Positions 1 to 64,000 of a stretch of DNA of 64,000 nt are shown in pieces. The translations under genes were made by a program, and so were the position numbers. The stretch is from Microvirga puerhi (GTDB lineage: Bacteria > Pseudomonadota > Alphaproteobacteria > Rhizobiales > Beijerinckiaceae). A model generated the notes under the pieces. It had not been told where the DNA came from. It saw only the letters and a list, made by a program, of their open reading frames with translations, and searched no databases. The stretch's first letter is position 1. The number at the start of each line of letters is the position of its first letter. Where the stretch lies: contig NZ_JAIRBM010000014.1 of the NCBI RefSeq assembly GCF_020089865.1, forward strand, positions 1 through 64,000, in the 5' to 3' direction.

Positions 1-179
1 CTGACACCTATATCGACCACGACAAGCCCGAACGCATGTATGCCCAGGCCGGGCTTGATGCGTCCGGCATCGTCACCAAGGTGTTCGAGGCTTTGGGACA
101 GGAGGAGGCCCGCAAAGCGCGGGCCTGGTCGGCCGGGAAAGAGCGGCCTATCCTTACTTGGTCAGCTGATAGGCGTTAG
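1..179 (+). CDS. dxs: 1-deoxy-D-xylulose-5-phosphate synthase, C-terminal end (partial)
   Basis: The first 58 codons (frame starting at base 3) are the extreme C-terminus of a protein whose beginning lies left of the window. The residues [18 protein letters not shown] and the following [11 protein letters not shown] match the conserved Dxs tail, where an (F/Y)IDHD...Y..AGLDA..I segment closes the transketolase-like C domain. Dxs condenses pyruvate and glyceraldehyde-3-phosphate in the first step of the non-mevalonate isoprenoid pathway. A dxs gene beside hopanoid genes is common in alphaproteobacteria and fits precursor supply for the downstream genes. Only the tail is seen, so the family call rests on about 40 residues. 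Confidence 0.75.
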
Positions 180-320
180 GCTTTGGCGAATATTGCACGA
201 GCGAGGATATCCAGCTGGCCGACAGGACATGAAATCATATGCATCCCGACGGTCACCAAGTGTCTAACAAGTCGGAAGCAGGCTAAGTTCTGCCGAAGCC
301 GCCGCCTGATGAGGTTTGCA

Positions 321-1517
321 ATGAATGTTGCGACCATTGTGAGTGCCGCTTCGCTTGCCGCCTGGCTCTACCTTCTGTTTGGCAGGGGCCATTTCTGGTG
401 TTGCACTGAGCAGGACGGCTCTCGGGCGTTGGTCGAAGGCAGCCAGCCAATTGATCAGTGGCCGAGTGTAGCTGTCATACTTCCGGCCCGCGACGAAGCC
501 GACCTCATTGCTGCCAGCGTGGGCTCTCTGCTCCGGCAAGACTATCCGGGTGTGCTCACCATAGTCGTTGTCGATGACCAGAGCACTGACGGGACTGCCA
601 CGCTCGCCCGGGAGACAGCCACTCGGATGGGAGCAACCCATCGTCTAGCCGTTATCCACGGAACCGATCCGCCGCTCCATTGGACGGGAAAGCTTTGGGC
701 GATGGCGCAAGGAATAGCCTATCTGGACACACAATCTCGCTCGCCGAACTATGTGCTCTTTACCGATGCGGATATCGTCTACGGACGGGGCACCTTGCGG
801 CAACTAGTCGAACACGCATGCGCATGTCATACCGTTCTCGCCTCTACGATGGTGAAACTGCATTGCGAGACATTCGCCGAACGGATGCTGATCCCGGCCT
901 TCGTCTTCTTTTTTCAGAAGCTATACCCTTTTGCCTGGGTCAACGACCCACGGCGCCGGACGGCTGCTGCTGCGGGCGGTTGTATGCTCGTGCGTCCGGA
1001 TGTGCTTCGGTGCGCAGGAGGCATCCAGGCAATTTGTGGAGCGCTGATCGATGATTGTGCGCTCGGCGCCTTGCTGAAGCGGGAAGGTCCCATTTGGCTT
1101 GGTTTAACGGATAAGGTCCGCAGTGTGCGTGCCGCTCCAACCTTCAGCGATGTAGGCCACATGGTGGCCCGTTCGGCCTATGCCCAGCTTCGCTATTCGC
1201 CCCTGCTCCTCTTGGGCACGCTCCTGGGGATGGGCGTGGTCTACATTGCTCCGCCTCTCACAACAATTCTCGGAGAGAGAACCTCCCGCAGCCTTGGCCT
1301 CGCCGCGTGGATGATGATGGTTCTGGCTTACGCTCCCACGCTACGCTTCTTCAGAGTGAATCGAGCATGGGGGCTGGCCCTTCCCGTAATCGCTTCCATG
1401 TACATGTGGTTTACTTTGGATTCCGCCCTTCAGCATTGGCAGGGCCGAGGGGGAGCATGGAAGGGCCGCTTTCAGGCGGCCCGATCGCAACACACGAATC
1501 AATCCCATAAACGATAG
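321..1517 (+). CDS. hpnB: Hopanoid-associated family 2 glycosyltransferase HpnB
   Basis: A 398-residue membrane-anchored family 2 glycosyltransferase. An N-terminal membrane segment is followed by the nucleotide-sugar fold with IVVVDDQSTDGT and a DADIVY motif (DxD, metal and sugar-nucleotide binding). Hydrophobic segments near residues 300-370 (SPLLLLGTLLGMGVVYI and the following stretch) anchor it in the inner membrane. The layout is typical of HpnB, a conserved member of hopanoid clusters whose acceptor is not established; a role in decorating hopanoid side chains is inferred. An in-frame ATG at 309 is an alternative start. It lies between dxs and hpnD on the same strand. Confidence 0.88.
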   Translation: MNVATIVSAASLAAWLYLLFGRGHFWCCTEQDGSRALVEGSQPIDQWPSVAVILPARDEADLIAASVGSLLRQDYPGVLTIVVVDDQSTDGTATLARETATRMGATHRLAVIHGTDPPLHWTGKLWAMAQGIAYLDTQSRSPNYVLFTDADIVYGRGTLRQLVEHACACHTVLASTMVKLHCETFAERMLIPAFVFFFQKLYPFAWVNDPRRRTAAAAGGCMLVRPDVLRCAGGIQAICGALIDDCALGALLKREGPIWLGLTDKVRSVRAAPTFSDVGHMVARSAYAQLRYSPLLLLGTLLGMGVVYIAPPLTTILGERTSRSLGLAAWMMMVLAYAPTLRFFRVNRAWGLALPVIASMYMWFTLDSALQHWQGRGGAWKGRFQAARSQHTNQSHKR

Positions 1518-1881
1518 TGATGAATGCGTCGGGATTTATATCATAGAAGTCACCAGGTCCGCCGCTTCGCTGTCACGCTTCGCCTGATTGCCCTAGGGGC
1601 GAGTGCCTCGTCGTTTCTTCCGCATCTGCCATCTTCCAAGTGCAAAGACGACTTCCATGTCTCGACAGGCATCGCACGTAACCACCTCGCGTAATGTGCT
1701 TGAGAAGTGGACTCGCCTTTTCGCATCCACAATGCGCACGTCTTAGGAAATTGGGCCCATGAATCCCAAACGGCCTCCCATCATTTGGTCCGAGGCGCCG
1801 GCCATTTATCGGCGTGACAGAAGGTCGTTTGAGCGGCATAATTTCGTGGATCCGCGCACGGCTTTCAGGAGGAGCAGGCGC
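1518..1881. other. Intergenic stretch between hpnB and hpnD
   Basis: About 360 bases with no convincing gene on either strand. An in-frame extension upstream of hpnD starts at 1759, but it is arginine-rich, unlike the family N-terminus, and the strong ribosome-binding site lies further down before 1882. No recognisable hpnC remnant was found here. Confidence 0.5.
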
Positions 1882-2715
1882 ATGGCGGATGTAGCGCTGA
1901 ACGAGAGCGGTTCCCCAGCCGTTGCTGGTAGTTCATTTTACACCGCTATGCGTATACTGCCACGTTCGAGACGCGAGGCAATGTATGCTGTATATGCATT
2001 CTGCCGGGCCGTTGATGACATTGCAGACAGCGGCGAACCCTGCGCCGACCGGGCCAGAAAACTCCAAGCATGGCGAACGGAGGTTGACGGTCTGTTCCAT
2101 GAGCATCCCCCGGAGCGCCTCTCGGCGCTAGCCGCATCTGTCCGTACTTTCGCACTCCGGTCCGACGAGTTCCACGCCGTCATTGACGGAATGATGATGG
2201 ACGTGAAAGGCGACATCTGGCCGCCCGATTGGGCGACGCTCGATCTCTATTGCGACCGGGTCGCAAGTGCCGTCGGTCGGATCTCGGTTCGGATTTTCGG
2301 GATCGACGATCATCATGGCGAGGCTCTCGCCTACCATCTCGGCCGGGCGCTACAACTCACCAACATCCTGCGGGATCTCGATGAGGACGCGGTCCTCGAC
2401 CGGCTCTACTTGCCGCGGGAAGCACTAATCGAAGCGGGCATTTCCCAGTTCGAGCCTGGATTCGTGCTGACCCACCCGCGGATCGGACATGCCTGTAACC
2501 AAGTGGCGGGTAAGGCAGCCGTTCATTTCCATGAAGCAGATCGGGTTATGGCTGAATGTTCCCGTAGCTCCGTGCGTGCGCCACGTCTGATGGCGGCGGC
2601 ATATTCGACGATTCTTGACGAGCTTCTGGCGCGTGGTTGGGATCCGCCTCGGCCGGTTGTTCATATCGGCCGCCTGAGCGTTTTAAGGGCATTGTTGCGG
2701 TATGGGCTGATCTGA
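1882..2715 (+). CDS. hpnD: Presqualene diphosphate synthase HpnD
   Basis: A 277-residue squalene/phytoene synthase family protein that joins two farnesyl diphosphates into presqualene diphosphate, the first committed step towards squalene in the HpnCDE route. Both metal-binding aspartate motifs are visible: AVDDIAD near residue 50 and NILRDLDEDA near residue 165, with the family signature MYAVYAFCRAVDD. The ATG at 1882 is chosen because AGGAGGAGCAGG lies just upstream and the protein then starts just before the family's SSFYTAMRILP block. It sits 92 bases before shc. Phytoene synthase is the alternative, but the hopanoid context favours HpnD. Confidence 0.88.
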   Translation: MADVALNESGSPAVAGSSFYTAMRILPRSRREAMYAVYAFCRAVDDIADSGEPCADRARKLQAWRTEVDGLFHEHPPERLSALAASVRTFALRSDEFHAVIDGMMMDVKGDIWPPDWATLDLYCDRVASAVGRISVRIFGIDDHHGEALAYHLGRALQLTNILRDLDEDAVLDRLYLPREALIEAGISQFEPGFVLTHPRIGHACNQVAGKAAVHFHEADRVMAECSRSSVRAPRLMAAAYSTILDELLARGWDPPRPVVHIGRLSVLRALLRYGLI

Positions 2716-2807
2716 TGGAGAACTTGGCCCGAATACTTCCCAACAACAAGGCTGATCGATCCGCGCAATATTTGCTGTTGAGGCCCGCATTGTAGGCACC
2801 AGATGGT

Positions 2808-4796
2808 GTGGAACGCATCATGCGCCGACTTAGTCTAGACCGGATTGAGGCATCACCCGAACTGATCGACGCGAAGATCGATACTACGAGTCGCGCACTC
2901 ATCGCACAGGCTCAAGCCGATGGGCACTGGAGATTCGAGCTTGAGGCCGATGCCACGATTTCTGCCGAATATGTACTTCTTAAGCATTATCTCGGGGAGC
3001 CAGCGAAAAGCGACCTTGAAGACAAGATCGCAGCATATCTGCGTCGCATCCAAGCCGGTGACGGCGGATGGCCCCTATTCCATGGCGGGTCTTCCGATCT
3101 GAGCGCGAGCGTCAAGGCATACTTTGCGCTGAAGATGATTGGAGACGCGCCCGACGCTTTGCACATGCGCCGGGCTCGTGATTTGATCCTCGTGCATGGC
3201 GGCGCCGCACAGAGCAATGTCTTCACCCGGACGCTGTTGGCACTCTATGGTGACATCCCTTGGCGGGCCGTACCAGTCATGCCGGTCGAGATGATGCTTC
3301 TCCCTCGCTGGTTTCCCTTCCATCTCTCAAAGATATCATACTGGGCGCGCACGGTTCTTGTTCCGCTCATGGTCCTGCAGGTCTTGAAGCCGAAGGCGCG
3401 CAGCCGGAACGGCATCGATGTCCAGGAGCTTTTCGTGACTGCGCCGAGCAGCGAGCGTAAGTGGCCGCGGGGAGCGCATCAGACGTCGACATGGGCTCAC
3501 CTCTTCAGAATGATCGACGCCGTTCTGCACAAAACGGAGCGCTTCTTTCCGAAGGGCTCCCGCGAGCGTGCGATCCAGGCAGCAATTGCTTTCGTGGAAG
3601 AGCGCCTGAACGGCCAAGATGGGCTAGGCGCCATATTCCCCGCTATGGCCAATGCCATGATGATGTACAATGCTTTAGGGTATCCAGGAGACCACCCACG
3701 TATGGTTTCGGCACGGGAAGCAATAGAGCGCCTCCTGGTCGTGAAGAGCAACGAAGCTTATTGTCAGCCATGCCTCTCCCCCGTGTGGGATACAGTCCTT
3801 GCCTGCCAGGCTCTTTTCGAAGCGGAGAGTGATGATGCAAGGCGGTACGGTCTAGGTGGAATCGCTTGGCTGAAGCGGCGCCAGGTCCTTGATGTCGCGG
3901 GTGACTGGGCGGCGACATGCCCTCATGTGCGGCCCGGCGGTTGGGCGTTCCAATACGGCAATCCCTACTATCCCGATGTCGACGATACCGCTGTGGTTGT
4001 GATGACAATGCACCGTGCACAAGCGCTGCTTCCTCCGATGGCTTCATTGGCTCTTGAGGAGCCAATCGCCCGCGGGCGCGAGTGGGTCATAGGTCTTCAG
4101 AGCCGCAACGGCGGCTGGGGCGCCTTCGACACGGATAACAGTTACGCATATCTCAACCATATCCCCTTTGCCGATCATGGAGCGCTTCTCGATCCTCCAA
4201 CGGTCGACGTGACGGCGCGCTGCGTGTCAATGCTCGCTCAACTGGGTGACAAGCCCGAACCGGGCTCACCGCTGGCGCGAGGCATTGAGTATCTACTCGC
4301 GGAGCAGAAAGATGATGGAAGCTGGTTCGGCCGCTGGGGTATCAATTACATTTATGGCACCTGGTCGGCTCTTTGTGCCCTGCACGCGGCGAGAGTTGAC
4401 CCGCATTCGGATGCAATGCGCCAAGCGGTCGACTGGCTGATCCGAATTCAGAACCCCGATGGGGGCTGGGGCGAAGGCGGCGACAGCTATCGCCTTGATT
4501 ATCGGAGTTATCAACCCGTGCAAAGCACGGCGTCTCAGAGCGCTTGGGCGCTCCTGGGTCTCATGGCCGCTGGCGAAGCCGAACACCCCGCTGTCAGCCG
4601 CGGAATCGAATATCTCTGCAACACCCAAGGGCAGGACGGATTCTGGCCCGAGGAGCATTTCACAGCGACGGGTTTCCCACGGGTCTTCTACTTGCGTTAT
4701 CACGGCTATCCAAAGTTCTTCCCACTTTGGGCGCTCGCCCGCTACCGCAGCCTGAAGGCGGGCACCGTCGGGGCCCGCGACTGGGTCGGAATGTGA
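2808..4796 (+). CDS. shc: Squalene-hopene cyclase
   Basis: A 662-residue terpene cyclase that folds and cyclises squalene into hopene/hopanol at the inner membrane. The catalytic DVDDTA motif (DxDD, the acid that protonates squalene) lies near residue 390, followed by several QW-type repeats (GGWGAFD, DGSWFGRWG, DGGWGEGG, DGFWPE) that stabilise the alpha/alpha barrel. Length is normal for bacterial Shc. A GTG at 2808 or an ATG at 2820 could start translation. The stop codon overlaps the GTG start of hpnG by four bases (GTGA), so the two are probably translationally coupled. Confidence 0.95.
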   Translation: MERIMRRLSLDRIEASPELIDAKIDTTSRALIAQAQADGHWRFELEADATISAEYVLLKHYLGEPAKSDLEDKIAAYLRRIQAGDGGWPLFHGGSSDLSASVKAYFALKMIGDAPDALHMRRARDLILVHGGAAQSNVFTRTLLALYGDIPWRAVPVMPVEMMLLPRWFPFHLSKISYWARTVLVPLMVLQVLKPKARSRNGIDVQELFVTAPSSERKWPRGAHQTSTWAHLFRMIDAVLHKTERFFPKGSRERAIQAAIAFVEERLNGQDGLGAIFPAMANAMMMYNALGYPGDHPRMVSAREAIERLLVVKSNEAYCQPCLSPVWDTVLACQALFEAESDDARRYGLGGIAWLKRRQVLDVAGDWAATCPHVRPGGWAFQYGNPYYPDVDDTAVVVMTMHRAQALLPPMASLALEEPIARGREWVIGLQSRNGGWGAFDTDNSYAYLNHIPFADHGALLDPPTVDVTARCVSMLAQLGDKPEPGSPLARGIEYLLAEQKDDGSWFGRWGINYIYGTWSALCALHAARVDPHSDAMRQAVDWLIRIQNPDGGWGEGGDSYRLDYRSYQPVQSTASQSAWALLGLMAAGEAEHPAVSRGIEYLCNTQGQDGFWPEEHFTATGFPRVFYLRYHGYPKFFPLWALARYRSLKAGTVGARDWVGM

Positions 4797-5710
4797 ACTC
4801 CAGGCTCCCGCTCCTGATCGTGACCGGACTCGCCTCTGAAGCGCGCATCGTGCATCGAGCGGAACAGTGGACGCGGCTCTCCATTCCAAAAGACGCTCTC
4901 GCCAAAGAAGATGAGCATCAGGTGGATCCTAAAGGTAGACCCACTTTTGGGGTCGAGGCTCTCGCGCATTCTTCGGAAAAGCGGATCCGATTTGCCGCCG
5001 CAAAATCCAGTACGGCGAAGAAGACGGATGATTCCACGTTCGTGGAAACGGCAATAGTCACCAGGCTAGACAATGTCATCCTCTGGTCGGACGGCTCACC
5101 GGACCGGTTGCGTCATATGCTCCGCAGACTCGCTCCTGCTTACCGGGCCGTGGTCAGTTTCGGGATCGCAGGTGGGCTTGATGTCGTTCTCTCCCCCGGC
5201 GATGCAGTTCTGGCTCGCGGCATCATTGCTGGAACCACGCGGTGGGTTGCGCATCCTGGACTCACCCAGGACTGGGTTCAAAGGTTGATAGCAGGGGGCC
5301 AGAACGTCGTTGTGGCCGAGATTGTGGGCGTCGACGTCCCAGTTCTGACTGCTGCCGCGAAAGCGGCTCTCCGCGCCGCCACGGATGCTGCTGCCGTAGA
5401 TATGGAATCCCATGTTGCAGCAGAGTTTGCGGCGGCCAACGGAATTCCGTTTGCGGCGCTTCGGATCGTCTGCGACTCAGCCACTCATTCACTTCCACCA
5501 TTTGTCTGCGACGCACTAGGCGCCAATGGAGTACTGGGTTGGCGGCGTGTTCTTGGCATGCTCATGCGGCGTCCCCTGCAGATCCTCTCGCTGCCACGTC
5601 TGGCATGGGATACGGCGGCAGCCTTCACAGGATTACGTCGTTGCAGGGCCCTTCTTGGACCTGACCTTGGAAACCCCGGTCTCGCTCAGCCTTTCAGCGA
5701 CGTTTCGTGA
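4793..5710 (+). CDS. hpnG: Hopanoid-associated nucleosidase/phosphorylase HpnG with an internal insertion
   Basis: Belongs to the HpnG family, related to the MTA/SAH nucleosidases, which removes adenine from adenosylhopane to give a ribosylhopane intermediate. The core shows VVSFGIAGGLDVVLSPGD, then VDMESHVAAEFAAANG and LRIVCDSA, the nucleosidase signature with its conserved glutamate and aspartate. The GTG start at 4793 overlaps the shc stop. At 305 residues it is longer than a usual member (about 210-240), because residues about 21-88 form an insertion after LIVTGLASEARIV. The 3' end overlaps convergent hpnH by 78 bases. Function of the interrupted protein is uncertain. Confidence 0.85.
   Translation: MNSRLPLLIVTGLASEARIVHRAEQWTRLSIPKDALAKEDEHQVDPKGRPTFGVEALAHSSEKRIRFAAAKSSTAKKTDDSTFVETAIVTRLDNVILWSDGSPDRLRHMLRRLAPAYRAVVSFGIAGGLDVVLSPGDAVLARGIIAGTTRWVAHPGLTQDWVQRLIAGGQNVVVAEIVGVDVPVLTAAAKAALRAATDAAAVDMESHVAAEFAAANGIPFAALRIVCDSATHSLPPFVCDALGANGVLGWRRVLGMLMRRPLQILSLPRLAWDTAAAFTGLRRCRALLGPDLGNPGLAQPFSDVS
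4853..5056. repeat. In-frame insertion inside hpnG, possible interspersed element
   Basis: About 204 bases that add about 68 residues between the first strand of HpnG and its expected continuation. The segment includes TGGATCC, CCCACTTTTGGGG and TCGGAAAAGCGGATCC, resembling short palindromic intergenic repeats common in Hyphomicrobiales. The encoded residues are hydrophilic and unlike the family. Edges are approximate: EARIV before and ETAIV at the far side look alike. Identification as a repeat is inference; only one copy was noticed in this window. Confidence 0.4.
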
Positions 5711-6781
5711 GAAGACGAATTGTGCTGGACGCTGTCGGTCCAGCGGAATTTCCGGCGCCATCAGGCCTTCAGTTGCCACCCCACGCAAGGCGATCCAAGC
5801 TGCCTTCCATGGCCGCCGAACCATGTCCGTCACGGCCGATGCTTCGTAGCCTGAATGAACCATGCAATCAGCGCATTTTTCGTACCGGCCAGTACCGTAG
5901 GTATCCCAATGCGTATCTTCGATCAATTCCCGGTAGGTCTTGGCGTAACCCTCTCCGAGAAGGTAGCACGGTCGCTGCCATCCGAAGATGGTTCGAGTAG
6001 GGTTGCCCCACGGCGTGCACTGATAGGTTTGGTTTCCAGCCAGGAAATCAAGATAGAGGGCCGATTGGTTGAACGCCCACCGCTTGCCACCGTCGCCGAG
6101 GCGGAAGATACGGCGAAAGAGTTCTTTGGTGGCTCTTCGGTTAAGGAAATGCTTCTGGTCTGGGGCTCTTTCATAGGCGTATCCGGGCGAAACGGTGAGG
6201 CCATCCACCTCAAGCGCCATGACCGTGTCGAAAAACCGTGCGACCCGCTCCGGGTCGGCAGCCTTGAATAAGGTGCAGTTTATTGTCACGCGGAAGCCCC
6301 TTGCCTGAGCCAACTTAAGGGCAGCAACAGCACGCTCGTAGACACCTGACCGGCCCACTGAGCAGTCGTGCGTCTCCTCGTCGCCATCCAGATGGATGGA
6401 CCAAGTGAAGTACGGGCTCGGTCGGTACTGATGGATTTTCTTTTCCAGCAAGAGCGCGTTGGTGCAGACAATCACGAATTTGCGTCGCGCCAGCGCGCCC
6501 TCGATGATTTGAGGAAGTTCCTTGTGCAGGAGCGGTTCGCCGCCTGCGAGGACGACGACTGGCGTGCCGCACTCATCAATCGCCTCGAGGCATTCCTCCA
6601 CGGACAGACGCCTATTCAGGATCGGTTCCGGGTAATCGATCTTGCCGCATCCTGCACAGGACAGATTGCATCGAAACAGAGGCTCGAGCATCAACACGAG
6701 CGGATAGCGCTGCCGGCCGGCAAGATGTTGGCGGACAACATAAATACCGATGAGCAGAATCTGACGGAGGGGAATGCCCAC
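5633..6781 (-). CDS. hpnH: Adenosylhopane-forming radical SAM protein HpnH
   Basis: A 382-residue radical SAM enzyme that adds the 5'-deoxyadenosyl group to diploptene to make adenosylhopane, the first C35 hopanoid. The [4Fe-4S] motif CNLSCAGC (CxxxCxxC) follows the conserved PLVLMLEPLFR block, with GGEPLLH further on and a C-terminal cysteine cluster in RYEKCADCMVHSGYE. The GTG at 6781 is chosen because MGIPLRQIL aligns with usual HpnH N-termini and an AAGGA lies upstream. A longer start, a TTG at 6841, would overlap the ispH stop but adds 20 atypical residues. It is probably co-transcribed with ispH. Confidence 0.93.
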   Translation of the reverse strand: MGIPLRQILLIGIYVVRQHLAGRQRYPLVLMLEPLFRCNLSCAGCGKIDYPEPILNRRLSVEECLEAIDECGTPVVVLAGGEPLLHKELPQIIEGALARRKFVIVCTNALLLEKKIHQYRPSPYFTWSIHLDGDEETHDCSVGRSGVYERAVAALKLAQARGFRVTINCTLFKAADPERVARFFDTVMALEVDGLTVSPGYAYERAPDQKHFLNRRATKELFRRIFRLGDGGKRWAFNQSALYLDFLAGNQTYQCTPWGNPTRTIFGWQRPCYLLGEGYAKTYRELIEDTHWDTYGTGRYEKCADCMVHSGYEASAVTDMVRRPWKAAWIALRGVATEGLMAPEIPLDRQRPAQFVFSRNVAERLSETGVSKVRSKKGPATT

Positions 6782-6837
6782 GATTAAATCCTTGCTTTGA
6801 TCGTTTGATCGGACGCCGCTCTTCCGCCTGACCAGGG

Positions 6838-7764
6838 TCAAATGTTCGCGAGTTCTGCAGGCAGGCGGAAGTTGACGGTCTCGTCGACGCCCGGAAGCAC
6901 TGAGATCTCGACAGGGCAGCTTCGGGCGAGGGCATCGAGGACCCTCTCGACGAGCACCTCAGGCGCCGAGGCGCCGGCGGTCAGCCCGATGGCCTCGATC
7001 TGGTGCAACCATTTAGGGTCGATATCCGTCTCATCCTCGATGAGGTAGCTCGGCACGCCAACCTCCTCGCCGATCTCCCGCAGACGGTTGGAATTAGAAC
7101 TGTTGCGCGCTCCGACCACCAGCAGGAGATCGCACTCCCGGCAGAGCTGCCGGACCGCCGTCTGGCGGTTTTGCGTAGCGTAGCAGATATCTCTCGTCTC
7201 CGGCCCAACCACATCGTGAAAGCGCCGCCCCAGAGCCGCAATGATTGATCGGGTGTCGTCCACGCTCAGGGTCGTCTGGGTCACGTAGGCGATGCGTGCC
7301 TCAGCCGGAAGGTCAAGCGCTTCGACATCGGCCGCGTTCTGCACTAGATGAACGGCGCCTTTGATCTGTCCCAATGTACCTTCGACCTCTGGATGCCCGG
7401 CGTGGCCGATGAGTACGAGCGTCCGTCCCTGTGTCACATAGCGCTGACCTTGGTGGTGAACCTTGGTGACGAGTGGGCAGGTGGCATCCAGCACAGGCAA
7501 ATGTCTTGCCTGAGCATCCGCCACGATCATGCGGGAAACGCCGTGTGCGCTAAAGATCACGATCGATCCGTCCGGCACTTCGTCGAGCTTCTCCACGAAG
7601 CGGGCGCCCTTTCTCTCGAGGCTTTCGACCACATACCGATTGTGAACGATCTGATGTCGGACGTAGATGGGAGCACCATACTTGGCGAGCGTGCGCTCCA
7701 CGATTTCGATTGCACGGACAACGCCGGCACAGAAGCCGCGAGGCTGAGCGAGGATAACTTTCAT
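6838..7764 (-). CDS. ispH: 4-hydroxy-3-methylbut-2-enyl diphosphate reductase
   Basis: A 308-residue IspH (LytB) that makes IPP and DMAPP in the last step of the non-mevalonate pathway. The three cysteine ligands of the iron-sulfur cluster are present in RGFCAGV (residue 12), DATCPLV and ICYATQNRQ; the last also contains the TxNRQ substrate motif. Full length for the family. It sits directly upstream of hpnH on the minus strand, and its presence in a hopanoid locus suggests a second, pathway-dedicated copy. The divergent gene hpnN begins 223 bases away, so promoters for both directions should lie in 7765-7987. Confidence 0.95.
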
Positions 7765-7987
7765 ATTCTATCCTCTTATGCGCACGACACGCTAAGGCCG
7801 CTCGGGTCTTCTAAAATGGAAATCTGGCCTTTTGACGTCATCCAAAAGCCGGCGCAATACGGGGCCTTGATGCCACACAGCCTATAGGATGGAATTACAC
7901 AAGCCTTGCTGAAGGCTCCTATAAGCCTTTTACTGCGTTATCGAACCTGCATAAGCCAGCAGTACTGACTGGCCCGCACATCATTCA

Positions 7988-10606
7988 ATGAGCCACGCCG
8001 AAGCATCGATGCTTGAATCCTCAATTGAACGACTCGTTTCGAAATGCATTCGTCGGCTATGGCTGGTCATCACTGTCGCCGGAACCCTCACTCTGCTCAG
8101 CTTGGCCGTTGCGTCGACGCGCTTCGCAATCAACACCGATACGGCAGGATTGTTTTCGAAAGACGTGCTCTGGCGACGAAATGAGATCGCAATGGAAGCG
8201 GCTTTTCCGCAGCGCGTGAACCTGATCGTCGCCGTCATTGACGGGGAAGCGCCTGAATTCGCAGATGAAGCAGCGGCACGGCTGACCGATGCGCTGACCC
8301 GTCACGGCAGCCCGGTCCGCAACATATGGCGGCCGGACAGCAGCCCATTCTTGGCAAGAAACGGCCTTCTTCTCCTGTCGATGGACGAGCTCACCCGGAC
8401 CACCGAGGAACTCATCTCTCAGCAAGGACTCCTAGGCCCGTTGGCTGCCGATCCAAGCCTGCGTGGCGTCATGCAAACGCTCTCCCTAGGCCTGCAAGGA
8501 GTTCGCGTAGGGCAGACGACAATGGACGAACTGGCGGGCCCCATGGTTGCCCTGGTCGGCGTGATCGAGAGCATACTCGACGGAAAGGAGGCTCGTCTCT
8601 CGTGGCAGACTCTTTTGTCGGGCAAAAAGGCCGCTCCGCCGGAACTCAGACGCTTCGTCCTGATCTATCCCGAACTCAACTACAATGCGCTGCAACCGGG
8701 TGCAGAGGCAACCGATCTGATCCGAAGCACAGTTACCGGCCTCGGGCTGACACCGGACCACGGCATACGCGTGCGCCTGACGGGTCCGGTTCCCATTGCG
8801 GACGAAGAGTTCGGTACGCTGGCGGAGAACGTAACACTTAATACCACCCTGACCCTCGCAACCATCGGGCTTCTCCTGTATTTTGCTCTTCGCTCCGGAC
8901 GAACCATCCTGGCCGTTCTGACGACTCTCTTCGTGGGCCTAGTCGTGACGACCGCTGTCGGTTTGCTTATGGTGGGCGAACTCAATCTGATCTCGATTGC
9001 CTTCGCAGTTCTCTTCGTGGGTCTCGGCGTTGATTTCGGGATCCAATTTGCCATGCGTTACCGTGCCGAGCGCCATGTCCGGGATGACCTTCCAAGGGCC
9101 GTCCTGGCCGCTGCTCGGAAGGTAGGCGGATCGCTGACCCTTGCCGCTGTCTCGCTCCTGGCCGGTTTCGTCTCGTTCCTGCCGACAGCGTTCCGGGGAG
9201 CATCGGAACTGGGCCTCATCGCTGGTGTCGGCATGATCATCGCTTATACTGCAAGCTTGACGCTGCTCCCGGCGCTGCTTGTCGCGCTACGACCCCCGGG
9301 CGAAGCGGAAGCTGTCGAGACGCTGTCATTGTCCGCCGTCGATCATTGGATCCTCAGGCATCGTCGCCTCGTGATCGCGGCAACGATCCTCGTTGTCACC
9401 GCTGGGCTGCCCTTCCTGATCAGTCTCCGGTTCGACACAAACCCCATGAACCTCCGCAGTAAGCACGTGGAGTCGGTTGCAACTTATCTCGATCTCGTGC
9501 GTGATCCCGCGACGAGTCCGAACTCGATCGATGTGCTGGCTCCCTCCCTGGAGGAGGCACGATCGCTGTCCGCAAAGATGGCGGCCCTCCCGGAAGTTTC
9601 GCGTACTGTGACCCTCGCGAGTTTCATTCCCGATGATCAAGACGAGAAGCTCGGCATCATCCGAGACGCGGCTTTCCTTCTGGATCCGGTGCTGCATCCG
9701 ACACAACTTGCCGCTCCGCCGACGGATACGGACAATATTGCCGCCTTGACTCAAACTGCGGCGATCCTGCTTGATGCCGCCGGATCGCGGGCCGGCGCGA
9801 GCGAAGATACGGCGCGGCGCCTTGGAGCCGCACTCAAGCGCGTTGCCGCTGCTTCCCCGCGGGAGCGGGCGGCAGCCCAAACAGCCATGACCACAGATCT
9901 TGTGCGGCTCTTCGACCGCCTTCCGCTACTCATGAGCGCGGAGCTGATCACGCAGGACAAACTGCCCTCCGATCTCGTCGCGGACTGGATTGCCCCGAAT
10001 GGCCACGCCCGGATCGAGATATTTCCTTCAAGCGACACGAACGACAATACGACGCTCAGCCGGTTTGCCAATGCGGTACTCGCCGTCGCTCCGATGGCGA
10101 CCGGAGGCCCCATCGCGATCGTAGAATCCGGCCGAACAGTCGTCCGTGCTTTCATAGAGGCGGGCCTGTTTGCTCTTGGGGCGATCTTCCTGATCCTGGT
10201 AGTGGCACTCCGTAAGCCCGTCGACGTTGCTCTAACCCTCGGCCCGCTCGTCCTCGCCACGATCATAACCTTGGAGACGGCCAGCCTCATCGGGTTGTCA
10301 CTCAATTTTGCGAACATCCTCGCTCTGCCGCTTATGCTGGCCGTCGGCGTCGCGTTTCATATCTATTACATCATTTCCTGGCGAGCGGGAGTCACGAACA
10401 TGCTGGCCTCCAGCCTGACACGGGCCATCTTCTTCAGTGCTCTCACGACGGGGGCAGCCTTCGGAAGTCTCTGCTTCTCCAGCCATCCAGGCACGGCGAG
10501 CATGGGACAGCTCCTGGCGCTGTCGCTGTTCTTCACGCTGCTCGCGGCGTTCATCGTTGTGCCGGCCTTCCTCGGCCCTCCGCGCAATGTTGAGCTCCCG
10601 ATGTGA
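7988..10606 (+). CDS. hpnN: Hopanoid transporter HpnN, RND/MMPL family
   Basis: An 872-residue inner-membrane RND-type protein with two MMPL halves. Each half begins with a transmembrane helix and a large periplasmic loop and ends in a bundle of helices; examples are LIVAVIDGEAPEFADEAAAR in the first loop and GVGVDFGIQFAMRY-like membrane segments around residues 340-360. Length, loop pattern and position match HpnN, which is required in Rhodopseudomonas for moving C35 hopanoids to the outer membrane. It converges on hpnM with a 46-base gap. Confidence 0.9.
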   Translation: MSHAEASMLESSIERLVSKCIRRLWLVITVAGTLTLLSLAVASTRFAINTDTAGLFSKDVLWRRNEIAMEAAFPQRVNLIVAVIDGEAPEFADEAAARLTDALTRHGSPVRNIWRPDSSPFLARNGLLLLSMDELTRTTEELISQQGLLGPLAADPSLRGVMQTLSLGLQGVRVGQTTMDELAGPMVALVGVIESILDGKEARLSWQTLLSGKKAAPPELRRFVLIYPELNYNALQPGAEATDLIRSTVTGLGLTPDHGIRVRLTGPVPIADEEFGTLAENVTLNTTLTLATIGLLLYFALRSGRTILAVLTTLFVGLVVTTAVGLLMVGELNLISIAFAVLFVGLGVDFGIQFAMRYRAERHVRDDLPRAVLAAARKVGGSLTLAAVSLLAGFVSFLPTAFRGASELGLIAGVGMIIAYTASLTLLPALLVALRPPGEAEAVETLSLSAVDHWILRHRRLVIAATILVVTAGLPFLISLRFDTNPMNLRSKHVESVATYLDLVRDPATSPNSIDVLAPSLEEARSLSAKMAALPEVSRTVTLASFIPDDQDEKLGIIRDAAFLLDPVLHPTQLAAPPTDTDNIAALTQTAAILLDAAGSRAGASEDTARRLGAALKRVAAASPRERAAAQTAMTTDLVRLFDRLPLLMSAELITQDKLPSDLVADWIAPNGHARIEIFPSSDTNDNTTLSRFANAVLAVAPMATGGPIAIVESGRTVVRAFIEAGLFALGAIFLILVVALRKPVDVALTLGPLVLATIITLETASLIGLSLNFANILALPLMLAVGVAFHIYYIISWRAGVTNMLASSLTRAIFFSALTTGAAFGSLCFSSHPGTASMGQLLALSLFFTLLAAFIVVPAFLGPPRNVELPM

Positions 10607-10652
10607 GGATGGGATCCAACATCTGAAACACTTGGTACTGGATTTGGACCAG

Positions 10653-11255
10653 CTACTGGCCGCGCCTGAGAGCTTGGGTGCGTTCACGCAGCTCCGCCTC
10701 GAGCCTGTCTGGCCCTCCGGCCTTCAGGGCCCTCTCAAACACAGGGCGCTGCGAGGCAAGTTCGCTGACGGTGCCCTTCAGATATATGTCAACGATACGT
10801 CCTTCTCCGTTCATGAGGTAATCGACCGGCGTTACATTGCCTTGGGCGTCCGTGATCCGGGTGCGGACAAGGATCCCTCCTGCCCGACGCTCCGTGTCCG
10901 GTAAGACCTCAAAGCGCCCGCCGGCAGCCTGACCGAGCCGGCCACTGTATAATGCGATCACATACTGGCCAAATGCATCCTGAAGCGATGCCTTCTTGAC
11001 CTCCGGAAGCTTAGGCCAGCTTGGGCCGACAGCGATCCGCGTCATGGTGGGAGTGTCGAACATCTCCATGAAGAGGCCAGACAGGGTGGACAGTCGCTCT
11101 TTAGGCTCTCTGTCCGGCTGATCCGCCGCCGCCTGCAGCTTCTCGTAGAACTCCTTGATGCGTGTGACGCTGGGGTTCCGCTCCTGCCCAACAACAAAGC
11201 ATGGGTAAGCAACCGCCGCTCCGGCGAGCATCAGAAGTTGACGTCTCGAAAACAT
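10653..11255 (-). CDS. hpnM: Hopanoid-associated periplasmic lipid carrier HpnM (MlaC/Ttg2D-like)
   Basis: A 200-residue exported protein of the MlaC/toluene-tolerance family, which binds lipids in the periplasm. The N-terminus FSRRQLLMLAGAAVAYPC is a twin-arginine-like signal. The mature part has the family pattern: an N-terminal helical stretch, then ASLQDAFGQYVIALYSGRL, then the beta-sheet region ending in VDYLMNGEGRIVDIYLKG. HpnM genes sit beside hpnN, and together they are thought to form a hopanoid export path. It is divergent from hpnO, 192 bases away. Confidence 0.88.
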   Translation of the reverse strand: MFSRRQLLMLAGAAVAYPCFVVGQERNPSVTRIKEFYEKLQAAADQPDREPKERLSTLSGLFMEMFDTPTMTRIAVGPSWPKLPEVKKASLQDAFGQYVIALYSGRLGQAAGGRFEVLPDTERRAGGILVRTRITDAQGNVTPVDYLMNGEGRIVDIYLKGTVSELASQRPVFERALKAGGPDRLEAELRERTQALRRGQ

Positions 11256-11447
11256 CGGTCCCTCCCCTATTCTCGTAGTAGCAGGTGCTCACATGGAGTG
11301 CTGGACCAATCCAGCAAGCTGTCAACTTTAGGGTGATAGGAATTGGGTCAGTGAGGCCAGAGCTGGCTTGAGACTCAGCCCACCGTCAGGCGGCAACAAG
11401 GATTTATGGAAACAATCCGCTGAAAATATGCATTCAAGGAGGCGAGG

Positions 11448-12842
11448 ATGACTCTTGATATCGCGTCCCTTTACACGGAGCGGGAGGCTGAGCGCTATAC
11501 ATTACATTCATGTTATCTCAATGAGCAGATGGTTCGTGTCCTAGAGACGCTTGGTTATGATGTCGGGTTTCGCAGGGGACAGGGAGCTTACCTCTTTGAT
11601 AAAAATGATGTTCGCTATCTGGACCTCCTAAGTGGATGGGGCGTCTTTGCTCTGGGCCGGAACCATCCGGCGATCCGTGACGCTCTCAAGACGGTGCTCG
11701 ATGGTGATTTGCCGAACCTGGTCCAGCTAGACGTGTCTCCGCTAGCAGGAGTCCTCGCTGAGAGACTGCTCCAACCCGCCCCATATCTCCAGAAGGTCTT
11801 CTTTGCCAACTCGGGTGCAGAGGCCGTTGAAGCGGCGATCAAGTTTGCACGGGCCGCAACCGGACGCACGCGGATCGTGTCGTGCGGCCAAGCTTTCCAT
11901 GGTCTCACTTACGGAGCCCTCTCGCTCACCGAAGATGACATCTTCCAAGCGGGCTTTGGCCCGCTCCTGCCAGATTGCGTCAAGCTCCCATTCAACGATC
12001 TCGACGCATTGGACCGGGCTCTCAGTTCAAAACAAGTCGCTGCGTTCTTTGTCGAACCGATCCAGGGCAAGGGCGTGAACATTCCTTCTGACGATTACCT
12101 TCCAGGCGCAGCGACCCTTTGCAAGAAGCATGGGACCCTGTTGGTCGCCGATGAGGTGCAGACGGGGCTAGGGCGCACGGGCAAATTTCTCGCCGTCGAG
12201 CACTGGCATGTCGAGCCGGACATGGTGCTTCTTGCCAAGGCGCTGTCGGGTGGGCATGTGCCTATTGGAGCGGTGCTCGCACGGGAATGGATCTTGAACA
12301 AGGTCTTCAATCGCATGGACCGGGCAGTGGTCCATGGTTCGACATTCTCCAAGAACGACTTGGCAATGGCGGCGGGTCTGGCGACCCTTGAGGTCATCAA
12401 GCGTGAGCGGCTGATTGAGAATGCTCAGCGGCTCGGCGACCGCCTACTCGGTGCCTTTCACGAGATCGCCCGGCATCACGAGTTTGTGCGGAGTGTCCGC
12501 GGTAAAGGTCTAATGATCGGGATCGAGTTCGGTCCACCCCGTTCGTTAAAACTGAGGGCGGCTTGGACGATGGTGGAAACGGTCAGAACAGGACTGTTCT
12601 GCCAGCTTATCGCAGTGCCGCTGTTCAAAGACCACAAAATCCTCGCGCAGGTTGCTGGACACGGCAGTCACACGATTAAGCTGTTGCCGCCTCTGACGCT
12701 CAATGAGGCTGACTGTAACTGGATTGAGACTGCTTTCGACACGGTGATCACGGACAGTCATCAGGTTCCGGGGGCTGTCTGGTCACTCGGCAAGACTATG
12801 ATCGATCATGCTATGCGAATGCATGTAGGCCGACCTCCGTAG
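11448..12842 (+). CDS. hpnO: Aminobacteriohopanetriol synthase HpnO (class III aminotransferase)
   Basis: A 464-residue PLP-dependent class III aminotransferase that converts ribosylhopane to aminobacteriohopanetriol. It shows FFANSGAEAVEAAIKFAR for cofactor phosphate binding, VADEVQTGLGRTG with the PLP-contacting aspartate, and AKALSGGHVPIGAV with the Schiff-base lysine. The MTLDIASLYTEREAERY N-terminus and the hopanoid context separate it from ornithine or acetylornithine aminotransferases. AAGGAGGCGAGG lies just before the ATG. The following FemAB-like gene starts 17 bases after its stop, indicating an operon. Confidence 0.9.
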   Translation: MTLDIASLYTEREAERYTLHSCYLNEQMVRVLETLGYDVGFRRGQGAYLFDKNDVRYLDLLSGWGVFALGRNHPAIRDALKTVLDGDLPNLVQLDVSPLAGVLAERLLQPAPYLQKVFFANSGAEAVEAAIKFARAATGRTRIVSCGQAFHGLTYGALSLTEDDIFQAGFGPLLPDCVKLPFNDLDALDRALSSKQVAAFFVEPIQGKGVNIPSDDYLPGAATLCKKHGTLLVADEVQTGLGRTGKFLAVEHWHVEPDMVLLAKALSGGHVPIGAVLAREWILNKVFNRMDRAVVHGSTFSKNDLAMAAGLATLEVIKRERLIENAQRLGDRLLGAFHEIARHHEFVRSVRGKGLMIGIEFGPPRSLKLRAAWTMVETVRTGLFCQLIAVPLFKDHKILAQVAGHGSHTIKLLPPLTLNEADCNWIETAFDTVITDSHQVPGAVWSLGKTMIDHAMRMHVGRPP

Positions 12843-12859
12843 TTCTGCGCCGTTCTCTT

Positions 12860-14137
12860 ATGGCGGGCAGCACAAGAATGCGCCCAATCGACGTCCTGAT
12901 TGACGTTTATGGTTTGTCTGAATTGCTGAGGTTTATCGAACGAACCCTGTATGCGTCCCCGACGCGGACAGAGGCCGGCGCCAAGCCGGGCGACCGCGTG
13001 ACGGTCGTCACGCGCGCTGCACTGGCGCAGTGCAGTCGCTGGCCGTCCGCTTTTGCGAGCGAACGCAAAGACCATCGCTTCTACGAGATCGTGGAGGACA
13101 CGATCAACCCGGAGTTCGAGTACCGGTACTTCGTCATTCATGATGACCGGGGCGAGCCCTGTACGGTTCAGCCATTCTTCGTTCTCGATCAGGACTTGCT
13201 GGCTGGGATGGGTTCGCATACGCGAGCTGTCGCAGCTACAATCCGCCACCTGTGGCCCGGTTTCCTGAAGCTGCGAACACTCATGGTCGGGTGTGCGGCT
13301 GGCGAAGGTCATTTTGACGGCGCCGATGAACCGTCGCGCCAGGAGGGCGCGCGACGACTGGCGTCGGCGATTATGTGTCATGCGCGCGCGATGAAGATAC
13401 GCCTCGTGGTGATTAAGGAGTTTCCTGCGAAATACCGGCCGACTCTCGCGTGCTTCATGCAGGCCGGTTTTGCTCGGGTGCCGAGCCTTCCAATGACTCG
13501 CCTTGAGATCAAGTATGGTAGCTTCGACGACTATATGTGTCGAGCCCTCCACTCAGCGAGACGCGCGAAGCTGCGTCGGACATTCCAGACTCTGAACCGT
13601 GCGCCGCCGGTCGAGATGAGCCTGGAAGGCGATATCACGCCAATCATTGGCGAAATCTATCCGCTGTATCTACAGGTCTATGCACGATCCAAACAGCACT
13701 TCGAGAAACTGACGCCGGAGTTTCTTTGCGCACTCGGACAGGCTATTCCGGACAAGTCCCGCTTCTTTGTTTGGCGTCAGTCGGGCAAGATCATCGCCTT
13801 CAACCTCTGTATGGTCCAAGGCGACGCTATCTACAGCGAGTATATCGGCCTCGATTACGCGGTCGCACTCGATTTGCATCTCTATTTTGTCGCCGTCCGT
13901 GATGTGATCACCTGGGCCATCGCCAATGGGTACCGATCATATTGTAGCAGCGCACTGAGCTACGAGCCGAAATTCCATCTACGCCATCGGCTCGATCCGA
14001 TCGATCTCTACGTGCGACACACGTCGGCCGTAATCAATCCTATCCTTCGCTGTCTACTGCCCTGGCTCGAACCCACACGCCAGGAGCCGCTCTTGCGGAA
14101 ATTTGAGAATTACGATGAGTTGTGGGATCGCTCGTGA
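12860..14137 (+). CDS. FemAB/GNAT-like acyltransferase next to hpnO
   Basis: A 425-residue soluble protein resembling the peptidogalycan-recognition/FemAB-like branch of the GNAT superfamily. It has two tandem acyltransferase-like halves, about residues 30-200 and 210-390; the second begins DDYMCRALHSARRAKLRR and contains SGKIIAFNLCMVQGDAIYSEYIGLD. No signal peptide or membrane segment is visible. Starts at 12860 or 12878 are both possible. Because it is coupled to hpnO, transfer of an acyl or aminoacyl group to the amine made by HpnO is an attractive inference. An unrelated amide-forming role cannot be excluded. Confidence 0.6.
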   Translation: MAGSTRMRPIDVLIDVYGLSELLRFIERTLYASPTRTEAGAKPGDRVTVVTRAALAQCSRWPSAFASERKDHRFYEIVEDTINPEFEYRYFVIHDDRGEPCTVQPFFVLDQDLLAGMGSHTRAVAATIRHLWPGFLKLRTLMVGCAAGEGHFDGADEPSRQEGARRLASAIMCHARAMKIRLVVIKEFPAKYRPTLACFMQAGFARVPSLPMTRLEIKYGSFDDYMCRALHSARRAKLRRTFQTLNRAPPVEMSLEGDITPIIGEIYPLYLQVYARSKQHFEKLTPEFLCALGQAIPDKSRFFVWRQSGKIIAFNLCMVQGDAIYSEYIGLDYAVALDLHLYFVAVRDVITWAIANGYRSYCSSALSYEPKFHLRHRLDPIDLYVRHTSAVINPILRCLLPWLEPTRQEPLLRKFENYDELWDRS

Positions 14138-14553
14138 CGGCGCTGTCACGGGAGCATTTGGTCAGGGGCTTGTGAGGTAGGGGCCGCTGTGATCTGAGCC
14201 TGAGGTTCCAGAATGGCTCGACCGGTCGGGCCGCCGCGGCCGAGTTCCCGGGGCCACCTCCTCATTCCTTCTCGCCGGCCATGCAGTCGGCGTGTGCCTC
14301 CTGGGACTGGGCCGGGAGAACCAGGGCCGGAGTCCAGGGGCGCTGGACACCTCCCGCAAAATCTTCAGCTTGATCGCTGCCGAGAACTGCGTTCACTCCC
14401 GCGCCGGCACTAGGAATGCCCCTTGCCTGCCGATGACGCAGTCCCAGTAGTCGTGTTCAAGGCCCGGGGTATAGTAGGCGTAGCTGGGCGGCTTGAGCAT
14501 GATCGGCGGGCCATTGACGGAAGCCGCGCAAGGTGTGTTCCGGATTGAGCGCC
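14138..14553. other. Non-coding or decayed stretch between the FemAB-like gene and an IS element
   Basis: No intact gene. The sequence GGCGCTGTCACGGGAGC just after 14137 resembles the terminal repeat of the IS6 element at 61859-62664 (GGCACTGTCACGGGAAC), so it may be a lone IS end. On the minus strand a short stretch around 14400-14510 reads as a plausible protein tail (YTPGLEHDYWDCVIGRQGAF) without a recognisable family. Confidence 0.35.
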
Positions 14554-15607
14554 GGCACTATCAACCAAAGACAGCATTTCCTTTGCAGTGAAGCTTTTGC
14601 GTGAGATTCTGATCTCGTGATCGAGGCCGGATCAGGGGCAGCATGCAGCCGTCTGTTGGCGAGATACTGAGTAGGGTCACCACAGTGTCGAATATAATCC
14701 GAGCCTTCCAGGATGAGGCTCTTTGCCGACGGTTGCTCGAGGCGATGGTTTGGCCCAACGGGCGCATTTGCCCGGCCTGCTGCTACCGGCGGTCGATCGC
14801 ACTGATAGGTCGGGAGAACGGGAAGCGAGCCCGACCTGGGCTCTACCAATGCTCAAGCGGCACCTGCCGGTTTCAGTTCACTTTCACGACCCGCACACCT
14901 CTGCATGCAACGAAGCTCCCGTTCCGGATTTGGCTCTCTGGCCTCTGGCTGACGCTGCAGTCGGACAAGGGGATCTCCTCTATCCGCTTGGCAGAGGCTC
15001 TCTGCGCCAGCCAGCCAACGGCGTGGCGCATGGGTCATGCCTTGCGCCTGATAGTCGGACGCGAGCACACTCTGGATAGTGTGGTTGAGATCGACGGGCT
15101 TTATCTGGGCGGCAAGCTGCGGCGGGATCGGAACTGTTCTCCACCGGGGCGGGGACGCAAAGGCCAGCAGAAAACCTTGAAAACACCGGCGCTTGTGGCG
15201 GTGCAGCGGCCGCCGGATGTGAGTGTCGGCGCATCATGAGGTGAGATTCGAGCAGCCGTAATAGAGGATCTGTCCGAGTCCGAAGCGAATCGGGTTCTCA
15301 CAGAGGCCGTCGAATCCAGTGCACATCTGATGAGCGATGAATGGAAGGCGTTTGTCTCTCTGGGCAGCGCCTTTGCAGCGCATGACACTGTCCACCATAA
15401 GGCTCGCGAGTATGCCCGCGGTCCCGTGCATATCAACTCGGCGGAGGGCTTCAATGACCGGATCCGTCGAACGGTCTCGGGCGTGTTCCACCACATCAGC
15501 CCGCATCTGGCGGATCTCTACTTCAACGAGATCGGCTTTCGCTAGTCGAAGCGTGTCGTAACAGGCCAAGCGCCGCGACGGGCGCGCAAGGGACGACCAG
15601 TGACCAA
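14554..15607 (+). mobile_element. Truncated IS1595-family (ISXO2-like) element
   Basis: The left end begins GGCACTATCAACCAAAGAC. The same leader recurs at 30947-31075, supporting it as the IS terminus. The right end is cut off by an IS6-type element whose inverted repeat starts at 15608, so no right repeat is seen. Confidence 0.6.
14643..15607 (+). pseudogene. ISXO2-like transposase (IS1595 family), broken
   Basis: The 5' part has the zinc-ribbon-like pattern CPACC...CSSGTCRFQF and the DDE core starting SVVEIDGLYLGGK, typical of ISXO2-type transposases. Near 15235 the frame is lost after VAVQRPPDVSVGA. The remainder continues in another frame with SAHLMSDEWKAF, AAHDTVHH and EGFNDRIRRTVSGVFHHISP. 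A TAG replaces an expected tryptophan codon at about 15543 after NEIGFR. The end is then replaced by an IS6 element, so three separate lesions make it non-functional. Confidence 0.8.
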
Positions 15608-16188
15608 GGTTCCGTCGCAAATTCGGAGAAGGGATGAGAAACTAGCAGATGCTTGTGATCAGCTCATGCGGTGAGGTGGTCGAACTGTTCAGCGAGCGAT
15701 GGCTGTTGCTTACAGGCATACATCGCCTGGCCTTTTCGCATTATGTGAACCAGCTCGATGCCGCCCAGGATCACGCGGGCACTGGCCACAGACTGGAACC
15801 CGAGCATCGGTCGCACTCGCCTCTTGATGGCCCGATGGTCCTGCTCGATGCGATTGTTCAGATAGGCGCTCTGTCGGATCCGGATCGGCTTCAGTTTGCG
15901 TCGCGCCTGATGCTCAAGCCGGTCTGTCATATCACCGGACAAGATGGCTTCTCGGTTGGTCTGACGGCCGTCGATGACAATCCGTTTAGGACGGCCACGC
16001 CGCTTCAGCGCCGTGCGCAGGAACTGCTTGACAGCCCCCAGATTAGGCTCTGTCGCAAACTCGAAGTATAGGCGTTTTTCGCACCACTTTGTCGTCACGG
16101 CCGGGCTGCTAACCCGTTGATTTTGCGGGATCCCGCCTGTGTGGGCTCGTCAGTATTGATAAGTAAAAAGCGAGTTTGCGACAGAACC
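15608..16188 (-). mobile_element. Internally deleted IS6-family element
   Basis: Bounded by imperfect inverted repeats GGTTCCGTCGCAAATTCG (from 15608) and the complement of GGTTCTGTCGCAAACTCG (ending 16188). At 581 bp it is well short of the roughly 800-840 bp of other IS6 elements here. The flanks show no matching 8-bp duplication, and different truncated genes lie on each side, consistent with an IS6-mediated rearrangement. Confidence 0.6.
15664..16098 (-). pseudogene. IS6-family transposase, N-terminus missing
   Basis: The 144 residues match the second half of IS6-type DDE transposases: a region around FLRTALKRRGRPKRIVIDG with the second catalytic aspartate, then YLNNRIEQDHRAIKRRVRP containing the catalytic glutamate, and the usual tail MLGFQSVASARVILGGIELV. 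The N-terminal helix-turn-helix and the first catalytic aspartate are absent, so it cannot be active alone. Confidence 0.75.
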
Positions 16189-16189
16189 C

Positions 16190-16417
16190 GAGGTAGTCCT
16201 CCTCGTCGGCGCGGCCGGCTGGATCGCTTACGAGGCCGTCAAGCGATTGCTGGGGGAGCCGCATCAAATTGAAGCAGCGCCAATCGCAATCGCTGTCCTG
16301 GTGGTCTCTATCGTTGTCGATTTCTGGCGCGTTCGGGCTCTGCGCAAGGTGGCTAAAGCTACAGGGAGCCCAGCTCTCGCAGCCGACGGTCACGCCGAGC
16401 CTGAACTCCAAACGTAA
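16190..16417 (+). pseudogene. Cation diffusion facilitator transporter fragment
   Basis: An open stretch begins directly at the IS6 boundary and encodes AGWIAYEAVKRLLGEPH, then a membrane segment IAIAVLVVSIVVDFWRVRAL and KVAKATGSPALAADGH. This is the middle of a CDF-family metal exporter, with transmembrane helices 3-4 and the AD..H metal site region. It stops at 16417 and both ends are missing. A remnant of a zinc/cobalt/cadmium efflux gene is the best reading. Confidence 0.6.
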
Positions 16418-16624
16418 GCCTAAAAAATCTCGACTAGGTCTGGCATATTCAGGAGCGGCACTCCAATCCTGCTGCGGCTAGGACAGGCAACGACGCGGTG
16501 ACACCGGGAATTTGGCTGTCGTGGCTCTACCAGCAGGCGACTCCTGGATCGCTTTAGCTACTGGGTCGTTTGGAAAGCCCCCGACACTTGAAACAACGTG
16601 CGTGGTTTGATCCTATGCCGACGC

Positions 16625-18319
16625 TTACTCATCCGAAGCCGTCAGGGCTGAGGCACTAGGAAAGTAAAGTGTCACCCTTGTTCCCTGTCCGAGCGCACTG
16701 TCGATTTTCGCTGTTCCGCCGAACTCTTTCGCGAGGGCATGCACCGCTGGCAGGCCCAGCCCAGTCCCGCGTCCCTTCTCCTTCGTCGTGAAGAACGGCT
16801 CGAACGCCCTGGCTGCGATGGCCGGCGGCATACCGGTTCCGGTGTCCATGACGGTGATCGCCACGAAGTGGCCCGTCATGTCGTCGACCCCATCTGCTAG
16901 TGACAGCAGAACGTTCCTGGTCTCTACCGTCACCCTGCCCCCACTTGACAGGGCGTGTTTCGCATTCACGGCGAGGTTGAGCAGCGCGACCTCCAACCGG
17001 TTCTTGTCGAGAAGGGCTGGCCAGAGATTGTCCTGCAGGCGCATCTCGACTGTGACGGTGGGTGCGAGTGCGTGCGACAGGATCGGCAGAAAGCCCTGGA
17101 TGACGCTGTTGACATCGAGCACGGTCGGGTCGAGCTGTTGTTTGTGAGCGAACGCCAGAAGCTGTCGTTGCAGCTTCGTCGCGCCTTCGCTCGCCTGTAG
17201 GCCCGCCGCCACCCTGGATTCGAGTCGCTCGTCAGCCTGTCTTCCCTTGAGTGCGTGCAGGTTGACAATGATTACCTGCAGAAAATTGCCGAAGTCGTGG
17301 GCTGTGGCACTCGTCAACGCGCCGATCGCCTCAAGCTTCTGGGCATGGACGAGGTCAGCCTGAATCCACTCCCGCTGCTGCGTCTCGGCGTTAAGCTGCA
17401 GCAACGCCTGCTGCTCGGCCTGCATTACATTGAGCGCGTAGCGAGTGATCACCAGAAGCAAACCCGCTGCGAGCAAGGTCGCCACCCCATAGAAGACGAG
17501 ATTGCGGTACCATGAGGCCAGAACTGTCGGGTATCCTACGCCGTAGACTATATAAAGCGGGTATTTTTCCAGCTTCTTGTAGGCGACGATGCCGAGGCTC
17601 CCGTCGAGTGGGGAAGGTCCATGATATACTCCCTGGCGATTTTTCCGCGCAGCACTCATCAGTGGGCTGTCGAGCGGCAGCGTAATCGGCTCAGCCCCGA
17701 GCGCGGGCTGGCGGGCCAGGAATTCACCATCGTCCCGAACGAGACCGACAAAGCGATCATCGGAGGGGATGAAGCTGCGCCAAAGGTTGAAGAAATACTC
17801 CGGAGGCATCGCGACGGCGATCACGCCGCGGAAGGACAGATCAGGTTCGGACAGGCGGCGACTGGAGTGAAAGGCGAGCTCGCCGCTTAGGCGCTCCTTG
17901 ACGACGCCATCAATATAGGTGGCTCCCAGCGTACTTCGCTGTGCGACGAAGTAGTCCTGGTCTGAGATGTTGGCCGCCAGCGAAGCCGAGGCTGGTGCCG
18001 CGGTGAGGCGGGGTCTGCCCCGCTCGTCGGCCAGGACGATATCGGAGACCTGCGGCAGCATCGCCTGCAACTGCAGCAAGTATTCATGGAGGCTTTTCTG
18101 GGAGGCGCTGATTTCATCCCAATCCTTGTCCGCGACGCGTTCGGCGATACTGTCAAGGATGAGTTCCTGGGCGTCAAAGACGGAGGAAGCATGTTCCTCG
18201 AGCGGGGCAACGGTTTGCAGAGCTTCGTGCTCCGCCCGTCGCATAGTCTGTTGGTAGTCATCGAACGCCGCGAGGCTGAACAGGATCAAGGGCACCAGGA
18301 TCGCGGCCCCAAATAACAC
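16625..18319 (-). CDS. Sensor histidine kinase with periplasmic Cache-type domain
   Basis: An inner-membrane two-component sensor of about 564 residues. One transmembrane helix lies at the start (LFGAAILVPLILFSLAAF), then a periplasmic domain of about 250 residues with a Cache-like pattern (ISDQDYFVAQRS; YKKLEKYPLYIVYGV), a second helix (YGVATLLAAGLLLVI) and the kinase. The phospho-acceptor histidine is in ATAHDFGNFLQVI. The ATP domain has NLAVNAKHAL, MDTGTGMPP, FEPFFTTK and GRGTGLGL. The GTG at 18319 puts the helix at the N-terminus; the frame stays open to 18559, so an earlier start is possible. No response regulator is adjacent. Confidence 0.8.
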   Translation of the reverse strand: MLFGAAILVPLILFSLAAFDDYQQTMRRAEHEALQTVAPLEEHASSVFDAQELILDSIAERVADKDWDEISASQKSLHEYLLQLQAMLPQVSDIVLADERGRPRLTAAPASASLAANISDQDYFVAQRSTLGATYIDGVVKERLSGELAFHSSRRLSEPDLSFRGVIAVAMPPEYFFNLWRSFIPSDDRFVGLVRDDGEFLARQPALGAEPITLPLDSPLMSAARKNRQGVYHGPSPLDGSLGIVAYKKLEKYPLYIVYGVGYPTVLASWYRNLVFYGVATLLAAGLLLVITRYALNVMQAEQQALLQLNAETQQREWIQADLVHAQKLEAIGALTSATAHDFGNFLQVIIVNLHALKGRQADERLESRVAAGLQASEGATKLQRQLLAFAHKQQLDPTVLDVNSVIQGFLPILSHALAPTVTVEMRLQDNLWPALLDKNRLEVALLNLAVNAKHALSSGGRVTVETRNVLLSLADGVDDMTGHFVAITVMDTGTGMPPAIAARAFEPFFTTKEKGRGTGLGLPAVHALAKEFGGTAKIDSALGQGTRVTLYFPSASALTASDE

Positions 18320-18559
18320 GTGCGCGCTCTTGGGTGGGTGACTGGCCGCTCGAACACCTGACTTCTGGACCTTGTATGATAGTGCTGGTAGCCCTCTTCC
18401 CCACGTGAAACAGCCATGAAGGAACTCGCCGATCTTCAGGCGAATTTGGCAGAATTGTAAGCGTCGCAAGCGGGGCCGATGCATTGCTGGAGCACAGACG
18501 TAAGGCGATGGCACCCTCCCTTCACAGACAGGTGCAATGTGAGCCGGCCAAGCGGTCAT

Positions 18560-19135
18560 GCAAGGGCCCCCAACAAATCTTGCTTGTTCAACAGGAAATT
18601 ACGCATTGGGCCCAACACGGGCAATCAGAATGTATCGTGGCAAACTGACGTCAGAGAAATTATGGACAAACATTGCGAAATAAAGCATTTATTCTTTGAC
18701 GGGTGCACTGATCTAAGTCGGTTGGAGTAACGAACGCTCCAAGACTTAGCAGTGCTAGGTCGTACATGTTCGGCCTGAACGGGTGAATGAATAGCAATCG
18801 GTGCCCTCACAGCCCAGCAGCGTGCTCCTGGCACAACGCAGATCTTGCGCGTCAATCAGGCAGAGCCTGTCTGTGTACTACGGATCACCGGCGTGCCACG
18901 ACAATGCAGGATATTCTTCCCGCCTCGGGCCTAGCTGCCGACCTACGATTGATTCCCGGCGCCGCTCGCCACATGTGGCAGGCCTTCGTGGATTGGGCGG
19001 ACGAGTTTGATAGTCAATCAGCCTTAATCAATCGCCACAATGGGCTCAAACTCAGCCAGGCCATGGCTGCTTGGCTGCGCCTCTGGCGGGAGTGACTGGG
19101 AGCATATGGAACGGGGGCGACAATAGGAGAGCAAG
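18560..19135. other. Gene-poor stretch with one possible small reading frame
   Basis: Between the histidine kinase and the DUF1259 gene. Only one weak candidate gene was seen (18904-19095). No IS end, RNA gene or clear terminator was recognised. Confidence 0.4.
18904..19095 (+). CDS. Possible small protein of unknown function
   Basis: A 63-residue reading frame from an ATG, starting MQDILPASGLAADLRLIPG and ending in a tryptophan-rich amphipathic tail (MAAWLRLWRE). The ribosome-binding site is weak and no family is recognised. Composition is compatible with a real helical peptide, but it may be chance. Confidence 0.2.
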   Translation: MQDILPASGLAADLRLIPGAARHMWQAFVDWADEFDSQSALINRHNGLKLSQAMAAWLRLWRE

Positions 19136-20044
19136 GTGCGAATCCTAACCACCGTTACAGTACTTGGCCTTGTCGTCAGCACACCCGCCCTCGACGCCGA
19201 CGGGTGGCAGCAGCAGATTGCCAGCGGTCTCGGCAAGCAGGGCACCGAGATGCCGAAAGGGGTCTACCGGGTCGGCTTGCCCCGGACGGACCTCAAGGTC
19301 GTCCTCGACGGTGTCGAAATCAAACCAGCCTTGGCCCTCGGCTCCTGGCTCGCATTCAAGCCGATGGGCAACGAGGTCATGGTGATGGGCGATCTCGTCA
19401 TGACGCAGGAGGAAATCGCCCCGGTGCTGACCCGCCTCGAGCAGGGCGGCATGGAGATCACGGCGCTCCACAACCATCTCCTGCGCGCCTCACCCGCGAC
19501 GATGTACATGCACGTCCACGGCCATGGTGACCCCACGACGCTCGCGGCGACCCTGCGGGAAGCGCTCACCGTTAGCAAGACGCCGTTCGGCGCCGAGACT
19601 GCCGCCGTCTCGCCGCAGGCGACGACCACCGCCTCCACCAATCAGAAACCAGACCTCGACACGGCCGCCCTCGATCAGACCCTCGGGCACAAGGGCAAGG
19701 TCAATGGCGGTGTCTATCAGATGAGCGTGGCCAGGGCCGAGGCCGTCAGGGACGATGGCATGGAGGTGCTTGCTGCGATGGGCTCGGCGATTGCCATCAA
19801 CATCCAGCCGACGACAACCGGCATGGCGGCGACCTCGGGTGACTTCGTGCTCACCGCCGACGAGGTGAACCCGGTCATCAAGGCCCTACAATCGAACGGG
19901 ATCGAGGTGACGGCCCTCCATAACCACATGCTCAAGGACGAGCCGCGTCTGTTCTTCATGCACTTCTGGGCCAATGATGACACCGAGAAACTCGCCAAGG
20001 GACTGCGTGCAGCTCTCGATCAGGTGAAGTCCGCGAAGGACTAG
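19136..20044 (+). CDS. Exported DUF1259 (LppY/LpqO-like) protein with two repeats
   Basis: A 302-residue protein with an N-terminal secretion signal (ILTTVTVLGLVVSTPAL) and two DUF1259 copies, about residues 25-145 and 175-300. Each copy contains the conserved ALHNH motif (EITALHNHLL and EVTALHNHML) followed by a histidine-containing MYMHVHGHGD or LFFMHFWANDD segment. These paired histidines suggest metal binding, but the function is unknown. Start is a GTG with AGGAGAG upstream. The beta-propeller gene follows 9 bases after the stop, so the two form an operon with the MFS gene. Confidence 0.75.
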   Translation: MRILTTVTVLGLVVSTPALDADGWQQQIASGLGKQGTEMPKGVYRVGLPRTDLKVVLDGVEIKPALALGSWLAFKPMGNEVMVMGDLVMTQEEIAPVLTRLEQGGMEITALHNHLLRASPATMYMHVHGHGDPTTLAATLREALTVSKTPFGAETAAVSPQATTTASTNQKPDLDTAALDQTLGHKGKVNGGVYQMSVARAEAVRDDGMEVLAAMGSAIAINIQPTTTGMAATSGDFVLTADEVNPVIKALQSNGIEVTALHNHMLKDEPRLFFMHFWANDDTEKLAKGLRAALDQVKSAKD

Positions 20045-20053
20045 GAGGGACTT

Positions 20054-21058
20054 ATGGGAAGGCGTTTCCTGCCAGCGGTGAGCCTCCTCGCAGGGGCTGC
20101 CCTGTCGGCGGCTGGCGCGCCAGCCTCGGTCGCAGGCGGGGCCGGGATCCTCGAACTCGAGACGAAGATCCCGCTCGGCGACGTCAAGGGCCGGATCGAC
20201 CACATGGCGATCGATCTCGCCCGGCAGCGCCTGTTCGTGGCGGAGCTCAGCAACGACAGCGTCGGGATTGTCGATCTGGGCGCCTCGAAAGTATCGGGTC
20301 GGATTCGAGGCCTCAAGGAGCCGCAGGGTCTCGGTTATGTTCCTTGGACCGACACTCTCTATGTTGCCAACGCGGGGGATGGATCGATGCGGCTGTTCCA
20401 TGGACAGGATCTCAAGGAGGCAGGCCGGATCGAACTCGGCGATGACGCGGACAACATCCGCGTCATCGCCTGCAACCGGGTGATTGTCGGTTACGGCGAA
20501 GGGGCCTTGGCCATCTTCGACGCCACGGAAAACCGAAAGACCACCGAGATTGGCCTGCATGGACATCCCGAGAGCTTCCGGATCGAAAGCAATGGCAGCC
20601 GGATCTTCGCGAACGTTCCCGATGCGCATGCGATCGAGGTGGCTGATCGCCAGAGCGGCAAGGTGATCGCCAAGTGGCCGACTGGGGCCTCGAGGGCGAA
20701 TTTCCCGATGGCTCTCGATGAGGCCTCCGAGCAGGTCCTCGTGGTGTTCCGAAATCCGCCGACGCTGACCGCATTTTCGATGCACGACGGAGCGCTGGTT
20801 GCAAGCACTGGAACATGCAGGGATGCCGACGATGTCTTCGTGGATGCGAAGCGGCACCGGGTCTACGTGAGCTGTGGCGAAGGCTTTCTCGACGTGTTCG
20901 AACAGGATGCTGGCACGTTCCGCCGAAGGGCTCGCATCGCGACCGCTCCCGGAGCGCGAACAGCGCTGTTCGTCCCCGAACTCGACCGGCTGTTCCTCGC
21001 CGCGCGCGCGAACGGTCACGAGCAGGCGGCGATCTGGGTCTACAGGCCGGATCCCTGA
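20054..21058 (+). CDS. Exported YncE-like beta-propeller protein
   Basis: A 334-residue protein with a signal peptide (FLPAVSLLAGAALSAAGAPA) and repeated blades of YVTN/YncE type, such as RLFVAELSNDSVGIVDLGA, DTLYVANAGDGSMRLF and RIFANVPDAHAIEVADRQS. Such propellers usually act as periplasmic binding or scaffold modules, or occasionally as lactonases; no catalytic residues can be assigned. It is in an operon with the DUF1259 protein and the following transporter. Confidence 0.75.
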   Translation: MGRRFLPAVSLLAGAALSAAGAPASVAGGAGILELETKIPLGDVKGRIDHMAIDLARQRLFVAELSNDSVGIVDLGASKVSGRIRGLKEPQGLGYVPWTDTLYVANAGDGSMRLFHGQDLKEAGRIELGDDADNIRVIACNRVIVGYGEGALAIFDATENRKTTEIGLHGHPESFRIESNGSRIFANVPDAHAIEVADRQSGKVIAKWPTGASRANFPMALDEASEQVLVVFRNPPTLTAFSMHDGALVASTGTCRDADDVFVDAKRHRVYVSCGEGFLDVFEQDAGTFRRRARIATAPGARTALFVPELDRLFLAARANGHEQAAIWVYRPDP

Positions 21059-21072
21059 GAGGTCAGGAGCGC

Positions 21073-22326
21073 ATGACCAGCGTTGCCCAAGGCACGGAGC
21101 ACCGCGACAGGGCCAATGGAGCTCACGCCGACGGGCATTTCTCCCAGGACGTCAGGCGGGTTCTCATCGCGCGGTCCCTGCGTGCCTTCGGAGACGGCTA
21201 CGTGGCGATCCTGCTGCCGGTGCATCTCTCGCGCCTCGGCTACGATGCCTTCGGTGTCGGCCTCGTCTCGACCGCCTCCTTGATCGGCTCGGCCCTGCTG
21301 ACGCTCGCCCTCGGGCTGGTCGCGTACCGGATTCCGCGGCGTCCGGTTCTGCTCGCTGCGGGACTCCTGATGGCAGCGACCGGGTTGGGGTTCGCCGGCG
21401 TCGACACTTTCTGGCCGTTGCTCGTGATCGCCTTCGTGGGAACCCTCAACCCGTCCGGCGGCGACGTCAGCGTGTTCCTGCCCCTTGAGCATACTGTCCT
21501 CTCCCATATCGTCGTCGACGAGGACCGAACAGCGGCATTTGCCCGCTACAGCTTCGTCGGCGCCTTCTTCGGCGCCGTTGGAGCGCTCTGCGTCGGCGCG
21601 CTCGACTGGCTGGCGCCGGTCGTCGCGCCAGGAACGACAACAGCCCTTCTGTTCGGCCTCTATGGTGCCCTGGGATTGATCACGTTCCTGCTCTACCGGC
21701 ATCTGTCGCCGCGGGTGGAGGCGGGTGCGGACAGTCCACCTGCACCGCTCGGTCCGTCGCGCGGGATCGTGTATCGGCTGGCCGCCCTGTTCTCGGTCGA
21801 TGCATTTGGCGGAGGGCTTGTCATCAATGCGTTGCTCACGATCTGGCTCAGCGAGCGGTTCGGCATCGGCATCGCCACCATCGGGGCGATCTTCTTCGTG
21901 ACCAGCCTGTGCTCGGCGGCCTCGTATTTCGCGGCGGTGCCGCTGGCCAAGCGGTTCGGGCTGATCAACACGATGGTGTTCACCCATCTGCCGTCAAGCC
22001 TCTTCCTGATCCTGACCGCCTTCGCACCGACGGTCTGGATCGCGTTCGGGCTGCTGATCCTGCGGAGCCTGCTGTCCCAGATGGATGTGCCGACTCGCTC
22101 CTCGTATGTCATGGCGGTGGTCAGGCCGGATGAGAGACCCGCCGCAGCCAGCGTCACGGCGGTGCCTCGCAGCCTCGCTTCGGCAGTCGCGCCGCTCCTG
22201 TCGGGATGGCTGCTGACAGTGTCGCCGTTCGGCTGGCCACTCGTCCTCGCAGGTACCCTGAAGGCGGCTTACGACCTGACGCTGCTGCGGCAGTTCTCGG
22301 CCATCAAGCCGCCAGAGGAACGCTAA
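21073..22326 (+). CDS. Major facilitator superfamily transporter
   Basis: A 417-residue, 12-helix inner-membrane transporter. The first helix pair contains RSLRAFGDGYVAILLPVHLS, and a second six-helix bundle starts near residue 230 after a central loop. ATG at 21073 is preceded by CAGGAG and lies 14 bases after the propeller stop. Substrate is not evident. It is convergent with the nickel/cobalt exporter gene, four bases apart. Confidence 0.8.
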   Translation: MTSVAQGTEHRDRANGAHADGHFSQDVRRVLIARSLRAFGDGYVAILLPVHLSRLGYDAFGVGLVSTASLIGSALLTLALGLVAYRIPRRPVLLAAGLLMAATGLGFAGVDTFWPLLVIAFVGTLNPSGGDVSVFLPLEHTVLSHIVVDEDRTAAFARYSFVGAFFGAVGALCVGALDWLAPVVAPGTTTALLFGLYGALGLITFLLYRHLSPRVEAGADSPPAPLGPSRGIVYRLAALFSVDAFGGGLVINALLTIWLSERFGIGIATIGAIFFVTSLCSAASYFAAVPLAKRFGLINTMVFTHLPSSLFLILTAFAPTVWIAFGLLILRSLLSQMDVPTRSSYVMAVVRPDERPAAASVTAVPRSLASAVAPLLSGWLLTVSPFGWPLVLAGTLKAAYDLTLLRQFSAIKPPEER

Positions 22327-22330
22327 CGTT

Positions 22331-23461
22331 CTACGACAGGGGCGTTGCCGGGGCGGCAAGGTCGATGAAGCCCTGCACCAGCATGACCGCGCCGAGAACG
22401 CCAACGAGACCGGCGGACGCCAGCGGCAGGCGCCGCAGCAGATTGTCCGAAAAGTTTATCCGCTTCGAGGCATGCTGTACGCCCCAGGCGGCCGCGACGC
22501 CGATGGAAACCATGGTGATCGCCAGCCCCAGGCTGAAGGCAGCAACCGTCGCCGCTCCAAGCGTGACCTGGCCGAGCTGGAGGCAGATCAATAGCACGGT
22601 GATCGAGGCCGGACAGGGGATCAACCCACCGGTGATGCCGAACAGCGCGATCTGAGCCGTGGTGACGTTGCCACCGTTGGCCGCAAGCTGGCGCGCGATC
22701 TGCTCGGCGTGCTCGCGCTCGTGCGCGTCCTCGTCATGCCCGACATGATCGTGATTGTGCCCGTGATCGTGCTCGGCGAAGGCGACCTTGTAGGTGTGGG
22801 CATGGTCGCCGTGCGCCAGACGCAGCCGGGCGGTGAACGCGTGCGGCTCCGGGATTTCCCCGGCGGATTCGAGATAGCCGTCCCGCTCGACAAACCGAAA
22901 CCGCTCCCCCGAGCCGTCCTCGCGCTCGGTCGCGACCGTCACGTCCTCGGCCCTCCACGCGTTGCCGCTGATCGTGCGCAGACGCCAGCGGGGCAGTGTG
23001 TCGTCCTCGAAGATCGCCAGTTCCACGACACCGTGTCCGGTGTCGATGGTGCGAACCTCGTCGTGATGATGGTCACCATGATAATGGTGATGATGACCAT
23101 GATGCCATCGGAACCAGCCGAGGCTCTGGCCGGTGCGCCAGAACATCCAGGAGGCGATGCCGAGGATAATCAGACCGGACGCGATCAGCAGCCAGGCCTC
23201 GAAATGCGTGGTCAGGATCTCGCGCCCGAGCGATAGGCCAAGCATCGCGACGATCCAGACCACGAGCGAATGCGAGAGGGCGGCGCTGACACCGAGGAGA
23301 ATTGCCTGTCCGATGGTGCCGCGGATCGCCACGATGTAGGCGGCCATCATGGTCTTCGAGTGGCCAGGCTCCAGGCCATGCAGGACACCGAGCAGGACGG
23401 CAAAGGGCAGATACAGCCAGCCGTTGCCGCCGGACTGAAGGAGTTGAGCAATATCGGGCAT
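22331..23461 (-). CDS. rcnA: Nickel/cobalt efflux protein, RcnA/NicO family
   Basis: A 376-residue membrane protein that exports Ni(II)/Co(II). It has the family motif HGLEPGHSKTMMAAYIVAIR in the first helical region and the second signature FGITGGLIPCPASITVLL. The central loop is extremely histidine-rich (WHHGHHHHYHGDHHHDE and EHDHGHNHDHVGHDEDAHER), as expected for metal capture. The loop also holds about 90 residues that look like a small beta domain (ELAIFEDDTLPRWRLRTI). Its repressor lies upstream on the same strand. Confidence 0.88.
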   Translation of the reverse strand: MPDIAQLLQSGGNGWLYLPFAVLLGVLHGLEPGHSKTMMAAYIVAIRGTIGQAILLGVSAALSHSLVVWIVAMLGLSLGREILTTHFEAWLLIASGLIILGIASWMFWRTGQSLGWFRWHHGHHHHYHGDHHHDEVRTIDTGHGVVELAIFEDDTLPRWRLRTISGNAWRAEDVTVATEREDGSGERFRFVERDGYLESAGEIPEPHAFTARLRLAHGDHAHTYKVAFAEHDHGHNHDHVGHDEDAHEREHAEQIARQLAANGGNVTTAQIALFGITGGLIPCPASITVLLICLQLGQVTLGAATVAAFSLGLAITMVSIGVAAAWGVQHASKRINFSDNLLRRLPLASAGLVGVLGAVMLVQGFIDLAAPATPLS

Positions 23462-23516
23462 TGGTGTTCCAGCAATGTCTCGCGGCTGCGATCATTGTCG
23501 AGCCGCCGGGGATCGG

Positions 23517-23795
23517 TCACTTCAGGTAGGTGCGGACTACCTCAATGAGCTCGGCCGCGCCCTTGGCGCGCTCTGGATCCGGCTCGTGCGCCGGATCAAC
23601 GACGTGGTTACGGATATGGTCCTCCATCAACTCGACCGTCAGCCCGTTCACGGCCCCGCGCACGGAGGCCACCAGCATCAGCACGTCAGCGCAGCCGAGC
23701 TCGGCCTCCAACGCCCGCTCGATCGCCTCGACCTGGCCCTTGATCCGGCGGACCCGGGCCAGAAGCTTCGTCTTTTCCTTGACCGTGTGAGACAT
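23517..23795 (-). CDS. Metal-responsive repressor, RcnR/CsoR family
   Basis: A 92-residue all-helical DUF156 repressor. It shows the RVRRIKGQVEAIERALE DNA-binding helix, GCADVLMLVASVRGAVNGL with the conserved metal-binding cysteine, and EDHIRNHVVDP with the histidine used by RcnR-type Ni/Co sensors. It probably represses the downstream exporter and itself, releasing DNA when Ni or Co binds. A G-tract operator lies just upstream at 23825-23836. Confidence 0.88.
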   Translation of the reverse strand: MSHTVKEKTKLLARVRRIKGQVEAIERALEAELGCADVLMLVASVRGAVNGLTVELMEDHIRNHVVDPAHEPDPERAKGAAELIEVVRTYLK

Positions 23796-23824
23796 GCGGC
23801 CTCCTTGTTGATGGCTTGCATCAT

Positions 23825-23836
23825 ATAGGGGGGTAT
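23825..23836. promoter_or_regulatory. Candidate RcnR-type operator (ATAGGGGGGTAT)
   Basis: A run of six G flanked by the inverted ATA/TAT, the architecture of RcnR/DmeR operator half-sites. It lies 30 bases upstream of the repressor start, between that gene and the divergent DUF1289 gene. Assignment is by resemblance. Confidence 0.6.
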
Positions 23837-23855
23837 CCTATTTACGTCGAGCGCA

Positions 23856-24131
23856 ATGTTTACCGCAGACCAAGACGAGACCGTGAAGAAAGACAATCCC
23901 TGCATTTCCATATGCGAGTTCGACGCGCGGACCGGCTGGTGCCTCAGTTGCGGACAGACGATCCCCGAGAGCCGGGAATGGCGGAAGCTGACGCCCTATC
24001 GACGCAGGGCTCTCCTGCGGGAGCTGCCCCGGCGCGTGAAACAGGTTCGGACAGAGAGCCGGCGACCGTCGCCGACGGACGGAAGGCGCCGGAACATTCT
24101 CCCGCTCCCGCCATCACCACCGGCAGCCTAA
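23856..24131 (+). CDS. DUF1289 small cysteine-motif protein
   Basis: A 91-residue protein with the DUF1289 pattern: NPCISICEFDARTGWCLSCG gives four cysteines (CxxxC...CxxC), likely binding a metal or iron-sulfur cluster. The following EWRKLTPYRRRALLRELPRR is the conserved W...R helix. The last 25 residues are proline/arginine-rich and variable. Role unknown. It is divergent from the nickel repressor, so the shared region might influence both. Confidence 0.7.
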   Translation: MFTADQDETVKKDNPCISICEFDARTGWCLSCGQTIPESREWRKLTPYRRRALLRELPRRVKQVRTESRRPSPTDGRRRNILPLPPSPPAA

Positions 24132-24183
24132 GACGCTGGCCCTGCGAACAGCGTGGATTTGGAGTAGGTCGAGCACCTCTACT

Positions 24184-25860
24184 CTATTGCGAGAAACCAC
24201 CAACAATGTGCTGGGCAGCTTCATGTCCGCGCTCTGCGGCAGCTTCCAGCCAGCGCAATGCCGTAACGTGGTCCGAAGCGACGTCGAAGCCGCCTTTCCA
24301 CATCATACCGAGCGCAAACATGGCGCCGACGTGGCCCTTCGCTGCAGCCCTTTCGAACAGATCCAGTGCAGCACTATGATCCTTGGGACCGCCGCGTCCG
24401 TTCACCATCATCTCCGCCAGTGCAGCTTCTGCGTCGGTCATGCCGGCGGCAGCCGCGCGCGCGATCCAGGCACGGCCTGCCTTGGGATCCGCCTCGATTC
24501 CGCGTCCTTCTGCAAGCGTCCGGCCATACCAATATTGCGCGATAACTATCTCACACGCCGCATGGCGCAGCCATTGGACGGCCAATCGCTCGTCGCGGTC
24601 CATGCCGATGCCTTCCAGCAGGCAGATGCCCAAATGGGAGGCCGCCACCAGATTTCCCGACGAGGCCGCCTGGTCGAGCGAGTCACGCGCCCATGCGAGT
24701 TCTTCAGGCCGGCTCGCCTCATCGTTTAACAGCAGGTTTGCAAGATCTATCTGTGCCGGCTGGTCACCTGCCTCGGCGGCAAGACGAAGCCAGTTCATCG
24801 CCTCTCTCGGATCGCGGCCCACGCCGGTTCCCAGCAGATAAAGCAGGCCGAGCATTCGGGCTGCCTCTGTATGACCGGCCTCCGCCGCACGCCGATACCA
24901 GATCGCGGCCTCCGCATGGTTCGGGGGAAGCGCACCGGCTTCGGCGTAGATGTCGCCGATCAACGCAGCCGCATCTGGATCGCCAGCCAGTGCAGCCCGG
25001 CGAAGCCATGATTCGCCCTCGATCCGGTCGGGCTCTACGCCCACACCCCACATCAGCGCGCGTCCCCAGCTCGTCTGAGCGGACCGGTTGCCCATCATGG
25101 CTGCCCGCCTGTAGAGCTGCACGGCCGCCGCTTGGTCCCGTTCGCCCCCCGCTCCTCGTTCGGTAAGTACGCCAAGCAGGTAAATTGCAGGGGAAAGGCC
25201 AGCCTGCGCTGCGAGGCGGACATATTCGGCCATCCGAGCCTGATCGCCTACACTTTCCGCTGACTGCGCGAGCGACAACGCGTAGCCGTAGGCACCCTGC
25301 GGACAGCCGGCTTCAGCGGAACGCTTGTACCAGTATCGTGCCTCACCGAGATTGCGCATGGAGTCAGGACCTGAAGTTAGAACGTAGCCCAGCAATGCCT
25401 GCCCATCAACGGATCCGTGTTCGGCCGCACGACGCGCCCATTTCTCCGCCGCCCCGAAGTCCGCTTGAGAGGACGCATCCGATAAGAAGGGGTCAGTCAG
25501 TGAGGACTTCTCGCCTTCGGGACGTGCAACGCCGTCGACATATAGTGCCGCAAGGATCCATTCGGCTTCAGCATGCCCCTGCACTGCCGCACGTTCGATC
25601 CAGCGGAAGCCATCGCTGCGGCTGACCGGAACTCCTGAGCCATTCAAGTAGCATCGCCCGACCTGGTATTCAGCCTCCGCGATACCCGCAAGCGCCGCGC
25701 GAGCGAAGAGCACGAACGCCCTGCTCGCCTGTCCCTGTACCATCAGCCTCGTCGCGCGACGAAGCGCCATCGATGGCCACAACCTGCCGACCACACGATC
25801 AAGCAGCCGTGATTGTTTGGCGCCCCTGTTATTCTCTCTCAGAGCACCGGCAGGGGTCAC
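24184..25860 (-). CDS. Sel1-like repeat protein of the type I secretion operon
   Basis: A 558-residue protein made almost entirely of about twelve Sel1 repeats from residue 60 onward. Each is about 36 residues with the AEAEYQVGRCYLNGSGV or AARMLGLLYLLGTGVGRD pattern and a following W(Y/L)RRAAEAG helix. Sel1 arrays form superhelical protein-binding scaffolds. There is no obvious signal peptide. The ATG overlaps the stop of the HlyD gene by four bases, so it is co-translated with the exporter. A role in cargo recognition or assembly of the secretion machine is inferred. Confidence 0.8.
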   Translation of the reverse strand: MTPAGALRENNRGAKQSRLLDRVVGRLWPSMALRRATRLMVQGQASRAFVLFARAALAGIAEAEYQVGRCYLNGSGVPVSRSDGFRWIERAAVQGHAEAEWILAALYVDGVARPEGEKSSLTDPFLSDASSQADFGAAEKWARRAAEHGSVDGQALLGYVLTSGPDSMRNLGEARYWYKRSAEAGCPQGAYGYALSLAQSAESVGDQARMAEYVRLAAQAGLSPAIYLLGVLTERGAGGERDQAAAVQLYRRAAMMGNRSAQTSWGRALMWGVGVEPDRIEGESWLRRAALAGDPDAAALIGDIYAEAGALPPNHAEAAIWYRRAAEAGHTEAARMLGLLYLLGTGVGRDPREAMNWLRLAAEAGDQPAQIDLANLLLNDEASRPEELAWARDSLDQAASSGNLVAASHLGICLLEGIGMDRDERLAVQWLRHAACEIVIAQYWYGRTLAEGRGIEADPKAGRAWIARAAAAGMTDAEAALAEMMVNGRGGPKDHSAALDLFERAAAKGHVGAMFALGMMWKGGFDVASDHVTALRWLEAAAERGHEAAQHIVGGFSQ

Positions 25861-27254
25861 GGCTCGCGCATCCCCTCGGATGTCACCCGCAATATCCGGC
25901 CAAGTAAATAGGCGAGCACGGTGCGTTGACCGGCCACTATGTCCGCGGTGATAGGCATGCCGGGCGCAATATGAAAGCCGACCGGAACGCCGTGTAGCTT
26001 CACGTCGTCGAGTGTGATCCGCGAGCGATAGAACGGCTCTGAACTGCTGTTTACCGGAGCTGCGTCGGGGCCGTTCCTGACGTCGCCCGAAGCCACAAAA
26101 CTGTCGGCACTGACGGTGCGAACCCTCCCATGGGCCAATCCATATTGCGAAGATGGAAAAGTGTCGAACTTGACTGCCACCGGAGCGCTGGCATGGACGA
26201 ATCCATTGTCGTGTCCGGCAATGTTCACCTCCACCTCGAGGGGCGCATCGGCGGGAACCAATGTGATGAGTTGCTCGCCCGACTGCAGCACCGACCCCAC
26301 CGAAACTTTGGCGACGGTGAGAACGGTTGCGTCCCGGTCGGCAGTAAGTTCGACCAGCTGGCGCCGGCGTTGCGCCTTGCTCAACTGCTCCTTAGCATCG
26401 ATCAGCTTTTGCCTCTGATCCGAGAGTTTCTGCGAGGCGTCCGCGCGCCAGTTCTGATCGTAGGCATCGCGCTCCGCCCCAGCGGCTTCCAGATCGTGCC
26501 GCGCGCTTTCAGCGCTTTGCGCCGCGTTAGAAAGGCCTCGGGTAATTTCCAGCTGGTTATCCATTGCAGCCAGCGAATTGACCAGACTGCCAATCTGCTT
26601 GGCCTCCAACTCCTTTCGGATGGAGAGAACCTTGTCGGCTACCTTTTGGCGAGCCTGGAAGTTCTGTACATCTTCGGCACTGCGCGTGAGGATAGCGTTG
26701 AGGCTATCGATGCGCTGTTGATACATCACCTGCTTGAGCTTCCGCTCTGACGATCGCTGGGCAGCAATAGAGGCCTGTAGCATCAAGTTCGGATCGGATC
26801 CGGCATAGGTGAATAGGCGACCGTCGGCCTCCGCCTGGAGGCGTGCAACCTCCGCCTGCAAGGTCGAAACCTGCGAGGCCAAACCGCCTACATCCGCAGT
26901 CGTGAAGGTGGGATCTAGCTCTGCAAGGATGTCACCTGTGTGGACCTTTTGACCTTCCGTGACCTTGATGGCGCGCACAATTGAGGTTTCGAGTGGTTGC
27001 ATGACCAATGTGGGCGTCCGAGAAACGACCTTTCCGCGAGCCGTCACGACCTTGTCGACCGGGATTAGCCCCATCGCCGCTATCGTGATTGCGAGCATGC
27101 TCGCAATCACCCAAACGGAGCCGCGTGCGGACCATGGGATAGGAGCCGCAACGACAGCTGCAGATGGAGATTGAAATTCTAAGAGCGCTAGGGTGGCCGC
27201 GTCATCTCGACGGATCGCCACACTACCGGCTTCTGACAATGGTAGAAGCGACAT
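25857..27254 (-). CDS. Type I secretion membrane-fusion protein, HlyD family
   Basis: A 465-residue periplasmic adaptor. One N-terminal transmembrane helix (VWVIASMLAITIAAMGLIPVD) is followed by the biotinyl-like KVTEGQKVHTGDILAELDP motif, a long coiled coil (about residues 120-300) and the beta-barrel part ending RTVLAYLLGRILRVTSEGMREP. This is the PrtE/HlyD type that bridges the ABC exporter and a TolC-like channel. The ATG at 27254 follows AAGGGC; an in-frame start at 27317 is also possible. It overlaps both operon neighbours. No TolC-type gene is in the window. Confidence 0.88.
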   Translation of the reverse strand: MSLLPLSEAGSVAIRRDDAATLALLEFQSPSAAVVAAPIPWSARGSVWVIASMLAITIAAMGLIPVDKVVTARGKVVSRTPTLVMQPLETSIVRAIKVTEGQKVHTGDILAELDPTFTTADVGGLASQVSTLQAEVARLQAEADGRLFTYAGSDPNLMLQASIAAQRSSERKLKQVMYQQRIDSLNAILTRSAEDVQNFQARQKVADKVLSIRKELEAKQIGSLVNSLAAMDNQLEITRGLSNAAQSAESARHDLEAAGAERDAYDQNWRADASQKLSDQRQKLIDAKEQLSKAQRRRQLVELTADRDATVLTVAKVSVGSVLQSGEQLITLVPADAPLEVEVNIAGHDNGFVHASAPVAVKFDTFPSSQYGLAHGRVRTVSADSFVASGDVRNGPDAAPVNSSSEPFYRSRITLDDVKLHGVPVGFHIAPGMPITADIVAGQRTVLAYLLGRILRVTSEGMREP

Positions 27255-29529
27255 GGGTTTGCCCTTGTTGGCCCTGATGCCGGCTCTGCTGGGACCAAAG
27301 CTGGCGATAGATATCACAGCGATCGAGCAGAACGTTATGAGAAGCGATATCGACGGCTTTGCCCTTATCCAATACGAGGATCTGGTCGCAATCGACCAAT
27401 GACGATAGTCGGTGCGAGACGATCACCATCGTCCGGCCGCTGGCTATACGAAGCAGATTGGCGTTGAGCAGCGCCTCGCTCTCCGGATCCAGCGCGTTCG
27501 TGGCTTCGTCAAGGATCAGAAGGCGAGGATCAGTGATCAAGGCGCGAGCGATCGCCAAACGCTGCCGCTGACCACCCGATAGGTTCGGCGAACCCTCCTC
27601 GATGATGGTCTCGTAGCCGTTTGGCATTCGCTCGATGAATTCCTCGGCACCTGCCAAGCGTGCCGCGTTCACGACATCACTCAAGACAAGTCCGGGGCGG
27701 CCGGCAATGATGTTGTCGCGAATTGAACCCCGAAACAGGAAATTCTCCTGCAGCACCACGCCGAAGCTTTGCCGGAGATGACGCAAGTTGATCTCCCGTA
27801 CATCGTTTCCATCAATCTTCAGAGACCCGCTGTAGTCACGGTTGATGCCCTGCAGCAGCCGCATCAGCGTCGATTTTCCAGACCCGCTGCGCCCGACAAT
27901 GCCCAGCATCGTGCCGGCCGGCATCTCGAACGTTACGTGGTCTAGGGCCGGAAGCTTAGTGCCGCCATAGGTGAAGCTTACATCCTCGAATGAAACAGCG
28001 CCCGCGAACCGGGGCCGCAACCCTCCGGAAATCGCGTCGACCTCGGGCGGACGATTCAACACCGAGGCCGCCTCGATAGCCGCGAGGGCAACTCCTTCGT
28101 AGTCCTCGATAAGACGCGCAAGTGCCACCAGCGGCTGCGCCACCCGCATGCTGAGCATCATGAAGGCAAACAGCGCGCCGACCGCATAGCCCGAGGTATC
28201 CTCCAGCGCCAGGTAGGCGCCGATCAGCACAAGCCCGATCGACATGAACCGCTCGAGCGGAGTAATGATCGTCTGTGGCCAGTTGGCTAGCTTGCCGAAG
28301 GCGAGTCGCGAGATGCCGACGTCGGCGACCCTTTCATCCCACAATGCGTTCCGCTGCGGTTCCAGCGCCAGAGATTTTATCGTCTTGATGCCGAAGACGG
28401 TCTCGCCAAGAGCCGAAGCCTTCTCGGTCTCGGCGGAAATTACTTTGGCAAAGCTGCGGCGCATTGGAGGAAGGAAGGCCAGGATGATGAGCATAATCAA
28501 GGCCGTGCAGGCCAGCACCATTCCCGCGAGGACAGGGTTGAGGAAGAAAAGGAAGGGCAGCAGAACGACCAATGTCATCAAGTCTAGGAATGTGCTCAGA
28601 AGCTTGCCGGTGAGGAACTCTCGAACTTTATAGATCTGAGCAATCTTGTGCATGGTCTCCCCAGCCGGATGACGTTCGAAATAGTCGAGCGGCAGCCGCA
28701 GCAGGCGATTGAAGACGTGCAGATTCAGCTTGGCATCGAGTCGCGTGCCTACGACCAGCACAATCAATCGGCGACAAGAACCGAGGAATGTCTCAAACAC
28801 CGTTGCGGTAGCAAGAAGCGCTCCGAGCAACACAAGGGTTGAATAGCTGTGGTGGGTCAGCACCCTGTCCACCACCGTCATGACCAGCAAAGGCGGAAAG
28901 ATCGTAAGGAAGCTCAACGTCAGTGATGCAACACCTATGTCTCGGAGCAATCGCCGTTCCCGAAAAACGAGAGAAATCAGCCAGCCAAGTGTGAATGGCG
29001 CCTCAGCCTGCGATCGGGCCCGTTTGCTTCGTAGGAGCAGCGCATCGCCTGACCAGACTTGCTCCAGCCGCAGTTGATCGACTGCGATACCCTCCGCACC
29101 AGCGGGCCAATCCGGGCTTTTGATGCCGACGAGATGTTGTGCTGGGTCCGCCCCGACCATGAGGGCGGCTCCGCCGTCCTTGAGAAGCAAGACAACTGGG
29201 CCGGTTTGCGGGAGAAGAACGAGGTCTCGCCAGCGCAATCGCACCGCTCTCGCCCAAAGGCCCGCATTTTGAAGCCATGCCGAAAGCATGGCGGCAGACG
29301 GGACGGTCGCCTCATCGCCGCAAGAATAGTCGCACGGATCCAGTTCGATGCCGTGGAAGCGAGCCGCTGCGATCACGGCCTGGAGGCGCTGGTGGGGCCC
29401 GGTGCCGATGGAATGGGTGTGCTCACCAGGCACAGCCGCCTTATGCTCAGGCTCAGGAGTCAGGGCCAAGCCGTCGAGATGATCAGCTTGGCCCCCCGCG
29501 CCGAAACGCGGTCTAGCGAGGAACGCCAC
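27223..29529 (-). CDS. Type I secretion ABC transporter with degenerate C39-like domain
   Basis: A 768-residue HlyB-type exporter. An N-terminal C39-like domain (about residues 45-175) lacks the catalytic cysteine: the place where a C39 protease has it reads RLQAVIAAARFHG. The domain therefore should bind rather than cleave cargo. Five or six transmembrane helices follow, then an ATPase domain with Walker A GRSGSGKST, signature NLSGGQRQRLAIARAL, Walker B LLILDEATNAL and switch VSHR. It lies 29 bases downstream of a candidate cargo gene and overlaps the adaptor gene. Confidence 0.9.
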   Translation of the reverse strand: MAFLARPRFGAGGQADHLDGLALTPEPEHKAAVPGEHTHSIGTGPHQRLQAVIAAARFHGIELDPCDYSCGDEATVPSAAMLSAWLQNAGLWARAVRLRWRDLVLLPQTGPVVLLLKDGGAALMVGADPAQHLVGIKSPDWPAGAEGIAVDQLRLEQVWSGDALLLRSKRARSQAEAPFTLGWLISLVFRERRLLRDIGVASLTLSFLTIFPPLLVMTVVDRVLTHHSYSTLVLLGALLATATVFETFLGSCRRLIVLVVGTRLDAKLNLHVFNRLLRLPLDYFERHPAGETMHKIAQIYKVREFLTGKLLSTFLDLMTLVVLLPFLFFLNPVLAGMVLACTALIMLIILAFLPPMRRSFAKVISAETEKASALGETVFGIKTIKSLALEPQRNALWDERVADVGISRLAFGKLANWPQTIITPLERFMSIGLVLIGAYLALEDTSGYAVGALFAFMMLSMRVAQPLVALARLIEDYEGVALAAIEAASVLNRPPEVDAISGGLRPRFAGAVSFEDVSFTYGGTKLPALDHVTFEMPAGTMLGIVGRSGSGKSTLMRLLQGINRDYSGSLKIDGNDVREINLRHLRQSFGVVLQENFLFRGSIRDNIIAGRPGLVLSDVVNAARLAGAEEFIERMPNGYETIIEEGSPNLSGGQRQRLAIARALITDPRLLILDEATNALDPESEALLNANLLRIASGRTMVIVSHRLSSLVDCDQILVLDKGKAVDIASHNVLLDRCDIYRQLWSQQSRHQGQQGQTHVASTIVRSR

Positions 29530-29558
29530 GAGATCCTCCTTAAGTCTCTGCGTAGCGT

Positions 29559-30680
29559 TCAGGCAGACATATGCGAACTCGGCATCGACGCCGTCATTCC
29601 GTGGTTGTGCTCTTGGATTGGGCTCAATGTGCCGAAGAGGCCATGCGCTTCATCTTGCACGCCCGCAGTGAAGAAAATCTTCTTCGAATCACCATTCTGA
29701 CCGCTGCTGCCAGGGACAATTGCCCAAAGATCGCCGATCGATATCGGCGCACCATCAGCCCCGCGCAGCTTGCCTTCAAACTTATCGGTCTTCTTGTCGA
29801 AGGCATTAATCGTGCCGTCGCCGAAATTCCCAACTAGGAGATCATGCGAGAACTTTCCAAAGCCGGATGGCGCGATCGCGAGCCCCCAGGGAGAATTGAG
29901 CGGGCCGTGGGATGCTACGCGGTCCAGAAAACGCCCTTGGAGACTGAATTCGTCGACGAAGCCGTTCCCCGGGCCAGCGACATCGTCGTGCTTTTCGGCA
30001 TTCTGCAAGGCAAAGGTGACGAACAGACGATTGTCGAGAACCTGCACGTTGAAAGGCGCAAAGCCCTGTGGGAGATTTTCGTCAGTAAAGCTCTTCAACA
30101 GTTGGAAGTTCTGGTCATAGACCTCGACCTTCCCGCTCCGGAAGTTGGTGGCATAGAGCCTGGCGCCCTGCTCGGTGTCGGCAATTGCGAGACCCTTGTA
30201 GACGGCCCCGGTGCCACCTTGAGAGTTGTCAACAGCCAATACAGAGCTGCCGCTGTTCACAGTCGGATTCCAGCCCGAGATCGTCCCGTCTTCGGTTGCA
30301 AACATGAAGATCGACGATCCCGTCTTGTCTCCACTGGAAATGTTGAATCCCTCCCCTGTGCTATTAAACACCTGTCCGGTCGGACTCGCTGGTGTCGTTT
30401 GTCCTGGGGGCGTGGCAATCGTGATGGCCGTACGTCCGGCCACCGTCTGGGGTGTCCCTTTCCCATTATAGATTGTCGTTACGCCCGTACCGTTATCTGA
30501 GACCCAGAACCTATTCGCGGCGGGCATGGAAACCCCCCAGGGATTGATAAGGTTTGGATCGATCACCGGCGCTTCGACGAACCCGTCGGAGACGAGGTTC
30601 GTCTGCAGGAATTCTGTCGTATGTGGATGGTGGTGAGAATGATCATGCGTATGGAGGCGAGAATGGGCAACGGTATCCAT
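29559..30680 (-). CDS. TIGR03118-type beta-propeller protein with His-rich N-terminus; likely type I secretion cargo
   Basis: A 373-residue protein of the TIGR03118 family (FLQTNLVSDGFVEAPVIDPN, then NPWGVSMPAANRFWVSDNGTG and NSPWGLAIAP), predicted to form a beta-propeller. Instead of a signal peptide, the first 22 residues are a histidine cluster (HSRLHTHDHSHHHPHT), suggesting metal binding. The C-terminal end (HNHGMTASMPSSHMSA) extends past the usual family end. Its place as first gene of a type I secretion operon, with no Sec signal, makes it a candidate exported substrate; that is inference. Function unknown. Confidence 0.72.
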   Translation of the reverse strand: MDTVAHSRLHTHDHSHHHPHTTEFLQTNLVSDGFVEAPVIDPNLINPWGVSMPAANRFWVSDNGTGVTTIYNGKGTPQTVAGRTAITIATPPGQTTPASPTGQVFNSTGEGFNISSGDKTGSSIFMFATEDGTISGWNPTVNSGSSVLAVDNSQGGTGAVYKGLAIADTEQGARLYATNFRSGKVEVYDQNFQLLKSFTDENLPQGFAPFNVQVLDNRLFVTFALQNAEKHDDVAGPGNGFVDEFSLQGRFLDRVASHGPLNSPWGLAIAPSGFGKFSHDLLVGNFGDGTINAFDKKTDKFEGKLRGADGAPISIGDLWAIVPGSSGQNGDSKKIFFTAGVQDEAHGLFGTLSPIQEHNHGMTASMPSSHMSA

Positions 30681-30946
30681 TGAGCTTCTCCTATTGTCCT
30701 GACGGCAAGGTCGAGAGTTGGTTCTCTCTGCCGCCTTTCGAGAGGCGTCATACGGCGCACGCAGGGCGGATCCATTGGTCCTTCGTAGGCAGTTTAGTTC
30801 GATCCCTAGTTGCCTGAAGTTCGCATGTTACGGCGGCACTGGTCGCGGCCAAGGGAATGCCGCGACCCTCTAACGATGCTACGCAGATAAAGGTTTCACA
30901 TCACCGCGATCAAAGTGCGAATGGCGCGATAGCCGGACCCGATTGT

Positions 30947-31075
30947 GGCATTATCAACCAAAGACGGCTTTTCCTTTGCAGCCGAGCTCTTGCGTGCGAT
31001 TCTGACCTCGTGTTCGATGACCGGATCGGGAGGTCCGCATGCAGCTGTCTGTTGGCGAGACTTAGCAGGGTCACC
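30947..31075 (+). mobile_element. Left-end relic of the ISXO2-like IS1595 element
   Basis: These 129 bases run parallel to 14554-14680: GGCATTATCAACCAAAGACG at the start, TTTCCTTTGCAG, then GTCTGTTGGCGAGA and AGGGTCACC at the end. Similarity stops abruptly at about 31075. It is a decayed terminal fragment with only the first codons of the transposase. Confidence 0.65.
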
Positions 31076-31336
31076 GAAGATTGGACCTTCGATATCTGGT
31101 TCGTCGATGAGCCGAAACGACAACCTGATCTCAAGCACCTTCGGACCCTTCCACCAAAACTGACCACTGTTACTCGCGAAGCGATTCTGGCAATCAAGGA
31201 CGCGCTAGCGAGTGGTTCTTTCACTGGTCAGGAGATCTCTAGCGTTCACGTGTATGAGGCTGTCTTCAACGGCGGCGTCACCGGCGTCGCGGAGTTTGGA
31301 GATTGGCTCAAGAGCATACATCAATCAGAGCTCTAG
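31076..31336 (+). pseudogene. Truncated C-terminal fragment, possibly of a nucleotidyltransferase-like protein
   Basis: About 85 residues remain in frame after the IS relic, starting DWTFDIWFVDEPKRQPDLKH and ending VTGVAEFGDWLKSIHQSEL. The DxWFV and TREAILAIKDAL segments faintly recall C-terminal parts of small nucleotidyltransferase proteins, but the assignment is weak. The 5' end was evidently replaced by the IS1595 fragment. Confidence 0.3.
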
Positions 31337-31962
31337 CTGCCTTCTCCCAGCCGCCAAGATATCGATCCGCCCTGCACAATGCCCGAGGCCTCGCGGCCCA
31401 ACTGACAGTTGACGAGGGGGCGCCACAGGACAAGAGTGAACTCGTGCGTCCTCGACAGCCAAGCTGCCACACGAATAAGACCTTGCGAACTGGCGAGAAG
31501 CTTCCGGTCGAGAAGTGCCTGAGCGATTCAAGGCCGCGGTACTGGCACACTTGTTTCGGTGATATGACCAGGGGGTCTCGGGACCAAGAAAGGTGAGGCC
31601 TCGGGACTCGGTTGTATGCCCTTGCTAGCTAAGCATGGCCTATTCGAGACCGGCCGTCGGCGTTCATCGAAGCCGGACTGGCACAAACGGATACGTGATC
31701 GTTGAAACCCTTACCAACCAGTTTGCGCCGGGAGATGCTTGCGGCATCGATCCACAATATAGGAACCGGTTCTACTGACCGCAGCTCGTTGTAGAGGTCC
31801 TTCTACTCACACAGGGAACCTTTATCACCATATGCTCACTTGCACACCCCTGTTGGCGCAATAGCCTGATGAACGCGATGTCGCGTCGTCTCGCTCCAAG
31901 AAGCGTCCGATAGCGATTAGCCTCACATGCGAACGAGCTCAACTGCTTAAGGAGAACCTCGC
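31337..31962. other. Intergenic stretch without recognised features
   Basis: About 630 bases of lower coding potential than the neighbours, with stops in all frames. AAGGAG just before 31963 is the ribosome-binding site of the next gene. No RNA gene, IS end or array was recognised. Confidence 0.4.
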
Positions 31963-33456
31963 ATGACTAACGAGAGCATTTGGCAATGTTTGACGAACCG
32001 CTACAGGCATGTGCTGATGCACCCGGAGGCCAGGCGTACGCGGTCGGGCCTTGTCCTCACTGTAGCAGCCGCAGGCATCGTGATCGGGCCATGGTCCAGC
32101 ATTGCGGAGGGAAGTGACGCTGGTGAGGGCTTGCCGCCGGCCGAATATGACTCAGCAGTCGCGCCGGTGACATCGCATTCGAGTGCGACGCTATCAGCGG
32201 AGCGCGTAGTAGGAGGGCCGCAAGCCGGAGATCTCCAGCCGTACTGGGTTGCCGCACTTCGGATGCCCATTACCTCGGATGGAAGAGGTGCGCTGGTCGC
32301 ACGCCTCGGAACGTTGATTCGAGAGGGAAATCCAACGCGTGCGAAAGAGGTTCTCTCTTCCACCATCGAGATGGGTACCCTCGCATTCATGATACTTCTC
32401 CATTTTGACGATCCAGCGCTGCACGCTCGGCTGCAGGAGATGGCAGCCAACGGACAGAATATGTCCGTCGATTCTGCGGACGGAGCTCTAAAGGCCAGAA
32501 GTACCGGTGCCGACGTGATGCTTCCAGGGCGCGAAGAAAATTCCCCGCAGCTGACTGCCGCCGATGAGCATTCGACTGCGCCGGAGACAAGCAGGGCCAG
32601 AGCGGCCGAACTTGAAGCGGCACTTGAGCAGGAAAAGAGTCGAACTGCTTCGGCCATGCACGATCTGGAGATGGTCAAGAAGCAGCTCGCCGACATGACC
32701 GAAAGCCTGACAGATGTTGCCGCGCTCAAAGATGAGGCTGCGCGTGAGAAAAGCCGGGCTGAAGCTGCTCTTGTGGAGTTGCTTGACGCACGTCAGCAGC
32801 TTTCAGCTTTGAAGAGAAGTGCCCTTGAACTCGAGACCGTGCTGGCGCTGGAAAAGGAGCGATACGATTTCGTCACTCAGGAACGAAAGGCGCTGGAACA
32901 GAAACTGACAGCTATGCAGACGGACAGAGTCAAGACAGTTGAAATCGAGAATGCACTCGTTCAAGAGAAACAGCGCGCCGACGCCGCACTTCAGCAGCTG
33001 AATTCTCTTCAGGACAAGCTCTCCGGTCTCAGCGAGGCTGTTGCTAAGAAGCAAGAAGAAATTGAACGCGAGAAGGAGCGAAGTGCATTAGGGGCTCAGC
33101 AGCTGGAATCCGCTCGAGGCGAGATTGCTAATCTTGGAACACACTTGAACGAGTTAGGTGAGGTCAATGTCACGCTGCGACAGGAAAAGGAGGATGCCAC
33201 TGCCACACTCCGCGAACTACAGATGGTGAATGGACAGCTGGCAGCCTTAGTCCATATGGCAAAACCGAAGCCTCTTCAGAAAGGGCTTCGTCCTCGTCAG
33301 CTGACGGCATCTCCGGTTCGGGGGAAGGCAATGTCGAGATCACAATACGCTAGAATCTACGGTCGGGTCAGACAGGGCGGAAGCTGGACCGGCTTGATGG
33401 GCGGATACGGCAATGCCAAAGGGTCGCGCACCAACAATGGACCGGGGGTCTGGTGA
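31963..33456 (+). CDS. Exported or membrane-anchored coiled-coil protein of unknown function
   Basis: A 497-residue protein with no recognised family. Residues about 28-48 (SGLVLTVAAAGIVIGPWSSI) form a signal or anchor. A small domain around residues 90-160 has YWVAALRMPITSDGRGALVA and EMGTLAFMILLHFDDPALHA. Residues about 200-440 are one long heptad-type coiled coil rich in E, K, A and L. The tail (YARIYGRVRQGGSWTGLMGG) is basic and glycine-rich. The reading frame ends exactly where IS6-derived sequence begins (about 33457), so the natural C-terminus may be altered. AAGGAG precedes the ATG. Confidence 0.6.
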   Translation: MTNESIWQCLTNRYRHVLMHPEARRTRSGLVLTVAAAGIVIGPWSSIAEGSDAGEGLPPAEYDSAVAPVTSHSSATLSAERVVGGPQAGDLQPYWVAALRMPITSDGRGALVARLGTLIREGNPTRAKEVLSSTIEMGTLAFMILLHFDDPALHARLQEMAANGQNMSVDSADGALKARSTGADVMLPGREENSPQLTAADEHSTAPETSRARAAELEAALEQEKSRTASAMHDLEMVKKQLADMTESLTDVAALKDEAAREKSRAEAALVELLDARQQLSALKRSALELETVLALEKERYDFVTQERKALEQKLTAMQTDRVKTVEIENALVQEKQRADAALQQLNSLQDKLSGLSEAVAKKQEEIEREKERSALGAQQLESARGEIANLGTHLNELGEVNVTLRQEKEDATATLRELQMVNGQLAALVHMAKPKPLQKGLRPRQLTASPVRGKAMSRSQYARIYGRVRQGGSWTGLMGGYGNAKGSRTNNGPGVW

Positions 33457-33457
33457 A

Positions 33458-33640
33458 GCAGACCAGAATTACCTCGCGATTGGTTTGGCTGCCGTCGATG
33501 ACGATCCGTTCGGGCCGACCATGCCGTCTCAGAGCCTTGCGCAGGAATCGCTTCGCCGTAATCAGATCGTGACGTTCGCTGAACCAAAACTCGATGGTGT
33601 CGCCATGGCTGTCGATGGCACGGTACAGGGGTCGGAACAA
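33458..33640 (-). pseudogene. IS6-family transposase central fragment
   Basis: About 60 residues on the minus strand, from YRAIDSHGDTIEFWFSER through RFLRKALRRHGRPERIVIDG to SQTNREVI. This is the core of the same transposase type as at 15664-16098. Both ends are missing and unrelated sequence follows. Confidence 0.65.
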
Positions 33641-33880
33641 GATCTGATGGGGTGGACGCCCCCCAACGGCCTGGGTGTGCCACAGTGGAGGTGTTGAAAC
33701 ACCACTTGAGGGAGGCGTCCATGGGAGAGGTTAGCACAATCGGCTTGGATCTGGCGAAGAGTGTCTTTCAGGTGCACGGAGCCGATGCATCGGGAGCAGT
33801 GCTGTTCCGCAAGAAGCTGCGGCGGCACCAGGTTCTCACGTTCTTCGCCAGCCAACCGTCCTGCACGGTGGCCATGGAGG
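33641..33880 (+). pseudogene. IS110-family transposase, N-terminal fragment
   Basis: From an ATG at 33721 the residues MGEVSTIGLDLAKSVFQVHG match the DEDD-type N-terminus of the intact IS110 transposase at 38503. The match continues to SCTVAMEG, where the IS6 element at 33881 interrupts it. The upstream GATGGGGTGGA is also shared with the leader of the intact copy. The rest of the IS110 element is not found on the other side of the IS6, so a deletion accompanied the event. Confidence 0.75.
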
Positions 33881-34693
33881 GGCGTTGTCACATTAACTCA
33901 CACTGGCCGCACTGAGGCAAACTCGATCACCTAACGGGCTCATGCCACAACACCGGCTGCAGACTTCCACCCCACCATGGCATTGAGGCGGTGAAGGTGA
34001 GTAGCAAGAGCAGAGCGGCGAGAGCGGGGTGGAACGAAGAGATTGCGGACGGCGGAGAACACTGAGGTGAACCTCTGTAGCCCTCCCGGCGATCGAAAGC
34101 TCTGCATCATCTGCTCCCGTCGACGCAACGGGAGATGAGAATTCTCTGCTCGGTTATTCAGCCCTTTGTGCGAGCGGTGGTCGACTGATGGTATGGTCTG
34201 GCGCCGAGCAGCGGCATAAGAGCCGAGCTTGTCGGTGATCATCCGACGCGGTAGACAGCCTTGCTTCTTTAATAGGCGTTTCAGCAAGCGTTTGGCTGCC
34301 TTGGTGTCTCGCCGGCTCTGAACAATCTCGTCGAGTACATAGCCATCCTGGTCGACGGCCCGCCACAGCCAGTACTTCTGGCCTGCAATCGTCACCAAGA
34401 CCTCGTCGAGATACCAGATGTCATGGCGGCTTGGCGTCTTGCGCCTGAGGCGACGGGCGTAGTCCAGCCCAAACTTCAAGGCCCACCGCCGTACGGTCTC
34501 ATAGGACACAACGATGCCGCGCTCGAGCAGCATCTCCTCGACCAAGCGCAGGCTCAGAGGAAACCGGAAGTACAACCAAACCGCATGAGCGATGATCTGT
34601 GGTGGAAAGCGATGGCGCTTGTAGCTGACAGACTTGATCATGCCAGCTCCCCAACACGTCTCGCTCTCATGCCCGACTTAATGTGACATCGCC
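33881..34693 (-). mobile_element. Complete IS6-family element
   Basis: An 813-bp element with terminal inverted repeats GGCGTTGTCACATTAACT (left) and the complement of GGCGATGTCACATTAAGT (right), two mismatches in 18. It carries one transposase gene. No clean 8-bp target duplication is visible. Confidence 0.8.
33940..34641 (-). CDS. IS6-family transposase
   Basis: A 233-residue apparently intact DDE transposase. An N-terminal helix-turn-helix region (IIAHAVWLYFRFPLSLRLVE; GIVVSYETVRRWALKFG) is followed by the catalytic aspartates in WYLDEVLVTIAGQKYWLWRAVD and MITDKLGSYAAA, then the glutamate region around GLNNRAENSHLPLRRRE. It catalyses replicative transposition of its element. It is closest to the element fragment at 37422-37620 among those in this window. 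Confidence 0.88.
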   Translation of the reverse strand: MIKSVSYKRHRFPPQIIAHAVWLYFRFPLSLRLVEEMLLERGIVVSYETVRRWALKFGLDYARRLRRKTPSRHDIWYLDEVLVTIAGQKYWLWRAVDQDGYVLDEIVQSRRDTKAAKRLLKRLLKKQGCLPRRMITDKLGSYAAARRQTIPSVDHRSHKGLNNRAENSHLPLRRREQMMQSFRSPGGLQRFTSVFSAVRNLFVPPRSRRSALATHLHRLNAMVGWKSAAGVVA

Positions 34694-34969
34694 CATGGGC
34701 CTTCTGGGTTCCATCGCGGTGTCTCCCGGCGATTGCGTCTGCCCATCGCTACCAGCGGGCCGCGGGTGCCACCAGGAGGTTGAGCGGCCGGCGGCCGGGT
34801 GTCCCTAGCCACCTACGAGGGAGCCGTTCGACTGCGACCATCCAACAACAACCGCTGACGGATCCACAGGCATTCTCGACGGAAACACAATCGGACCACA
34901 TTGGCGATACAAGCGCGGCCTTGCCGTTCGACCGAGCGGCACGCGATTCGGCCAAGCAAGGGCAACTTT

Positions 34970-36019
34970 ATGATGGCTACACCTTCCGACTCAGAGTCCT
35001 ACTTCCTCCGCCTCGTTAATCAGATCCGCGCGAATGTCGGGATCGGGGCACTAACGATGGACGGCAAACTTCTGGATCGCCCGGACGTGCAGAGCGCGTT
35101 GATGGAACTGACCGACACCTTCCCACATACGGGTGGCAATGGCTCGATACTGGGCGACCTCATGGCTCCTGCCCGGCACGCTCGGCAGAACTGGAGCGAG
35201 AGCGAGGCAAGCGCGACCGACGGCTACCATGCCGCTTCCGAGACACCGTACTCTGCTTCGGCGAACACCGCCGAGATGGCTGTAACTGCCGCCGCCGTAT
35301 CCACTCCCGGAAGGACTATCAACGGCACCAGCGGCAACGACAGGCTCAACGGCACGGAAGGCGACGACACCCTCTACGGGTTCGGGGGATCTGACGTACT
35401 CGACGGCAAGGGCGGCGCGAATGCCATGTATGGCGGCCCGGGTGAGGACGTCTACTACGTCGACCATCCCGGCGATAGGGCGTACGAGAAGGCCGGGGAA
35501 GGCCACGATTTGGTTTACAGCTCCGTCACCTATTCACTGGCCGGCGAGATGATCGAGGATCTCACGCTGACGGGAACAGATAGCATCAACGGCATCGGCA
35601 ACTCCCTTCACAACCGGCTGACGGGGAACTCGGCAAGCAATATTCTTGATGGCGGCGCGTTGAACGACATCATCAACGGCAAGGGCGGCAAGGACGTGCT
35701 GATCGGCGGCCCCGGCAACGACAAGTTCGTGTTCGAGACGGCGGAGGAAGCCCGCGGCGACACGATCGTGGATTTCGAGCACGGGGTCGACAAGGTCGTA
35801 TTTCTCCCCATGGACGCCAATACCCTCGTCGAGGGAGACCAGGCTTTCAAGTTCATCGGAAGGGAACGCTTCCATAATGTTGCGGGCGAGCTCCACACCT
35901 ACCGCCCCGGGGACGGCAACACCTACATCTCTGGCGACACCAACGGAGACGGCGTTGCCGACTTCGCCATCAAGGTGCTGGGCGACCACACCTTCGCCGA
36001 CACCGATTTCCTGCTCTGA
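34970..36019 (+). CDS. RTX (hemolysin-type calcium-binding) protein with degenerate CAP-like N-terminus
   Basis: A 349-residue protein. Residues about 8-60 (YFLRLVNQIRANVGIGALTM, later DTFPHTGGNGSILGD) resemble the CAP/SCP domain of secreted RTX proteins, but it is shortened and the usual HS active-site pair reads QS. Residues about 118-150 and 215-255 hold calcium-binding nonapeptides such as GTSGNDRLNG, GGPGEDVYYV and GGPGNDKFVF. No signal peptide is present, as expected for type I secretion; the exporter at 25.9-29.5 kb is a plausible partner. AAGGGCAACTTT precedes the ATG. Confidence 0.82.
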   Translation: MMATPSDSESYFLRLVNQIRANVGIGALTMDGKLLDRPDVQSALMELTDTFPHTGGNGSILGDLMAPARHARQNWSESEASATDGYHAASETPYSASANTAEMAVTAAAVSTPGRTINGTSGNDRLNGTEGDDTLYGFGGSDVLDGKGGANAMYGGPGEDVYYVDHPGDRAYEKAGEGHDLVYSSVTYSLAGEMIEDLTLTGTDSINGIGNSLHNRLTGNSASNILDGGALNDIINGKGGKDVLIGGPGNDKFVFETAEEARGDTIVDFEHGVDKVVFLPMDANTLVEGDQAFKFIGRERFHNVAGELHTYRPGDGNTYISGDTNGDGVADFAIKVLGDHTFADTDFLL

Positions 36020-36061
36020 CGGACAGCATCCCGTCCTTCCCGTGATGCCCCATCATTGAGC

Positions 36062-36100
36062 GTCCGGCGGTCCGCCTATCCCCCCGTCTGGCCGCCGGAC
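36062..36100 (+). terminator. Hairpin downstream of the RTX gene
   Basis: A 9-bp perfect stem, GTCCGGCGG pairing with CCGCCGGAC, 42 bases after the stop codon. No T-run follows, so termination is only suggested. Confidence 0.45.
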
Positions 36101-36152
36101 TGCCCTTCCGACCGGAGGCACGCTATCGTGGGAAAAAGGAGGGGTCGACAAA

Positions 36153-36391
36153 TCAGTGACCAACATGACCGCAGGTGGTGACAGCCCAACCTTCCGTCAC
36201 TTGGGCGGTCCCCGCCTCCCCATTCCTGGCGTAGTTCACCGAGAATTTGACTTCGACGATATCACCGTAAAGGCCAAGGATGCGGCGAATAAAACTGGGC
36301 TCTGGAATAGCGTTGCCGCTGGTCACACCTACACGATAACACGAAGGGTTCCGGTGCAGTAAATCCTGGACACTGGAGTACCGCTCAGCAG
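36153..36391 (-). pseudogene. Fragment of an unrecognised gene cut by an IS6 element
   Basis: On the minus strand an open frame running out of the IS6 left end encodes a plausible C-terminal piece, including EPSFIRRILGLYGDIVEVKF and ARNGEAGTAQVTEGWAVTT, then stops at 36153. No family is recognised. Its 5' part would lie where the IS6 element at 36392 begins. Confidence 0.3.
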
Positions 36392-37216
36392 GTACTGTCA
36401 GGTTGGCGAACGTTCGGGACCTGTGGCAGGGACTGGGCATGAGCACCACGTCCAACCCGTACCGCGGCTACCGCTTCCCGGCCGAGATCATCAACCAGGC
36501 CGTCTGGTTGTATCACTGCTTCAGCCTGAGCCTGCGTGAGGTCGAGCTGATCCTGGCCGCGCGAGGCATTGTGGTCAGCTATGAGACCATCCGCGAGTGG
36601 AAAAGTCTGCGCTTCGGACGCACCTACGCCAAAAGCCTCAGACGGAGCCGCCCACGGCCGGGAGACAAGTGGTTCCTGGACGAGGTGTTCGTCCGGATCC
36701 GCGGCAAACTGCACTACCTCTGGCGGGCTGTTGACCAGCATGGAAACGTGCTCGACGTATTGGTCCAGAGCCGCCGGAATAAGAAGGCCGCCAAGCGTTT
36801 CTTCTGCAAGCTGCTGAAGGGCTTGTGCTACGTGCCGAGGGTGATCGTCACGGACAAACTCGCCTCCTATGCTGCGGCCAAACGCGAGATCCTTCCGTCT
36901 GTCGAACATCGGCAGAGTCGATACCTGAATAATCGCTGCGAAGTCTCGCACCAACCCAGCCGACGACGTGAGCGCCACATGCGGCGGTTCAAATCAGCCC
37001 GGCAAACGCAGCAATTTCTCGCCACTCATTCTCCGATCCACAACCCCTTCCAACTCCACCGTCATCGCCTTTCCGCCAGTGAGTACCGAGCCGCCCGCGA
37101 TCGCGCCTTCCTCACGTGGCGCGATGCGACCGGTGTTGCCCTCGTGGGCTGATTTGAACTGGCTTGGAGGATACGCAGCGACCACTTTGGTGATCCGGCA
37201 TCAAGTTGACAGTACC
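36392..37216 (+). mobile_element. Complete IS6-family element
   Basis: An 825-bp element bounded by GGTACTGTCAGGTTGGC at the left and the complement of GGTACTGTCAACTTGATG at the right. It is the same type as the defective element at 59230-60054, in opposite orientation. Flanking 8-mers (GCTCAGCA and CCATCGAG) do not match. Confidence 0.8.
36439..37152 (+). CDS. IS6-family transposase
   Basis: A 237-residue DDE transposase starting MSTTSNPYRGYRFPAEIINQ. It has the HTH region, catalytic aspartates in WFLDEVFVRIRGKLHYLWRA and VIVTDKLASYAAAK, and the C-terminal block RYLNNRCEVSHQPSRRRE. The usual NR-E-SHQ reads NRCEVSHQ, so the glutamate is retained. Intact reading frame; likely functional. Confidence 0.87.
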   Translation: MSTTSNPYRGYRFPAEIINQAVWLYHCFSLSLREVELILAARGIVVSYETIREWKSLRFGRTYAKSLRRSRPRPGDKWFLDEVFVRIRGKLHYLWRAVDQHGNVLDVLVQSRRNKKAAKRFFCKLLKGLCYVPRVIVTDKLASYAAAKREILPSVEHRQSRYLNNRCEVSHQPSRRRERHMRRFKSARQTQQFLATHSPIHNPFQLHRHRLSASEYRAARDRAFLTWRDATGVALVG

Positions 37217-37421
37217 CCATCGAGACGAAGGAGACGCCCGCTCCCTTATCGGCGTGCAAACCGATATTTCGCTTCGCCTGCCGCAATCAGCCGGTCATAG
37301 AGAGTATCCAGACAATCTATTTCGCGGCCTCAATTCGGTGCCAGTCCGAGTCTGAAGCGGAGCAGGTTCATGCTACCATTGACCTTGAAGGCTATCACCT
37401 GCGAAAAAGCCAGTAGGGGCG

Positions 37422-37620
37422 TCAACGTTGGACGAGATTGCGGACGGCCGAGATCATGCTGACGAACCGCTGCAGGCCTCCCGGTGATCGGAAGTCCTGC
37501 ATTGCCCGTTCTCGCCGGCGCACCGGCAGGCGCGGGTTCTCTGCTCGACTATTGAGCCCCTTATGCGATCGATGCTCGGTCATCGGCATCACCTGATTGC
37601 GAGCGGCTGCGTAGGACTTC
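37422..37620 (-). pseudogene. IS6-family transposase, C-terminal fragment
   Basis: The last 65 residues of a transposase like that at 33940-34641: SYAAARNQVMPMTEHRSHKG, then LNSRAENPRLPVRRRERAMQ and FRSPGGLQRFVSMISAVRNL. The upstream catalytic half is missing and unrelated coding sequence joins at about 37621. Confidence 0.7.
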
Positions 37621-37930
37621 ACCTCGAAGTCCGGGATTCGCAGTGTCGGCGCGAAACCATAGTCCGGCGCAAAGGTCTCCGTCAGGGCATCCAGGAACGC
37701 TGGTTGGCGGTGCAGGCTGCCCTCCCCTCTTGTTCCCACCCCACGCGCCGCCCGTTGCTCCTCTGGAAGACCCAGAAATGCCTCGCGCACCTGCTGGAGC
37801 CGGATGCGGCCTTCCTGCTCGGGCGGGGCCGCCGTAAGGAAATCGGGATCATCCTCAGATGGACGCGGAAACAACTCTGTGACCTGCCCTCCCCCGCTGC
37901 GGCCGCAATCAACGCTGTCACCTGAGGGCC
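37621..37930 (-). pseudogene. Unrecognised gene fragment downstream of the RHE_PE00001-type gene
   Basis: The frame that fuses into the IS6 fragment encodes acidic, protein-like sequence such as RPSEDDPDFLTAAPPEQEGR and AFLDALTETFAPDYGFAPTL. It follows the RHE_PE00001-type remnant on the same strand, so it may be the next gene of the original locus. The 3' end is replaced by IS6 sequence. No family is recognised. Confidence 0.3.
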
Positions 37931-37931
37931 C

Positions 37932-38402
37932 TTAGACGATTCCCCACGCTCTGTATTGAGTTCGGCCGGTGAGTTCCCGTGGCCTTGCGCCGCCGCGCTG
38001 CGCCAGCATCAGGTCGACCGCCTTCGGCGTGACCTGCAAAAGCTTGGCGGCAAGCGGCACGGTGACCAGAGGGCGTGAGAGAAACAGGTTCACCAGCTCC
38101 GGCAGCCTGAAGTTGGAGCGGGTCTTGGCCGTCACCCGGTCCATCAGCTCACGCGCCAGGAGCAGGCGGTCAAGGTCCTTCTCACCGAGCGCAGTGGCCT
38201 CTTCGACCACGGTGCAGAAGCCCTGCAGCCTCTCCAGTACCCCTTCCCTCCCCTGCGGCCGGAACTTGGCTTGCTTGAACCCTGCGGCCAGCGGCAGCAG
38301 ATGATGCGTAAGTCCCCTCGCCCGCAGGATGGCCGCGGCCAGGATCAGCCCGAGCCACGGCAGACGCGGATAGAGATTGAGATCGAGCCAGGCCTGCCAG
38401 GG
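37932..38402 (-). pseudogene. RHE_PE00001-family (DUF1612 + HTH) protein, C-terminal remnant
   Basis: The minus-strand frame from about 38402 to 37932 reads WQAWLDLNLYPRLPWLGLIL, then LLARELMDRVTAKTRSNFRL, PELVNLFLSRPLVTVPLAAK, and ends LTGRTQYRAWGIV. This matches the C-terminal half, including the helix-turn-helix, of the RHE_PE00001 family common on rhizobial plasmids. The N-terminal half is gone, replaced by the IS110 element starting at about 38434. Confidence 0.65.
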
Positions 38403-38433
38403 GTGGGAACAAGAACTGTTCCCAAACGATGGG

Positions 38434-39642
38434 GTGGATGGCTCCCGCTCCCGACGGTGCCAAGATGAGCCCGTTTAAGGTGGACGAGAGGGAGCAGAGA
38501 TCGTGGGAGAGATCACAACAGTCGGCCTGGACCTCGCCAAGTCGGTGTTTCAGGTCCATGCCGTTGATGCCGAGGGCCGGGTTGTCATTCGCCGGCAGGT
38601 CCGGCGCCCCCAGCTTGTGAAGTTCTTTGCAGGCCTGCCGCCCTGCCTGATCAGCATGGAAGCCTGCGCGACCGCCCACTACTGGGCCCGCGAGCTCACT
38701 GCCCTCGGCCATGAGGTGAGGCTTATGCCGCCGGCCTATGTGAAACCGTATGTCAAGCGCCAGAAGAACGACGCGGCCGATGCGGAAGCGATCTGCGAGG
38801 CTGTCACCCGTCCGACCATGCGGTTCGTGCCGGTAAAATCACCCGAGCAGCAGTCTGCCGCCATGCTGCACCGGTCCCGGGCTCTCCTGGTCAAACAACG
38901 GACCATGCTGCTGCATGCGATCCGTGCTCACTTGGCCGAACTCGGGATCGCGACCGGGGCTGGCGTCTCTTCAGTCACGAAGATGGTTGGCGCTCTGGTT
39001 CGGGGCGAACCGCTCGACCTGCCCGATCTTGCCCGCGTGGTGCTGGAGACCTTGGCCCGGCTCGTGTTCGACCTTCAGGAGCGGCTGCGGACGATCGACA
39101 AGCAGCTGGCGCACTGGCACTACAGCAATGATCTCTCCAACCAGCTTGAGACAATTCCGGGTATTGGTCTTGTGACCGCCTCGGCCCTGGCGTCGAGTAT
39201 CCTCGACCCAAGCACGTTTCGATCAGGGCGTCACTTTGCTGCCTGGCTCGGACTGGTGCCGAAGCAAAACTCGTCCGGCGGCAAGACCCGGCTCGGACGG
39301 ATCAGCAAGCAGGGCAACAAGTACCTACGCCAGCTGCTGATCCTGGGCGCGACATCGGTGCTGCGCTATCTGAGGCGGGAGGGCAGCAATCCGCCGCCCT
39401 GGATCGCAGGGCTGCTCCGGCGGCCGCCGAAGGTGGTGGCGGTAGCCTTGGCCAACAAGATGGCGCGGATTGCCTGCGTGACAGCCCGCTTAAACGATAG
39501 GGGGCTTGGTCCGGCGAAACCCTTCAAGGCCAGCAGTCACAAAGGACTGCATGAACAGGCCGGACACACGACTGCACTCGACAACTGCTGCAGGAGCGAT
39601 ACCGACCAGACCCAACGCGGGAGCCATCCACACACACGGTAA
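38434..39642 (+). mobile_element. IS110-family element
   Basis: An apparently whole IS110 (IS1111-like) element. A perfect 15-bp inverted pair GTGGATGGCTCCCGC (38434-38448) and GCGGGAGCCATCCAC (39617-39631) flanks the transposase, matching the subterminal repeats of the IS1111 group. Exact outer ends are not resolved. Confidence 0.7.
38503..39642 (+). CDS. IS110-family transposase
   Basis: A 379-residue DEDD transposase. The N-terminal RuvC-like domain has TTVGLDLAKSVFQVHAVD with the first aspartate, MEACATAHYWARELTALGH with the glutamate, and VKRQKNDAADAEAICEA with the DxxDA pair. The C-terminal transposase_20 domain has TIPGIGLVTASALAS and HFAAWLGLVPKQNSSGGK with the serine nucleophile region. 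The start codon is GTG at 38503. Fragments of related copies lie at 33641-33880 and 42338-42466. Confidence 0.9.
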   Translation: MGEITTVGLDLAKSVFQVHAVDAEGRVVIRRQVRRPQLVKFFAGLPPCLISMEACATAHYWARELTALGHEVRLMPPAYVKPYVKRQKNDAADAEAICEAVTRPTMRFVPVKSPEQQSAAMLHRSRALLVKQRTMLLHAIRAHLAELGIATGAGVSSVTKMVGALVRGEPLDLPDLARVVLETLARLVFDLQERLRTIDKQLAHWHYSNDLSNQLETIPGIGLVTASALASSILDPSTFRSGRHFAAWLGLVPKQNSSGGKTRLGRISKQGNKYLRQLLILGATSVLRYLRREGSNPPPWIAGLLRRPPKVVAVALANKMARIACVTARLNDRGLGPAKPFKASSHKGLHEQAGHTTALDNCCRSDTDQTQRGSHPHTR

Positions 39643-39979
39643 CTTAGTACGTAGCAAGAACGCGGGGCGTAAACCGAGCGGGAGCCCCCTGCATTGGCCG
39701 AACAGAGCTTAGATTTTGGTGTTTGGCCTACCATTCAGGGCCGAACAACGGATGGAGAAGGATACTGCTCCAAAGGCGTCGTCCGTGAGACAGCGTCGTT
39801 GTCCAGACACGTTCGAGAAAGCGGGTTAAAGCAATTGTTTCAGACGGGTACCCAACCTACGTGAGTATCACCTTGCGCTGCGTCGAGTGCTCAGTCCGTA
39901 AGCCGTCTCGGAAAAGTTGCTGATCCGTTCTATCTAGTCGTGTCAAAGGGAACAACTCTTGTTCTGACCCCTACTTCGC
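39643..39979. other. Intergenic stretch without recognised features
   Basis: About 340 bases between the IS110 element and IS6 debris. No gene, repeat or RNA was recognised. Confidence 0.35.
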
Positions 39980-40082
39980 CTACTGTTTGCGCATCAAGTG
40001 TACCATCGCGATGCCACGAAGGATCACGCGAGTGATGGGAATGGACCTGAACCCGAGCATCGGCAGGATGCTGTCCCGCTTC
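39980..40082 (-). pseudogene. IS6-family transposase, extreme C-terminal fragment
   Basis: Minus-strand residues LPMLGFRSIPITRVILRGIA and MVHLMRKQ match the end of the transposase type at 15664-16098 (MLGFQSVASARVILGGIELV). The rest of the element is absent. Confidence 0.6.
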
Positions 40083-40181
40083 GCGACCGAGGATTTCGGC
40101 ATAGGCGATGAAATCGCGGTGGAGCGACGCCGGAAGCTCGACCCTGACCTTGACGAGCTTGTCATCGGCGATCGGCCCTAG
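40083..40181 (-). pseudogene. DUF2274 fragment, remnant of a conjugation (trb) locus
   Basis: A short minus-strand stretch encodes GPIADDKLVKVRVELPASLH followed by RDFIAYAEILGREAG. This is the conserved core of DUF2274, a small protein usually encoded beside trbI in type IV conjugation clusters. It is cut by IS6 sequence at about 40082, and no other trb gene is present in the window. Confidence 0.6.
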
Positions 40182-40190
40182 ACAAAAGAA

Positions 40191-41267
40191 TTATGGTGAT
40201 ACGTTACTATTGAACACATTCGGTGCGAGCGTGAGCGCTCGATCGAAGAATGCCGGGATTTCTTCGTCGAGTTGCTTCAGAAATTCCGTGCGATCGAAGC
40301 CGGGCGGGTTGGCGCTGATGTCGCCATCCAATGTCTGGATCGGGGCGCTGGCGGGGTTCATGAAGGCGAAGTGCCCGGCATTGGCGATGACACGATAAGC
40401 CGCTTCGGGAATGTTCTGCCCGATCCATAAAGCATGAAAGCGTGGTGGTAGCCAGCGGTCCTTTTCCGCGGCGTAGATCAGGGCCGGCACGGTGATGGCC
40501 TTCAAGGATTGCTCCGTGAATATGACGCCAACAGGCGCCATGGCGACGATCGCACGGATACGCGGATCGGTGGTCGACTCGAGCACAAGTGGCGCCTGCA
40601 TTTGACGAATGTCGCGGAGCATGCTGCAAGAGATCGGGTCTTCCGCAGCGTCCCTCGCGCAATGCGCGCCGATCCGGGATAGATCTACCCGCCCTCCCGC
40701 CAAGGCAACCACGGTGTAGCCGCCGGCCGAGTGCCCGGCGGCGCCGATCCGTGGACCTTTCGCATCCGTCGCGATGCGGTCCTTCCATTCGGGATCCGTA
40801 AGCAGCGCGTCGATCAGGCGTGAAACCTGACGGGGACGTTCCGTGAAGTAGGCGCCGAGCGGCTTTTGCCACAGCGAACCGTCTTGGTAATTGTCGCCCG
40901 GGTGACGCAGTGCCGCCACCAGATAGCCGTCCCGCGCGAGGGCCTCGGCCAAGCTGCTTTGGCCAAATTCCGAACCGCCGGTCCCATGGCTGACCACGAT
41001 GAGGCCTTTGGTCTTTGCCTCCGGTACGGCCATGGGGGTCGCGTGGACCGTGAACGACCCCACCATGATCGAGCGCGTGTGCGCCTGCGTTGGGTAGTAC
41101 AGAGCGACCGGGATCTTCTCAGGATTCGTGATGGAGGGCGGGACCTCGTAGGGCCGCCACCCTGCCTCGGCCGCTCTCGCCGCGCCGGAGAGCAGGCCCA
41201 TCGCCATCGGTGTGCTGCAGAACAGGAAGGCGGCCGAGCGGAGCCGCTTGTGAATCGCGAATATCAT
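40191..41267 (-). CDS. Exported alpha/beta-hydrolase (dienelactone hydrolase-like)
   Basis: A 358-residue protein with an N-terminal secretion signal ending AARAAEA. The alpha/beta-hydrolase fold shows GLIVVSHGTGGSEFGQSSLA for the oxyanion region, the nucleophile elbow GHSAGGY, a likely acid after PALIYAAEKDRWLPP, and the histidine in IANAGHFAFMNPA. Such predicted dienelactone hydrolases act on small esters or lactones; the substrate is unknown. It starts 34 bases from the divergent LytTR gene, which may regulate it. Confidence 0.8.
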   Translation of the reverse strand: MIFAIHKRLRSAAFLFCSTPMAMGLLSGAARAAEAGWRPYEVPPSITNPEKIPVALYYPTQAHTRSIMVGSFTVHATPMAVPEAKTKGLIVVSHGTGGSEFGQSSLAEALARDGYLVAALRHPGDNYQDGSLWQKPLGAYFTERPRQVSRLIDALLTDPEWKDRIATDAKGPRIGAAGHSAGGYTVVALAGGRVDLSRIGAHCARDAAEDPISCSMLRDIRQMQAPLVLESTTDPRIRAIVAMAPVGVIFTEQSLKAITVPALIYAAEKDRWLPPRFHALWIGQNIPEAAYRVIANAGHFAFMNPASAPIQTLDGDISANPPGFDRTEFLKQLDEEIPAFFDRALTLAPNVFNSNVSP

Positions 41268-41300
41268 GGATGCGCCTCTTGTAAGCCGCTATCCTGCTAG

Positions 41301-42146
41301 GTGAGGGCGGCCGAACAGGTCGAGCCCGATTTCGCGAACGGTAGGGTTTATTCGCCAGTGACCATTCCCGGCATGCTTTCGGCGACCACATCGCTTCAGT
41401 GGCGCAGGCCCGCCGCCATCTTGCTCCCGCTCGTCGTCGCGGCGGCGCTTGCCGTAACGGGTGCGTTCGGCACCTATGTCAGCATGACGCTTCCGCTTCG
41501 CCTGTTGCATTTCGTCGGAGTCGCCATTGCCATCTACGCGGTTGTGTTTGCGCTCTCCGAAATCGTTCAGCGATTTTGGTTCGGCGGCGCATTGCCGTTT
41601 TGGGCGATGCTCGCGATTGGCGTCATCACGGCTCCGGCCGGCGGCTGGATCGTTCTCGAGGCCTTGGGCTTGGCGGTGCCTCGAGCGCTTTCGCAGGTCA
41701 CCTATCCCGAGCTGACCACCCAGGTGCTGCTGTCCAACCTCGCGATCGGAGGTCTAGGCTGGAACTTGCTCCGGCAATCCCGTACACAGATCGCCGCATG
41801 CGAGGCGCCGCCGCAGCCGCGTTCGAATTCCGACCACGCGTTGCGCGCGAAGCTTCCGGTCGGGATCCGCAACGCCGCCATCCTCGCCCTGAGCGCCGAG
41901 GACCATTACGTGAGGGTACGGACCGACCGTGGCGAGGCCTTGATCCTGATGAATCTCGCGGCCGCGATTGCGGCGCTCGGCGAGGAGGCTGGCGTGCGTG
42001 TCCATCGCTCGCATTGGGTATCGCACCAGCTCACCGAAAAGGCGTCGATGCGTGGCTGCCGGGGCGGCGTCCGCATCAATGACGACACGGTGTTGCCGGT
42101 CAGCCGTTCGGGCCGAAAGCTGCTGAACGAGGTCTGGACGGGCTAA
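41301..42146 (+). CDS. Membrane-bound LytTR-type transcriptional regulator
   Basis: A 281-residue protein with four predicted transmembrane helices (about residues 35-165, e.g. AAILLPLVVAAALAVTGAFG) joined to a C-terminal LytTR DNA-binding domain. That domain shows ILALSAEDHYVRVRTDRGEA and VHRSHWVSHQLTEKASMRG, then a final strand with LPVSRSGRKLL. It probably senses a membrane signal and binds DNA directly. GTG at 41301 or ATG at 41373 could start it. It is divergent from the secreted hydrolase. Confidence 0.8.
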   Translation: MRAAEQVEPDFANGRVYSPVTIPGMLSATTSLQWRRPAAILLPLVVAAALAVTGAFGTYVSMTLPLRLLHFVGVAIAIYAVVFALSEIVQRFWFGGALPFWAMLAIGVITAPAGGWIVLEALGLAVPRALSQVTYPELTTQVLLSNLAIGGLGWNLLRQSRTQIAACEAPPQPRSNSDHALRAKLPVGIRNAAILALSAEDHYVRVRTDRGEALILMNLAAAIAALGEEAGVRVHRSHWVSHQLTEKASMRGCRGGVRINDDTVLPVSRSGRKLLNEVWTG

Positions 42147-42337
42147 TGGAGTCCGGCTGGGCATCCTGGCACAACCCGGCACGACAGGTGAAATCCGTCT
42201 GGTGAACCAGCTCTTCAGTATTGCGGCCTGAGTGTTCCGTTCGACTGGGTTCGTTATGCCCACTTCAGGTTAATGCAACAGTGCCCTCGGACGGCCCACC
42301 GCATGGTGACTGAATTGAATGCGTCGTCACCATAGCT

Positions 42338-42466
42338 CGCCACGAAACGTATGGTCGGGCGCTGAGCTGCCTCGCAGATCGCTTCGGCATCGGCTGCGTC
42401 GTTCTTCTGGCGCTTGACGAAGGGCTTCACATAAGCGGGCGGGATCAGACGGATGGCATGCCCGAG
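42338..42466 (-). pseudogene. IS110-family transposase internal fragment
   Basis: Minus-strand residues LGHAIRLIPPAYVKPFVKRQ and KNDAADAEAICEAAQRPTIR match the middle of the IS110 transposase at 38503. Neither end is present. Nearby, around 42270-42288, the complement of GGCACTGTTGCATTAACC looks like a lone IS6-type end. Confidence 0.65.
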
Positions 42467-42635
42467 CCGTGGGAGCATGAGGTTCTGTGGGGCAACCGGT
42501 GCGGGAGGCCCTTCAGAAGGTTGCGGCAAGCCTGATCGGTGGCGGTACACTATCGCAAGAGACATCGCTGCCCCACATTTCCTTATGCTCTCCTTCCGGG
42601 CGCGTCTGCGAGTTGCTCTGCCTGGAACAAGTTGC

Positions 42636-43017
42636 TGTCACTTTGCCTTTAACTTTGAGATTCGTCGCGGTGGGTGTCGAAAGGCGACAGTCTTTGCCCT
42701 TAATGGCGAGATACCGATCAAGTTTGTTCGCTGCTCTTTGATCCCTGCCCGGGACCGCGGTGCCGGATCCGGCGCGATCCGATCGACGGTGCCAAGCAAA
42801 CGGGCTTGCTGGTGAGAGGTCGGGAGCAAGGCGACCTTGGCGACCTCTGTCAGGTCCCGTTCCATCCCCATCGCAGCCAGCCGCACACCTCTGTCAACGC
42901 TGTCTCACTTTTAGAGGAAAAAATCTCGCTTTTAGAGGCAAAATCTCACATTGAGCGGCAAAGGATTGCCAGTGATGGTGTTGAGGTCCTCATCTCGCCT
43001 GTAGGGGTAAGGCGACA
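42636..43017. mobile_element. Non-autonomous transposon-like element, copy 1
   Basis: A 382-bp element with ends TGTCACTTTGCCTTTAA and, inverted, TGTCGCCTTACCCCTACA. Both ends carry internal copies of a ~20-bp motif (AATCTCRC..T.AGAGGCAAA) in inverted orientation, the multi-repeat end structure seen in IS21-type elements. No transposase is encoded. A second copy lies at 49476-49860 in the same orientation. Family assignment is inference. Confidence 0.6.
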
Positions 43018-43057
43018 GCCGCAAACGGCACCAGCCCCGCAACTGTCCTCTCGTCGG

Positions 43058-43195
43058 CCACCTATAGCTCCGGAGGAGCAGGCGCAACGGCAGCAGATCA
43101 CGGTCATGTTCGTCAACCCGTTTGGCTCGACTGCACTGGCGTCCCGGCTCGATCCCGCGGAACTGGGAACCTTGGAGGAAGTCCGCAAATGCTCA
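43058..43195 (+). pseudogene. Class III nucleotide cyclase fragment
   Basis: About 45 residues, EEQAQRQQITVMFVNPFGST then ALASRLDPAELGTLEEVRKC, resemble the first part of an adenylate/guanylate cyclase domain (RRQVTVMFxDLVGST). The metal-binding aspartate position reads N-P instead of D-L, and the rest of the domain is absent. Confidence 0.45.
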
Positions 43196-43562
43196 GCCAT
43201 TGTCCTTATCTGTCAAGCAAACCTTGGTGCCATATGCAAGGTTAGCACTCTCGAAAACGCGATGAGACAGCTTTCGCTTCCGTGCCGGGGCTGCCCCGCA
43301 TGGCAATCTCAGGCGCTGACTGCCGGCATCCGGAACCATCATTGCGACGCCGAGTGAAACGGCAATCGATCTTCGAGGTCAGTAGACGGAACCGGCAAGT
43401 GCTATGGCGATACACCTGGGATTCAGGGATGACCGCGTCCGAAAGAGAACGATGACACTCAGTGCGTCCATGCAGCGTTTTGCGCCAAAGGTCGGGTGCC
43501 TTGAGGGCGCGCTCCTGAAACGGAAACGAGTGGCGTCATGGCAGCAAGCGAGGTGAGGCATC
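43196..43562. other. Intergenic stretch upstream of the DUF308-efflux operon
   Basis: About 370 bases, probably holding the operon promoter; no IS end or gene was recognised. GAGGTGAGG just before 43563 is a strong ribosome-binding site. Confidence 0.4.
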
Positions 43563-44123
43563 TTGGAAACTCACTCGGCAACGGATGGTCGGAGTTCCCG
43601 CTGGATGGAGTTCCTGGTCCTCGGAGTCCTGCTTGTCGTGTGCGGGGTCGCGGCGATGCTTGCGCCACACTACTCGACCGTGGCCGCGAGCACGATCCTG
43701 GGCTCGACCCTGACCTTCGCCGGCGCCGCCACGATGCTCCAGGCGATGCGCGTCAGGCACTGGGCGGGATTTAGCTGGCAGATGGTGCTGGGCGCCGTTG
43801 AGGTCGTCGGCGGGATTTTCATTGTCTTGACCCCGATGAAGGGCGCCGCCGCGATTGCGCTCCTGATCGCAATCGTCCTTTTCGTGCAGGGCGTCACTCA
43901 GATGGGGGTCGCCGTTCGCACGAGGCCAGCCGCAGGCTGGAGCTGGCTTCTCGGCGCCAGCCTGGCCACGATCCTCATCGGGGCCGCGTTGGTCGTTCGT
44001 TTTCCCTATGCGGCAGTCGAGGCTCCCGGCGCGATGGCCGGGGTCGCCCTCGCGCTTGGCGGCCTCGGCTACATCATGATCGCGGTCGGACTCTTGAAGG
44101 CCAAGGTGAAGGGGCCGTCATGA
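43563..44123 (+). CDS. DUF308 (HdeD-like) membrane protein
   Basis: A 186-residue inner-membrane protein with six predicted helices in DUF308 repeats (MEFLVLGVLLVVCGVAAMLA; WQMVLGAVEVVGGIFIVLTP; IALLIAIVLFVQGVTQMGVA). HdeD relatives are linked to acid or stress tolerance without a known mechanism. A TTG start at 43563 has GAGGTGAGG upstream; ATG at 43605 is the alternative. The stop overlaps the next gene by four bases, so it belongs to the efflux operon. Confidence 0.75.
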   Translation: METHSATDGRSSRWMEFLVLGVLLVVCGVAAMLAPHYSTVAASTILGSTLTFAGAATMLQAMRVRHWAGFSWQMVLGAVEVVGGIFIVLTPMKGAAAIALLIAIVLFVQGVTQMGVAVRTRPAAGWSWLLGASLATILIGAALVVRFPYAAVEAPGAMAGVALALGGLGYIMIAVGLLKAKVKGPS

Positions 44124-45202
44124 CGGCGCGCCGCGGCACGGCTTGGACCGCCATGACCCTGGTGCTCCTCTGCGCCGGCTGCGGCGCCGAGGCCCCGGAA
44201 GAGGCAGAACCTATCCGTCCGGTGCGCACGATCTCCGTCCAGCCGGGCGTGAAAGCCACGCCGCAGACCTTCTCCGGGCGCATCGCCGCGCAGGACCATC
44301 CGACCTTGGCCTTCCGTATCGGCGGCCGTGTGGCCGAGCGGCCGGTGGATGTGGGCATGGATGTGAAACAGGGCCAGGTCATCGCCCGGCTTGACCCCGA
44401 GAACGAGTTGAACGCCCTACGCTCGGCCCGCGCGGCGCTCGCCGATGCCGAAGGTGCGTTGCGCCGCGCGGACGGTCAGCTCCAGCGTCAGTCCCACCTT
44501 CGTGATCGCGGCGTCGCCACCCGGGCGGATTTCGAGACTGCCGAGCAGGCGCGTCGGGCCGCCGCCGCGCGGGTCGAGGCCGCACTCGCGCAGCTACGGA
44601 TCGCCGAGGATCTCGTCGGCTTCACCATTCTCGAGGCGGACGCCCCGGGAAACGTGACGGCGGTCTCCGCGGAGCCCGGCGAGGTGGTTGCCCCCGGTCA
44701 GCCGGTGGTTCGCCTGGCGCGGCGCGAGGGCCGCGATGCGGTTTTCGAAGTACCGGCGGAGCAGCTCGCCGCCTTGGATCCCGATGCGGACATCCTCGTG
44801 ACGGGCGGCAGCGACAACACGCACCGGGCCGTCGGACGGGTCCGCGAGGTGTCGCCCGAGGCCGATCCCGTGACCCGCACCTTCACGATCAGCGTCGGGC
44901 TGGCTGATCCCCCGCCGACCTTCCTGATCGGAACGTCGGTCACGCTCAGCGTCGCAGGTGCCGCGGACGACAGTCTGGCCATCCCGGCCACCGCGCTCAC
45001 CGACCGCAACGGCACGACCGGCGCGTGGGTCGCCGATCCGGAGAAGGGCACGGTGTCCTTCCGGCCCCTCCAAATTCTCCGGCGCAATGCTGCGACGGCT
45101 GCGGTCGGGCGCGGATTGGTGGTCGGCGACATCGTGGTGACCGCTGGCGCGGGACAACTGCGCGAGGGCCAGAAGGTCCGGTTGATCGGGAGGGAATCAT
45201 AA
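44120..45202 (+). CDS. RND efflux periplasmic adaptor (membrane-fusion lipoprotein) 1
   Basis: A 360-residue adaptor. The signal LVLLCAGCG contains a lipobox cysteine, so it is probably anchored to the inner membrane by lipid. It has the lipoyl-like halves around FRIGGRVAERPVDVGMDVKQ and AVSAEPGEVVAPGQPVVRLA, an alpha-hairpin (about residues 95-155) and beta-barrel and proximal domains. Coupled by overlap to DUF308 upstream and by TAATG to the pump downstream. Confidence 0.88.
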   Translation: MTARRGTAWTAMTLVLLCAGCGAEAPEEAEPIRPVRTISVQPGVKATPQTFSGRIAAQDHPTLAFRIGGRVAERPVDVGMDVKQGQVIARLDPENELNALRSARAALADAEGALRRADGQLQRQSHLRDRGVATRADFETAEQARRAAAARVEAALAQLRIAEDLVGFTILEADAPGNVTAVSAEPGEVVAPGQPVVRLARREGRDAVFEVPAEQLAALDPDADILVTGGSDNTHRAVGRVREVSPEADPVTRTFTISVGLADPPPTFLIGTSVTLSVAGAADDSLAIPATALTDRNGTTGAWVADPEKGTVSFRPLQILRRNAATAAVGRGLVVGDIVVTAGAGQLREGQKVRLIGRES

Positions 45203-48200
45203 TGCGGTTCAACCTCTCCTATTGGGCGCTGAGGCAGCGTTCGGTGGTGGTCTACCTGATGATCGTCGCGGTGGTCGCCGGCGTGCTCTCCTATCAGCGG
45301 CTTGGGCGTGCGGAGGATCCTGCCTTCGTGATCAAGACGATGGTGGTTTCCGCCGCTTGGCCGGGCGCGACCCTGGACGACACCGTCAAGCAGGTCACCG
45401 AGCGGCTGGAGCGGCAGCTCGAGGAGGTGCCGGATCTCGATTTCGTGCGCAGCTACACCGTGCCCGACCAGACCACGATTTTCGTGAACCTGAAGGATGC
45501 GACGCCGGCCCGCAACGTCCAGGAGCGCTGGTTCCAGGTCCGCAACCTGGTGTCCGACATGGTCCGGACCCTGCCGACCGGCGTGGTCGGGCCCTTCTTC
45601 AACGACCGCTTCGGCGATACCTTCGGCATCATTTACGGCTTCACCGCGGACGGTTTCACGCACCGCGAACTGCGCGACCGCGTCGAGGCCATCCGGTCCC
45701 GCCTGCTCCTCGTTCCCGACGTGTCGAAGATCGAGATCATCGGCGCGCAGGACGAGCGGATCTTCGTCGAGTTCTCGGTCAAGGAGCTGGCCAACCTCGG
45801 GATCGACCGCTCCGCCCTCATCGAGGCCATCCGGGCGCAGAACGCCATTCGCCCGGCCGGAACGATCCGGACCGACGAGGAGAACGTGTCGCTGCGGGTC
45901 TCGGGCGCGTTCGGCTCGGAGGCGGATCTGGCGCGGATCAACTTCCCGGTCGGCGACCGCATGCTGCGGCTCGCCGACATCGCCACCATCCGCCGCGGCT
46001 ACGCGGATCCCCCGCAACCCATGTTCCGGGTGAACGGCCAGGAGGCGATCGGCCTCGGCATTGCCATGCGGGATGGCGGCGACATTCTCGCGCTCGGCCG
46101 GAATCTCAAGGCCACCATGGCGGCGATCACGGCCGACCTGCCGGTGGGCATCGAGCCGTGGCTCGTGGCCGACCAGGCAGTCACGGTCGATCTTGCCATC
46201 GCGGACTTCATGTCCTCGCTCTGGCAGTCGGTGGCGATCATCCTGGCCGTGAGCTTCATCAGCCTCGGCGTCCGCGCAGGTCTGGTCGTCGCGCTGTCGA
46301 TCCCGCTCACGCTCGCGGTCGTCTTCGCCCTCATGATGGTGGCCCATATCGACATGCAGCGCGTGTCCCTGGGGGCGCTGATCATCGCGCTCGCCCTGCT
46401 GGTCGACGATGCCATGACCACCACGGACGCGATGGTCACGCGGCTGGCGGCCGGCGACGACAAGCGGAGCGCGGCCACCTATGCCTTTCGGCATTATTCC
46501 ATGGCGATGCTGGCCGGCACGTTCGTGACGATCGCCGGATTCGTCCCCATCGGCTTTGCGGCGAGTTCCGCCGGAGAATACACGTTCTCGCTCTTTGCCG
46601 TCGTGAGCATCGCGCTCGTCGTGTCCTGGTTCGTCGCGGTCGTGTTCTCGCCGGTCCTCGGCGTCGCGATCCTGAAGTCGCCGGCCGGGCACGCGGATGC
46701 CGCCCCGCCCGGCAGGATGGCCAGGACCTTCCGGTGGATGCTGTCGAAGGGCATCGCGGCACGCTGGATCACCATCGCGGCGACCCTGGGCCTGTTCGTG
46801 CTGTCCCTGCTGGCACTTCCCTTGGTGCCGCGCCAGTTCTTTCCCGCGTCCGACCGGCCGGAACTACTTGTCGACCTGAAGCTGCCGCAGAACGCCTCGA
46901 TCCATGCCAGCGAGGCCGTCGTCAGCCAACTCGACGCCGTCCTCGCCAAGGATCCCGACGTGGCGCGCTGGAGCATCTATGTCGGGCGCGGTGCAATCCG
47001 CTTCTATCTCCCGCTCAACGCCCAACTGCCGAACGACTTCTTCAGCCAGGGCGTGATCGTCGCGAAGGACCTGACCGCCCGCGAGCGCCTCCAGGCGAGA
47101 CTCGAGACCCTGCTGGCGCGCGACTTTCCGGGCGTCGTCTCGCGCGTTTCCCCGCTCGAACTGGGGCCACCAGTCGGTTGGCCGATCCAGTACCGCGTGA
47201 GCGGGCCGGATCTCGTGCCGCTGCGCACCATCGCCCTCCAGGTAGCCCGCGCCGTCTCGGCGAGCCCGAAAACCGGACAGGTCGGCTTCGACTGGATCGA
47301 GCCATCGCGTCAGGTTCATCTGCAAGTGGATCAGGACGAGGCCCGGAGGCTCGGGCTCAGTTCGCAGCAGATCGCGGCCGTGCTCGGCACCGTGGTGTCC
47401 GGCGCGAGGGTCACCCAGGTCCGCGACGACATCTACCTGATCGACGTCGTGCTCCGCGCCCGCGACGAGGAGCGTCTTTCTCTCGACGCCTTGCGCAGCA
47501 TGCAGGTCGCGCTCCCCAGCGGCCGCTCCGTTCCGCTCTCGCAGTTCGTCACCTTCGCGTATGAGCAATCGGCTCCGCTGGTCTGGCGGCGCGACCGCGT
47601 GCCGACCCTGACCGTGGAGGCCGACGTTGCGCCCGGGGTTCTCGCCGAATCGGCGGTCTCGGACCTCGCCGCCTCGATCGAGGGGATCCGCAAGACGCTA
47701 CCGCCCGGATACACCATCGACGTCGGCGGCACCGTGGAGGAAAGCGCCAAGTCGCAGGGCTCGGTCCTGGCCGTCGTCCCGGTGATGATCCTCATCATGC
47801 TCACCGTCCTGATGGCGCAGCTAAGGAGTTTCGGGCGATTGGCCATCGTGCTCAGCGTCGCGCCGCTCGGCCTCATCGGGGTGGTCGGCGCATTGCTCCT
47901 CAGCGCCAAGCCCCTGGGCTTCGTGGCCCTGTTAGGCATCCTCGCCCTGATTGGCATTATCACGAAGAACGCCCTGATCCTCGTGGGGCAAATCGAATAC
48001 GAGCGCGCCAGCGGCAAGTCCGTGCGGAATGCGGCCATCGATGCCAGCACGGTCCGCTTCCGCCCCATCATGCTGACGGCCATGTCGACCGTACTCGGCA
48101 TGATCCCGATTGCCTGGACGGTGTTCTGGGGTCCCATGGCCTTTGCCATCATGGGCGGATTGCTCGTCGGCACGGTTCTCACCCTGGTCTTCCTGCCGGC

Positions 48201-48291
48201 CCTCTACGTGGCGGCGTACGACCGCGGCCCGCAGGAAACGCCCACGGCGACGCCACCGGTCCTGGCAGCAGTGGAGGGACGTCAGCCATGA
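45202..48291 (+). CDS. RND multidrug-type efflux pump
   Basis: A 1029-residue inner-membrane RND pump with 12 helices. It shows the N-terminal RAEDPAFVIKTMVVSAAWPG porter start, the helix 4 proton-relay region ALIIALALLVDDAMTTTDAM with paired aspartates, and the helix 10-12 signature LGILALIGIITKNALILVGQ. The sequence style is close to the TriC-like group that exports hydrophobic compounds; substrate is not known. ATG at 45202 shares one base with the preceding stop. It is followed by a second adaptor gene, overlapping by four bases. Confidence 0.92.
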   Translation: MRFNLSYWALRQRSVVVYLMIVAVVAGVLSYQRLGRAEDPAFVIKTMVVSAAWPGATLDDTVKQVTERLERQLEEVPDLDFVRSYTVPDQTTIFVNLKDATPARNVQERWFQVRNLVSDMVRTLPTGVVGPFFNDRFGDTFGIIYGFTADGFTHRELRDRVEAIRSRLLLVPDVSKIEIIGAQDERIFVEFSVKELANLGIDRSALIEAIRAQNAIRPAGTIRTDEENVSLRVSGAFGSEADLARINFPVGDRMLRLADIATIRRGYADPPQPMFRVNGQEAIGLGIAMRDGGDILALGRNLKATMAAITADLPVGIEPWLVADQAVTVDLAIADFMSSLWQSVAIILAVSFISLGVRAGLVVALSIPLTLAVVFALMMVAHIDMQRVSLGALIIALALLVDDAMTTTDAMVTRLAAGDDKRSAATYAFRHYSMAMLAGTFVTIAGFVPIGFAASSAGEYTFSLFAVVSIALVVSWFVAVVFSPVLGVAILKSPAGHADAAPPGRMARTFRWMLSKGIAARWITIAATLGLFVLSLLALPLVPRQFFPASDRPELLVDLKLPQNASIHASEAVVSQLDAVLAKDPDVARWSIYVGRGAIRFYLPLNAQLPNDFFSQGVIVAKDLTARERLQARLETLLARDFPGVVSRVSPLELGPPVGWPIQYRVSGPDLVPLRTIALQVARAVSASPKTGQVGFDWIEPSRQVHLQVDQDEARRLGLSSQQIAAVLGTVVSGARVTQVRDDIYLIDVVLRARDEERLSLDALRSMQVALPSGRSVPLSQFVTFAYEQSAPLVWRRDRVPTLTVEADVAPGVLAESAVSDLAASIEGIRKTLPPGYTIDVGGTVEESAKSQGSVLAVVPVMILIMLTVLMAQLRSFGRLAIVLSVAPLGLIGVVGALLLSAKPLGFVALLGILALIGIITKNALILVGQIEYERASGKSVRNAAIDASTVRFRPIMLTAMSTVLGMIPIAWTVFWGPMAFAIMGGLLVGTVLTLVFLPALYVAAYDRGPQETPTATPPVLAAVEGRQP

Positions 48292-49475
48292 CGTTTCTGC
48301 ACCCTACCCTGCTCGCCCTCCTGATCCTCACGCTCGGCGCCTGCGGCAGCGAGAAGCCGCCCGCCGTGGCACGGCCCGTGAGGGTCACGACGGTCGAGCC
48401 TGGGCTCCGCAGCGAGACGGTGCGGCTCACCGGAGACATCCAGGCCGAGAAGGACATCGATCTCGCGTTCCGGATCGGCGGCCGGGTCGTCGAGCGGAGC
48501 GTCAATGTGGGCGATCGGGTCGAACCGGGCCAAGTGCTTGCACGGCTCGATCCGGCCGCCGAGGAGAGTGCCCTCACGGCGGCCAAGGCCGCGCTCGATG
48601 CCGCCCGAGGGGAACTGGCGCGGGCCGCCAACGCCTTCGAGCGGCAGGAAAGCCTTCTCGCTCAAGGGTTCACGACGCGGCCCCTGTTCGATAAGGCCAA
48701 GGCGTCCTACGAAACCGCCCAGGCCGGTGTCGAGGACGCGGAGGCGCGACTGGAGATCGCTCGCGACCGGATGGGCTTCACCGAGCTGCGTGCACGGACC
48801 TCGGGCGTCGTTACGTCGCGCGCGGTTGAGCCGGGAGAGGTCGTGCAGGCCGGCCAGTCCGTGCTTCGGCTGGCCGGAGGCGAAGGGCGCGACGCGGTGT
48901 TCGATGTCCCCGCGCGCCTGCTCGAGCGCGGCCGCTCCGACCTGCCGGTCCGGATCGCTCTCGCGGACGATCCCGCCGTCACGGCGCAAGGCCGGATTCG
49001 CGAGGTCGCCTCGCAGGCGGACGCCGTGACCCGCACGTTTCGCGTCCGCGTCGGGCTCGAAGCGCCGCCCGAGGCGCTCCGCCTCGGCTCGACCGTGAAT
49101 GGGCTGGTCGAGTTGGCGCAGAAATCGGTCATGTCGATTCCGGCCAGCGCCCTCACCATGGATGGAGACCTGCCGGCGGTTTGGATCGTCGATTTGACCG
49201 GGAAGACGGTCTCCCAGCGGCCCGTGGAGATTCTCCGCTACGACCCGCACCGGGTCGTTCTCGCCGGCGGTCTCGATCCGGGCGACACGATCGTTGCGGC
49301 CGGCATCCAGGCCCTTTATCCCGGCCAGAGAGTGGACCCACTCGCGTTCGATCCGGCGCTGCCCGGAGGGCCATCATCGGCGGAGCGCCCGTTGCCGCGG
49401 CACCGCGGCCGGACGAGGTCGTGGAGTTCGCTCGGAAAGCGGCCCTATCAATCCCGAGAGAAACACCATGCCTAA
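48288..49475 (+). CDS. RND efflux periplasmic adaptor (membrane-fusion lipoprotein) 2
   Basis: A 395-residue paralogue of the first adaptor. Its lipobox is in LLALLILTLGACGS, followed by FRIGGRVVERSVNVGDRVEP, an alpha-hairpin (about residues 95-150) and SRAVEPGEVVQAGQSVLRLA. The last 40 residues (after DPALPGG) are arginine- and proline-rich and unlike the family, and the frame ends at the edge of the transposon-like element at 49476, so the native end may have been disturbed. Two adaptors for one pump recalls TriABC-type systems. Confidence 0.85.
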   Translation: MTFLHPTLLALLILTLGACGSEKPPAVARPVRVTTVEPGLRSETVRLTGDIQAEKDIDLAFRIGGRVVERSVNVGDRVEPGQVLARLDPAAEESALTAAKAALDAARGELARAANAFERQESLLAQGFTTRPLFDKAKASYETAQAGVEDAEARLEIARDRMGFTELRARTSGVVTSRAVEPGEVVQAGQSVLRLAGGEGRDAVFDVPARLLERGRSDLPVRIALADDPAVTAQGRIREVASQADAVTRTFRVRVGLEAPPEALRLGSTVNGLVELAQKSVMSIPASALTMDGDLPAVWIVDLTGKTVSQRPVEILRYDPHRVVLAGGLDPGDTIVAAGIQALYPGQRVDPLAFDPALPGGPSSAERPLPRHRGRTRSWSSLGKRPYQSREKHHA

Positions 49476-49860
49476 TGTCACATTGCCTTTAATTTTGAGA
49501 TTCGTCGCGTTGGGTGTCGAAAAGCGACAGTCTTTGCCCTTAAAGGCGAGATGCCGATCAAGTTTGTTCGCTGCTCTTTGATCCCTGCCCGGGACCGCGG
49601 TGCTGGATCCGGCACGCGATCCAATCGACGGTGGCGCGCAACCGGGCTTGCTTGTGACAGCTCCGGAGCAAGGCGGCCTTGGCGAATTCTGTCAGGTCCC
49701 GTTCCATCGCCATCGCAGCCAGCCGCACGCCCCTGTCAACGCTGTCTCAACATTAAGGGGAAAGAGCCTCGAGTTTAGAGGCACAATCTCACATCGAGCG
49801 GCAAAGGATTGCCATTGATGGTGTTGAGTTCCTGATCTCGCCTTGAGGGGCAAAGCGACA
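49476..49860. mobile_element. Non-autonomous transposon-like element, copy 2
   Basis: A 385-bp direct repeat of 42636-43017, clearly similar throughout. Ends are TGTCACATTGCCTTTAA and, inverted, TGTCGCTTTGCCCCTCAA, with the same internal motif copies. The two copies flank the DUF308-efflux operon in the same orientation. No matching target duplication is seen. Confidence 0.6.
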
Positions 49861-49942
49861 CCGTTGCTGTCGAAGCACGAAGTCGCCGAAGAAACTCCGG
49901 CGGCTCGTGGGCCTGTCTTTGATGCTTCACTTTCGATACGGC

Positions 49943-50728
49943 TTAGGAAGCACCTGGTGACGTTGACGGCTTGAAACGCACGACGAACCGATGGCGGTCG
50001 CCCGGATAAATGAGCCGAACAAACGTAATGAGTTCCCCGTCCAACCATGTCCTTCGCGCGATGGAGATACATGCAGTGCGCTCGACCACTTGTAGCCTCC
50101 TGGCAAGGATCGCGTCCGCGGACACTGCTCGTATCGAATGTTCTCCCTCTGTGAATGGAATATTGTGGAGCAGCCAACTGCCCGGAGGCTCGTCCTTGAA
50201 CTGAAGCCTCTCCACTTGCGGGACTGCGTCAAGGTTGATCTGGCGGGACTCGATCGTGAACGGGAGATTGTCGGCGTAATGCATGACCTCAAGAGTCAAG
50301 AGACGGGTTCCCACAGGAACGCCGACATGACGTGCATCGAGAGCGTCAGTCGCTTTCCGAATGCTGCGGTCAGTGATCTCGAACGAATACGTCCGATCGA
50401 TCGCCAATACCTCTGCGCGAATGTCCTGAATGTGCATCAACGGTTCTTCGATCCGCGGCGGTGCCACAAAGGAGCCAGATCGGCGCTTTCGAGAAATCAT
50501 TCCCGAGGCGGCTAAGCTCGACAAAGCCTTATTTACCGTCATCCGCGAACAGTTATAGATATCGACCAATTCGCGTTCCGGAGGAATGCGAGTGCCTGGC
50601 CCCCATTCGCCGGTCGTTATCTTGCTCTCGATGTCGCGCTGGATCTCCGCGTAACGAGACGAAGGATGCTTTTCCGTCGCAATATCATCCATGAGCTGAC
50701 GACGCTGCCTCTGAAATATGGGAACCAC
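49943..50728 (-). CDS. hutC: HutC-type GntR-family transcriptional repressor
   Basis: A 261-residue GntR/UTRA regulator. The winged-helix (about residues 25-90) has YAEIQRDIESKITTGEWGPG, PPERELVDIYNCSRMTVNKA and LAASGMISRKRRSGSFV. The UTRA ligand domain (about 105-250) has MHYADNLPFTIESRQINLDA and the closing WLDGELITFVRLIYPGDRHR, characteristic of HutC, which binds urocanate to relieve repression. It probably controls hutH, the two cucumopine-synthase-like genes and the transporter through TGTATATACA-like sites, including one in its own promoter. ATG at 50692 (MDDIATEK) is an alternative start. Confidence 0.88.
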   Translation of the reverse strand: MVPIFQRQRRQLMDDIATEKHPSSRYAEIQRDIESKITTGEWGPGTRIPPERELVDIYNCSRMTVNKALSSLAASGMISRKRRSGSFVAPPRIEEPLMHIQDIRAEVLAIDRTYSFEITDRSIRKATDALDARHVGVPVGTRLLTLEVMHYADNLPFTIESRQINLDAVPQVERLQFKDEPPGSWLLHNIPFTEGEHSIRAVSADAILARRLQVVERTACISIARRTWLDGELITFVRLIYPGDRHRFVVRFKPSTSPGAS

Positions 50729-50767
50729 TCATAATCGCACCTCTCATCATATGAAAAACTTCTGATT

Positions 50768-50777
50768 GGTATATATC
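50768..50777. promoter_or_regulatory. HutC-like operator upstream of hutC
   Basis: GGTATATATC, an imperfect match to the TGTATATACA palindrome, 40 bases upstream of the hutC start. It suggests autoregulation. Confidence 0.5.
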
Positions 50778-50901
50778 ATATCGCGAATTGCCCGTACATC
50801 AAAGGGGCGCCTGGTTATCACCAAGGGTATGTGGATGCATCGTCTGATAAGATCTCGGAAGTGGGCGGCGGCAATGAATGTCGTTACCGCCGCCGAACCG
50901 A

Positions 50902-52431
50902 TCAGAGCGCCGGGAGGGTACCCTCGGTCAACGGGGCGATCAAACGACCGCTGGCAACAAGCCCGGTCGCGCGCTTGAGGTCGCCAGCCATATAACGGTC
51001 GTCGTCGAGCTTCGGTATTTCGTTGCGCACAGCCTTGCGAACGGCATCAAGCGCCGGACTGGAGGTAAGCGGAGCGCGCAAATCGATGCCCTGGGCTGCA
51101 CTGATGGCTTCGATACCGACGATGGAGAACAGGTTCTCTGTCATCTGAAGGAGACGACGGGCACCATGGCACGCCATGGAGACGTGGTCCTCCTGGTTTG
51201 CCGAAGTCGGCGTGGAGTCGACCGAGGCAGGGTGGGACATCTGCTTGTTTTCCGACATTAGCGCAGCCGATGTGACCTCAGCAATCATGAAACCGGAATT
51301 CAGGCCAGGCTTGGGGGTCAGAAACGCGGGTAGGCCGTAGCTCAGAACCGGATCGACCAAGAGGGCGATGCGCCGTTGGGCGATCGCACCGATCTCGCAG
51401 ATGGCGATAGCGATCTGGTCTGCCGCGAACGCGACAGGCTCCGCATGGAAGTTGCCGCCAGAGACGATCGTGCCATCGGAGAGCACGAGCGGATTGTCCG
51501 TGGCCGCATTTGCTTCGACGATCAACGTATGGGCGGCCTGGCGCAAGAGATCGAGGCACGCGCCGACGACCTGAGGCTGGCAGCGAAGGCAGTAGGGGTC
51601 CTGGACACGCTCATCAGCTTCTTCGTGGCTCGCCCGAATCTGGGAGCCGTCCATCAGTGCGCGCAACGCATGCGCGGCATCGATCTGGCCCTGATGACCA
51701 CGAAGGGAATGAACCTCTGGGTGGAAGGGCGAAGTTGACCCCATCGCGGCGTCGGTCGAGAGCGCACCGGAGACCAGTGACGAAACCAGTGCGCGGTGGG
51801 CGCGGAAGAGTCCGGCTAATGCAAGCGCTGTTGACGCCTGCGTACCGTTAATCATTGCCAGGCCTTCCTTGGCCTTCAGGGTAATCGGAGTGATTCCAGC
51901 CTTCGCCAACGCATCTTTGGCCGGCAAGACCTTGTCGTCGAATTTCGCCTCGCCCTCGCCGATCAAGGCCGCGGTCATATGGGCAAGCGGAGCAAGGTCG
52001 CCCGACGCCCCAACGGATCCCTTTTCGGGAATAATTGGGAGCACGTTCTTCTCCAGCATGGCAGCAAGAACATCGATGACCTGCGGCCTGACGCCCGAAG
52101 CACCCCGTCCAAGTGAGATCAGCTTAAGCGTCATGATGAGCCGAACGATACCATCGGCAAGGGGAGCACCAACACCGCAGCAGTGGGAAAGGATCAGATT
52201 CCGCTGCAAGGTCTCGACGTCGGCAGCCGGGATGCGCACGCTCGCGAGCTTCCCGAAACCGGTGTTGATCCCATAGTGCGCCTTCTCGCCGCCTGCGATC
52301 GCAGCGACCTTGTCGGCCGAAGCTTGCACCCTCTTCAACGCCTTCTCGTCCAACTTCGGGATCAACGAACCTTCGTAGACGGCTGCCAATGTTTCGAGCG
52401 AGACTTTTCCGGGAACAAGCATGTTGGACAT
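50902..52431 (-). CDS. hutH: Histidine ammonia-lyase
   Basis: A 509-residue enzyme that removes ammonia from L-histidine to give urocanate, the inducer of HutC. The self-made MIO cofactor arises from Ala142-Ser143-Gly144 in [15 protein letters not shown]. The catalytic tyrosine is in HYGINTGFG (residue 53). [20 protein letters not shown] and SRKEQ-equivalent [20 protein letters not shown] segments are also family features. Full length. hutU, hutI and hutG are not present, so only the first step of the Hut pathway is encoded here. Confidence 0.95.
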
Positions 52432-52488
52432 ATCGATACCTTAGAAGCGTGAGAGTTTGGCAGACATATTCGCGATATGTCCTATATT

Positions 52489-52498
52489 TGTATATACC
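52489..52498. promoter_or_regulatory. HutC-like operator upstream of hutH
   Basis: TGTATATACC, nine of ten positions of the palindrome, 58 bases before the hutH start codon and overlapping a plausible promoter position. Confidence 0.65.
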
Positions 52499-52540
52499 AT
52501 ATGAAATCCAGCAGATGTAAAGTGCTCTCTGTGCAAACAT

Positions 52541-52573
52541 CATGGGCGGCCCTCACGAGGAAGGCCGCCCATG
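52541..52573 (-). terminator. Strong hairpin between the minus-strand synthase-like gene and hutH
   Basis: CATGGGCGGCC pairs perfectly with GGCCGCCCATG (11 bp, 11-base loop), 27 bases past the stop of the gene at 52601-53563. No T-run follows on the minus strand, so it may be an intrinsic terminator of the weak type or an mRNA-end structure. It separates that transcript from hutH. Confidence 0.55.
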
Positions 52574-52600
52574 ACACGAGGCCACACGTTATAGGATTGA

Positions 52601-53563
52601 TTATGCGGGCTTAACCGGATTGAAGCGGCCGGGAAATTCCTGACCGTTCACCGCCCGGCCGTAGAACATTCCCAGATACCAGGGGAAGTAGTGGTATGAC
52701 CAGGCGCACAGGCGGTTGCCATACATAATGAAGGTTCGCAGAATCGTGCGGAGCTCTTCCTTGTCATCCGTCTCGCGGATGGCGGACCGCAGCTTGTTCG
52801 AAAAATCGAGAAGCGTGTTCAGGCCGGAATAGCCAAGATACTCGGAATAGGCGGGATCGAACGCCTCGACCGACGCCACGAAATCGTCGTGGGAGAGCGT
52901 ATCGATCAGTTTCAGGAGGGGATAGGCTGTGTACATGATGTAGTCGCGAAGCATGCCGTTGGCGAAGTCCCAGGCCGTAAAATACTGCCCATAGGTACCC
53001 GTGTCGCCGATCGCGCCGGTCCGTATACGGCGCAAATCCTCGGGCTCGACCGTCTGAATTCTTTTCGCTTCGGCGTAGAACTCCGCGGCGACGCCCGTGA
53101 GATTTGAAAAACGGCCCTCGCCTTTGAAGGCTTGCGTCGGATCGTGCGGCTTCACCTCAACGAAAATCTGCTCCTTCGCGAAGAACAGATTTGTCCAGAT
53201 CGCCTTCCCGACACCCTGCAGCAAATGGTGGTATTCCGGAAGGACTTTTCCCAGGACCGGCTGGGCGAGCGGCTCGAGTCCCGGGCCATATTGGATCGAG
53301 AACTTGTTGCCGGTAGCCTGGGAATATCGAAGGTCGCCGACCGCGCAATCGACGATGCGGCGGCGCAAGCGAACCGGCGCCGTGCTAATCGTTGGCGTCC
53401 ACGCGTAAAGCGACTCTCCTGACACCACCGGATGCGCCTGCATCACCTTGAAGGGAAGATCCCGCCAGAACTCCTCGCAAAGTTCCGGATTCTCCTCGTC
53501 CGCGAGTTCGGCCACGACGACGACGTCGAGTTCTGGCCATGTGATATCAACCAACCTGCCCAT
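52601..53563 (-). CDS. Cucumopine-synthase-like protein A (cyclophilin-like domain then helical bundle)
   Basis: A 320-residue soluble protein. Residues about 10-140 form a DUF3830/cyclophilin-like domain (NPELCEEFWRDLPFKVMQAH; VSGESLYAWTPTISTAP; GDLRYSQATGNKFSIQYG). Residues about 165-300 form an all-helical bundle (YFTAWDFANGMLRDYIMYTA; NRLCAWSYHYFPWYLGMFYG). This order matches cucumopine/mikimopine synthases, which condense histidine with 2-oxoglutarate; the family call is from memory of its motifs. With HutH and HutC next door, it may make or cleave a histidine-derived opine. GGGGACAT precedes the ATG, and a perfect GGTATATACC lies upstream. Confidence 0.65.
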   Translation of the reverse strand: MGRLVDITWPELDVVVVAELADEENPELCEEFWRDLPFKVMQAHPVVSGESLYAWTPTISTAPVRLRRRIVDCAVGDLRYSQATGNKFSIQYGPGLEPLAQPVLGKVLPEYHHLLQGVGKAIWTNLFFAKEQIFVEVKPHDPTQAFKGEGRFSNLTGVAAEFYAEAKRIQTVEPEDLRRIRTGAIGDTGTYGQYFTAWDFANGMLRDYIMYTAYPLLKLIDTLSHDDFVASVEAFDPAYSEYLGYSGLNTLLDFSNKLRSAIRETDDKEELRTILRTFIMYGNRLCAWSYHYFPWYLGMFYGRAVNGQEFPGRFNPVKPA

Positions 53564-53618
53564 TTATGTCCCCATACTTGGCAATTGTTCAGGCCAAACA
53601 AGACCATTAGCCCGAATA

Positions 53619-53628
53619 GGTATATACC
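53619..53628. promoter_or_regulatory. HutC-like operator upstream of synthase-like gene A
   Basis: GGTATATACC is a perfect 10-bp palindrome, 56 bases before the minus-strand start at 53563, with the same core as the other three sites. Confidence 0.65.
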
Positions 53629-53696
53629 ATCCGGGAACATATTGCTCTCCGCAAGCTGGAATCTCCAAGAAAATACATCAAACCTCAGGTTTTTTA

Positions 53697-53722
53697 CCAG
53701 ACAAAATGGTCATTTTGTCTGG
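53697..53722. promoter_or_regulatory. Perfect 12-bp dyad in the divergent promoter region
   Basis: CCAGACAAAATG and its exact inverse CATTTTGTCTGG are separated by two bases, with short T-runs on both sides. A two-base centre suits a protein-binding operator better than an RNA hairpin, although a bidirectional terminator cannot be excluded. It lies between the two divergent synthase-like genes. Confidence 0.55.
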
Positions 53723-53977
53723 TTTTTCACTCAATCTCAGCTTTTCCCGCAAACCGATTCTTTGAGCGCCCCAGAGGATCCGACCCTGTTCGGCCCAATT
53801 TCAGTCGGCCAATGTGCCACTTTAACGGGAACAGTTCGCGCTATGCTCTCGCGATGGCGCGAGCCGAGGGCAATTTCTCAAACAAAAGCCAGCTATGGTC
53901 TATACAAATTACTCTTGTTGAATATGCTGTTCCTCGCGCGGCCCATCGCCGCACGGTCAAAGATTGGAATCTGTCAA

Positions 53978-54925
53978 ATGTCGTATGAGAGCTTGAGTGA
54001 CGTCGTTAAGGCGGTGAAGGAGAAAACGGCTGCTTATGAAAGCACGGAGCCGAAGGAACTTTACGATATCCGCACCGGGACCTTTGCGGTCGGCACGAAC
54101 AACCAGTATTTCACTAACCTGGATTTCGTGAACGGCATGCTTCGCGACCAATCTATGTATACGTGGTATCCGCTTCTGCTGACGTTCCAGGACATGCGGT
54201 TCACCCTTGAGCAGGCCTGCGCACTCGTACATCGCTTCGACTACGCCTACAGCAACTACCTGCGTTACAGCGGTCTGCAGGAGATGGGCGCCTTTGCGGA
54301 AGCTATCACCAAGTTTCTTCCGACGGCCTCCAGCCGCGAAGAGGCGGTCGAAGCCGTGAAGGCGTTTCTCGGTTATCTCAACCGGCTTGCCGCATGGTCC
54401 TTCCACTACTTCCCCTGGAGCATCGGCAAGCATCTCACCTATGAGACACCCGAGGGCTCCATCGCGGCTCTCGCAGACCCGTCGCGCCGCGTGAAAATCG
54501 CGGACGGCCAGAAGGTTCGCCTTACGTGGGAGCCGCTGGATATCAGCGTCATCGCCTATCTCGCAAGTAAGGAAAACCCGGAGCTCTGCGATGACGTCAT
54601 CGCGGCACTGCCATTTACCGTCGTTCAGGACCATGCGGTCGTCAGCGGTGAATCCATGTACGCCTGGGCGCCTGTCGTCAGCACCGCGAAGGTAAACGTC
54701 AAGGAACGCCAGTGCGATGCGCCGGTCGGCCGCATTCGCTATTCGCAGGGCACAGGCAACAAGATCATCGTCCAGTATGGCGAGGTCACCGAAGACATCG
54801 CGACGCCAGTTCTCGGTGAAATCCTGCCTGAATATGCCGACGACATCTACAAGGTCGGCCGCGCAGTCCTCGAAAGCAACTTCGGCGACAAAACGCCCAT
54901 CATGCTGAAAGTCGAGCTCGCGTAA
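53978..54925 (+). CDS. Cucumopine-synthase-like protein B with reversed domain order
   Basis: A 315-residue protein homologous to protein A over both domains but with the order exchanged. The helical bundle comes first (residues about 30-150: QYFTNLDFVNGMLRDQSMYT; NRLAAWSFHYFPWSIGKHL). The cyclophilin-like domain comes second (about 180-312: NPELCDDVIAALPFTVVQDH; VSGESMYAWAPVVSTAK; RIRYSQGTGNKIIVQYG). Conserved blocks VSGES(L/M)YAW, RYSQ.TGNK and PVLG..LPEY are shared with A. ATG at 53978 is chosen because the preceding in-frame sequence is not protein-like. A and B may form a hetero-oligomer or catalyse successive steps. Confidence 0.65.
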   Translation: MSYESLSDVVKAVKEKTAAYESTEPKELYDIRTGTFAVGTNNQYFTNLDFVNGMLRDQSMYTWYPLLLTFQDMRFTLEQACALVHRFDYAYSNYLRYSGLQEMGAFAEAITKFLPTASSREEAVEAVKAFLGYLNRLAAWSFHYFPWSIGKHLTYETPEGSIAALADPSRRVKIADGQKVRLTWEPLDISVIAYLASKENPELCDDVIAALPFTVVQDHAVVSGESMYAWAPVVSTAKVNVKERQCDAPVGRIRYSQGTGNKIIVQYGEVTEDIATPVLGEILPEYADDIYKVGRAVLESNFGDKTPIMLKVELA

Positions 54926-54938
54926 GCTGGACGAAATC

Positions 54939-54963
54939 AGGCGGCCCGCGAGTCGGGTCGCCT
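54939..54963 (+). terminator. Hairpin after synthase-like gene B
   Basis: AGGCGGCCCG pairs with CGGGTCGCCT (one G-T pair, five-base loop), 14 bases after the stop codon. A T-rich stretch appears only about 40 bases later, so termination is likely but not certain. Confidence 0.5.
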
Positions 54964-55015
54964 CATGCAAAGTAGCGAAAAATGTGACTTGATTGATTAT
55001 GCCTTTTTAATAATA

Positions 55016-55025
55016 TGTATATACA
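55016..55025. promoter_or_regulatory. HutC-like operator upstream of the ABC transporter operon
   Basis: TGTATATACA is a perfect palindrome and the best match of the four sites. It lies 372 bases before the binding-protein gene but only 37 bases before the small frame at 55062, suggesting a long leader transcript. Confidence 0.7.
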
Positions 55026-55061
55026 AACCGCAGCAAAATGCGGGTAGAGGAGAACGGCGCA

Positions 55062-55241
55062 ATGGCTTTCTGGTTTGAATTCAGATCTATCAGTGACGCT
55101 CCGGACAGTGCGAAGCGTGATGGGAAAGTGCCTGCCAATTCGCCAGCCTTCGGGCTGTGTCCCCGGTTGACTGTCCGCTGGGTTAGCGATGCCGCTGGAA
55201 GGTTTTGGGGCCGGGGCCTCAAGGGGCTTTGGCGCGGGTAA
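55062..55241 (+). CDS. Possible small leader protein upstream of the transporter
   Basis: A 59-residue frame beginning MAFWFEFRSISDAPDSAKRD, with GAGGAG nine bases before the ATG. The arginine/glycine-rich C-terminus is not clearly protein-like and no family is recognised. Its place between the operator and the transporter suggests either a small gene or a regulatory leader. Confidence 0.3.
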   Translation: MAFWFEFRSISDAPDSAKRDGKVPANSPAFGLCPRLTVRWVSDAAGRFWGRGLKGLWRG

Positions 55242-55264
55242 CTAGGCCCACGGCCGCGGACGAT

Positions 55265-55286
55265 GGCCCCCGAAAACAAGGGGGCC
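55265..55286 (+). promoter_or_regulatory. GC hairpin in the transporter leader
   Basis: GGCCCCC and GGGGGCC form a 7-bp stem with an eight-base loop, followed by GTTCCTG with no T-run. It may protect or attenuate the leader mRNA ahead of the binding-protein gene. Confidence 0.4.
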
Positions 55287-55396
55287 GTTCCTGAAGTTGG
55301 AAATCAATTGTGTGCCCGCGTTCTGGCGTAGTGCCGGACGCGAAACGGTTAGTTTCGTCCTGACAGAACAAACTCGAACCAGAGGGAAGCATATCC

Positions 55397-56419
55397 ATGA
55401 AACGGCAATTTCGGAAAGCCATCACCGGTAGCGTGATAATGATAGCAGCCTGCGCGCTTAGCTCAGTCGCCCTGGCCCAACAAAAGGAGCTTATCCTCAG
55501 CGGCTTTGGTGGCGCCTATGACGAGGCGATGGCTGCAAGCGTCAAATCATTCGAGCGCGAAAACGGCGTCAAGGTCACGATCGTTGCCGGATCGGGTGCG
55601 AACAACATCGCCCGTGTTCGCAACAAGGAAATTGACGTGATCGTGTCCGATCCGGTCTTCGCCCTGCGGATGGAAGCGGAGAAGGCATTCGCCCCGCTGG
55701 ATCCTAATCTGGCCTCCAACCTGAAGAACCTCTATCCAAAGGCGATCTACTCTGACGCGGTTGTCGCGGCAAACTTTGGGGCATATGTGATCGCCTACAA
55801 TCCTGCCGAGGTGAAGGCACCGCAATCCTGGCACGATCTCGCAAAACCGGAGTATAGGGGACGCATTGCCCTGCGCGGGTTCCGGCCGGAAAATATCGAT
55901 CTTATCACCCTCTTTGCGAAAGAGGCGGGCGGGGATGAACGTCATCCTGATGCCGGCTTTGCCGAGATGGCGAAGATCGCTCGGAACGTCGACGTCTGGG
56001 TCGAGTCCCACGCCAACCATCTCGAACTCTATCGAAACGGCCAGATCTCCATGAGCATGTGGACCGATGGTCGAATTGCCTGGGCGCGAGACGCGGAAGG
56101 CACCAAAATACAGGGCGCCATTCCCAAGGAGGGCTTCTTCGCGCTGTCATCGACGCTCAGCGTCGTTGCAGGTCGCCCGAACGCAGATCTCGCGCAGAAG
56201 CTGGTGAACACACTGCTGAGCCCGGAAGCCGGCCTCATCATGGCGCAGAAGCTAGGCTATTTTCCAACCAACAAGGAAACCAAACTGCCACCGGAAGTGC
56301 AGGCGAAAATGATGATCACACCTGAGAATGTGAACAATCTTCAAAGCGCCGATTGGAAGTACATCGTTTCCGTCTACGATAAGTGGCAGCAGCGCTGGGA
56401 ACGGGAAATTCAACGATAA
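55397..56419 (+). CDS. ABC transporter periplasmic binding protein (polyamine/opine type)
   Basis: A 340-residue exported protein with signal peptide ending SSVALAQQ. It resembles the extracellular solute-binding family of spermidine/putrescine and iron(III) importers: ELILSGFGGAYDEAMAAS at the start, VTIVAGSGANNIARVRNKEI, and a hinge region around WHDLAKPEYRGRIALRGF. AGAGGGAAG precedes the ATG. The ligand cannot be read from sequence; the neighbouring genes suggest a histidine-derived compound. First gene of a four-gene overlapping operon. Confidence 0.85.
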   Translation: MKRQFRKAITGSVIMIAACALSSVALAQQKELILSGFGGAYDEAMAASVKSFERENGVKVTIVAGSGANNIARVRNKEIDVIVSDPVFALRMEAEKAFAPLDPNLASNLKNLYPKAIYSDAVVAANFGAYVIAYNPAEVKAPQSWHDLAKPEYRGRIALRGFRPENIDLITLFAKEAGGDERHPDAGFAEMAKIARNVDVWVESHANHLELYRNGQISMSMWTDGRIAWARDAEGTKIQGAIPKEGFFALSSTLSVVAGRPNADLAQKLVNTLLSPEAGLIMAQKLGYFPTNKETKLPPEVQAKMMITPENVNNLQSADWKYIVSVYDKWQQRWEREIQR

Positions 56420-57501
56420 TGGCTGAGCAATTTGATATTGAGCTGTCGCATTGCCGCAAGCGGTATGGCGCGATCAACGTCCTCGATGACGTCTCGCTTC
56501 GTGTGAAGAGCGGTGAGTTCATCACCGTTCTTGGCCCGAGCGGCTGTGGCAAGACAACGACGCTGCGCGCTATCGGGGGGTTTATTACCCCCGATAGCGG
56601 TCACATATCGATCCGGGGGAGGGACGTGACCCACCTCCCTCCCTACAAGCGCAACATCGGCGTTGTTTTCCAGAACTATGCTCTCTGGCCTCATATGACC
56701 GTGGCCGAGATCCTCGGCTTCGGTCTGCGTATTCGCAAGCTACCCCGTGAAGAGATCGCCCGCCGTGTGGACCGGGCGCTTGGCATGGTGCAACTGACGG
56801 GCTTGAAGGATCGCTATCCCCGGGAACTGAGTGGCGGGCAACAGCAACGAGTCGCCATGGCGCGCGCGCTGGCGATCGATCCCGAGGTGATCATTCTCGA
56901 CGAGCCTCTATCCAATCTCGATCGCCGATTGCGCGAAGAACTTCGTATCGAGTTGAAGCGGCTCCAGCGGTCTCTCGGTGTGACGATGCTGTTCGTTACC
57001 CACGATCAGGAAGAGGCGCTGTCCATGTCGGACCAGGTTGTCGTCATGCAATCGGGACGGATACAGCAGATCGCCGATCCGCGGACGGTCTACGAGCGTC
57101 CCGCGAACCGCTTTGTCGCCGGCTTCCTCGGAAGCGCCAATTTCATGGCAGGTGAGCTCGTGCAGAACGCTCAGGACGGCAAGGCCCAGGTGAAGCTCGG
57201 CAATGGCGCCGTCGTCGGCGCATATGCCCCATCGGCGAAAACTGCCGGCGAGAAGGTCACCGTCATCGTTCGACCCGAATGGCTCGTGCTTGAGCGGCCG
57301 GGCAATCAACTGGCTGCAAACCAGCTCGAAGGCACGGTTGGAGACGTAATCTATGAGGGATCCGCGATCCGGTACGGGATTACGCTCGATCATGATCCAG
57401 AAGCGCCGATCTTTCTGCAGGAACGATCGAACGCCGATGTTTTGAATCCGGGGGACAAGGTGAGGATCAATGTCATCAACGCCATCATTGCCACAGACTG
57501 A
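56419..57501 (+). CDS. ABC transporter ATPase, PotA type
   Basis: A 360-residue ATPase. It has Walker A GPSGCGKTT near residue 40, Q-loop VFQNYALWPHMT, signature ELSGGQQQRVAMARAL, Walker B VIILDEPLSNLD and the H-loop VTHDQEEAL. A C-terminal TOBE-like regulatory domain follows from about residue 270. The start codon shares one base with the upstream stop (TAATG). Energises import together with the two permeases. Confidence 0.92.
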   Translation: MAEQFDIELSHCRKRYGAINVLDDVSLRVKSGEFITVLGPSGCGKTTTLRAIGGFITPDSGHISIRGRDVTHLPPYKRNIGVVFQNYALWPHMTVAEILGFGLRIRKLPREEIARRVDRALGMVQLTGLKDRYPRELSGGQQQRVAMARALAIDPEVIILDEPLSNLDRRLREELRIELKRLQRSLGVTMLFVTHDQEEALSMSDQVVVMQSGRIQQIADPRTVYERPANRFVAGFLGSANFMAGELVQNAQDGKAQVKLGNGAVVGAYAPSAKTAGEKVTVIVRPEWLVLERPGNQLAANQLEGTVGDVIYEGSAIRYGITLDHDPEAPIFLQERSNADVLNPGDKVRINVINAIIATD

Positions 57502-58381
57502 CGATTCTGGCGGGCTCCGGAAGCGGTTTGTGACCTGGGCTACCCAGGCACCGATGTTCGTGCCGTTCGTCTTCGTCATCCTTTTCTTCTTCGTGCCCAT
57601 GGCTTGGCTCGTTGCGACGAGCATGTCTACACACGAGGTCGGCAGCCCTCCCGTGTTTACCGGCACGCTCGAGCACTATGCTCGCTTCTGGACGGATCCT
57701 TTCTACCTGGAGACGGCGCTTTGGACGACTGTCAAGCTCTCGGTTGTCTCCACAGTGCTCGCTTTGATTATTGGCTACGTACTCGCCTATTATATTGCTG
57801 AACTTCCTGCGCATCGCAGAGGCTTGCTCACCAGCATGGTGGTGGTCTCCCTTTCTGTGAATATTGTCATCCGGATTTTCGGCTTGAATGTCCTTCTTAT
57901 GAGTGGAGGGGCTGTCGACAGTGCGCTGACCTTTCTTGGAATGCCCAAGGTTCGGATCATGTATACCGAACTTGGCGTCCTGATCGGACTGGTCCAGATT
58001 GCCATACCCTACGTCGTTTTGCCCCTCATCGGCGTGCTTGCTGCCGTCGATCCGGCTCTGAAAGAGGCGGCCGAAAGCGTCGGCGCGAACAAGTATAAAA
58101 CGTTCTGGGCCGTGACTTTTCCGCTGTCCTTGCCGGGAGTGGTCGCCGGCACGCTGATTGCCTTTACGCTAAACGCTGCAGCGTTTGCAATTCCGTCCCT
58201 TATGGGCGGCGGCCGGGTCAAGATGATGGGCATGATGGCCTATGTGCAGGCAACGGTACAAGGCAACTTTCCGTTTGCCGCGGCGGTCGGGATCAGCCTG
58301 ACGCTCCTAAGCATCGTGATTACGGCTATTTACCTGTTTGTGATCAATCGAACATTCCGAACAGCGAGGAAAGCAGCATGA
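57470..58381 (+). CDS. ABC transporter permease 1, PotB type
   Basis: A 303-residue permease with six helices: PMFVPFVFVILFFFVPMAWL first, then AVESVGA-type EAA loop read as ALKEAAESVGANKYKTFWAV, which docks on the ATPase. It overlaps the ATPase gene by 32 bases. Typical of the binding-protein-dependent importers for polyamines and opines. Confidence 0.88.
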   Translation: MSSTPSLPQTDDSGGLRKRFVTWATQAPMFVPFVFVILFFFVPMAWLVATSMSTHEVGSPPVFTGTLEHYARFWTDPFYLETALWTTVKLSVVSTVLALIIGYVLAYYIAELPAHRRGLLTSMVVVSLSVNIVIRIFGLNVLLMSGGAVDSALTFLGMPKVRIMYTELGVLIGLVQIAIPYVVLPLIGVLAAVDPALKEAAESVGANKYKTFWAVTFPLSLPGVVAGTLIAFTLNAAAFAIPSLMGGGRVKMMGMMAYVQATVQGNFPFAAAVGISLTLLSIVITAIYLFVINRTFRTARKAA

Positions 58382-59205
58382 CCGCCACCACAGCAGTATC
58401 GAGTGGGAAAGCGCGCTGGCCAGTCCCCACAGGATTGGGAATCGCGGCGTCTTGCGCATTTGCCTTCGTCGTCGCTCCACTTATCGTGGTCGCCGGCGCT
58501 GCATTGAATGCGGAAGCAATGTTCTTCCCGCCTCGGCAATTGACCTTGCGCTGGATGATGGCGGCTTTGACAGAGGGCAGCTTCGTCAACGGCGCCCTGA
58601 TCAGCTTCGTCGTCGCAGTAGTGGCGGCCGCTTTCTCGACGCTTTTCGCGCTACCAGTCGCACTCCAATTGAGGAAAGCGCCACCCGCAGTAGCGAGGAT
58701 ACTGACCCTGTCATTCATGGGGCCGCTGCTCGTGCCATCGATAATCTTCGCCTTGGCCCTTTATTCAGTGATGATCTATGCGTTCGGTGTAACCAATCTG
58801 TCCATCCTAATGATTGGCCACGTAATAATCACGATGCCGTATCCGGTGCGAACCATCACGGCCGTTACCGAGCATCTCGATCCCGCTCTGGAGGATGCTG
58901 CCGGCAGCGTCGGCGCATCTCCCTGGCGAACGTTCGTGTCGGTCACATTGCCGCTGATCAAACCCGGTGTTATCGCCGGCTTCCTGTTCGCCTTCATAAC
59001 GTCGTGGAACGACTTTTCCATCTCGGTCTTTCTCACGCCGCGCGAGTTGCAACCCCTTCCGATCAAAATCTACGAATACCTTCTGTACCAATACAGACCG
59101 ATCATTGCGGCGGTCTCAACCTGGTCGGTCATCGGCTCGGCAATCATCGTTCTTATTATCGATCGTCTTGTTGGTCTGAACGTGTTTACCGGCCGTCGTA
59201 GCTAA
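58378..59205 (+). CDS. ABC transporter permease 2, PotC type
   Basis: A 275-residue permease with six helices and the EAA loop ALEDAAGSVGASPWRTFVSV. Its ATG overlaps the previous stop by four bases. It completes the importer. The operon ends 24 bases before an IS6 element, so any further downstream genes may have been lost. Confidence 0.88.
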   Translation: MTATTAVSSGKARWPVPTGLGIAASCAFAFVVAPLIVVAGAALNAEAMFFPPRQLTLRWMMAALTEGSFVNGALISFVVAVVAAAFSTLFALPVALQLRKAPPAVARILTLSFMGPLLVPSIIFALALYSVMIYAFGVTNLSILMIGHVIITMPYPVRTITAVTEHLDPALEDAAGSVGASPWRTFVSVTLPLIKPGVIAGFLFAFITSWNDFSISVFLTPRELQPLPIKIYEYLLYQYRPIIAAVSTWSVIGSAIIVLIIDRLVGLNVFTGRRS

Positions 59206-59229
59206 GTGACAGCGTGCGACTAGAACTGC

Positions 59230-60054
59230 GGTATTGTCAATTTGGCGCCGAAGAGGCAAAGCTGCGATGGGCGCAGCCCTCGGGTCAGTCCACATCAGCC
59301 TAGTAGGGCCGCACCGGTGGCGTCGCGCCACGTAGCAAAGGCGCGATCCCGCGCAGCCCGGTACTCACTGGCGGACAGACGATGACGGCGGCGTTGGAAG
59401 TGGTTGAGGATCTGGGCGTGGGTGGCAAGAAATTGCTGGGCATGCCGGACTGACTTGAACCGCCGCATGCGACGCTTACGCCTTCGGGTGGGTTGGTGCG
59501 ACATCTCACAGCGATTATCGAGATACCGGCTCTGCCGATGCTATACGCTCCGCAGAATCTCGCGTTCAGCGGCGCCGTAGGATCCGAGTTTGTCCGTCAC
59601 GGTAACCCTCGGCGTGTAGCACAAACCTTTCCGCAGCTTGCGAAAGAAAAGCTTTGCTGCCTTTTTGTTGCTGCGGCTCTGCACCAGAACATCGAGTACG
59701 TTTCCCTGCTGATCAACCGCTCGCCAGAGATCGTGCAGTTTGCCTCGGATACGGATAAACACCTCACCTAAAACCCACTTATCACCCAGCTGCGGCCGAC
59801 GCCGTTTGAGACGATTGGCGAAGTTCCGACCGAAGCGCCGGCTCCATTCTCGGATGGTCTCGTAGCTGACCACGACGCCGCGAGCCGCCAAGATCAGCTC
59901 GACTTCGCGTATGCTCAGGCTGAAGCAGTGATACAACCAGACCGCCTGGTTGATGATCTCGGCTTGAAAGCGGAATCCGCGATAGAGGTTGGACGTCGTG
60001 CTCATGCGCGGGGGCCCGCCATAGACCCTGGACTCTTGCCAACTTGACAGTACC
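59230..60054 (-). mobile_element. IS6-family element with a defective transposase
   Basis: An 825-bp element with ends GGTATTGTCAATTTGGC and, inverted, GGTACTGTCAAGTTGGC (two mismatches in 17). Same type and length as 36392-37216 but inverted. Confidence 0.8.
59295..60005 (-). pseudogene. IS6-family transposase interrupted by a stop codon
   Basis: Starts MSTTSNLYRGFRFQAEIINQ and is collinear with the intact transposase at 36439. At 59541-59543 the codon for the glutamate in the SVEHRQSRYL block is TAG, and the frame then continues with HRQSRYLDNRCEMSHQPTRR to the normal end. A single nonsense codon therefore splits it. In addition, LGEVF replaces the usual LDEVF, so a catalytic aspartate is lost. 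Confidence 0.85.
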
Positions 60055-60102
60055 ACTGGGAGGTCTCCCGCACCGTAATTCGTTCCGCCACCAAATCCTT
60101 GA

Positions 60103-60941
60103 GGGTTCCGTTGCAACTCCTGACATAGGTCGCGCGAAGGTCCGCCTAGGACCCCCGTCAGGCGGCTGCGCCGAACAGGCTGGCAATAAAGGCGCGCTGA
60201 GCGACCATGTCATTCCCTGGAGCATCGATAACCTGTCCCTTGCGGATCATCGCCATGGCCTCGTAGCCGGCAATCGTCTGCGTGGCCGTCGCGAAGCTCT
60301 TGAAGCCCAATCCTGGGAGAACCAGCCGTTTGATACGCCGGTGATCCTGCTCGACGATGTTATTCAAAATCTTCACTTGCCGGAGTTTGGCAAACCGCCA
60401 GACCTCGCCGGCACGTTTCATAGCCTTCGTCGCGACGGGATAGGCCGCATTCTTGTCGACCGTGATGGTTCACGGATTGACCGTATTCGGCTGCCCTAAG
60501 GCCTTGCGGAAGAAGCGCCGGGCGGCAGACGTATCCCGCTTGGGGATAGCAGAAAGTCGATGGTCTGCCCCGTCGCATCAACGGCGCGGTAGAGATAAAC
60601 CCATTCACCCTTCACTCGAATGTAGATCTCGTCCACCCGTCAGGAACCGTTCGTCATGCGCAGATGCAGACGCACGCGCTTATCCAACTCCGGAGCGTAA
60701 GCCTGGATCCATCGAAACAGGGTCGTGTGGTCGACCTGAATGCCTCGATCAGCCAGCATGCGTTCCAGGTCACGATAGCTGATTGGAAATTGCAGGTACC
60801 AGCGGACCGCCCACAGGATGATCTCCGCCGTGAACTGCCAACCCTTGAATGGGTTCTTGTTCTTCTGCTTCACCGTCAGCCCCTCTCACCCCCTCGGGTC
60901 GTAGCTCAGGCGGCGCAAGCTTCAAAGCTACGACAGAACCC
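60103..60941 (-). mobile_element. Degenerate IS6-family element
   Basis: About 839 bp between GGTTCCGTTGCAACTC at the left and the complement of GGTTCTGTCGTAGCTT at the right. These ends belong to a third IS6 subtype. The transposase inside is broken. Confidence 0.65.
60158..60873 (-). pseudogene. IS6-family transposase, multiply disrupted
   Basis: The N-terminus is intact (FTAEIILWAVRWYLQFPISY; RDLERMLADRGIQVDHTTLF). Then an in-frame stop follows LHLRMTNGS, and a frameshift near 60550 follows GQTIDFLLS. The C-terminal block resumes in another frame as NNIVEQDHRRIKRLVLPGLG and ends AMAMIRKGQVI. It cannot be functional. Confidence 0.8.
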
Positions 60942-61041
60942 CAGGATGTGCCATAAACCGCCATTCGCAGAGCCCCGTGGTCGAGCAGCTAGAGTCGACC
61001 CGTTGCGGACGTTGGCGGACCAAAGCTGCGTAGGATCTCTC

Positions 61042-61776
61042 CTAAAGCACGCCACCTCGGGCAAGGTCCGCCATGACGCTGCCGAGATCGGTTAGGGCAC
61101 GTGCACCATCGCCCCTAAATGCGGCGCCATGCATGACCGCAAGCGTCCGCGGATTAAGTCGAGCAAGCCTCTGAAAGACTGCATCAGTTCGCGTGGTATA
61201 TGGGAGGCTATGCGCAAAAGGCCCGGCAGAAGAGCAAACGATCTGATCGCGAGCAGGTTCGACGATGTCGCACTCTACGATCGGTGATTGCCGTCCATTG
61301 TGGAGGAAGAGATCGGAGCAAAACAGCGTTCCTTCCGTCTCCTCGAAGAGAAGACTTGCATCCCAGCCATGAGGAACGTGAGGCGTGCAAAGGAACTTGA
61401 AGCGCCTACGTCCGGTCGACAGTGTTTCATTATCCTCAAGAATTGTGGCGGGCCTATCTGCGAAGTCGTCCAGCACCACACCCCCGCCTACCGGACCCGC
61501 GATGACCGAACTCTCGGGCGCTGCCGTGAGCCACTCGTTCAAAGCACCGCATTCGTCCGGTTCGAAGTGGGAATAGGCAATCCAGCGTACCTTCGCCGGA
61601 TCGATCAAGCGAGCGATTGCGTCTCTGGTCTTACGGAACGTTCTCCTGAAGCCAGTATGGTAAAGCAAGGGCTCGTCATCGCGAACAAGGTATTGATTGA
61701 AGGTGAAGTCCAACTCCGGGGCATAGTAGGATACGCGGAATACATCGGCTGCGATTTCATCTGCCGTGATATCCAT
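61042..61776 (-). CDS. Metallo-beta-lactamase-fold protein, flavodiiron (ODP)-like
   Basis: A 244-residue soluble protein resembling the diiron domain of FprA/ODP proteins without the flavodoxin part. Ligand candidates are SHFEPDECGALN (the HxExD motif), CTPHVPHGWDASLLF, TLFCSDLF and AVMHGAAFRGDG. Such stand-alone domains may bind oxygen or NO, or act as hydrolases; the role here is unknown. It lies between two IS6 elements. Confidence 0.72.
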   Translation of the reverse strand: MDITADEIAADVFRVSYYAPELDFTFNQYLVRDDEPLLYHTGFRRTFRKTRDAIARLIDPAKVRWIAYSHFEPDECGALNEWLTAAPESSVIAGPVGGGVVLDDFADRPATILEDNETLSTGRRRFKFLCTPHVPHGWDASLLFEETEGTLFCSDLFLHNGRQSPIVECDIVEPARDQIVCSSAGPFAHSLPYTTRTDAVFQRLARLNPRTLAVMHGAAFRGDGARALTDLGSVMADLARGGVL

Positions 61777-61858
61777 TGTAGTTAACCACGATCCTTCTGA
61801 AGCTGTGGTGCATGCATTCTATCACGCGGTTCGATCAAAAGCTGTCAGGACTTGGCCG

Positions 61859-62664
61859 GGCACTGTCACGGGAACTTGGATAAGGGTGAGCAGAGCTCAG
61901 AGCAGAACTTGGCTTAGGCGGCTGCTGTCGCCAGATGCCCCTGGGCAGCGGCCTTTGCCCTAATGAAGCGGAGAGTGCGGCGGGAAATGAGGTGGCGCTG
62001 AAGATTGACGATGTTGTGGACCGCAGAGGGTATCGACAGGAAGCGCTGGGCCGATCCGGGCGACTTGACGCCCCGCATCTTGCGTTCGCGTCGTCGCACC
62101 ACCTGATGCGAATTCTCGGCCCGATTGTTCCTGCGCAAACCTTGCTCATGACGCGCGGAAAGCCCCAACTCGCGTTTGGCTGCTCCAGATGACGGCAGCT
62201 TGTCGGTCACGAGTACGCTGGGAGCATTCCCCTGTTTCTTCAGCAACTTGCGCATGAGCTTCACCGCAGCTGCTTTGTCTAGCCTCGCTTGCATGAGGAT
62301 GTCGAGGATCTCGCCTTCGCTGTCGACCGCTCGCCAGAGATACATGCGCCTCCCTTGGACCGAGACGACCACCTCGTCCAACTGCCAAGTGGCCGTCGGC
62401 TTCGGCGTTAGCCGGCGCAGGTTGCGGGCGTATGCAGGTCCGATTTTCAGCACCCACCGCCGGATCGCCTCGTCGGAAACATCAAGGCCCCGCTCAGCCA
62501 GCAGTTCCTCCACATCGCGATAGCTCAAGGTGAAACGCAAGTAGAGCCAGACTGGCTGCCGGATAATCTCAGGTGGGAACTGGTGTCGAGCAGAGGAGAT
62601 GGGCTGCATCCCCCAAATCTACTGGGCATTAGCCGCCCGCGTCAGCCGTTCCCATGACAATACC
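61859..62664 (-). mobile_element. Complete IS6-family element
   Basis: An 806-bp element with ends GGCACTGTCACGGGAAC and, inverted, GGTATTGTCATGGGAAC. Similar terminal sequence appears alone at about 14141. No 8-bp duplication is seen at the edges. Confidence 0.78.
61914..62609 (-). CDS. IS6-family transposase
   Basis: A 231-residue intact DDE transposase starting MQPISSARHQFPPEIIRQPV. Catalytic aspartates lie in WQLDEVVVSVQGRRMYLWRA and LVTDKLPSSGAAKRE, and the glutamate lies in RRNNRAENSHQVVRRRERK. A distinct subtype from the other two complete IS6 elements in the window. Confidence 0.87.
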   Translation of the reverse strand: MQPISSARHQFPPEIIRQPVWLYLRFTLSYRDVEELLAERGLDVSDEAIRRWVLKIGPAYARNLRRLTPKPTATWQLDEVVVSVQGRRMYLWRAVDSEGEILDILMQARLDKAAAVKLMRKLLKKQGNAPSVLVTDKLPSSGAAKRELGLSARHEQGLRRNNRAENSHQVVRRRERKMRGVKSPGSAQRFLSIPSAVHNIVNLQRHLISRRTLRFIRAKAAAQGHLATAAA

Positions 62665-62729
62665 GAAAGACGATGCTCTTGAATGTTGCCGGCCGTGGAA
62701 CCTGCGTGGTTGCGGCGCTTTCCTCACCC

Positions 62730-63746
62730 ATGCAGGCGTTCTTTGCCTATAGCTTTGAAACGCGACAATGGCCGCTCTGGGCGCGCTATCTCACCGCCAC
62801 CGTGATTATCTTCATGGTGTATGGACTGCAGGTGAGCTTGACCGAGCCCCTTGCAGCTTATCCGCTGGTTCTGTTCTTTGTCACCATTGTCATTAACGCG
62901 GCGCTCTTCGATCATGGCAGCGGCACCTATTCGACACTTCTGAGCGCCGCCCTAATTGCCTATAATCTCATGGAGCCGGCAGGCAGCTTTCGGATCAGCG
63001 ATCCGCACCAGAGTGTCGGCCTGGCCCTGTTCGTGGTGGCTGGCATCGTGACGGCCGCGGTGATTGGGAACCTGCACACTTTGGCCTTTGAGCTGAGCCA
63101 GGCCAATATCCACTTGGCCGCGGCGGAGCAGGACAAAGATCTCCTGTTGCAGGAGGCCGGCCATCGCATGAAGAACGATCTCGCTCTGCTTACCGCTCTC
63201 GTTCGCTTGCAGGCGAAGACAGTGCTGGATCCGAGTGCGCAGGCCGCCCTGGTTTCGACCGCCGAGCGCCTGCACGTCATGAGCCGCTTACAGGATCGCC
63301 TCAAACGGGAGAACACGACAGCAGTCGTCGATATCCGATCCTATGTCATCGATCTATGCGACGATCTCAAAACGGCACTGATCGGCCTACGGCCGATCGG
63401 GTTCAAAGTGGCAGTTGAGCAGCACTTTCTGACAGAGGAGCGAGCCGTGGCAACCGGTCTGATTGTCAACGAGCTGGTCACCAACAGCCTGAAATATGCC
63501 TTTCCGGCCGAGCAGCCCGGGATGGTCATGGTTGCGTTCCACCGCGAGAACGATGAGTTCACCCTGATCGTGTCTGATGACGGCATCGGCTTGCCGTTCG
63601 GACCGTTGGCAGACCGGGAGTCCACTGGCCTGGGCCGACGCTTGATCCACGCGATGGCGGCACAGCTAGGCGGCACGGCGGTGGTTAAGCCTCGCGCCGG
63701 CTCCTCCGGCACCACTGCCACCATCAGGTTTCCGGTCAACCCGTAA
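62730..63746 (+). CDS. DUF4118 sensor histidine kinase (HisKA_2 type)
   Basis: A 338-residue membrane sensor. An N-terminal DUF4118/KdpD-like module of four helices (ARYLTATVIIFMVYGLQVSL onward) is followed by HisKA_2 with the histidine in EAGHRMKNDLALLTALVRLQ, and the ATPase domain with IVNELVTNSLKYAFP, SDDGIGLPFG and STGLGRRLIHAMAAQLGG. ATG at 62730 starts just before the conserved FSFETRRWPLWARYL-like segment; the frame is open to 62673. The adjacent IS6 element ends at 62664 and probably removed its native promoter. No response regulator is adjacent. Confidence 0.82.
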   Translation: MQAFFAYSFETRQWPLWARYLTATVIIFMVYGLQVSLTEPLAAYPLVLFFVTIVINAALFDHGSGTYSTLLSAALIAYNLMEPAGSFRISDPHQSVGLALFVVAGIVTAAVIGNLHTLAFELSQANIHLAAAEQDKDLLLQEAGHRMKNDLALLTALVRLQAKTVLDPSAQAALVSTAERLHVMSRLQDRLKRENTTAVVDIRSYVIDLCDDLKTALIGLRPIGFKVAVEQHFLTEERAVATGLIVNELVTNSLKYAFPAEQPGMVMVAFHRENDEFTLIVSDDGIGLPFGPLADRESTGLGRRLIHAMAAQLGGTAVVKPRAGSSGTTATIRFPVNP

Positions 63747-63765
63747 CGGCCACTGCCTCAGCGAG

Positions 63766-64000
63766 TTACTGCAACGGAGCCGTCCGGAGGTCCATCTCGT
63801 CGATAATCTCGGCTCGCTGGGCGTCAAGCGCCCTGATCCTTCCCGAGGTTTCGTCCAGGGTGCCTTTGCTGGATCCGTAAAAGCCGATCCCGGCCAGTGT
63901 AGTGGCGATCCCAACGATGAGGACGATTGGATCGGGCCGGACAAGCCCAAGCAGGACTGCTCCGACCGTCAGCCCCCCTGCTACAAGCGCGCCCCTCGCG
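63766..64000 (-). CDS. Small membrane protein, C-terminal part (runs off the window)
   Basis: On the minus strand an open frame enters from beyond 64000 and encodes two hydrophobic segments (ALVAGGLTVGAVLLGLV; PIVLIVGIATTLAGIGFYG) and then a short charged helix (SGRIRALDAQRAEIIDEM) before the stop. No family is recognised. It converges with the histidine kinase gene, 19 bases apart. Confidence 0.5.
   Translation of the reverse strand, partial: ARGALVAGGLTVGAVLLGLVRPDPIVLIVGIATTLAGIGFYGSSKGTLDETSGRIRALDAQRAEIIDEMDLRTAPLQ

Follow-up and report, generated by a model that had tools for sequence, protein, structure and literature searches.

A candidate mobile cassette for use of a cucumopine-type histidine opine in Microvirga puerhi

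A cucumopine-catabolic region has been reported on plasmid pAtAg67 (Hooykaas et al. 2022, as cited in PMC10745273). The original prediction for the locus studied here, which held that no such bacterial system had been described, was therefore wrong on this point, and we infer that the reported pAtAg67 region is this very cluster. Among the literature matches listed, a set that leaves aside the 2022 pAtAg67 study, no enzyme tied to histidine-opine breakdown was found. On the enzyme side, KslB and McbB, the relatives that have been characterised, act in the forward, biosynthetic direction, and KslB uses 2-oxoglutarate (both from published accounts). KslB, a bacterial Pictet-Spenglerase of an actinobacterial clade, takes L-tryptophan as its amine and has a biosynthetic role.

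In the window (the whole stretch of 64,000 nucleotides of M. puerhi DNA that was analysed), a cassette spanning positions 49,943-59,205 holds eight genes: hutC, hutH, two Pictet-Spenglerase-family genes (P1 and P2) and a four-gene ABC importer. Its gene set, order and predicted operator sites are the same as those of the cucumopine-catabolic regions of pAtAg67, pRi2659 and A. vitis Ti plasmids. All eight genes lie where the original prediction had placed them, and its pair of cucumopine-synthase-like proteins are Cucumopine_C (PF18631) members; the ABC importer is complete. The features of the cassette and its edges are as follows:

49476..49860, no strand: repeat at the left cassette edge (89% match to window 42636-43017)
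49943..50728, minus strand: HutC-type GntR/UTRA repressor (TIGR02018, 267.1 bits, cut-off 220)
50902..52431, minus strand: HutH, histidine ammonia-lyase (TIGR01225, 695.8 bits, cut-off 539.15)
52489..52498, no strand: predicted HutC-type operator site upstream of hutH (match to KGTATAKACM; equivalent in L023, L024, L031 and L061)
52601..53563, minus strand: P1, Pictet-Spenglerase-family (PF18631, 55.9 bits at 159-291)
53619..53628, no strand: predicted HutC-type operator site upstream of P1 (block conserved across five aligned promoters)
53897..53906, no strand: predicted HutC-type operator site upstream of P2 (block ATGGTCTATACAAA, conserved across five aligned promoters)
53978..54925, plus strand: P2, cucumopine-synthase-like (PF18631, 60.4 bits, scored on the longer open frame)
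55016..55025, no strand: predicted HutC-type operator site upstream of the importer operon (block conserved across five aligned spacers)
55397..56419, plus strand: ABC importer periplasmic binding protein (PF13416 SBP_bac_8, 96.6 bits)
56383..57501, plus strand: ABC importer ATPase (PF00005 and TOBE_2; TIGR01187, 359.3 bits, cut-off 355.6)
57470..58381, plus strand: ABC importer permease 1 (PF00528, 46.3 bits)
58378..59205, plus strand: ABC importer permease 2 (PF00528, 50.8 bits)
59286..60054, minus strand: insertion-sequence remnant at the right cassette edge (PF13610 DDE_Tnp_IS240, 71 bits in 59541-60116)

All eight cassette proteins are under constraint, with dN/dS of 0.03-0.08 in 15 of 16 comparisons. 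The cassette HutC is 89-92% identical to the HutC of pRi2659 and pAtAG67. The top PDB match of the cassette HutH was the Pseudomonas HAL 1gkm over its full length, and its Ala-Ser-Gly and active-site motifs, which we take to have their usual catalytic roles, are intact. Against the plasmid copies of the importer, the binding protein is 85-87%, permease 1 89-90% and permease 2 88-89% identical. The importer missed the PotD, PotB and PotC equivalog cut-offs altogether (63, 171 and 96 bits against 582, 348 and 326 respectively) and passed only the broader ATPase subfamily TIGR01187, so that its assignment as a PotABCD spermidine/putrescine transporter was not adopted. Its binding protein passed no substrate-specific NCBIfam cut-off, which counts against the opine use proposed below. 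For P2, an open frame from 53,432 would encode a 497-aa protein; this was rejected, the upstream stretch being without a match to P2 relatives, and the start is most likely the ATG at 53,978, which gives 315 aa.

P1 and P2 are related by circular permutation. In P1 a cyclophilin-like domain precedes the helical bundle, as in McbB (3x27), which has both domains in this order and was matched over P1 2-301, while in P2 the bundle comes first, as in KslB. Residues 2-138 of P1 align with 177-313 of P2 (50%), and 152-298 of P1 with 3-150 of P2 (40%). Both proteins exceeded the 27-bit cut-off of PF18631 (Cucumopine_C, the helical bundle), and for the second, cyclophilin-like domain both were matched to KslB and McbB chains in the PDB sequence search; DUF3830 reached 21.5 bits in P1 (at 9-88), below its cut-off of 26, and was not listed for P2. 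The nearest solved structures to P2 were those of KslB (9nst, 9ns6 and 9k0a, including one with the L-Trp/2-oxoglutarate product bound), which has the domain order of P2 and is 43-46% identical to it. The AF2 model of P2 (pLDDT 87.6) reached a TM of 0.78-0.86 to KslB chains; against McbB, Foldseek aligned one domain of this model alone (TM 0.40, 141-143 columns). The structure model of P1, built from five rows, was poor (pLDDT 50.5). All 47 aligned rows carried the Glu of the YG..E motif, and we take this acidic residue to be the catalytic Glu97 of McbB. No mention of that catalytic role was found in PMC7024544. Thus the two synthase-like proteins proposed originally do belong to the cucumopine-synthase/Pictet-Spenglerase family, by HMM, by PDB sequence search and, for P2, also by predicted structure, with their opposite domain order added as a correction.

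The same two domains occur on the mikimopine plasmid pRi1724, in Mis and in a split version of the enzyme that adjoins mis, with ABC and hyuB genes nearby. These proteins are distant in sequence from P1 and P2, and on the bacterial side the enzyme consists of two separate genes; PF18631 scored 32.4 bits in Mis and 89.4 bits in the split bundle protein. Twelve duplicate or fragment rows were removed before the domain cut; another 13, which were near-duplicates or unpaired, were left out of the trees, which held 47 rows (48 once the pRi2659 gene was added). In the concatenated tree McbB stood apart from both P1 and P2, and the pRi1724 pair grouped with other split pairs, apart from P1 and P2 (support 97-98). 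The B-domain tree placed P1 with a support of only 21. The concatenated trees are unrooted and shown from an arbitrary outgroup, and thus leave the direction of permutation undecided.

Both pRi2659 and pAtAG67 carry the eight genes in the same order and orientation, with proteins 85-94% identical to those of the cassette, and genomes G062 and G204 also have them in the same order. Therefore the cassette is not a chance assembly. The expected linkage of P1/P2-type proteins to hutH/hutC in other genomes was also found: hutH adjoins P2 in 8 of the 23 loci of the genome scan. Several observations weigh on the other side: i) in eight of these 23 loci, all actinobacterial, neither hut nor hyu genes were nearby; ii) intact hutH was missing in the copies of G101 and Chelatococcus L035; iii) intact P1 was missing in Neorhizobium L034. 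Thus neither hutH nor P1 is indispensable everywhere.

The cassette differs from the plasmid clusters in being without the hyuA/hyuB and hutF/I/G/U genes that adjoin them. In the window, tblastn (E 0.01) gave no match to oxoprolinase-type hyuA/hyuB, and none of hutF, hutI, hutG and hutU was found; both results count against the opine use proposed below. The absence of hutU, hutI and hutG noted in the original prediction thus held at this locus, but genome-wide it was refuted, since contig C1 of the same genome carries hutU-hutG-hutH-hutI and hutF-hutC. Also unlike the cucumopine-catabolic plasmid regions, the cassette is bounded by repeat and insertion-sequence remnants. The right-edge remnant matches 36391-37161 in inverted orientation (79%) and, at the DNA level, an IS6 element of Microvirga (84%). 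For the DNA outside the cassette, the best plasmid matches were mostly to Microvirga (6 of 14 records).

A shared predicted HutC operator lies upstream of the regulated units: the four operator-like sites, compared with 0.13 matches expected, are all upstream of cassette genes, and the host hut operon has two predicted sites of the same form. On the other hand, the pattern was picked once the promoter alignment had been inspected, and positions 1989 and 13665 also carry TGTATATACA if one mismatch is allowed.

P2 is 86-88% identical to putatively T-DNA-located genes of pRi2659 and A. vitis plasmids (88% for the pRi2659 gene). The P2-like gene adjoins RolB-family genes on pRi2659, and RolB-family, octopine-synthase-type and ipt genes on A. 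vitis pAvCG412; the records label these rol/ipt-adjacent genes 'hypothetical protein'. Such P2-like genes beside rol/ipt (pRi2659, pAvCG412 and pTiAg57) are evidently the T-DNA cucumopine synthase, the name cus being assigned by their place. This synthase has the domain order of P2 and lies beside RolB-family genes, whereas in the window P2 belongs to a catabolic operon that has predicted bacterial operators. No RolB/RolC match was found in the host genome by a search that finds five and seven on pRi1724 and pAvCG412 respectively. A T-DNA in the host was also considered; with this positive control working, the search gave no sign of one, and P2 is therefore a paralogue and not the T-DNA gene.

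Within a plasmid, the core of the T-DNA-located gene and that of the catabolic P2 were 99.2-100% identical (six of the six plasmids compared), and the two genes shared an exact stretch 834 bp long on pRi2659 and pRiO132 and 839 bp long on pTiAg57. The ends of the two genes have diverged (the first 60 bases are 52-57% and the last 70 bases 74-81% identical), and the cores are ~15% different between the Ri and Ti lineages. Such an identical core with diverged ends is a pattern pointing to gene conversion between the T-DNA-located gene and the catabolic P2 on pRi2659 and pTiAg57. Weighed against this, the A. vitis copies of pAvCG412 and NCPPB3554 match the P2 of pTiAg57 more closely (exact over 839 bp) than they match the P2 on the same plasmid as themselves (99.2%).

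We consider it probable that these eight genes form a mobile cassette for use of cucumopine, the L-histidine/2-oxoglutarate opine, or of a very close relative. The histidine-opine reading, put forward in the original prediction, is strengthened by the occurrence of the same cluster on cucumopine-type plasmids and by the 86-88% identity of P2 to the T-DNA-located copies. Histidine deamination by HutH is generally taken to be practically irreversible. The proposed route has the following steps: i) the ABC importer would take up the opine; ii) P2 would bind it in the same active site in which its T-DNA paralogue carries out synthesis; iii) P2 would presumably run the reverse (retro-Pictet-Spengler) reaction, with L-histidine and 2-oxoglutarate as the likely products; iv) HutH would deaminate the freed histidine and so pull cleavage forward; v) urocanate, to which HutC is predicted to respond, would release the repressor from the four operator sites; vi) urocanate would pass on to HutU, HutI, HutF and HutG from the host hut operon on contig C1. 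As for P1, it most likely either cleaves opines as a second enzyme, differing in the stereochemistry or substrate that it prefers, or works as a partner of P2.

It is unlikely, though worth weighing, that the substrate is another imidazole Pictet-Spengler adduct (mikimopine, a compound of the spinacine type or a decarboxylated one, or another plant or microbial product) rather than cucumopine. P2-type relatives adjoin hutH and hyuAB with no Agrobacterium context in Paraburkholderia xenovorans, Caballeronia, Acerihabitans and Sodalis, and thus the natural substrate may be wider than a crown-gall opine; the split enzyme beside mis on pRi1724 and the host genome without a RolB/RolC gene also fit this possibility. 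However, the closest relatives (85-94% identity) sit on cucumopine-type plasmids, and the identity of P2 to the T-DNA-located copies compares with ~22% to mis-type proteins, the latter over a partial alignment.

We regard as very improbable a forward synthesis, in which the bacterium makes a histidine-2-oxoglutarate compound (a metal chelator, osmolyte or signal) that the importer re-imports. Such a role would require histidine that HutH would consume, in a setting that is degradative (HutH and HutC, and on the plasmids hutF-I-G-U and hyuA/B), and profile searches found no exporter among the cassette genes; yet the biosynthetic direction of KslB and McbB, which weighs against opine cleavage, and the T-DNA copy being a synthase are both in its favour. 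Least probable of all is an extra histidine/urocanate utilisation locus in which P1 and P2 have roles unrelated to opines: HutC, HutH and the importer alone would fit it, and a complete hut operon is already present elsewhere in the host, but P1 and P2 are as constrained as the other cassette genes and have predicted operator sites of their own, and their family membership and T-DNA relationship are specific.

Beyond the use of cucumopine itself, we give roughly even chances to a broader proposal: the opine would be broken down by its own synthesising enzyme, a reversible Pictet-Spenglerase whose core is kept base-for-base identical through gene conversion between plant-expressed and bacterial copies, and whose direction is set by its surroundings only, histidase pulling it to cleavage. 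The window would then hold the degradative half, freed from a tumour-inducing plasmid and self-contained, with a circularly permuted sister. If true, this would be a catabolic retro-Pictet-Spengler reaction. Furthermore, the putative conversion tracts suggest a way in which an opine synthase gene and the matching catabolic gene may stay compatible, and provide a handle on the opine concept. Studies of two-domain permutation could draw on P1, P2 and the split pairs as a natural series that comprises split domains, fusion in one order and fusion in the opposite order. Moreover, the cassette names a candidate opine-cleaving enzyme with a simple thermodynamic logic, from a small and apparently non-tumorigenic source.

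The original prediction grouped a hutC-type repressor, hutH, two cucumopine-synthase-like proteins and a full ABC importer, and gene calls and profile searches confirmed the grouping as an eight-gene cassette:

Window 49,943-59,205, minus strand: hutC, hutH and P1 (cucumopine-synthase-like)
Window 49,943-59,205, plus strand: P2 (cucumopine-synthase-like) and the importer (binding protein, ATPase and two permeases)

The proposed absence of hutU, hutI and hutG held for the 64-kb window, a search of which yielded no match to hyuA, hyuB, hutF, hutI, hutG or hutU, but failed for the host genome: host contig C1 carries hutU, hutG, hutH, hutI, hutF and a second hutC, so hut genes are available to supply the remaining catabolic steps. 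The host also has a further aromatic amino acid lyase, its third (G000:C4:87802-89280, L060; 39% to HutH), near ABC-type genes. DNA homology to plasmid regions spanned about 49,940-59,204 and ended there on either side, where the cassette is adjoined on the left by 385 bases of which a second copy (89%) lies at 42,636 and on the right by an IS240-type transposase remnant. Directly left of the cassette lie an RND-type efflux pump subunit and then a membrane-fusion protein (45025-49475), and an ODP-family metallo-beta-lactamase-fold protein (61042-61776) is flanked on both sides by insertion-sequence remnants.

Both P1 and P2 scored above the PF18631 (Cucumopine_C) cut-off, as predicted, and are built from the same two domains arranged the opposite way round: residues 2-138 of P1 correspond to 177-313 of P2 (50%), and 152-298 of P1 to 3-150 of P2 (40%). 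The P2 structure model (pLDDT 87.6) was matched by chains of the Pictet-Spenglerase KslB (TM 0.78-0.86, 43-46% identity), including KslB with its L-tryptophan/2-oxoglutarate product bound, while the match to another, McbB, was limited to one domain. Cucumopine is the histidine counterpart of this tryptophan/2-oxoglutarate product. The Glu of the YG..E motif, which we take to be the catalytic residue in McbB, was kept in all 47 of 47 aligned rows.

In concatenated trees P1 formed a separate clade (support 100), sister to the P2/KslB clade (95-96), in which the A. vitis T-DNA gene was nested within P2 (100); mikimopine synthase (mis) clustered with split pairs (97-98), i.e., helical-bundle and cyclophilin-like (DUF3830) domains encoded by separate neighbouring genes. 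Single-domain trees were less supported, with the position of P1 open in the bundle tree. Split pairs exist with the bundle gene leading (L007) and with the cyclophilin-like gene leading (L028 and others), so a permuted fusion could come from joining neighbours in either order. At L007 (1483-2496) the reverse-order pair is followed by hyuB- and hyuA-like genes. On the mikimopine plasmid pRi1724 (L028, 5081-7965), Mis lies beside rol genes and is adjoined by a split pair (DUF3830 and bundle proteins); as Mis groups with such pairs, it may have originated, separately from cucumopine synthase, when a bacterial pair fused. Neorhizobium L034 (1041-2057) encodes a second, distant P2-type protein (34%) on a long branch, about 9 kb from its cassette.

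Among 72,556 plasmid records searched at the protein level, 21 matched P2 and 16 matched P1; in 13 of the 21, all from Agrobacterium or Rhizobium rhizogenes, identity to P2 was 90-95%, and in 13 of the 16 identity to P1 was 80-95%. On the cucumopine-type plasmids pRi2659 and pAtAG67 the order is hyuB-hyuA-hutC-hutH-P1-P2-importer-hutF-hutI-hutG-hutU, and the eight common proteins show 84.7-94.0% identity to their window counterparts; the plasmid cassettes are adjoined by hyuB-hyuA and hutF-hutI-hutG-hutU, whereas the window copy lacks these. Oxoprolinase pairs adjoining opine genes have been proposed to open lactam opines (PMC6733357); with hyuA/hyuB missing, the window copy may be unable to use lactam forms. 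The claim that no such bacterial system had been described outside T-DNA did not stand, as regions for cucumopine catabolism have been described on Agrobacterium plasmids, including in a non-virulent isolate (PMC10745273).

Linkage to hutH/hutC, also predicted, recurred in a genome scan of 23 loci (two of them T-DNA copies; several contigs short): within the available flanks, hutH lay in 8/23, hutC (>=63%) in 4/23, and hyuA and hyuB in 6/23, while all eight actinobacterial loci were without hutH, hyuA, hyuB or hutC nearby (E 1e-10, available flanks). The full eight-gene order was found also in genomes G062 and G204 (G204 60-82% identity). G101 (L062, 10878-11156) kept the order with hutC, P1, P2 and importer but hutH cut to residues 1-93; P1 was broken in Neorhizobium L034, and hutH was not found within the Chelatococcus stretch examined (L035). 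Permease-side flanks of L061, L034 and L084 were short, and these loci were judged on immediate neighbours only. Short hutC-matching pieces just downstream of permease 2 in L034 (15296-15485) may be left over from a rearrangement at the edge of the cassette. Of 200 relatives, with the own genome counted, 5 had a PF18631 match, and of the 20 same-genus genomes listed none did; P1 was matched in 3 of the 397 genomes surveyed in the order (own counted), in one only partially. The cassette is rare. The related genomes G062 and G101 hold seven PF18631 matches each (L007, L008, L011-L022), split, bundle-first and cyclophilin-first, beside several ABC importers, possibly collections of opine-type uptake loci.

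For an operator pattern picked after inspection of aligned promoters, KGTATAKACM, the expectation in 64 kb was 0.13 matches; seven were found, counted strand-wise, and they fall at four sites that lie upstream of hutH, P1, P2 and the binding-protein gene. L023, L024, L027, L031 and L061 carry counterparts of these sites, and the host hut operon has two sites of the same form; none was found in the Burkholderiales loci searched (L025, L040-L042). P. putida HutC is released by urocanate (PMC12772324). Against pRi2659 and pAtAG67, dN/dS was 0.03-0.08 in 15 of 16 comparisons (one undefined), with synonymous sites near saturation.

In the mechanism we propose, the importer would bring the opine in and P2 would split it by a retro-Pictet-Spengler reaction into histidine and 2-oxoglutarate; HutH would pull cleavage by removing histidine, urocanate would act as inducer, and host hut enzymes would complete the breakdown. 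P2-type catalysis should not need P1, because the T-DNA stretches viewed (A. vitis pAvCG412 and pRi2659) carry only a P2-type gene. P1 was seen only with P2 nearby (window, G062, G101, G204, L023, L024, L027, L031, L035, L038, L040), suggesting complementary specificity or a partner role.

These T-DNA-located genes are annotated 'hypothetical protein' in the records, and we took them as cucumopine synthase from position: on pAvCG412 a second P2-type gene adjoins a RolB-family gene, and ipt and a gene for an octopine-synthase-type dehydrogenase lie farther along; on pRi2659 a P2-type gene comes after four RolB-family genes. Their identity to window P2 is 86.5% and 88.0%, respectively. When each T-DNA-type gene was set beside the catabolic P2 on its own plasmid, the cores were 100.0% identical on pRi2659, pRiO132 and pTiAg57 (exact runs of 834, 834 and 839 bases), 99.9% on CG957 (651) and 99.2% on pAvCG412 and NCPPB3554 (284 each), versus 52-57% over the first 60 and 74-81% over the last 70 bases. 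Between Ri and Ti lineages, cores were about 85% identical for both gene types, and P2 ends varied no more than P2 cores (85%, 84%), which places the sharp ends in the T-DNA genes. The simplest reading of these sequences is that gene conversion took place in two or more lineages, although the pAvCG412 and NCPPB3554 T-DNA-type genes are closer to the pTiAg57 P2 (exact 839) than to their own, which counts against strict same-plasmid conversion. Misassembly of near-identical copies may instead have produced the identical cores, as the comparison draws on database records alone. On pTi_CFBP2407 the cucumopine-synthase-like gene is truncated to a short open frame (L082, 3446-3739) and the catabolic P2 is intact.

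As far as could be seen, gene conversion tracts tying P2 to the T-DNA synthase would be new, as are the domain-permuted P1/P2 pair and a cassette outside plasmid context that is missing hyuAB and hutFIGU, with the host completing the path.
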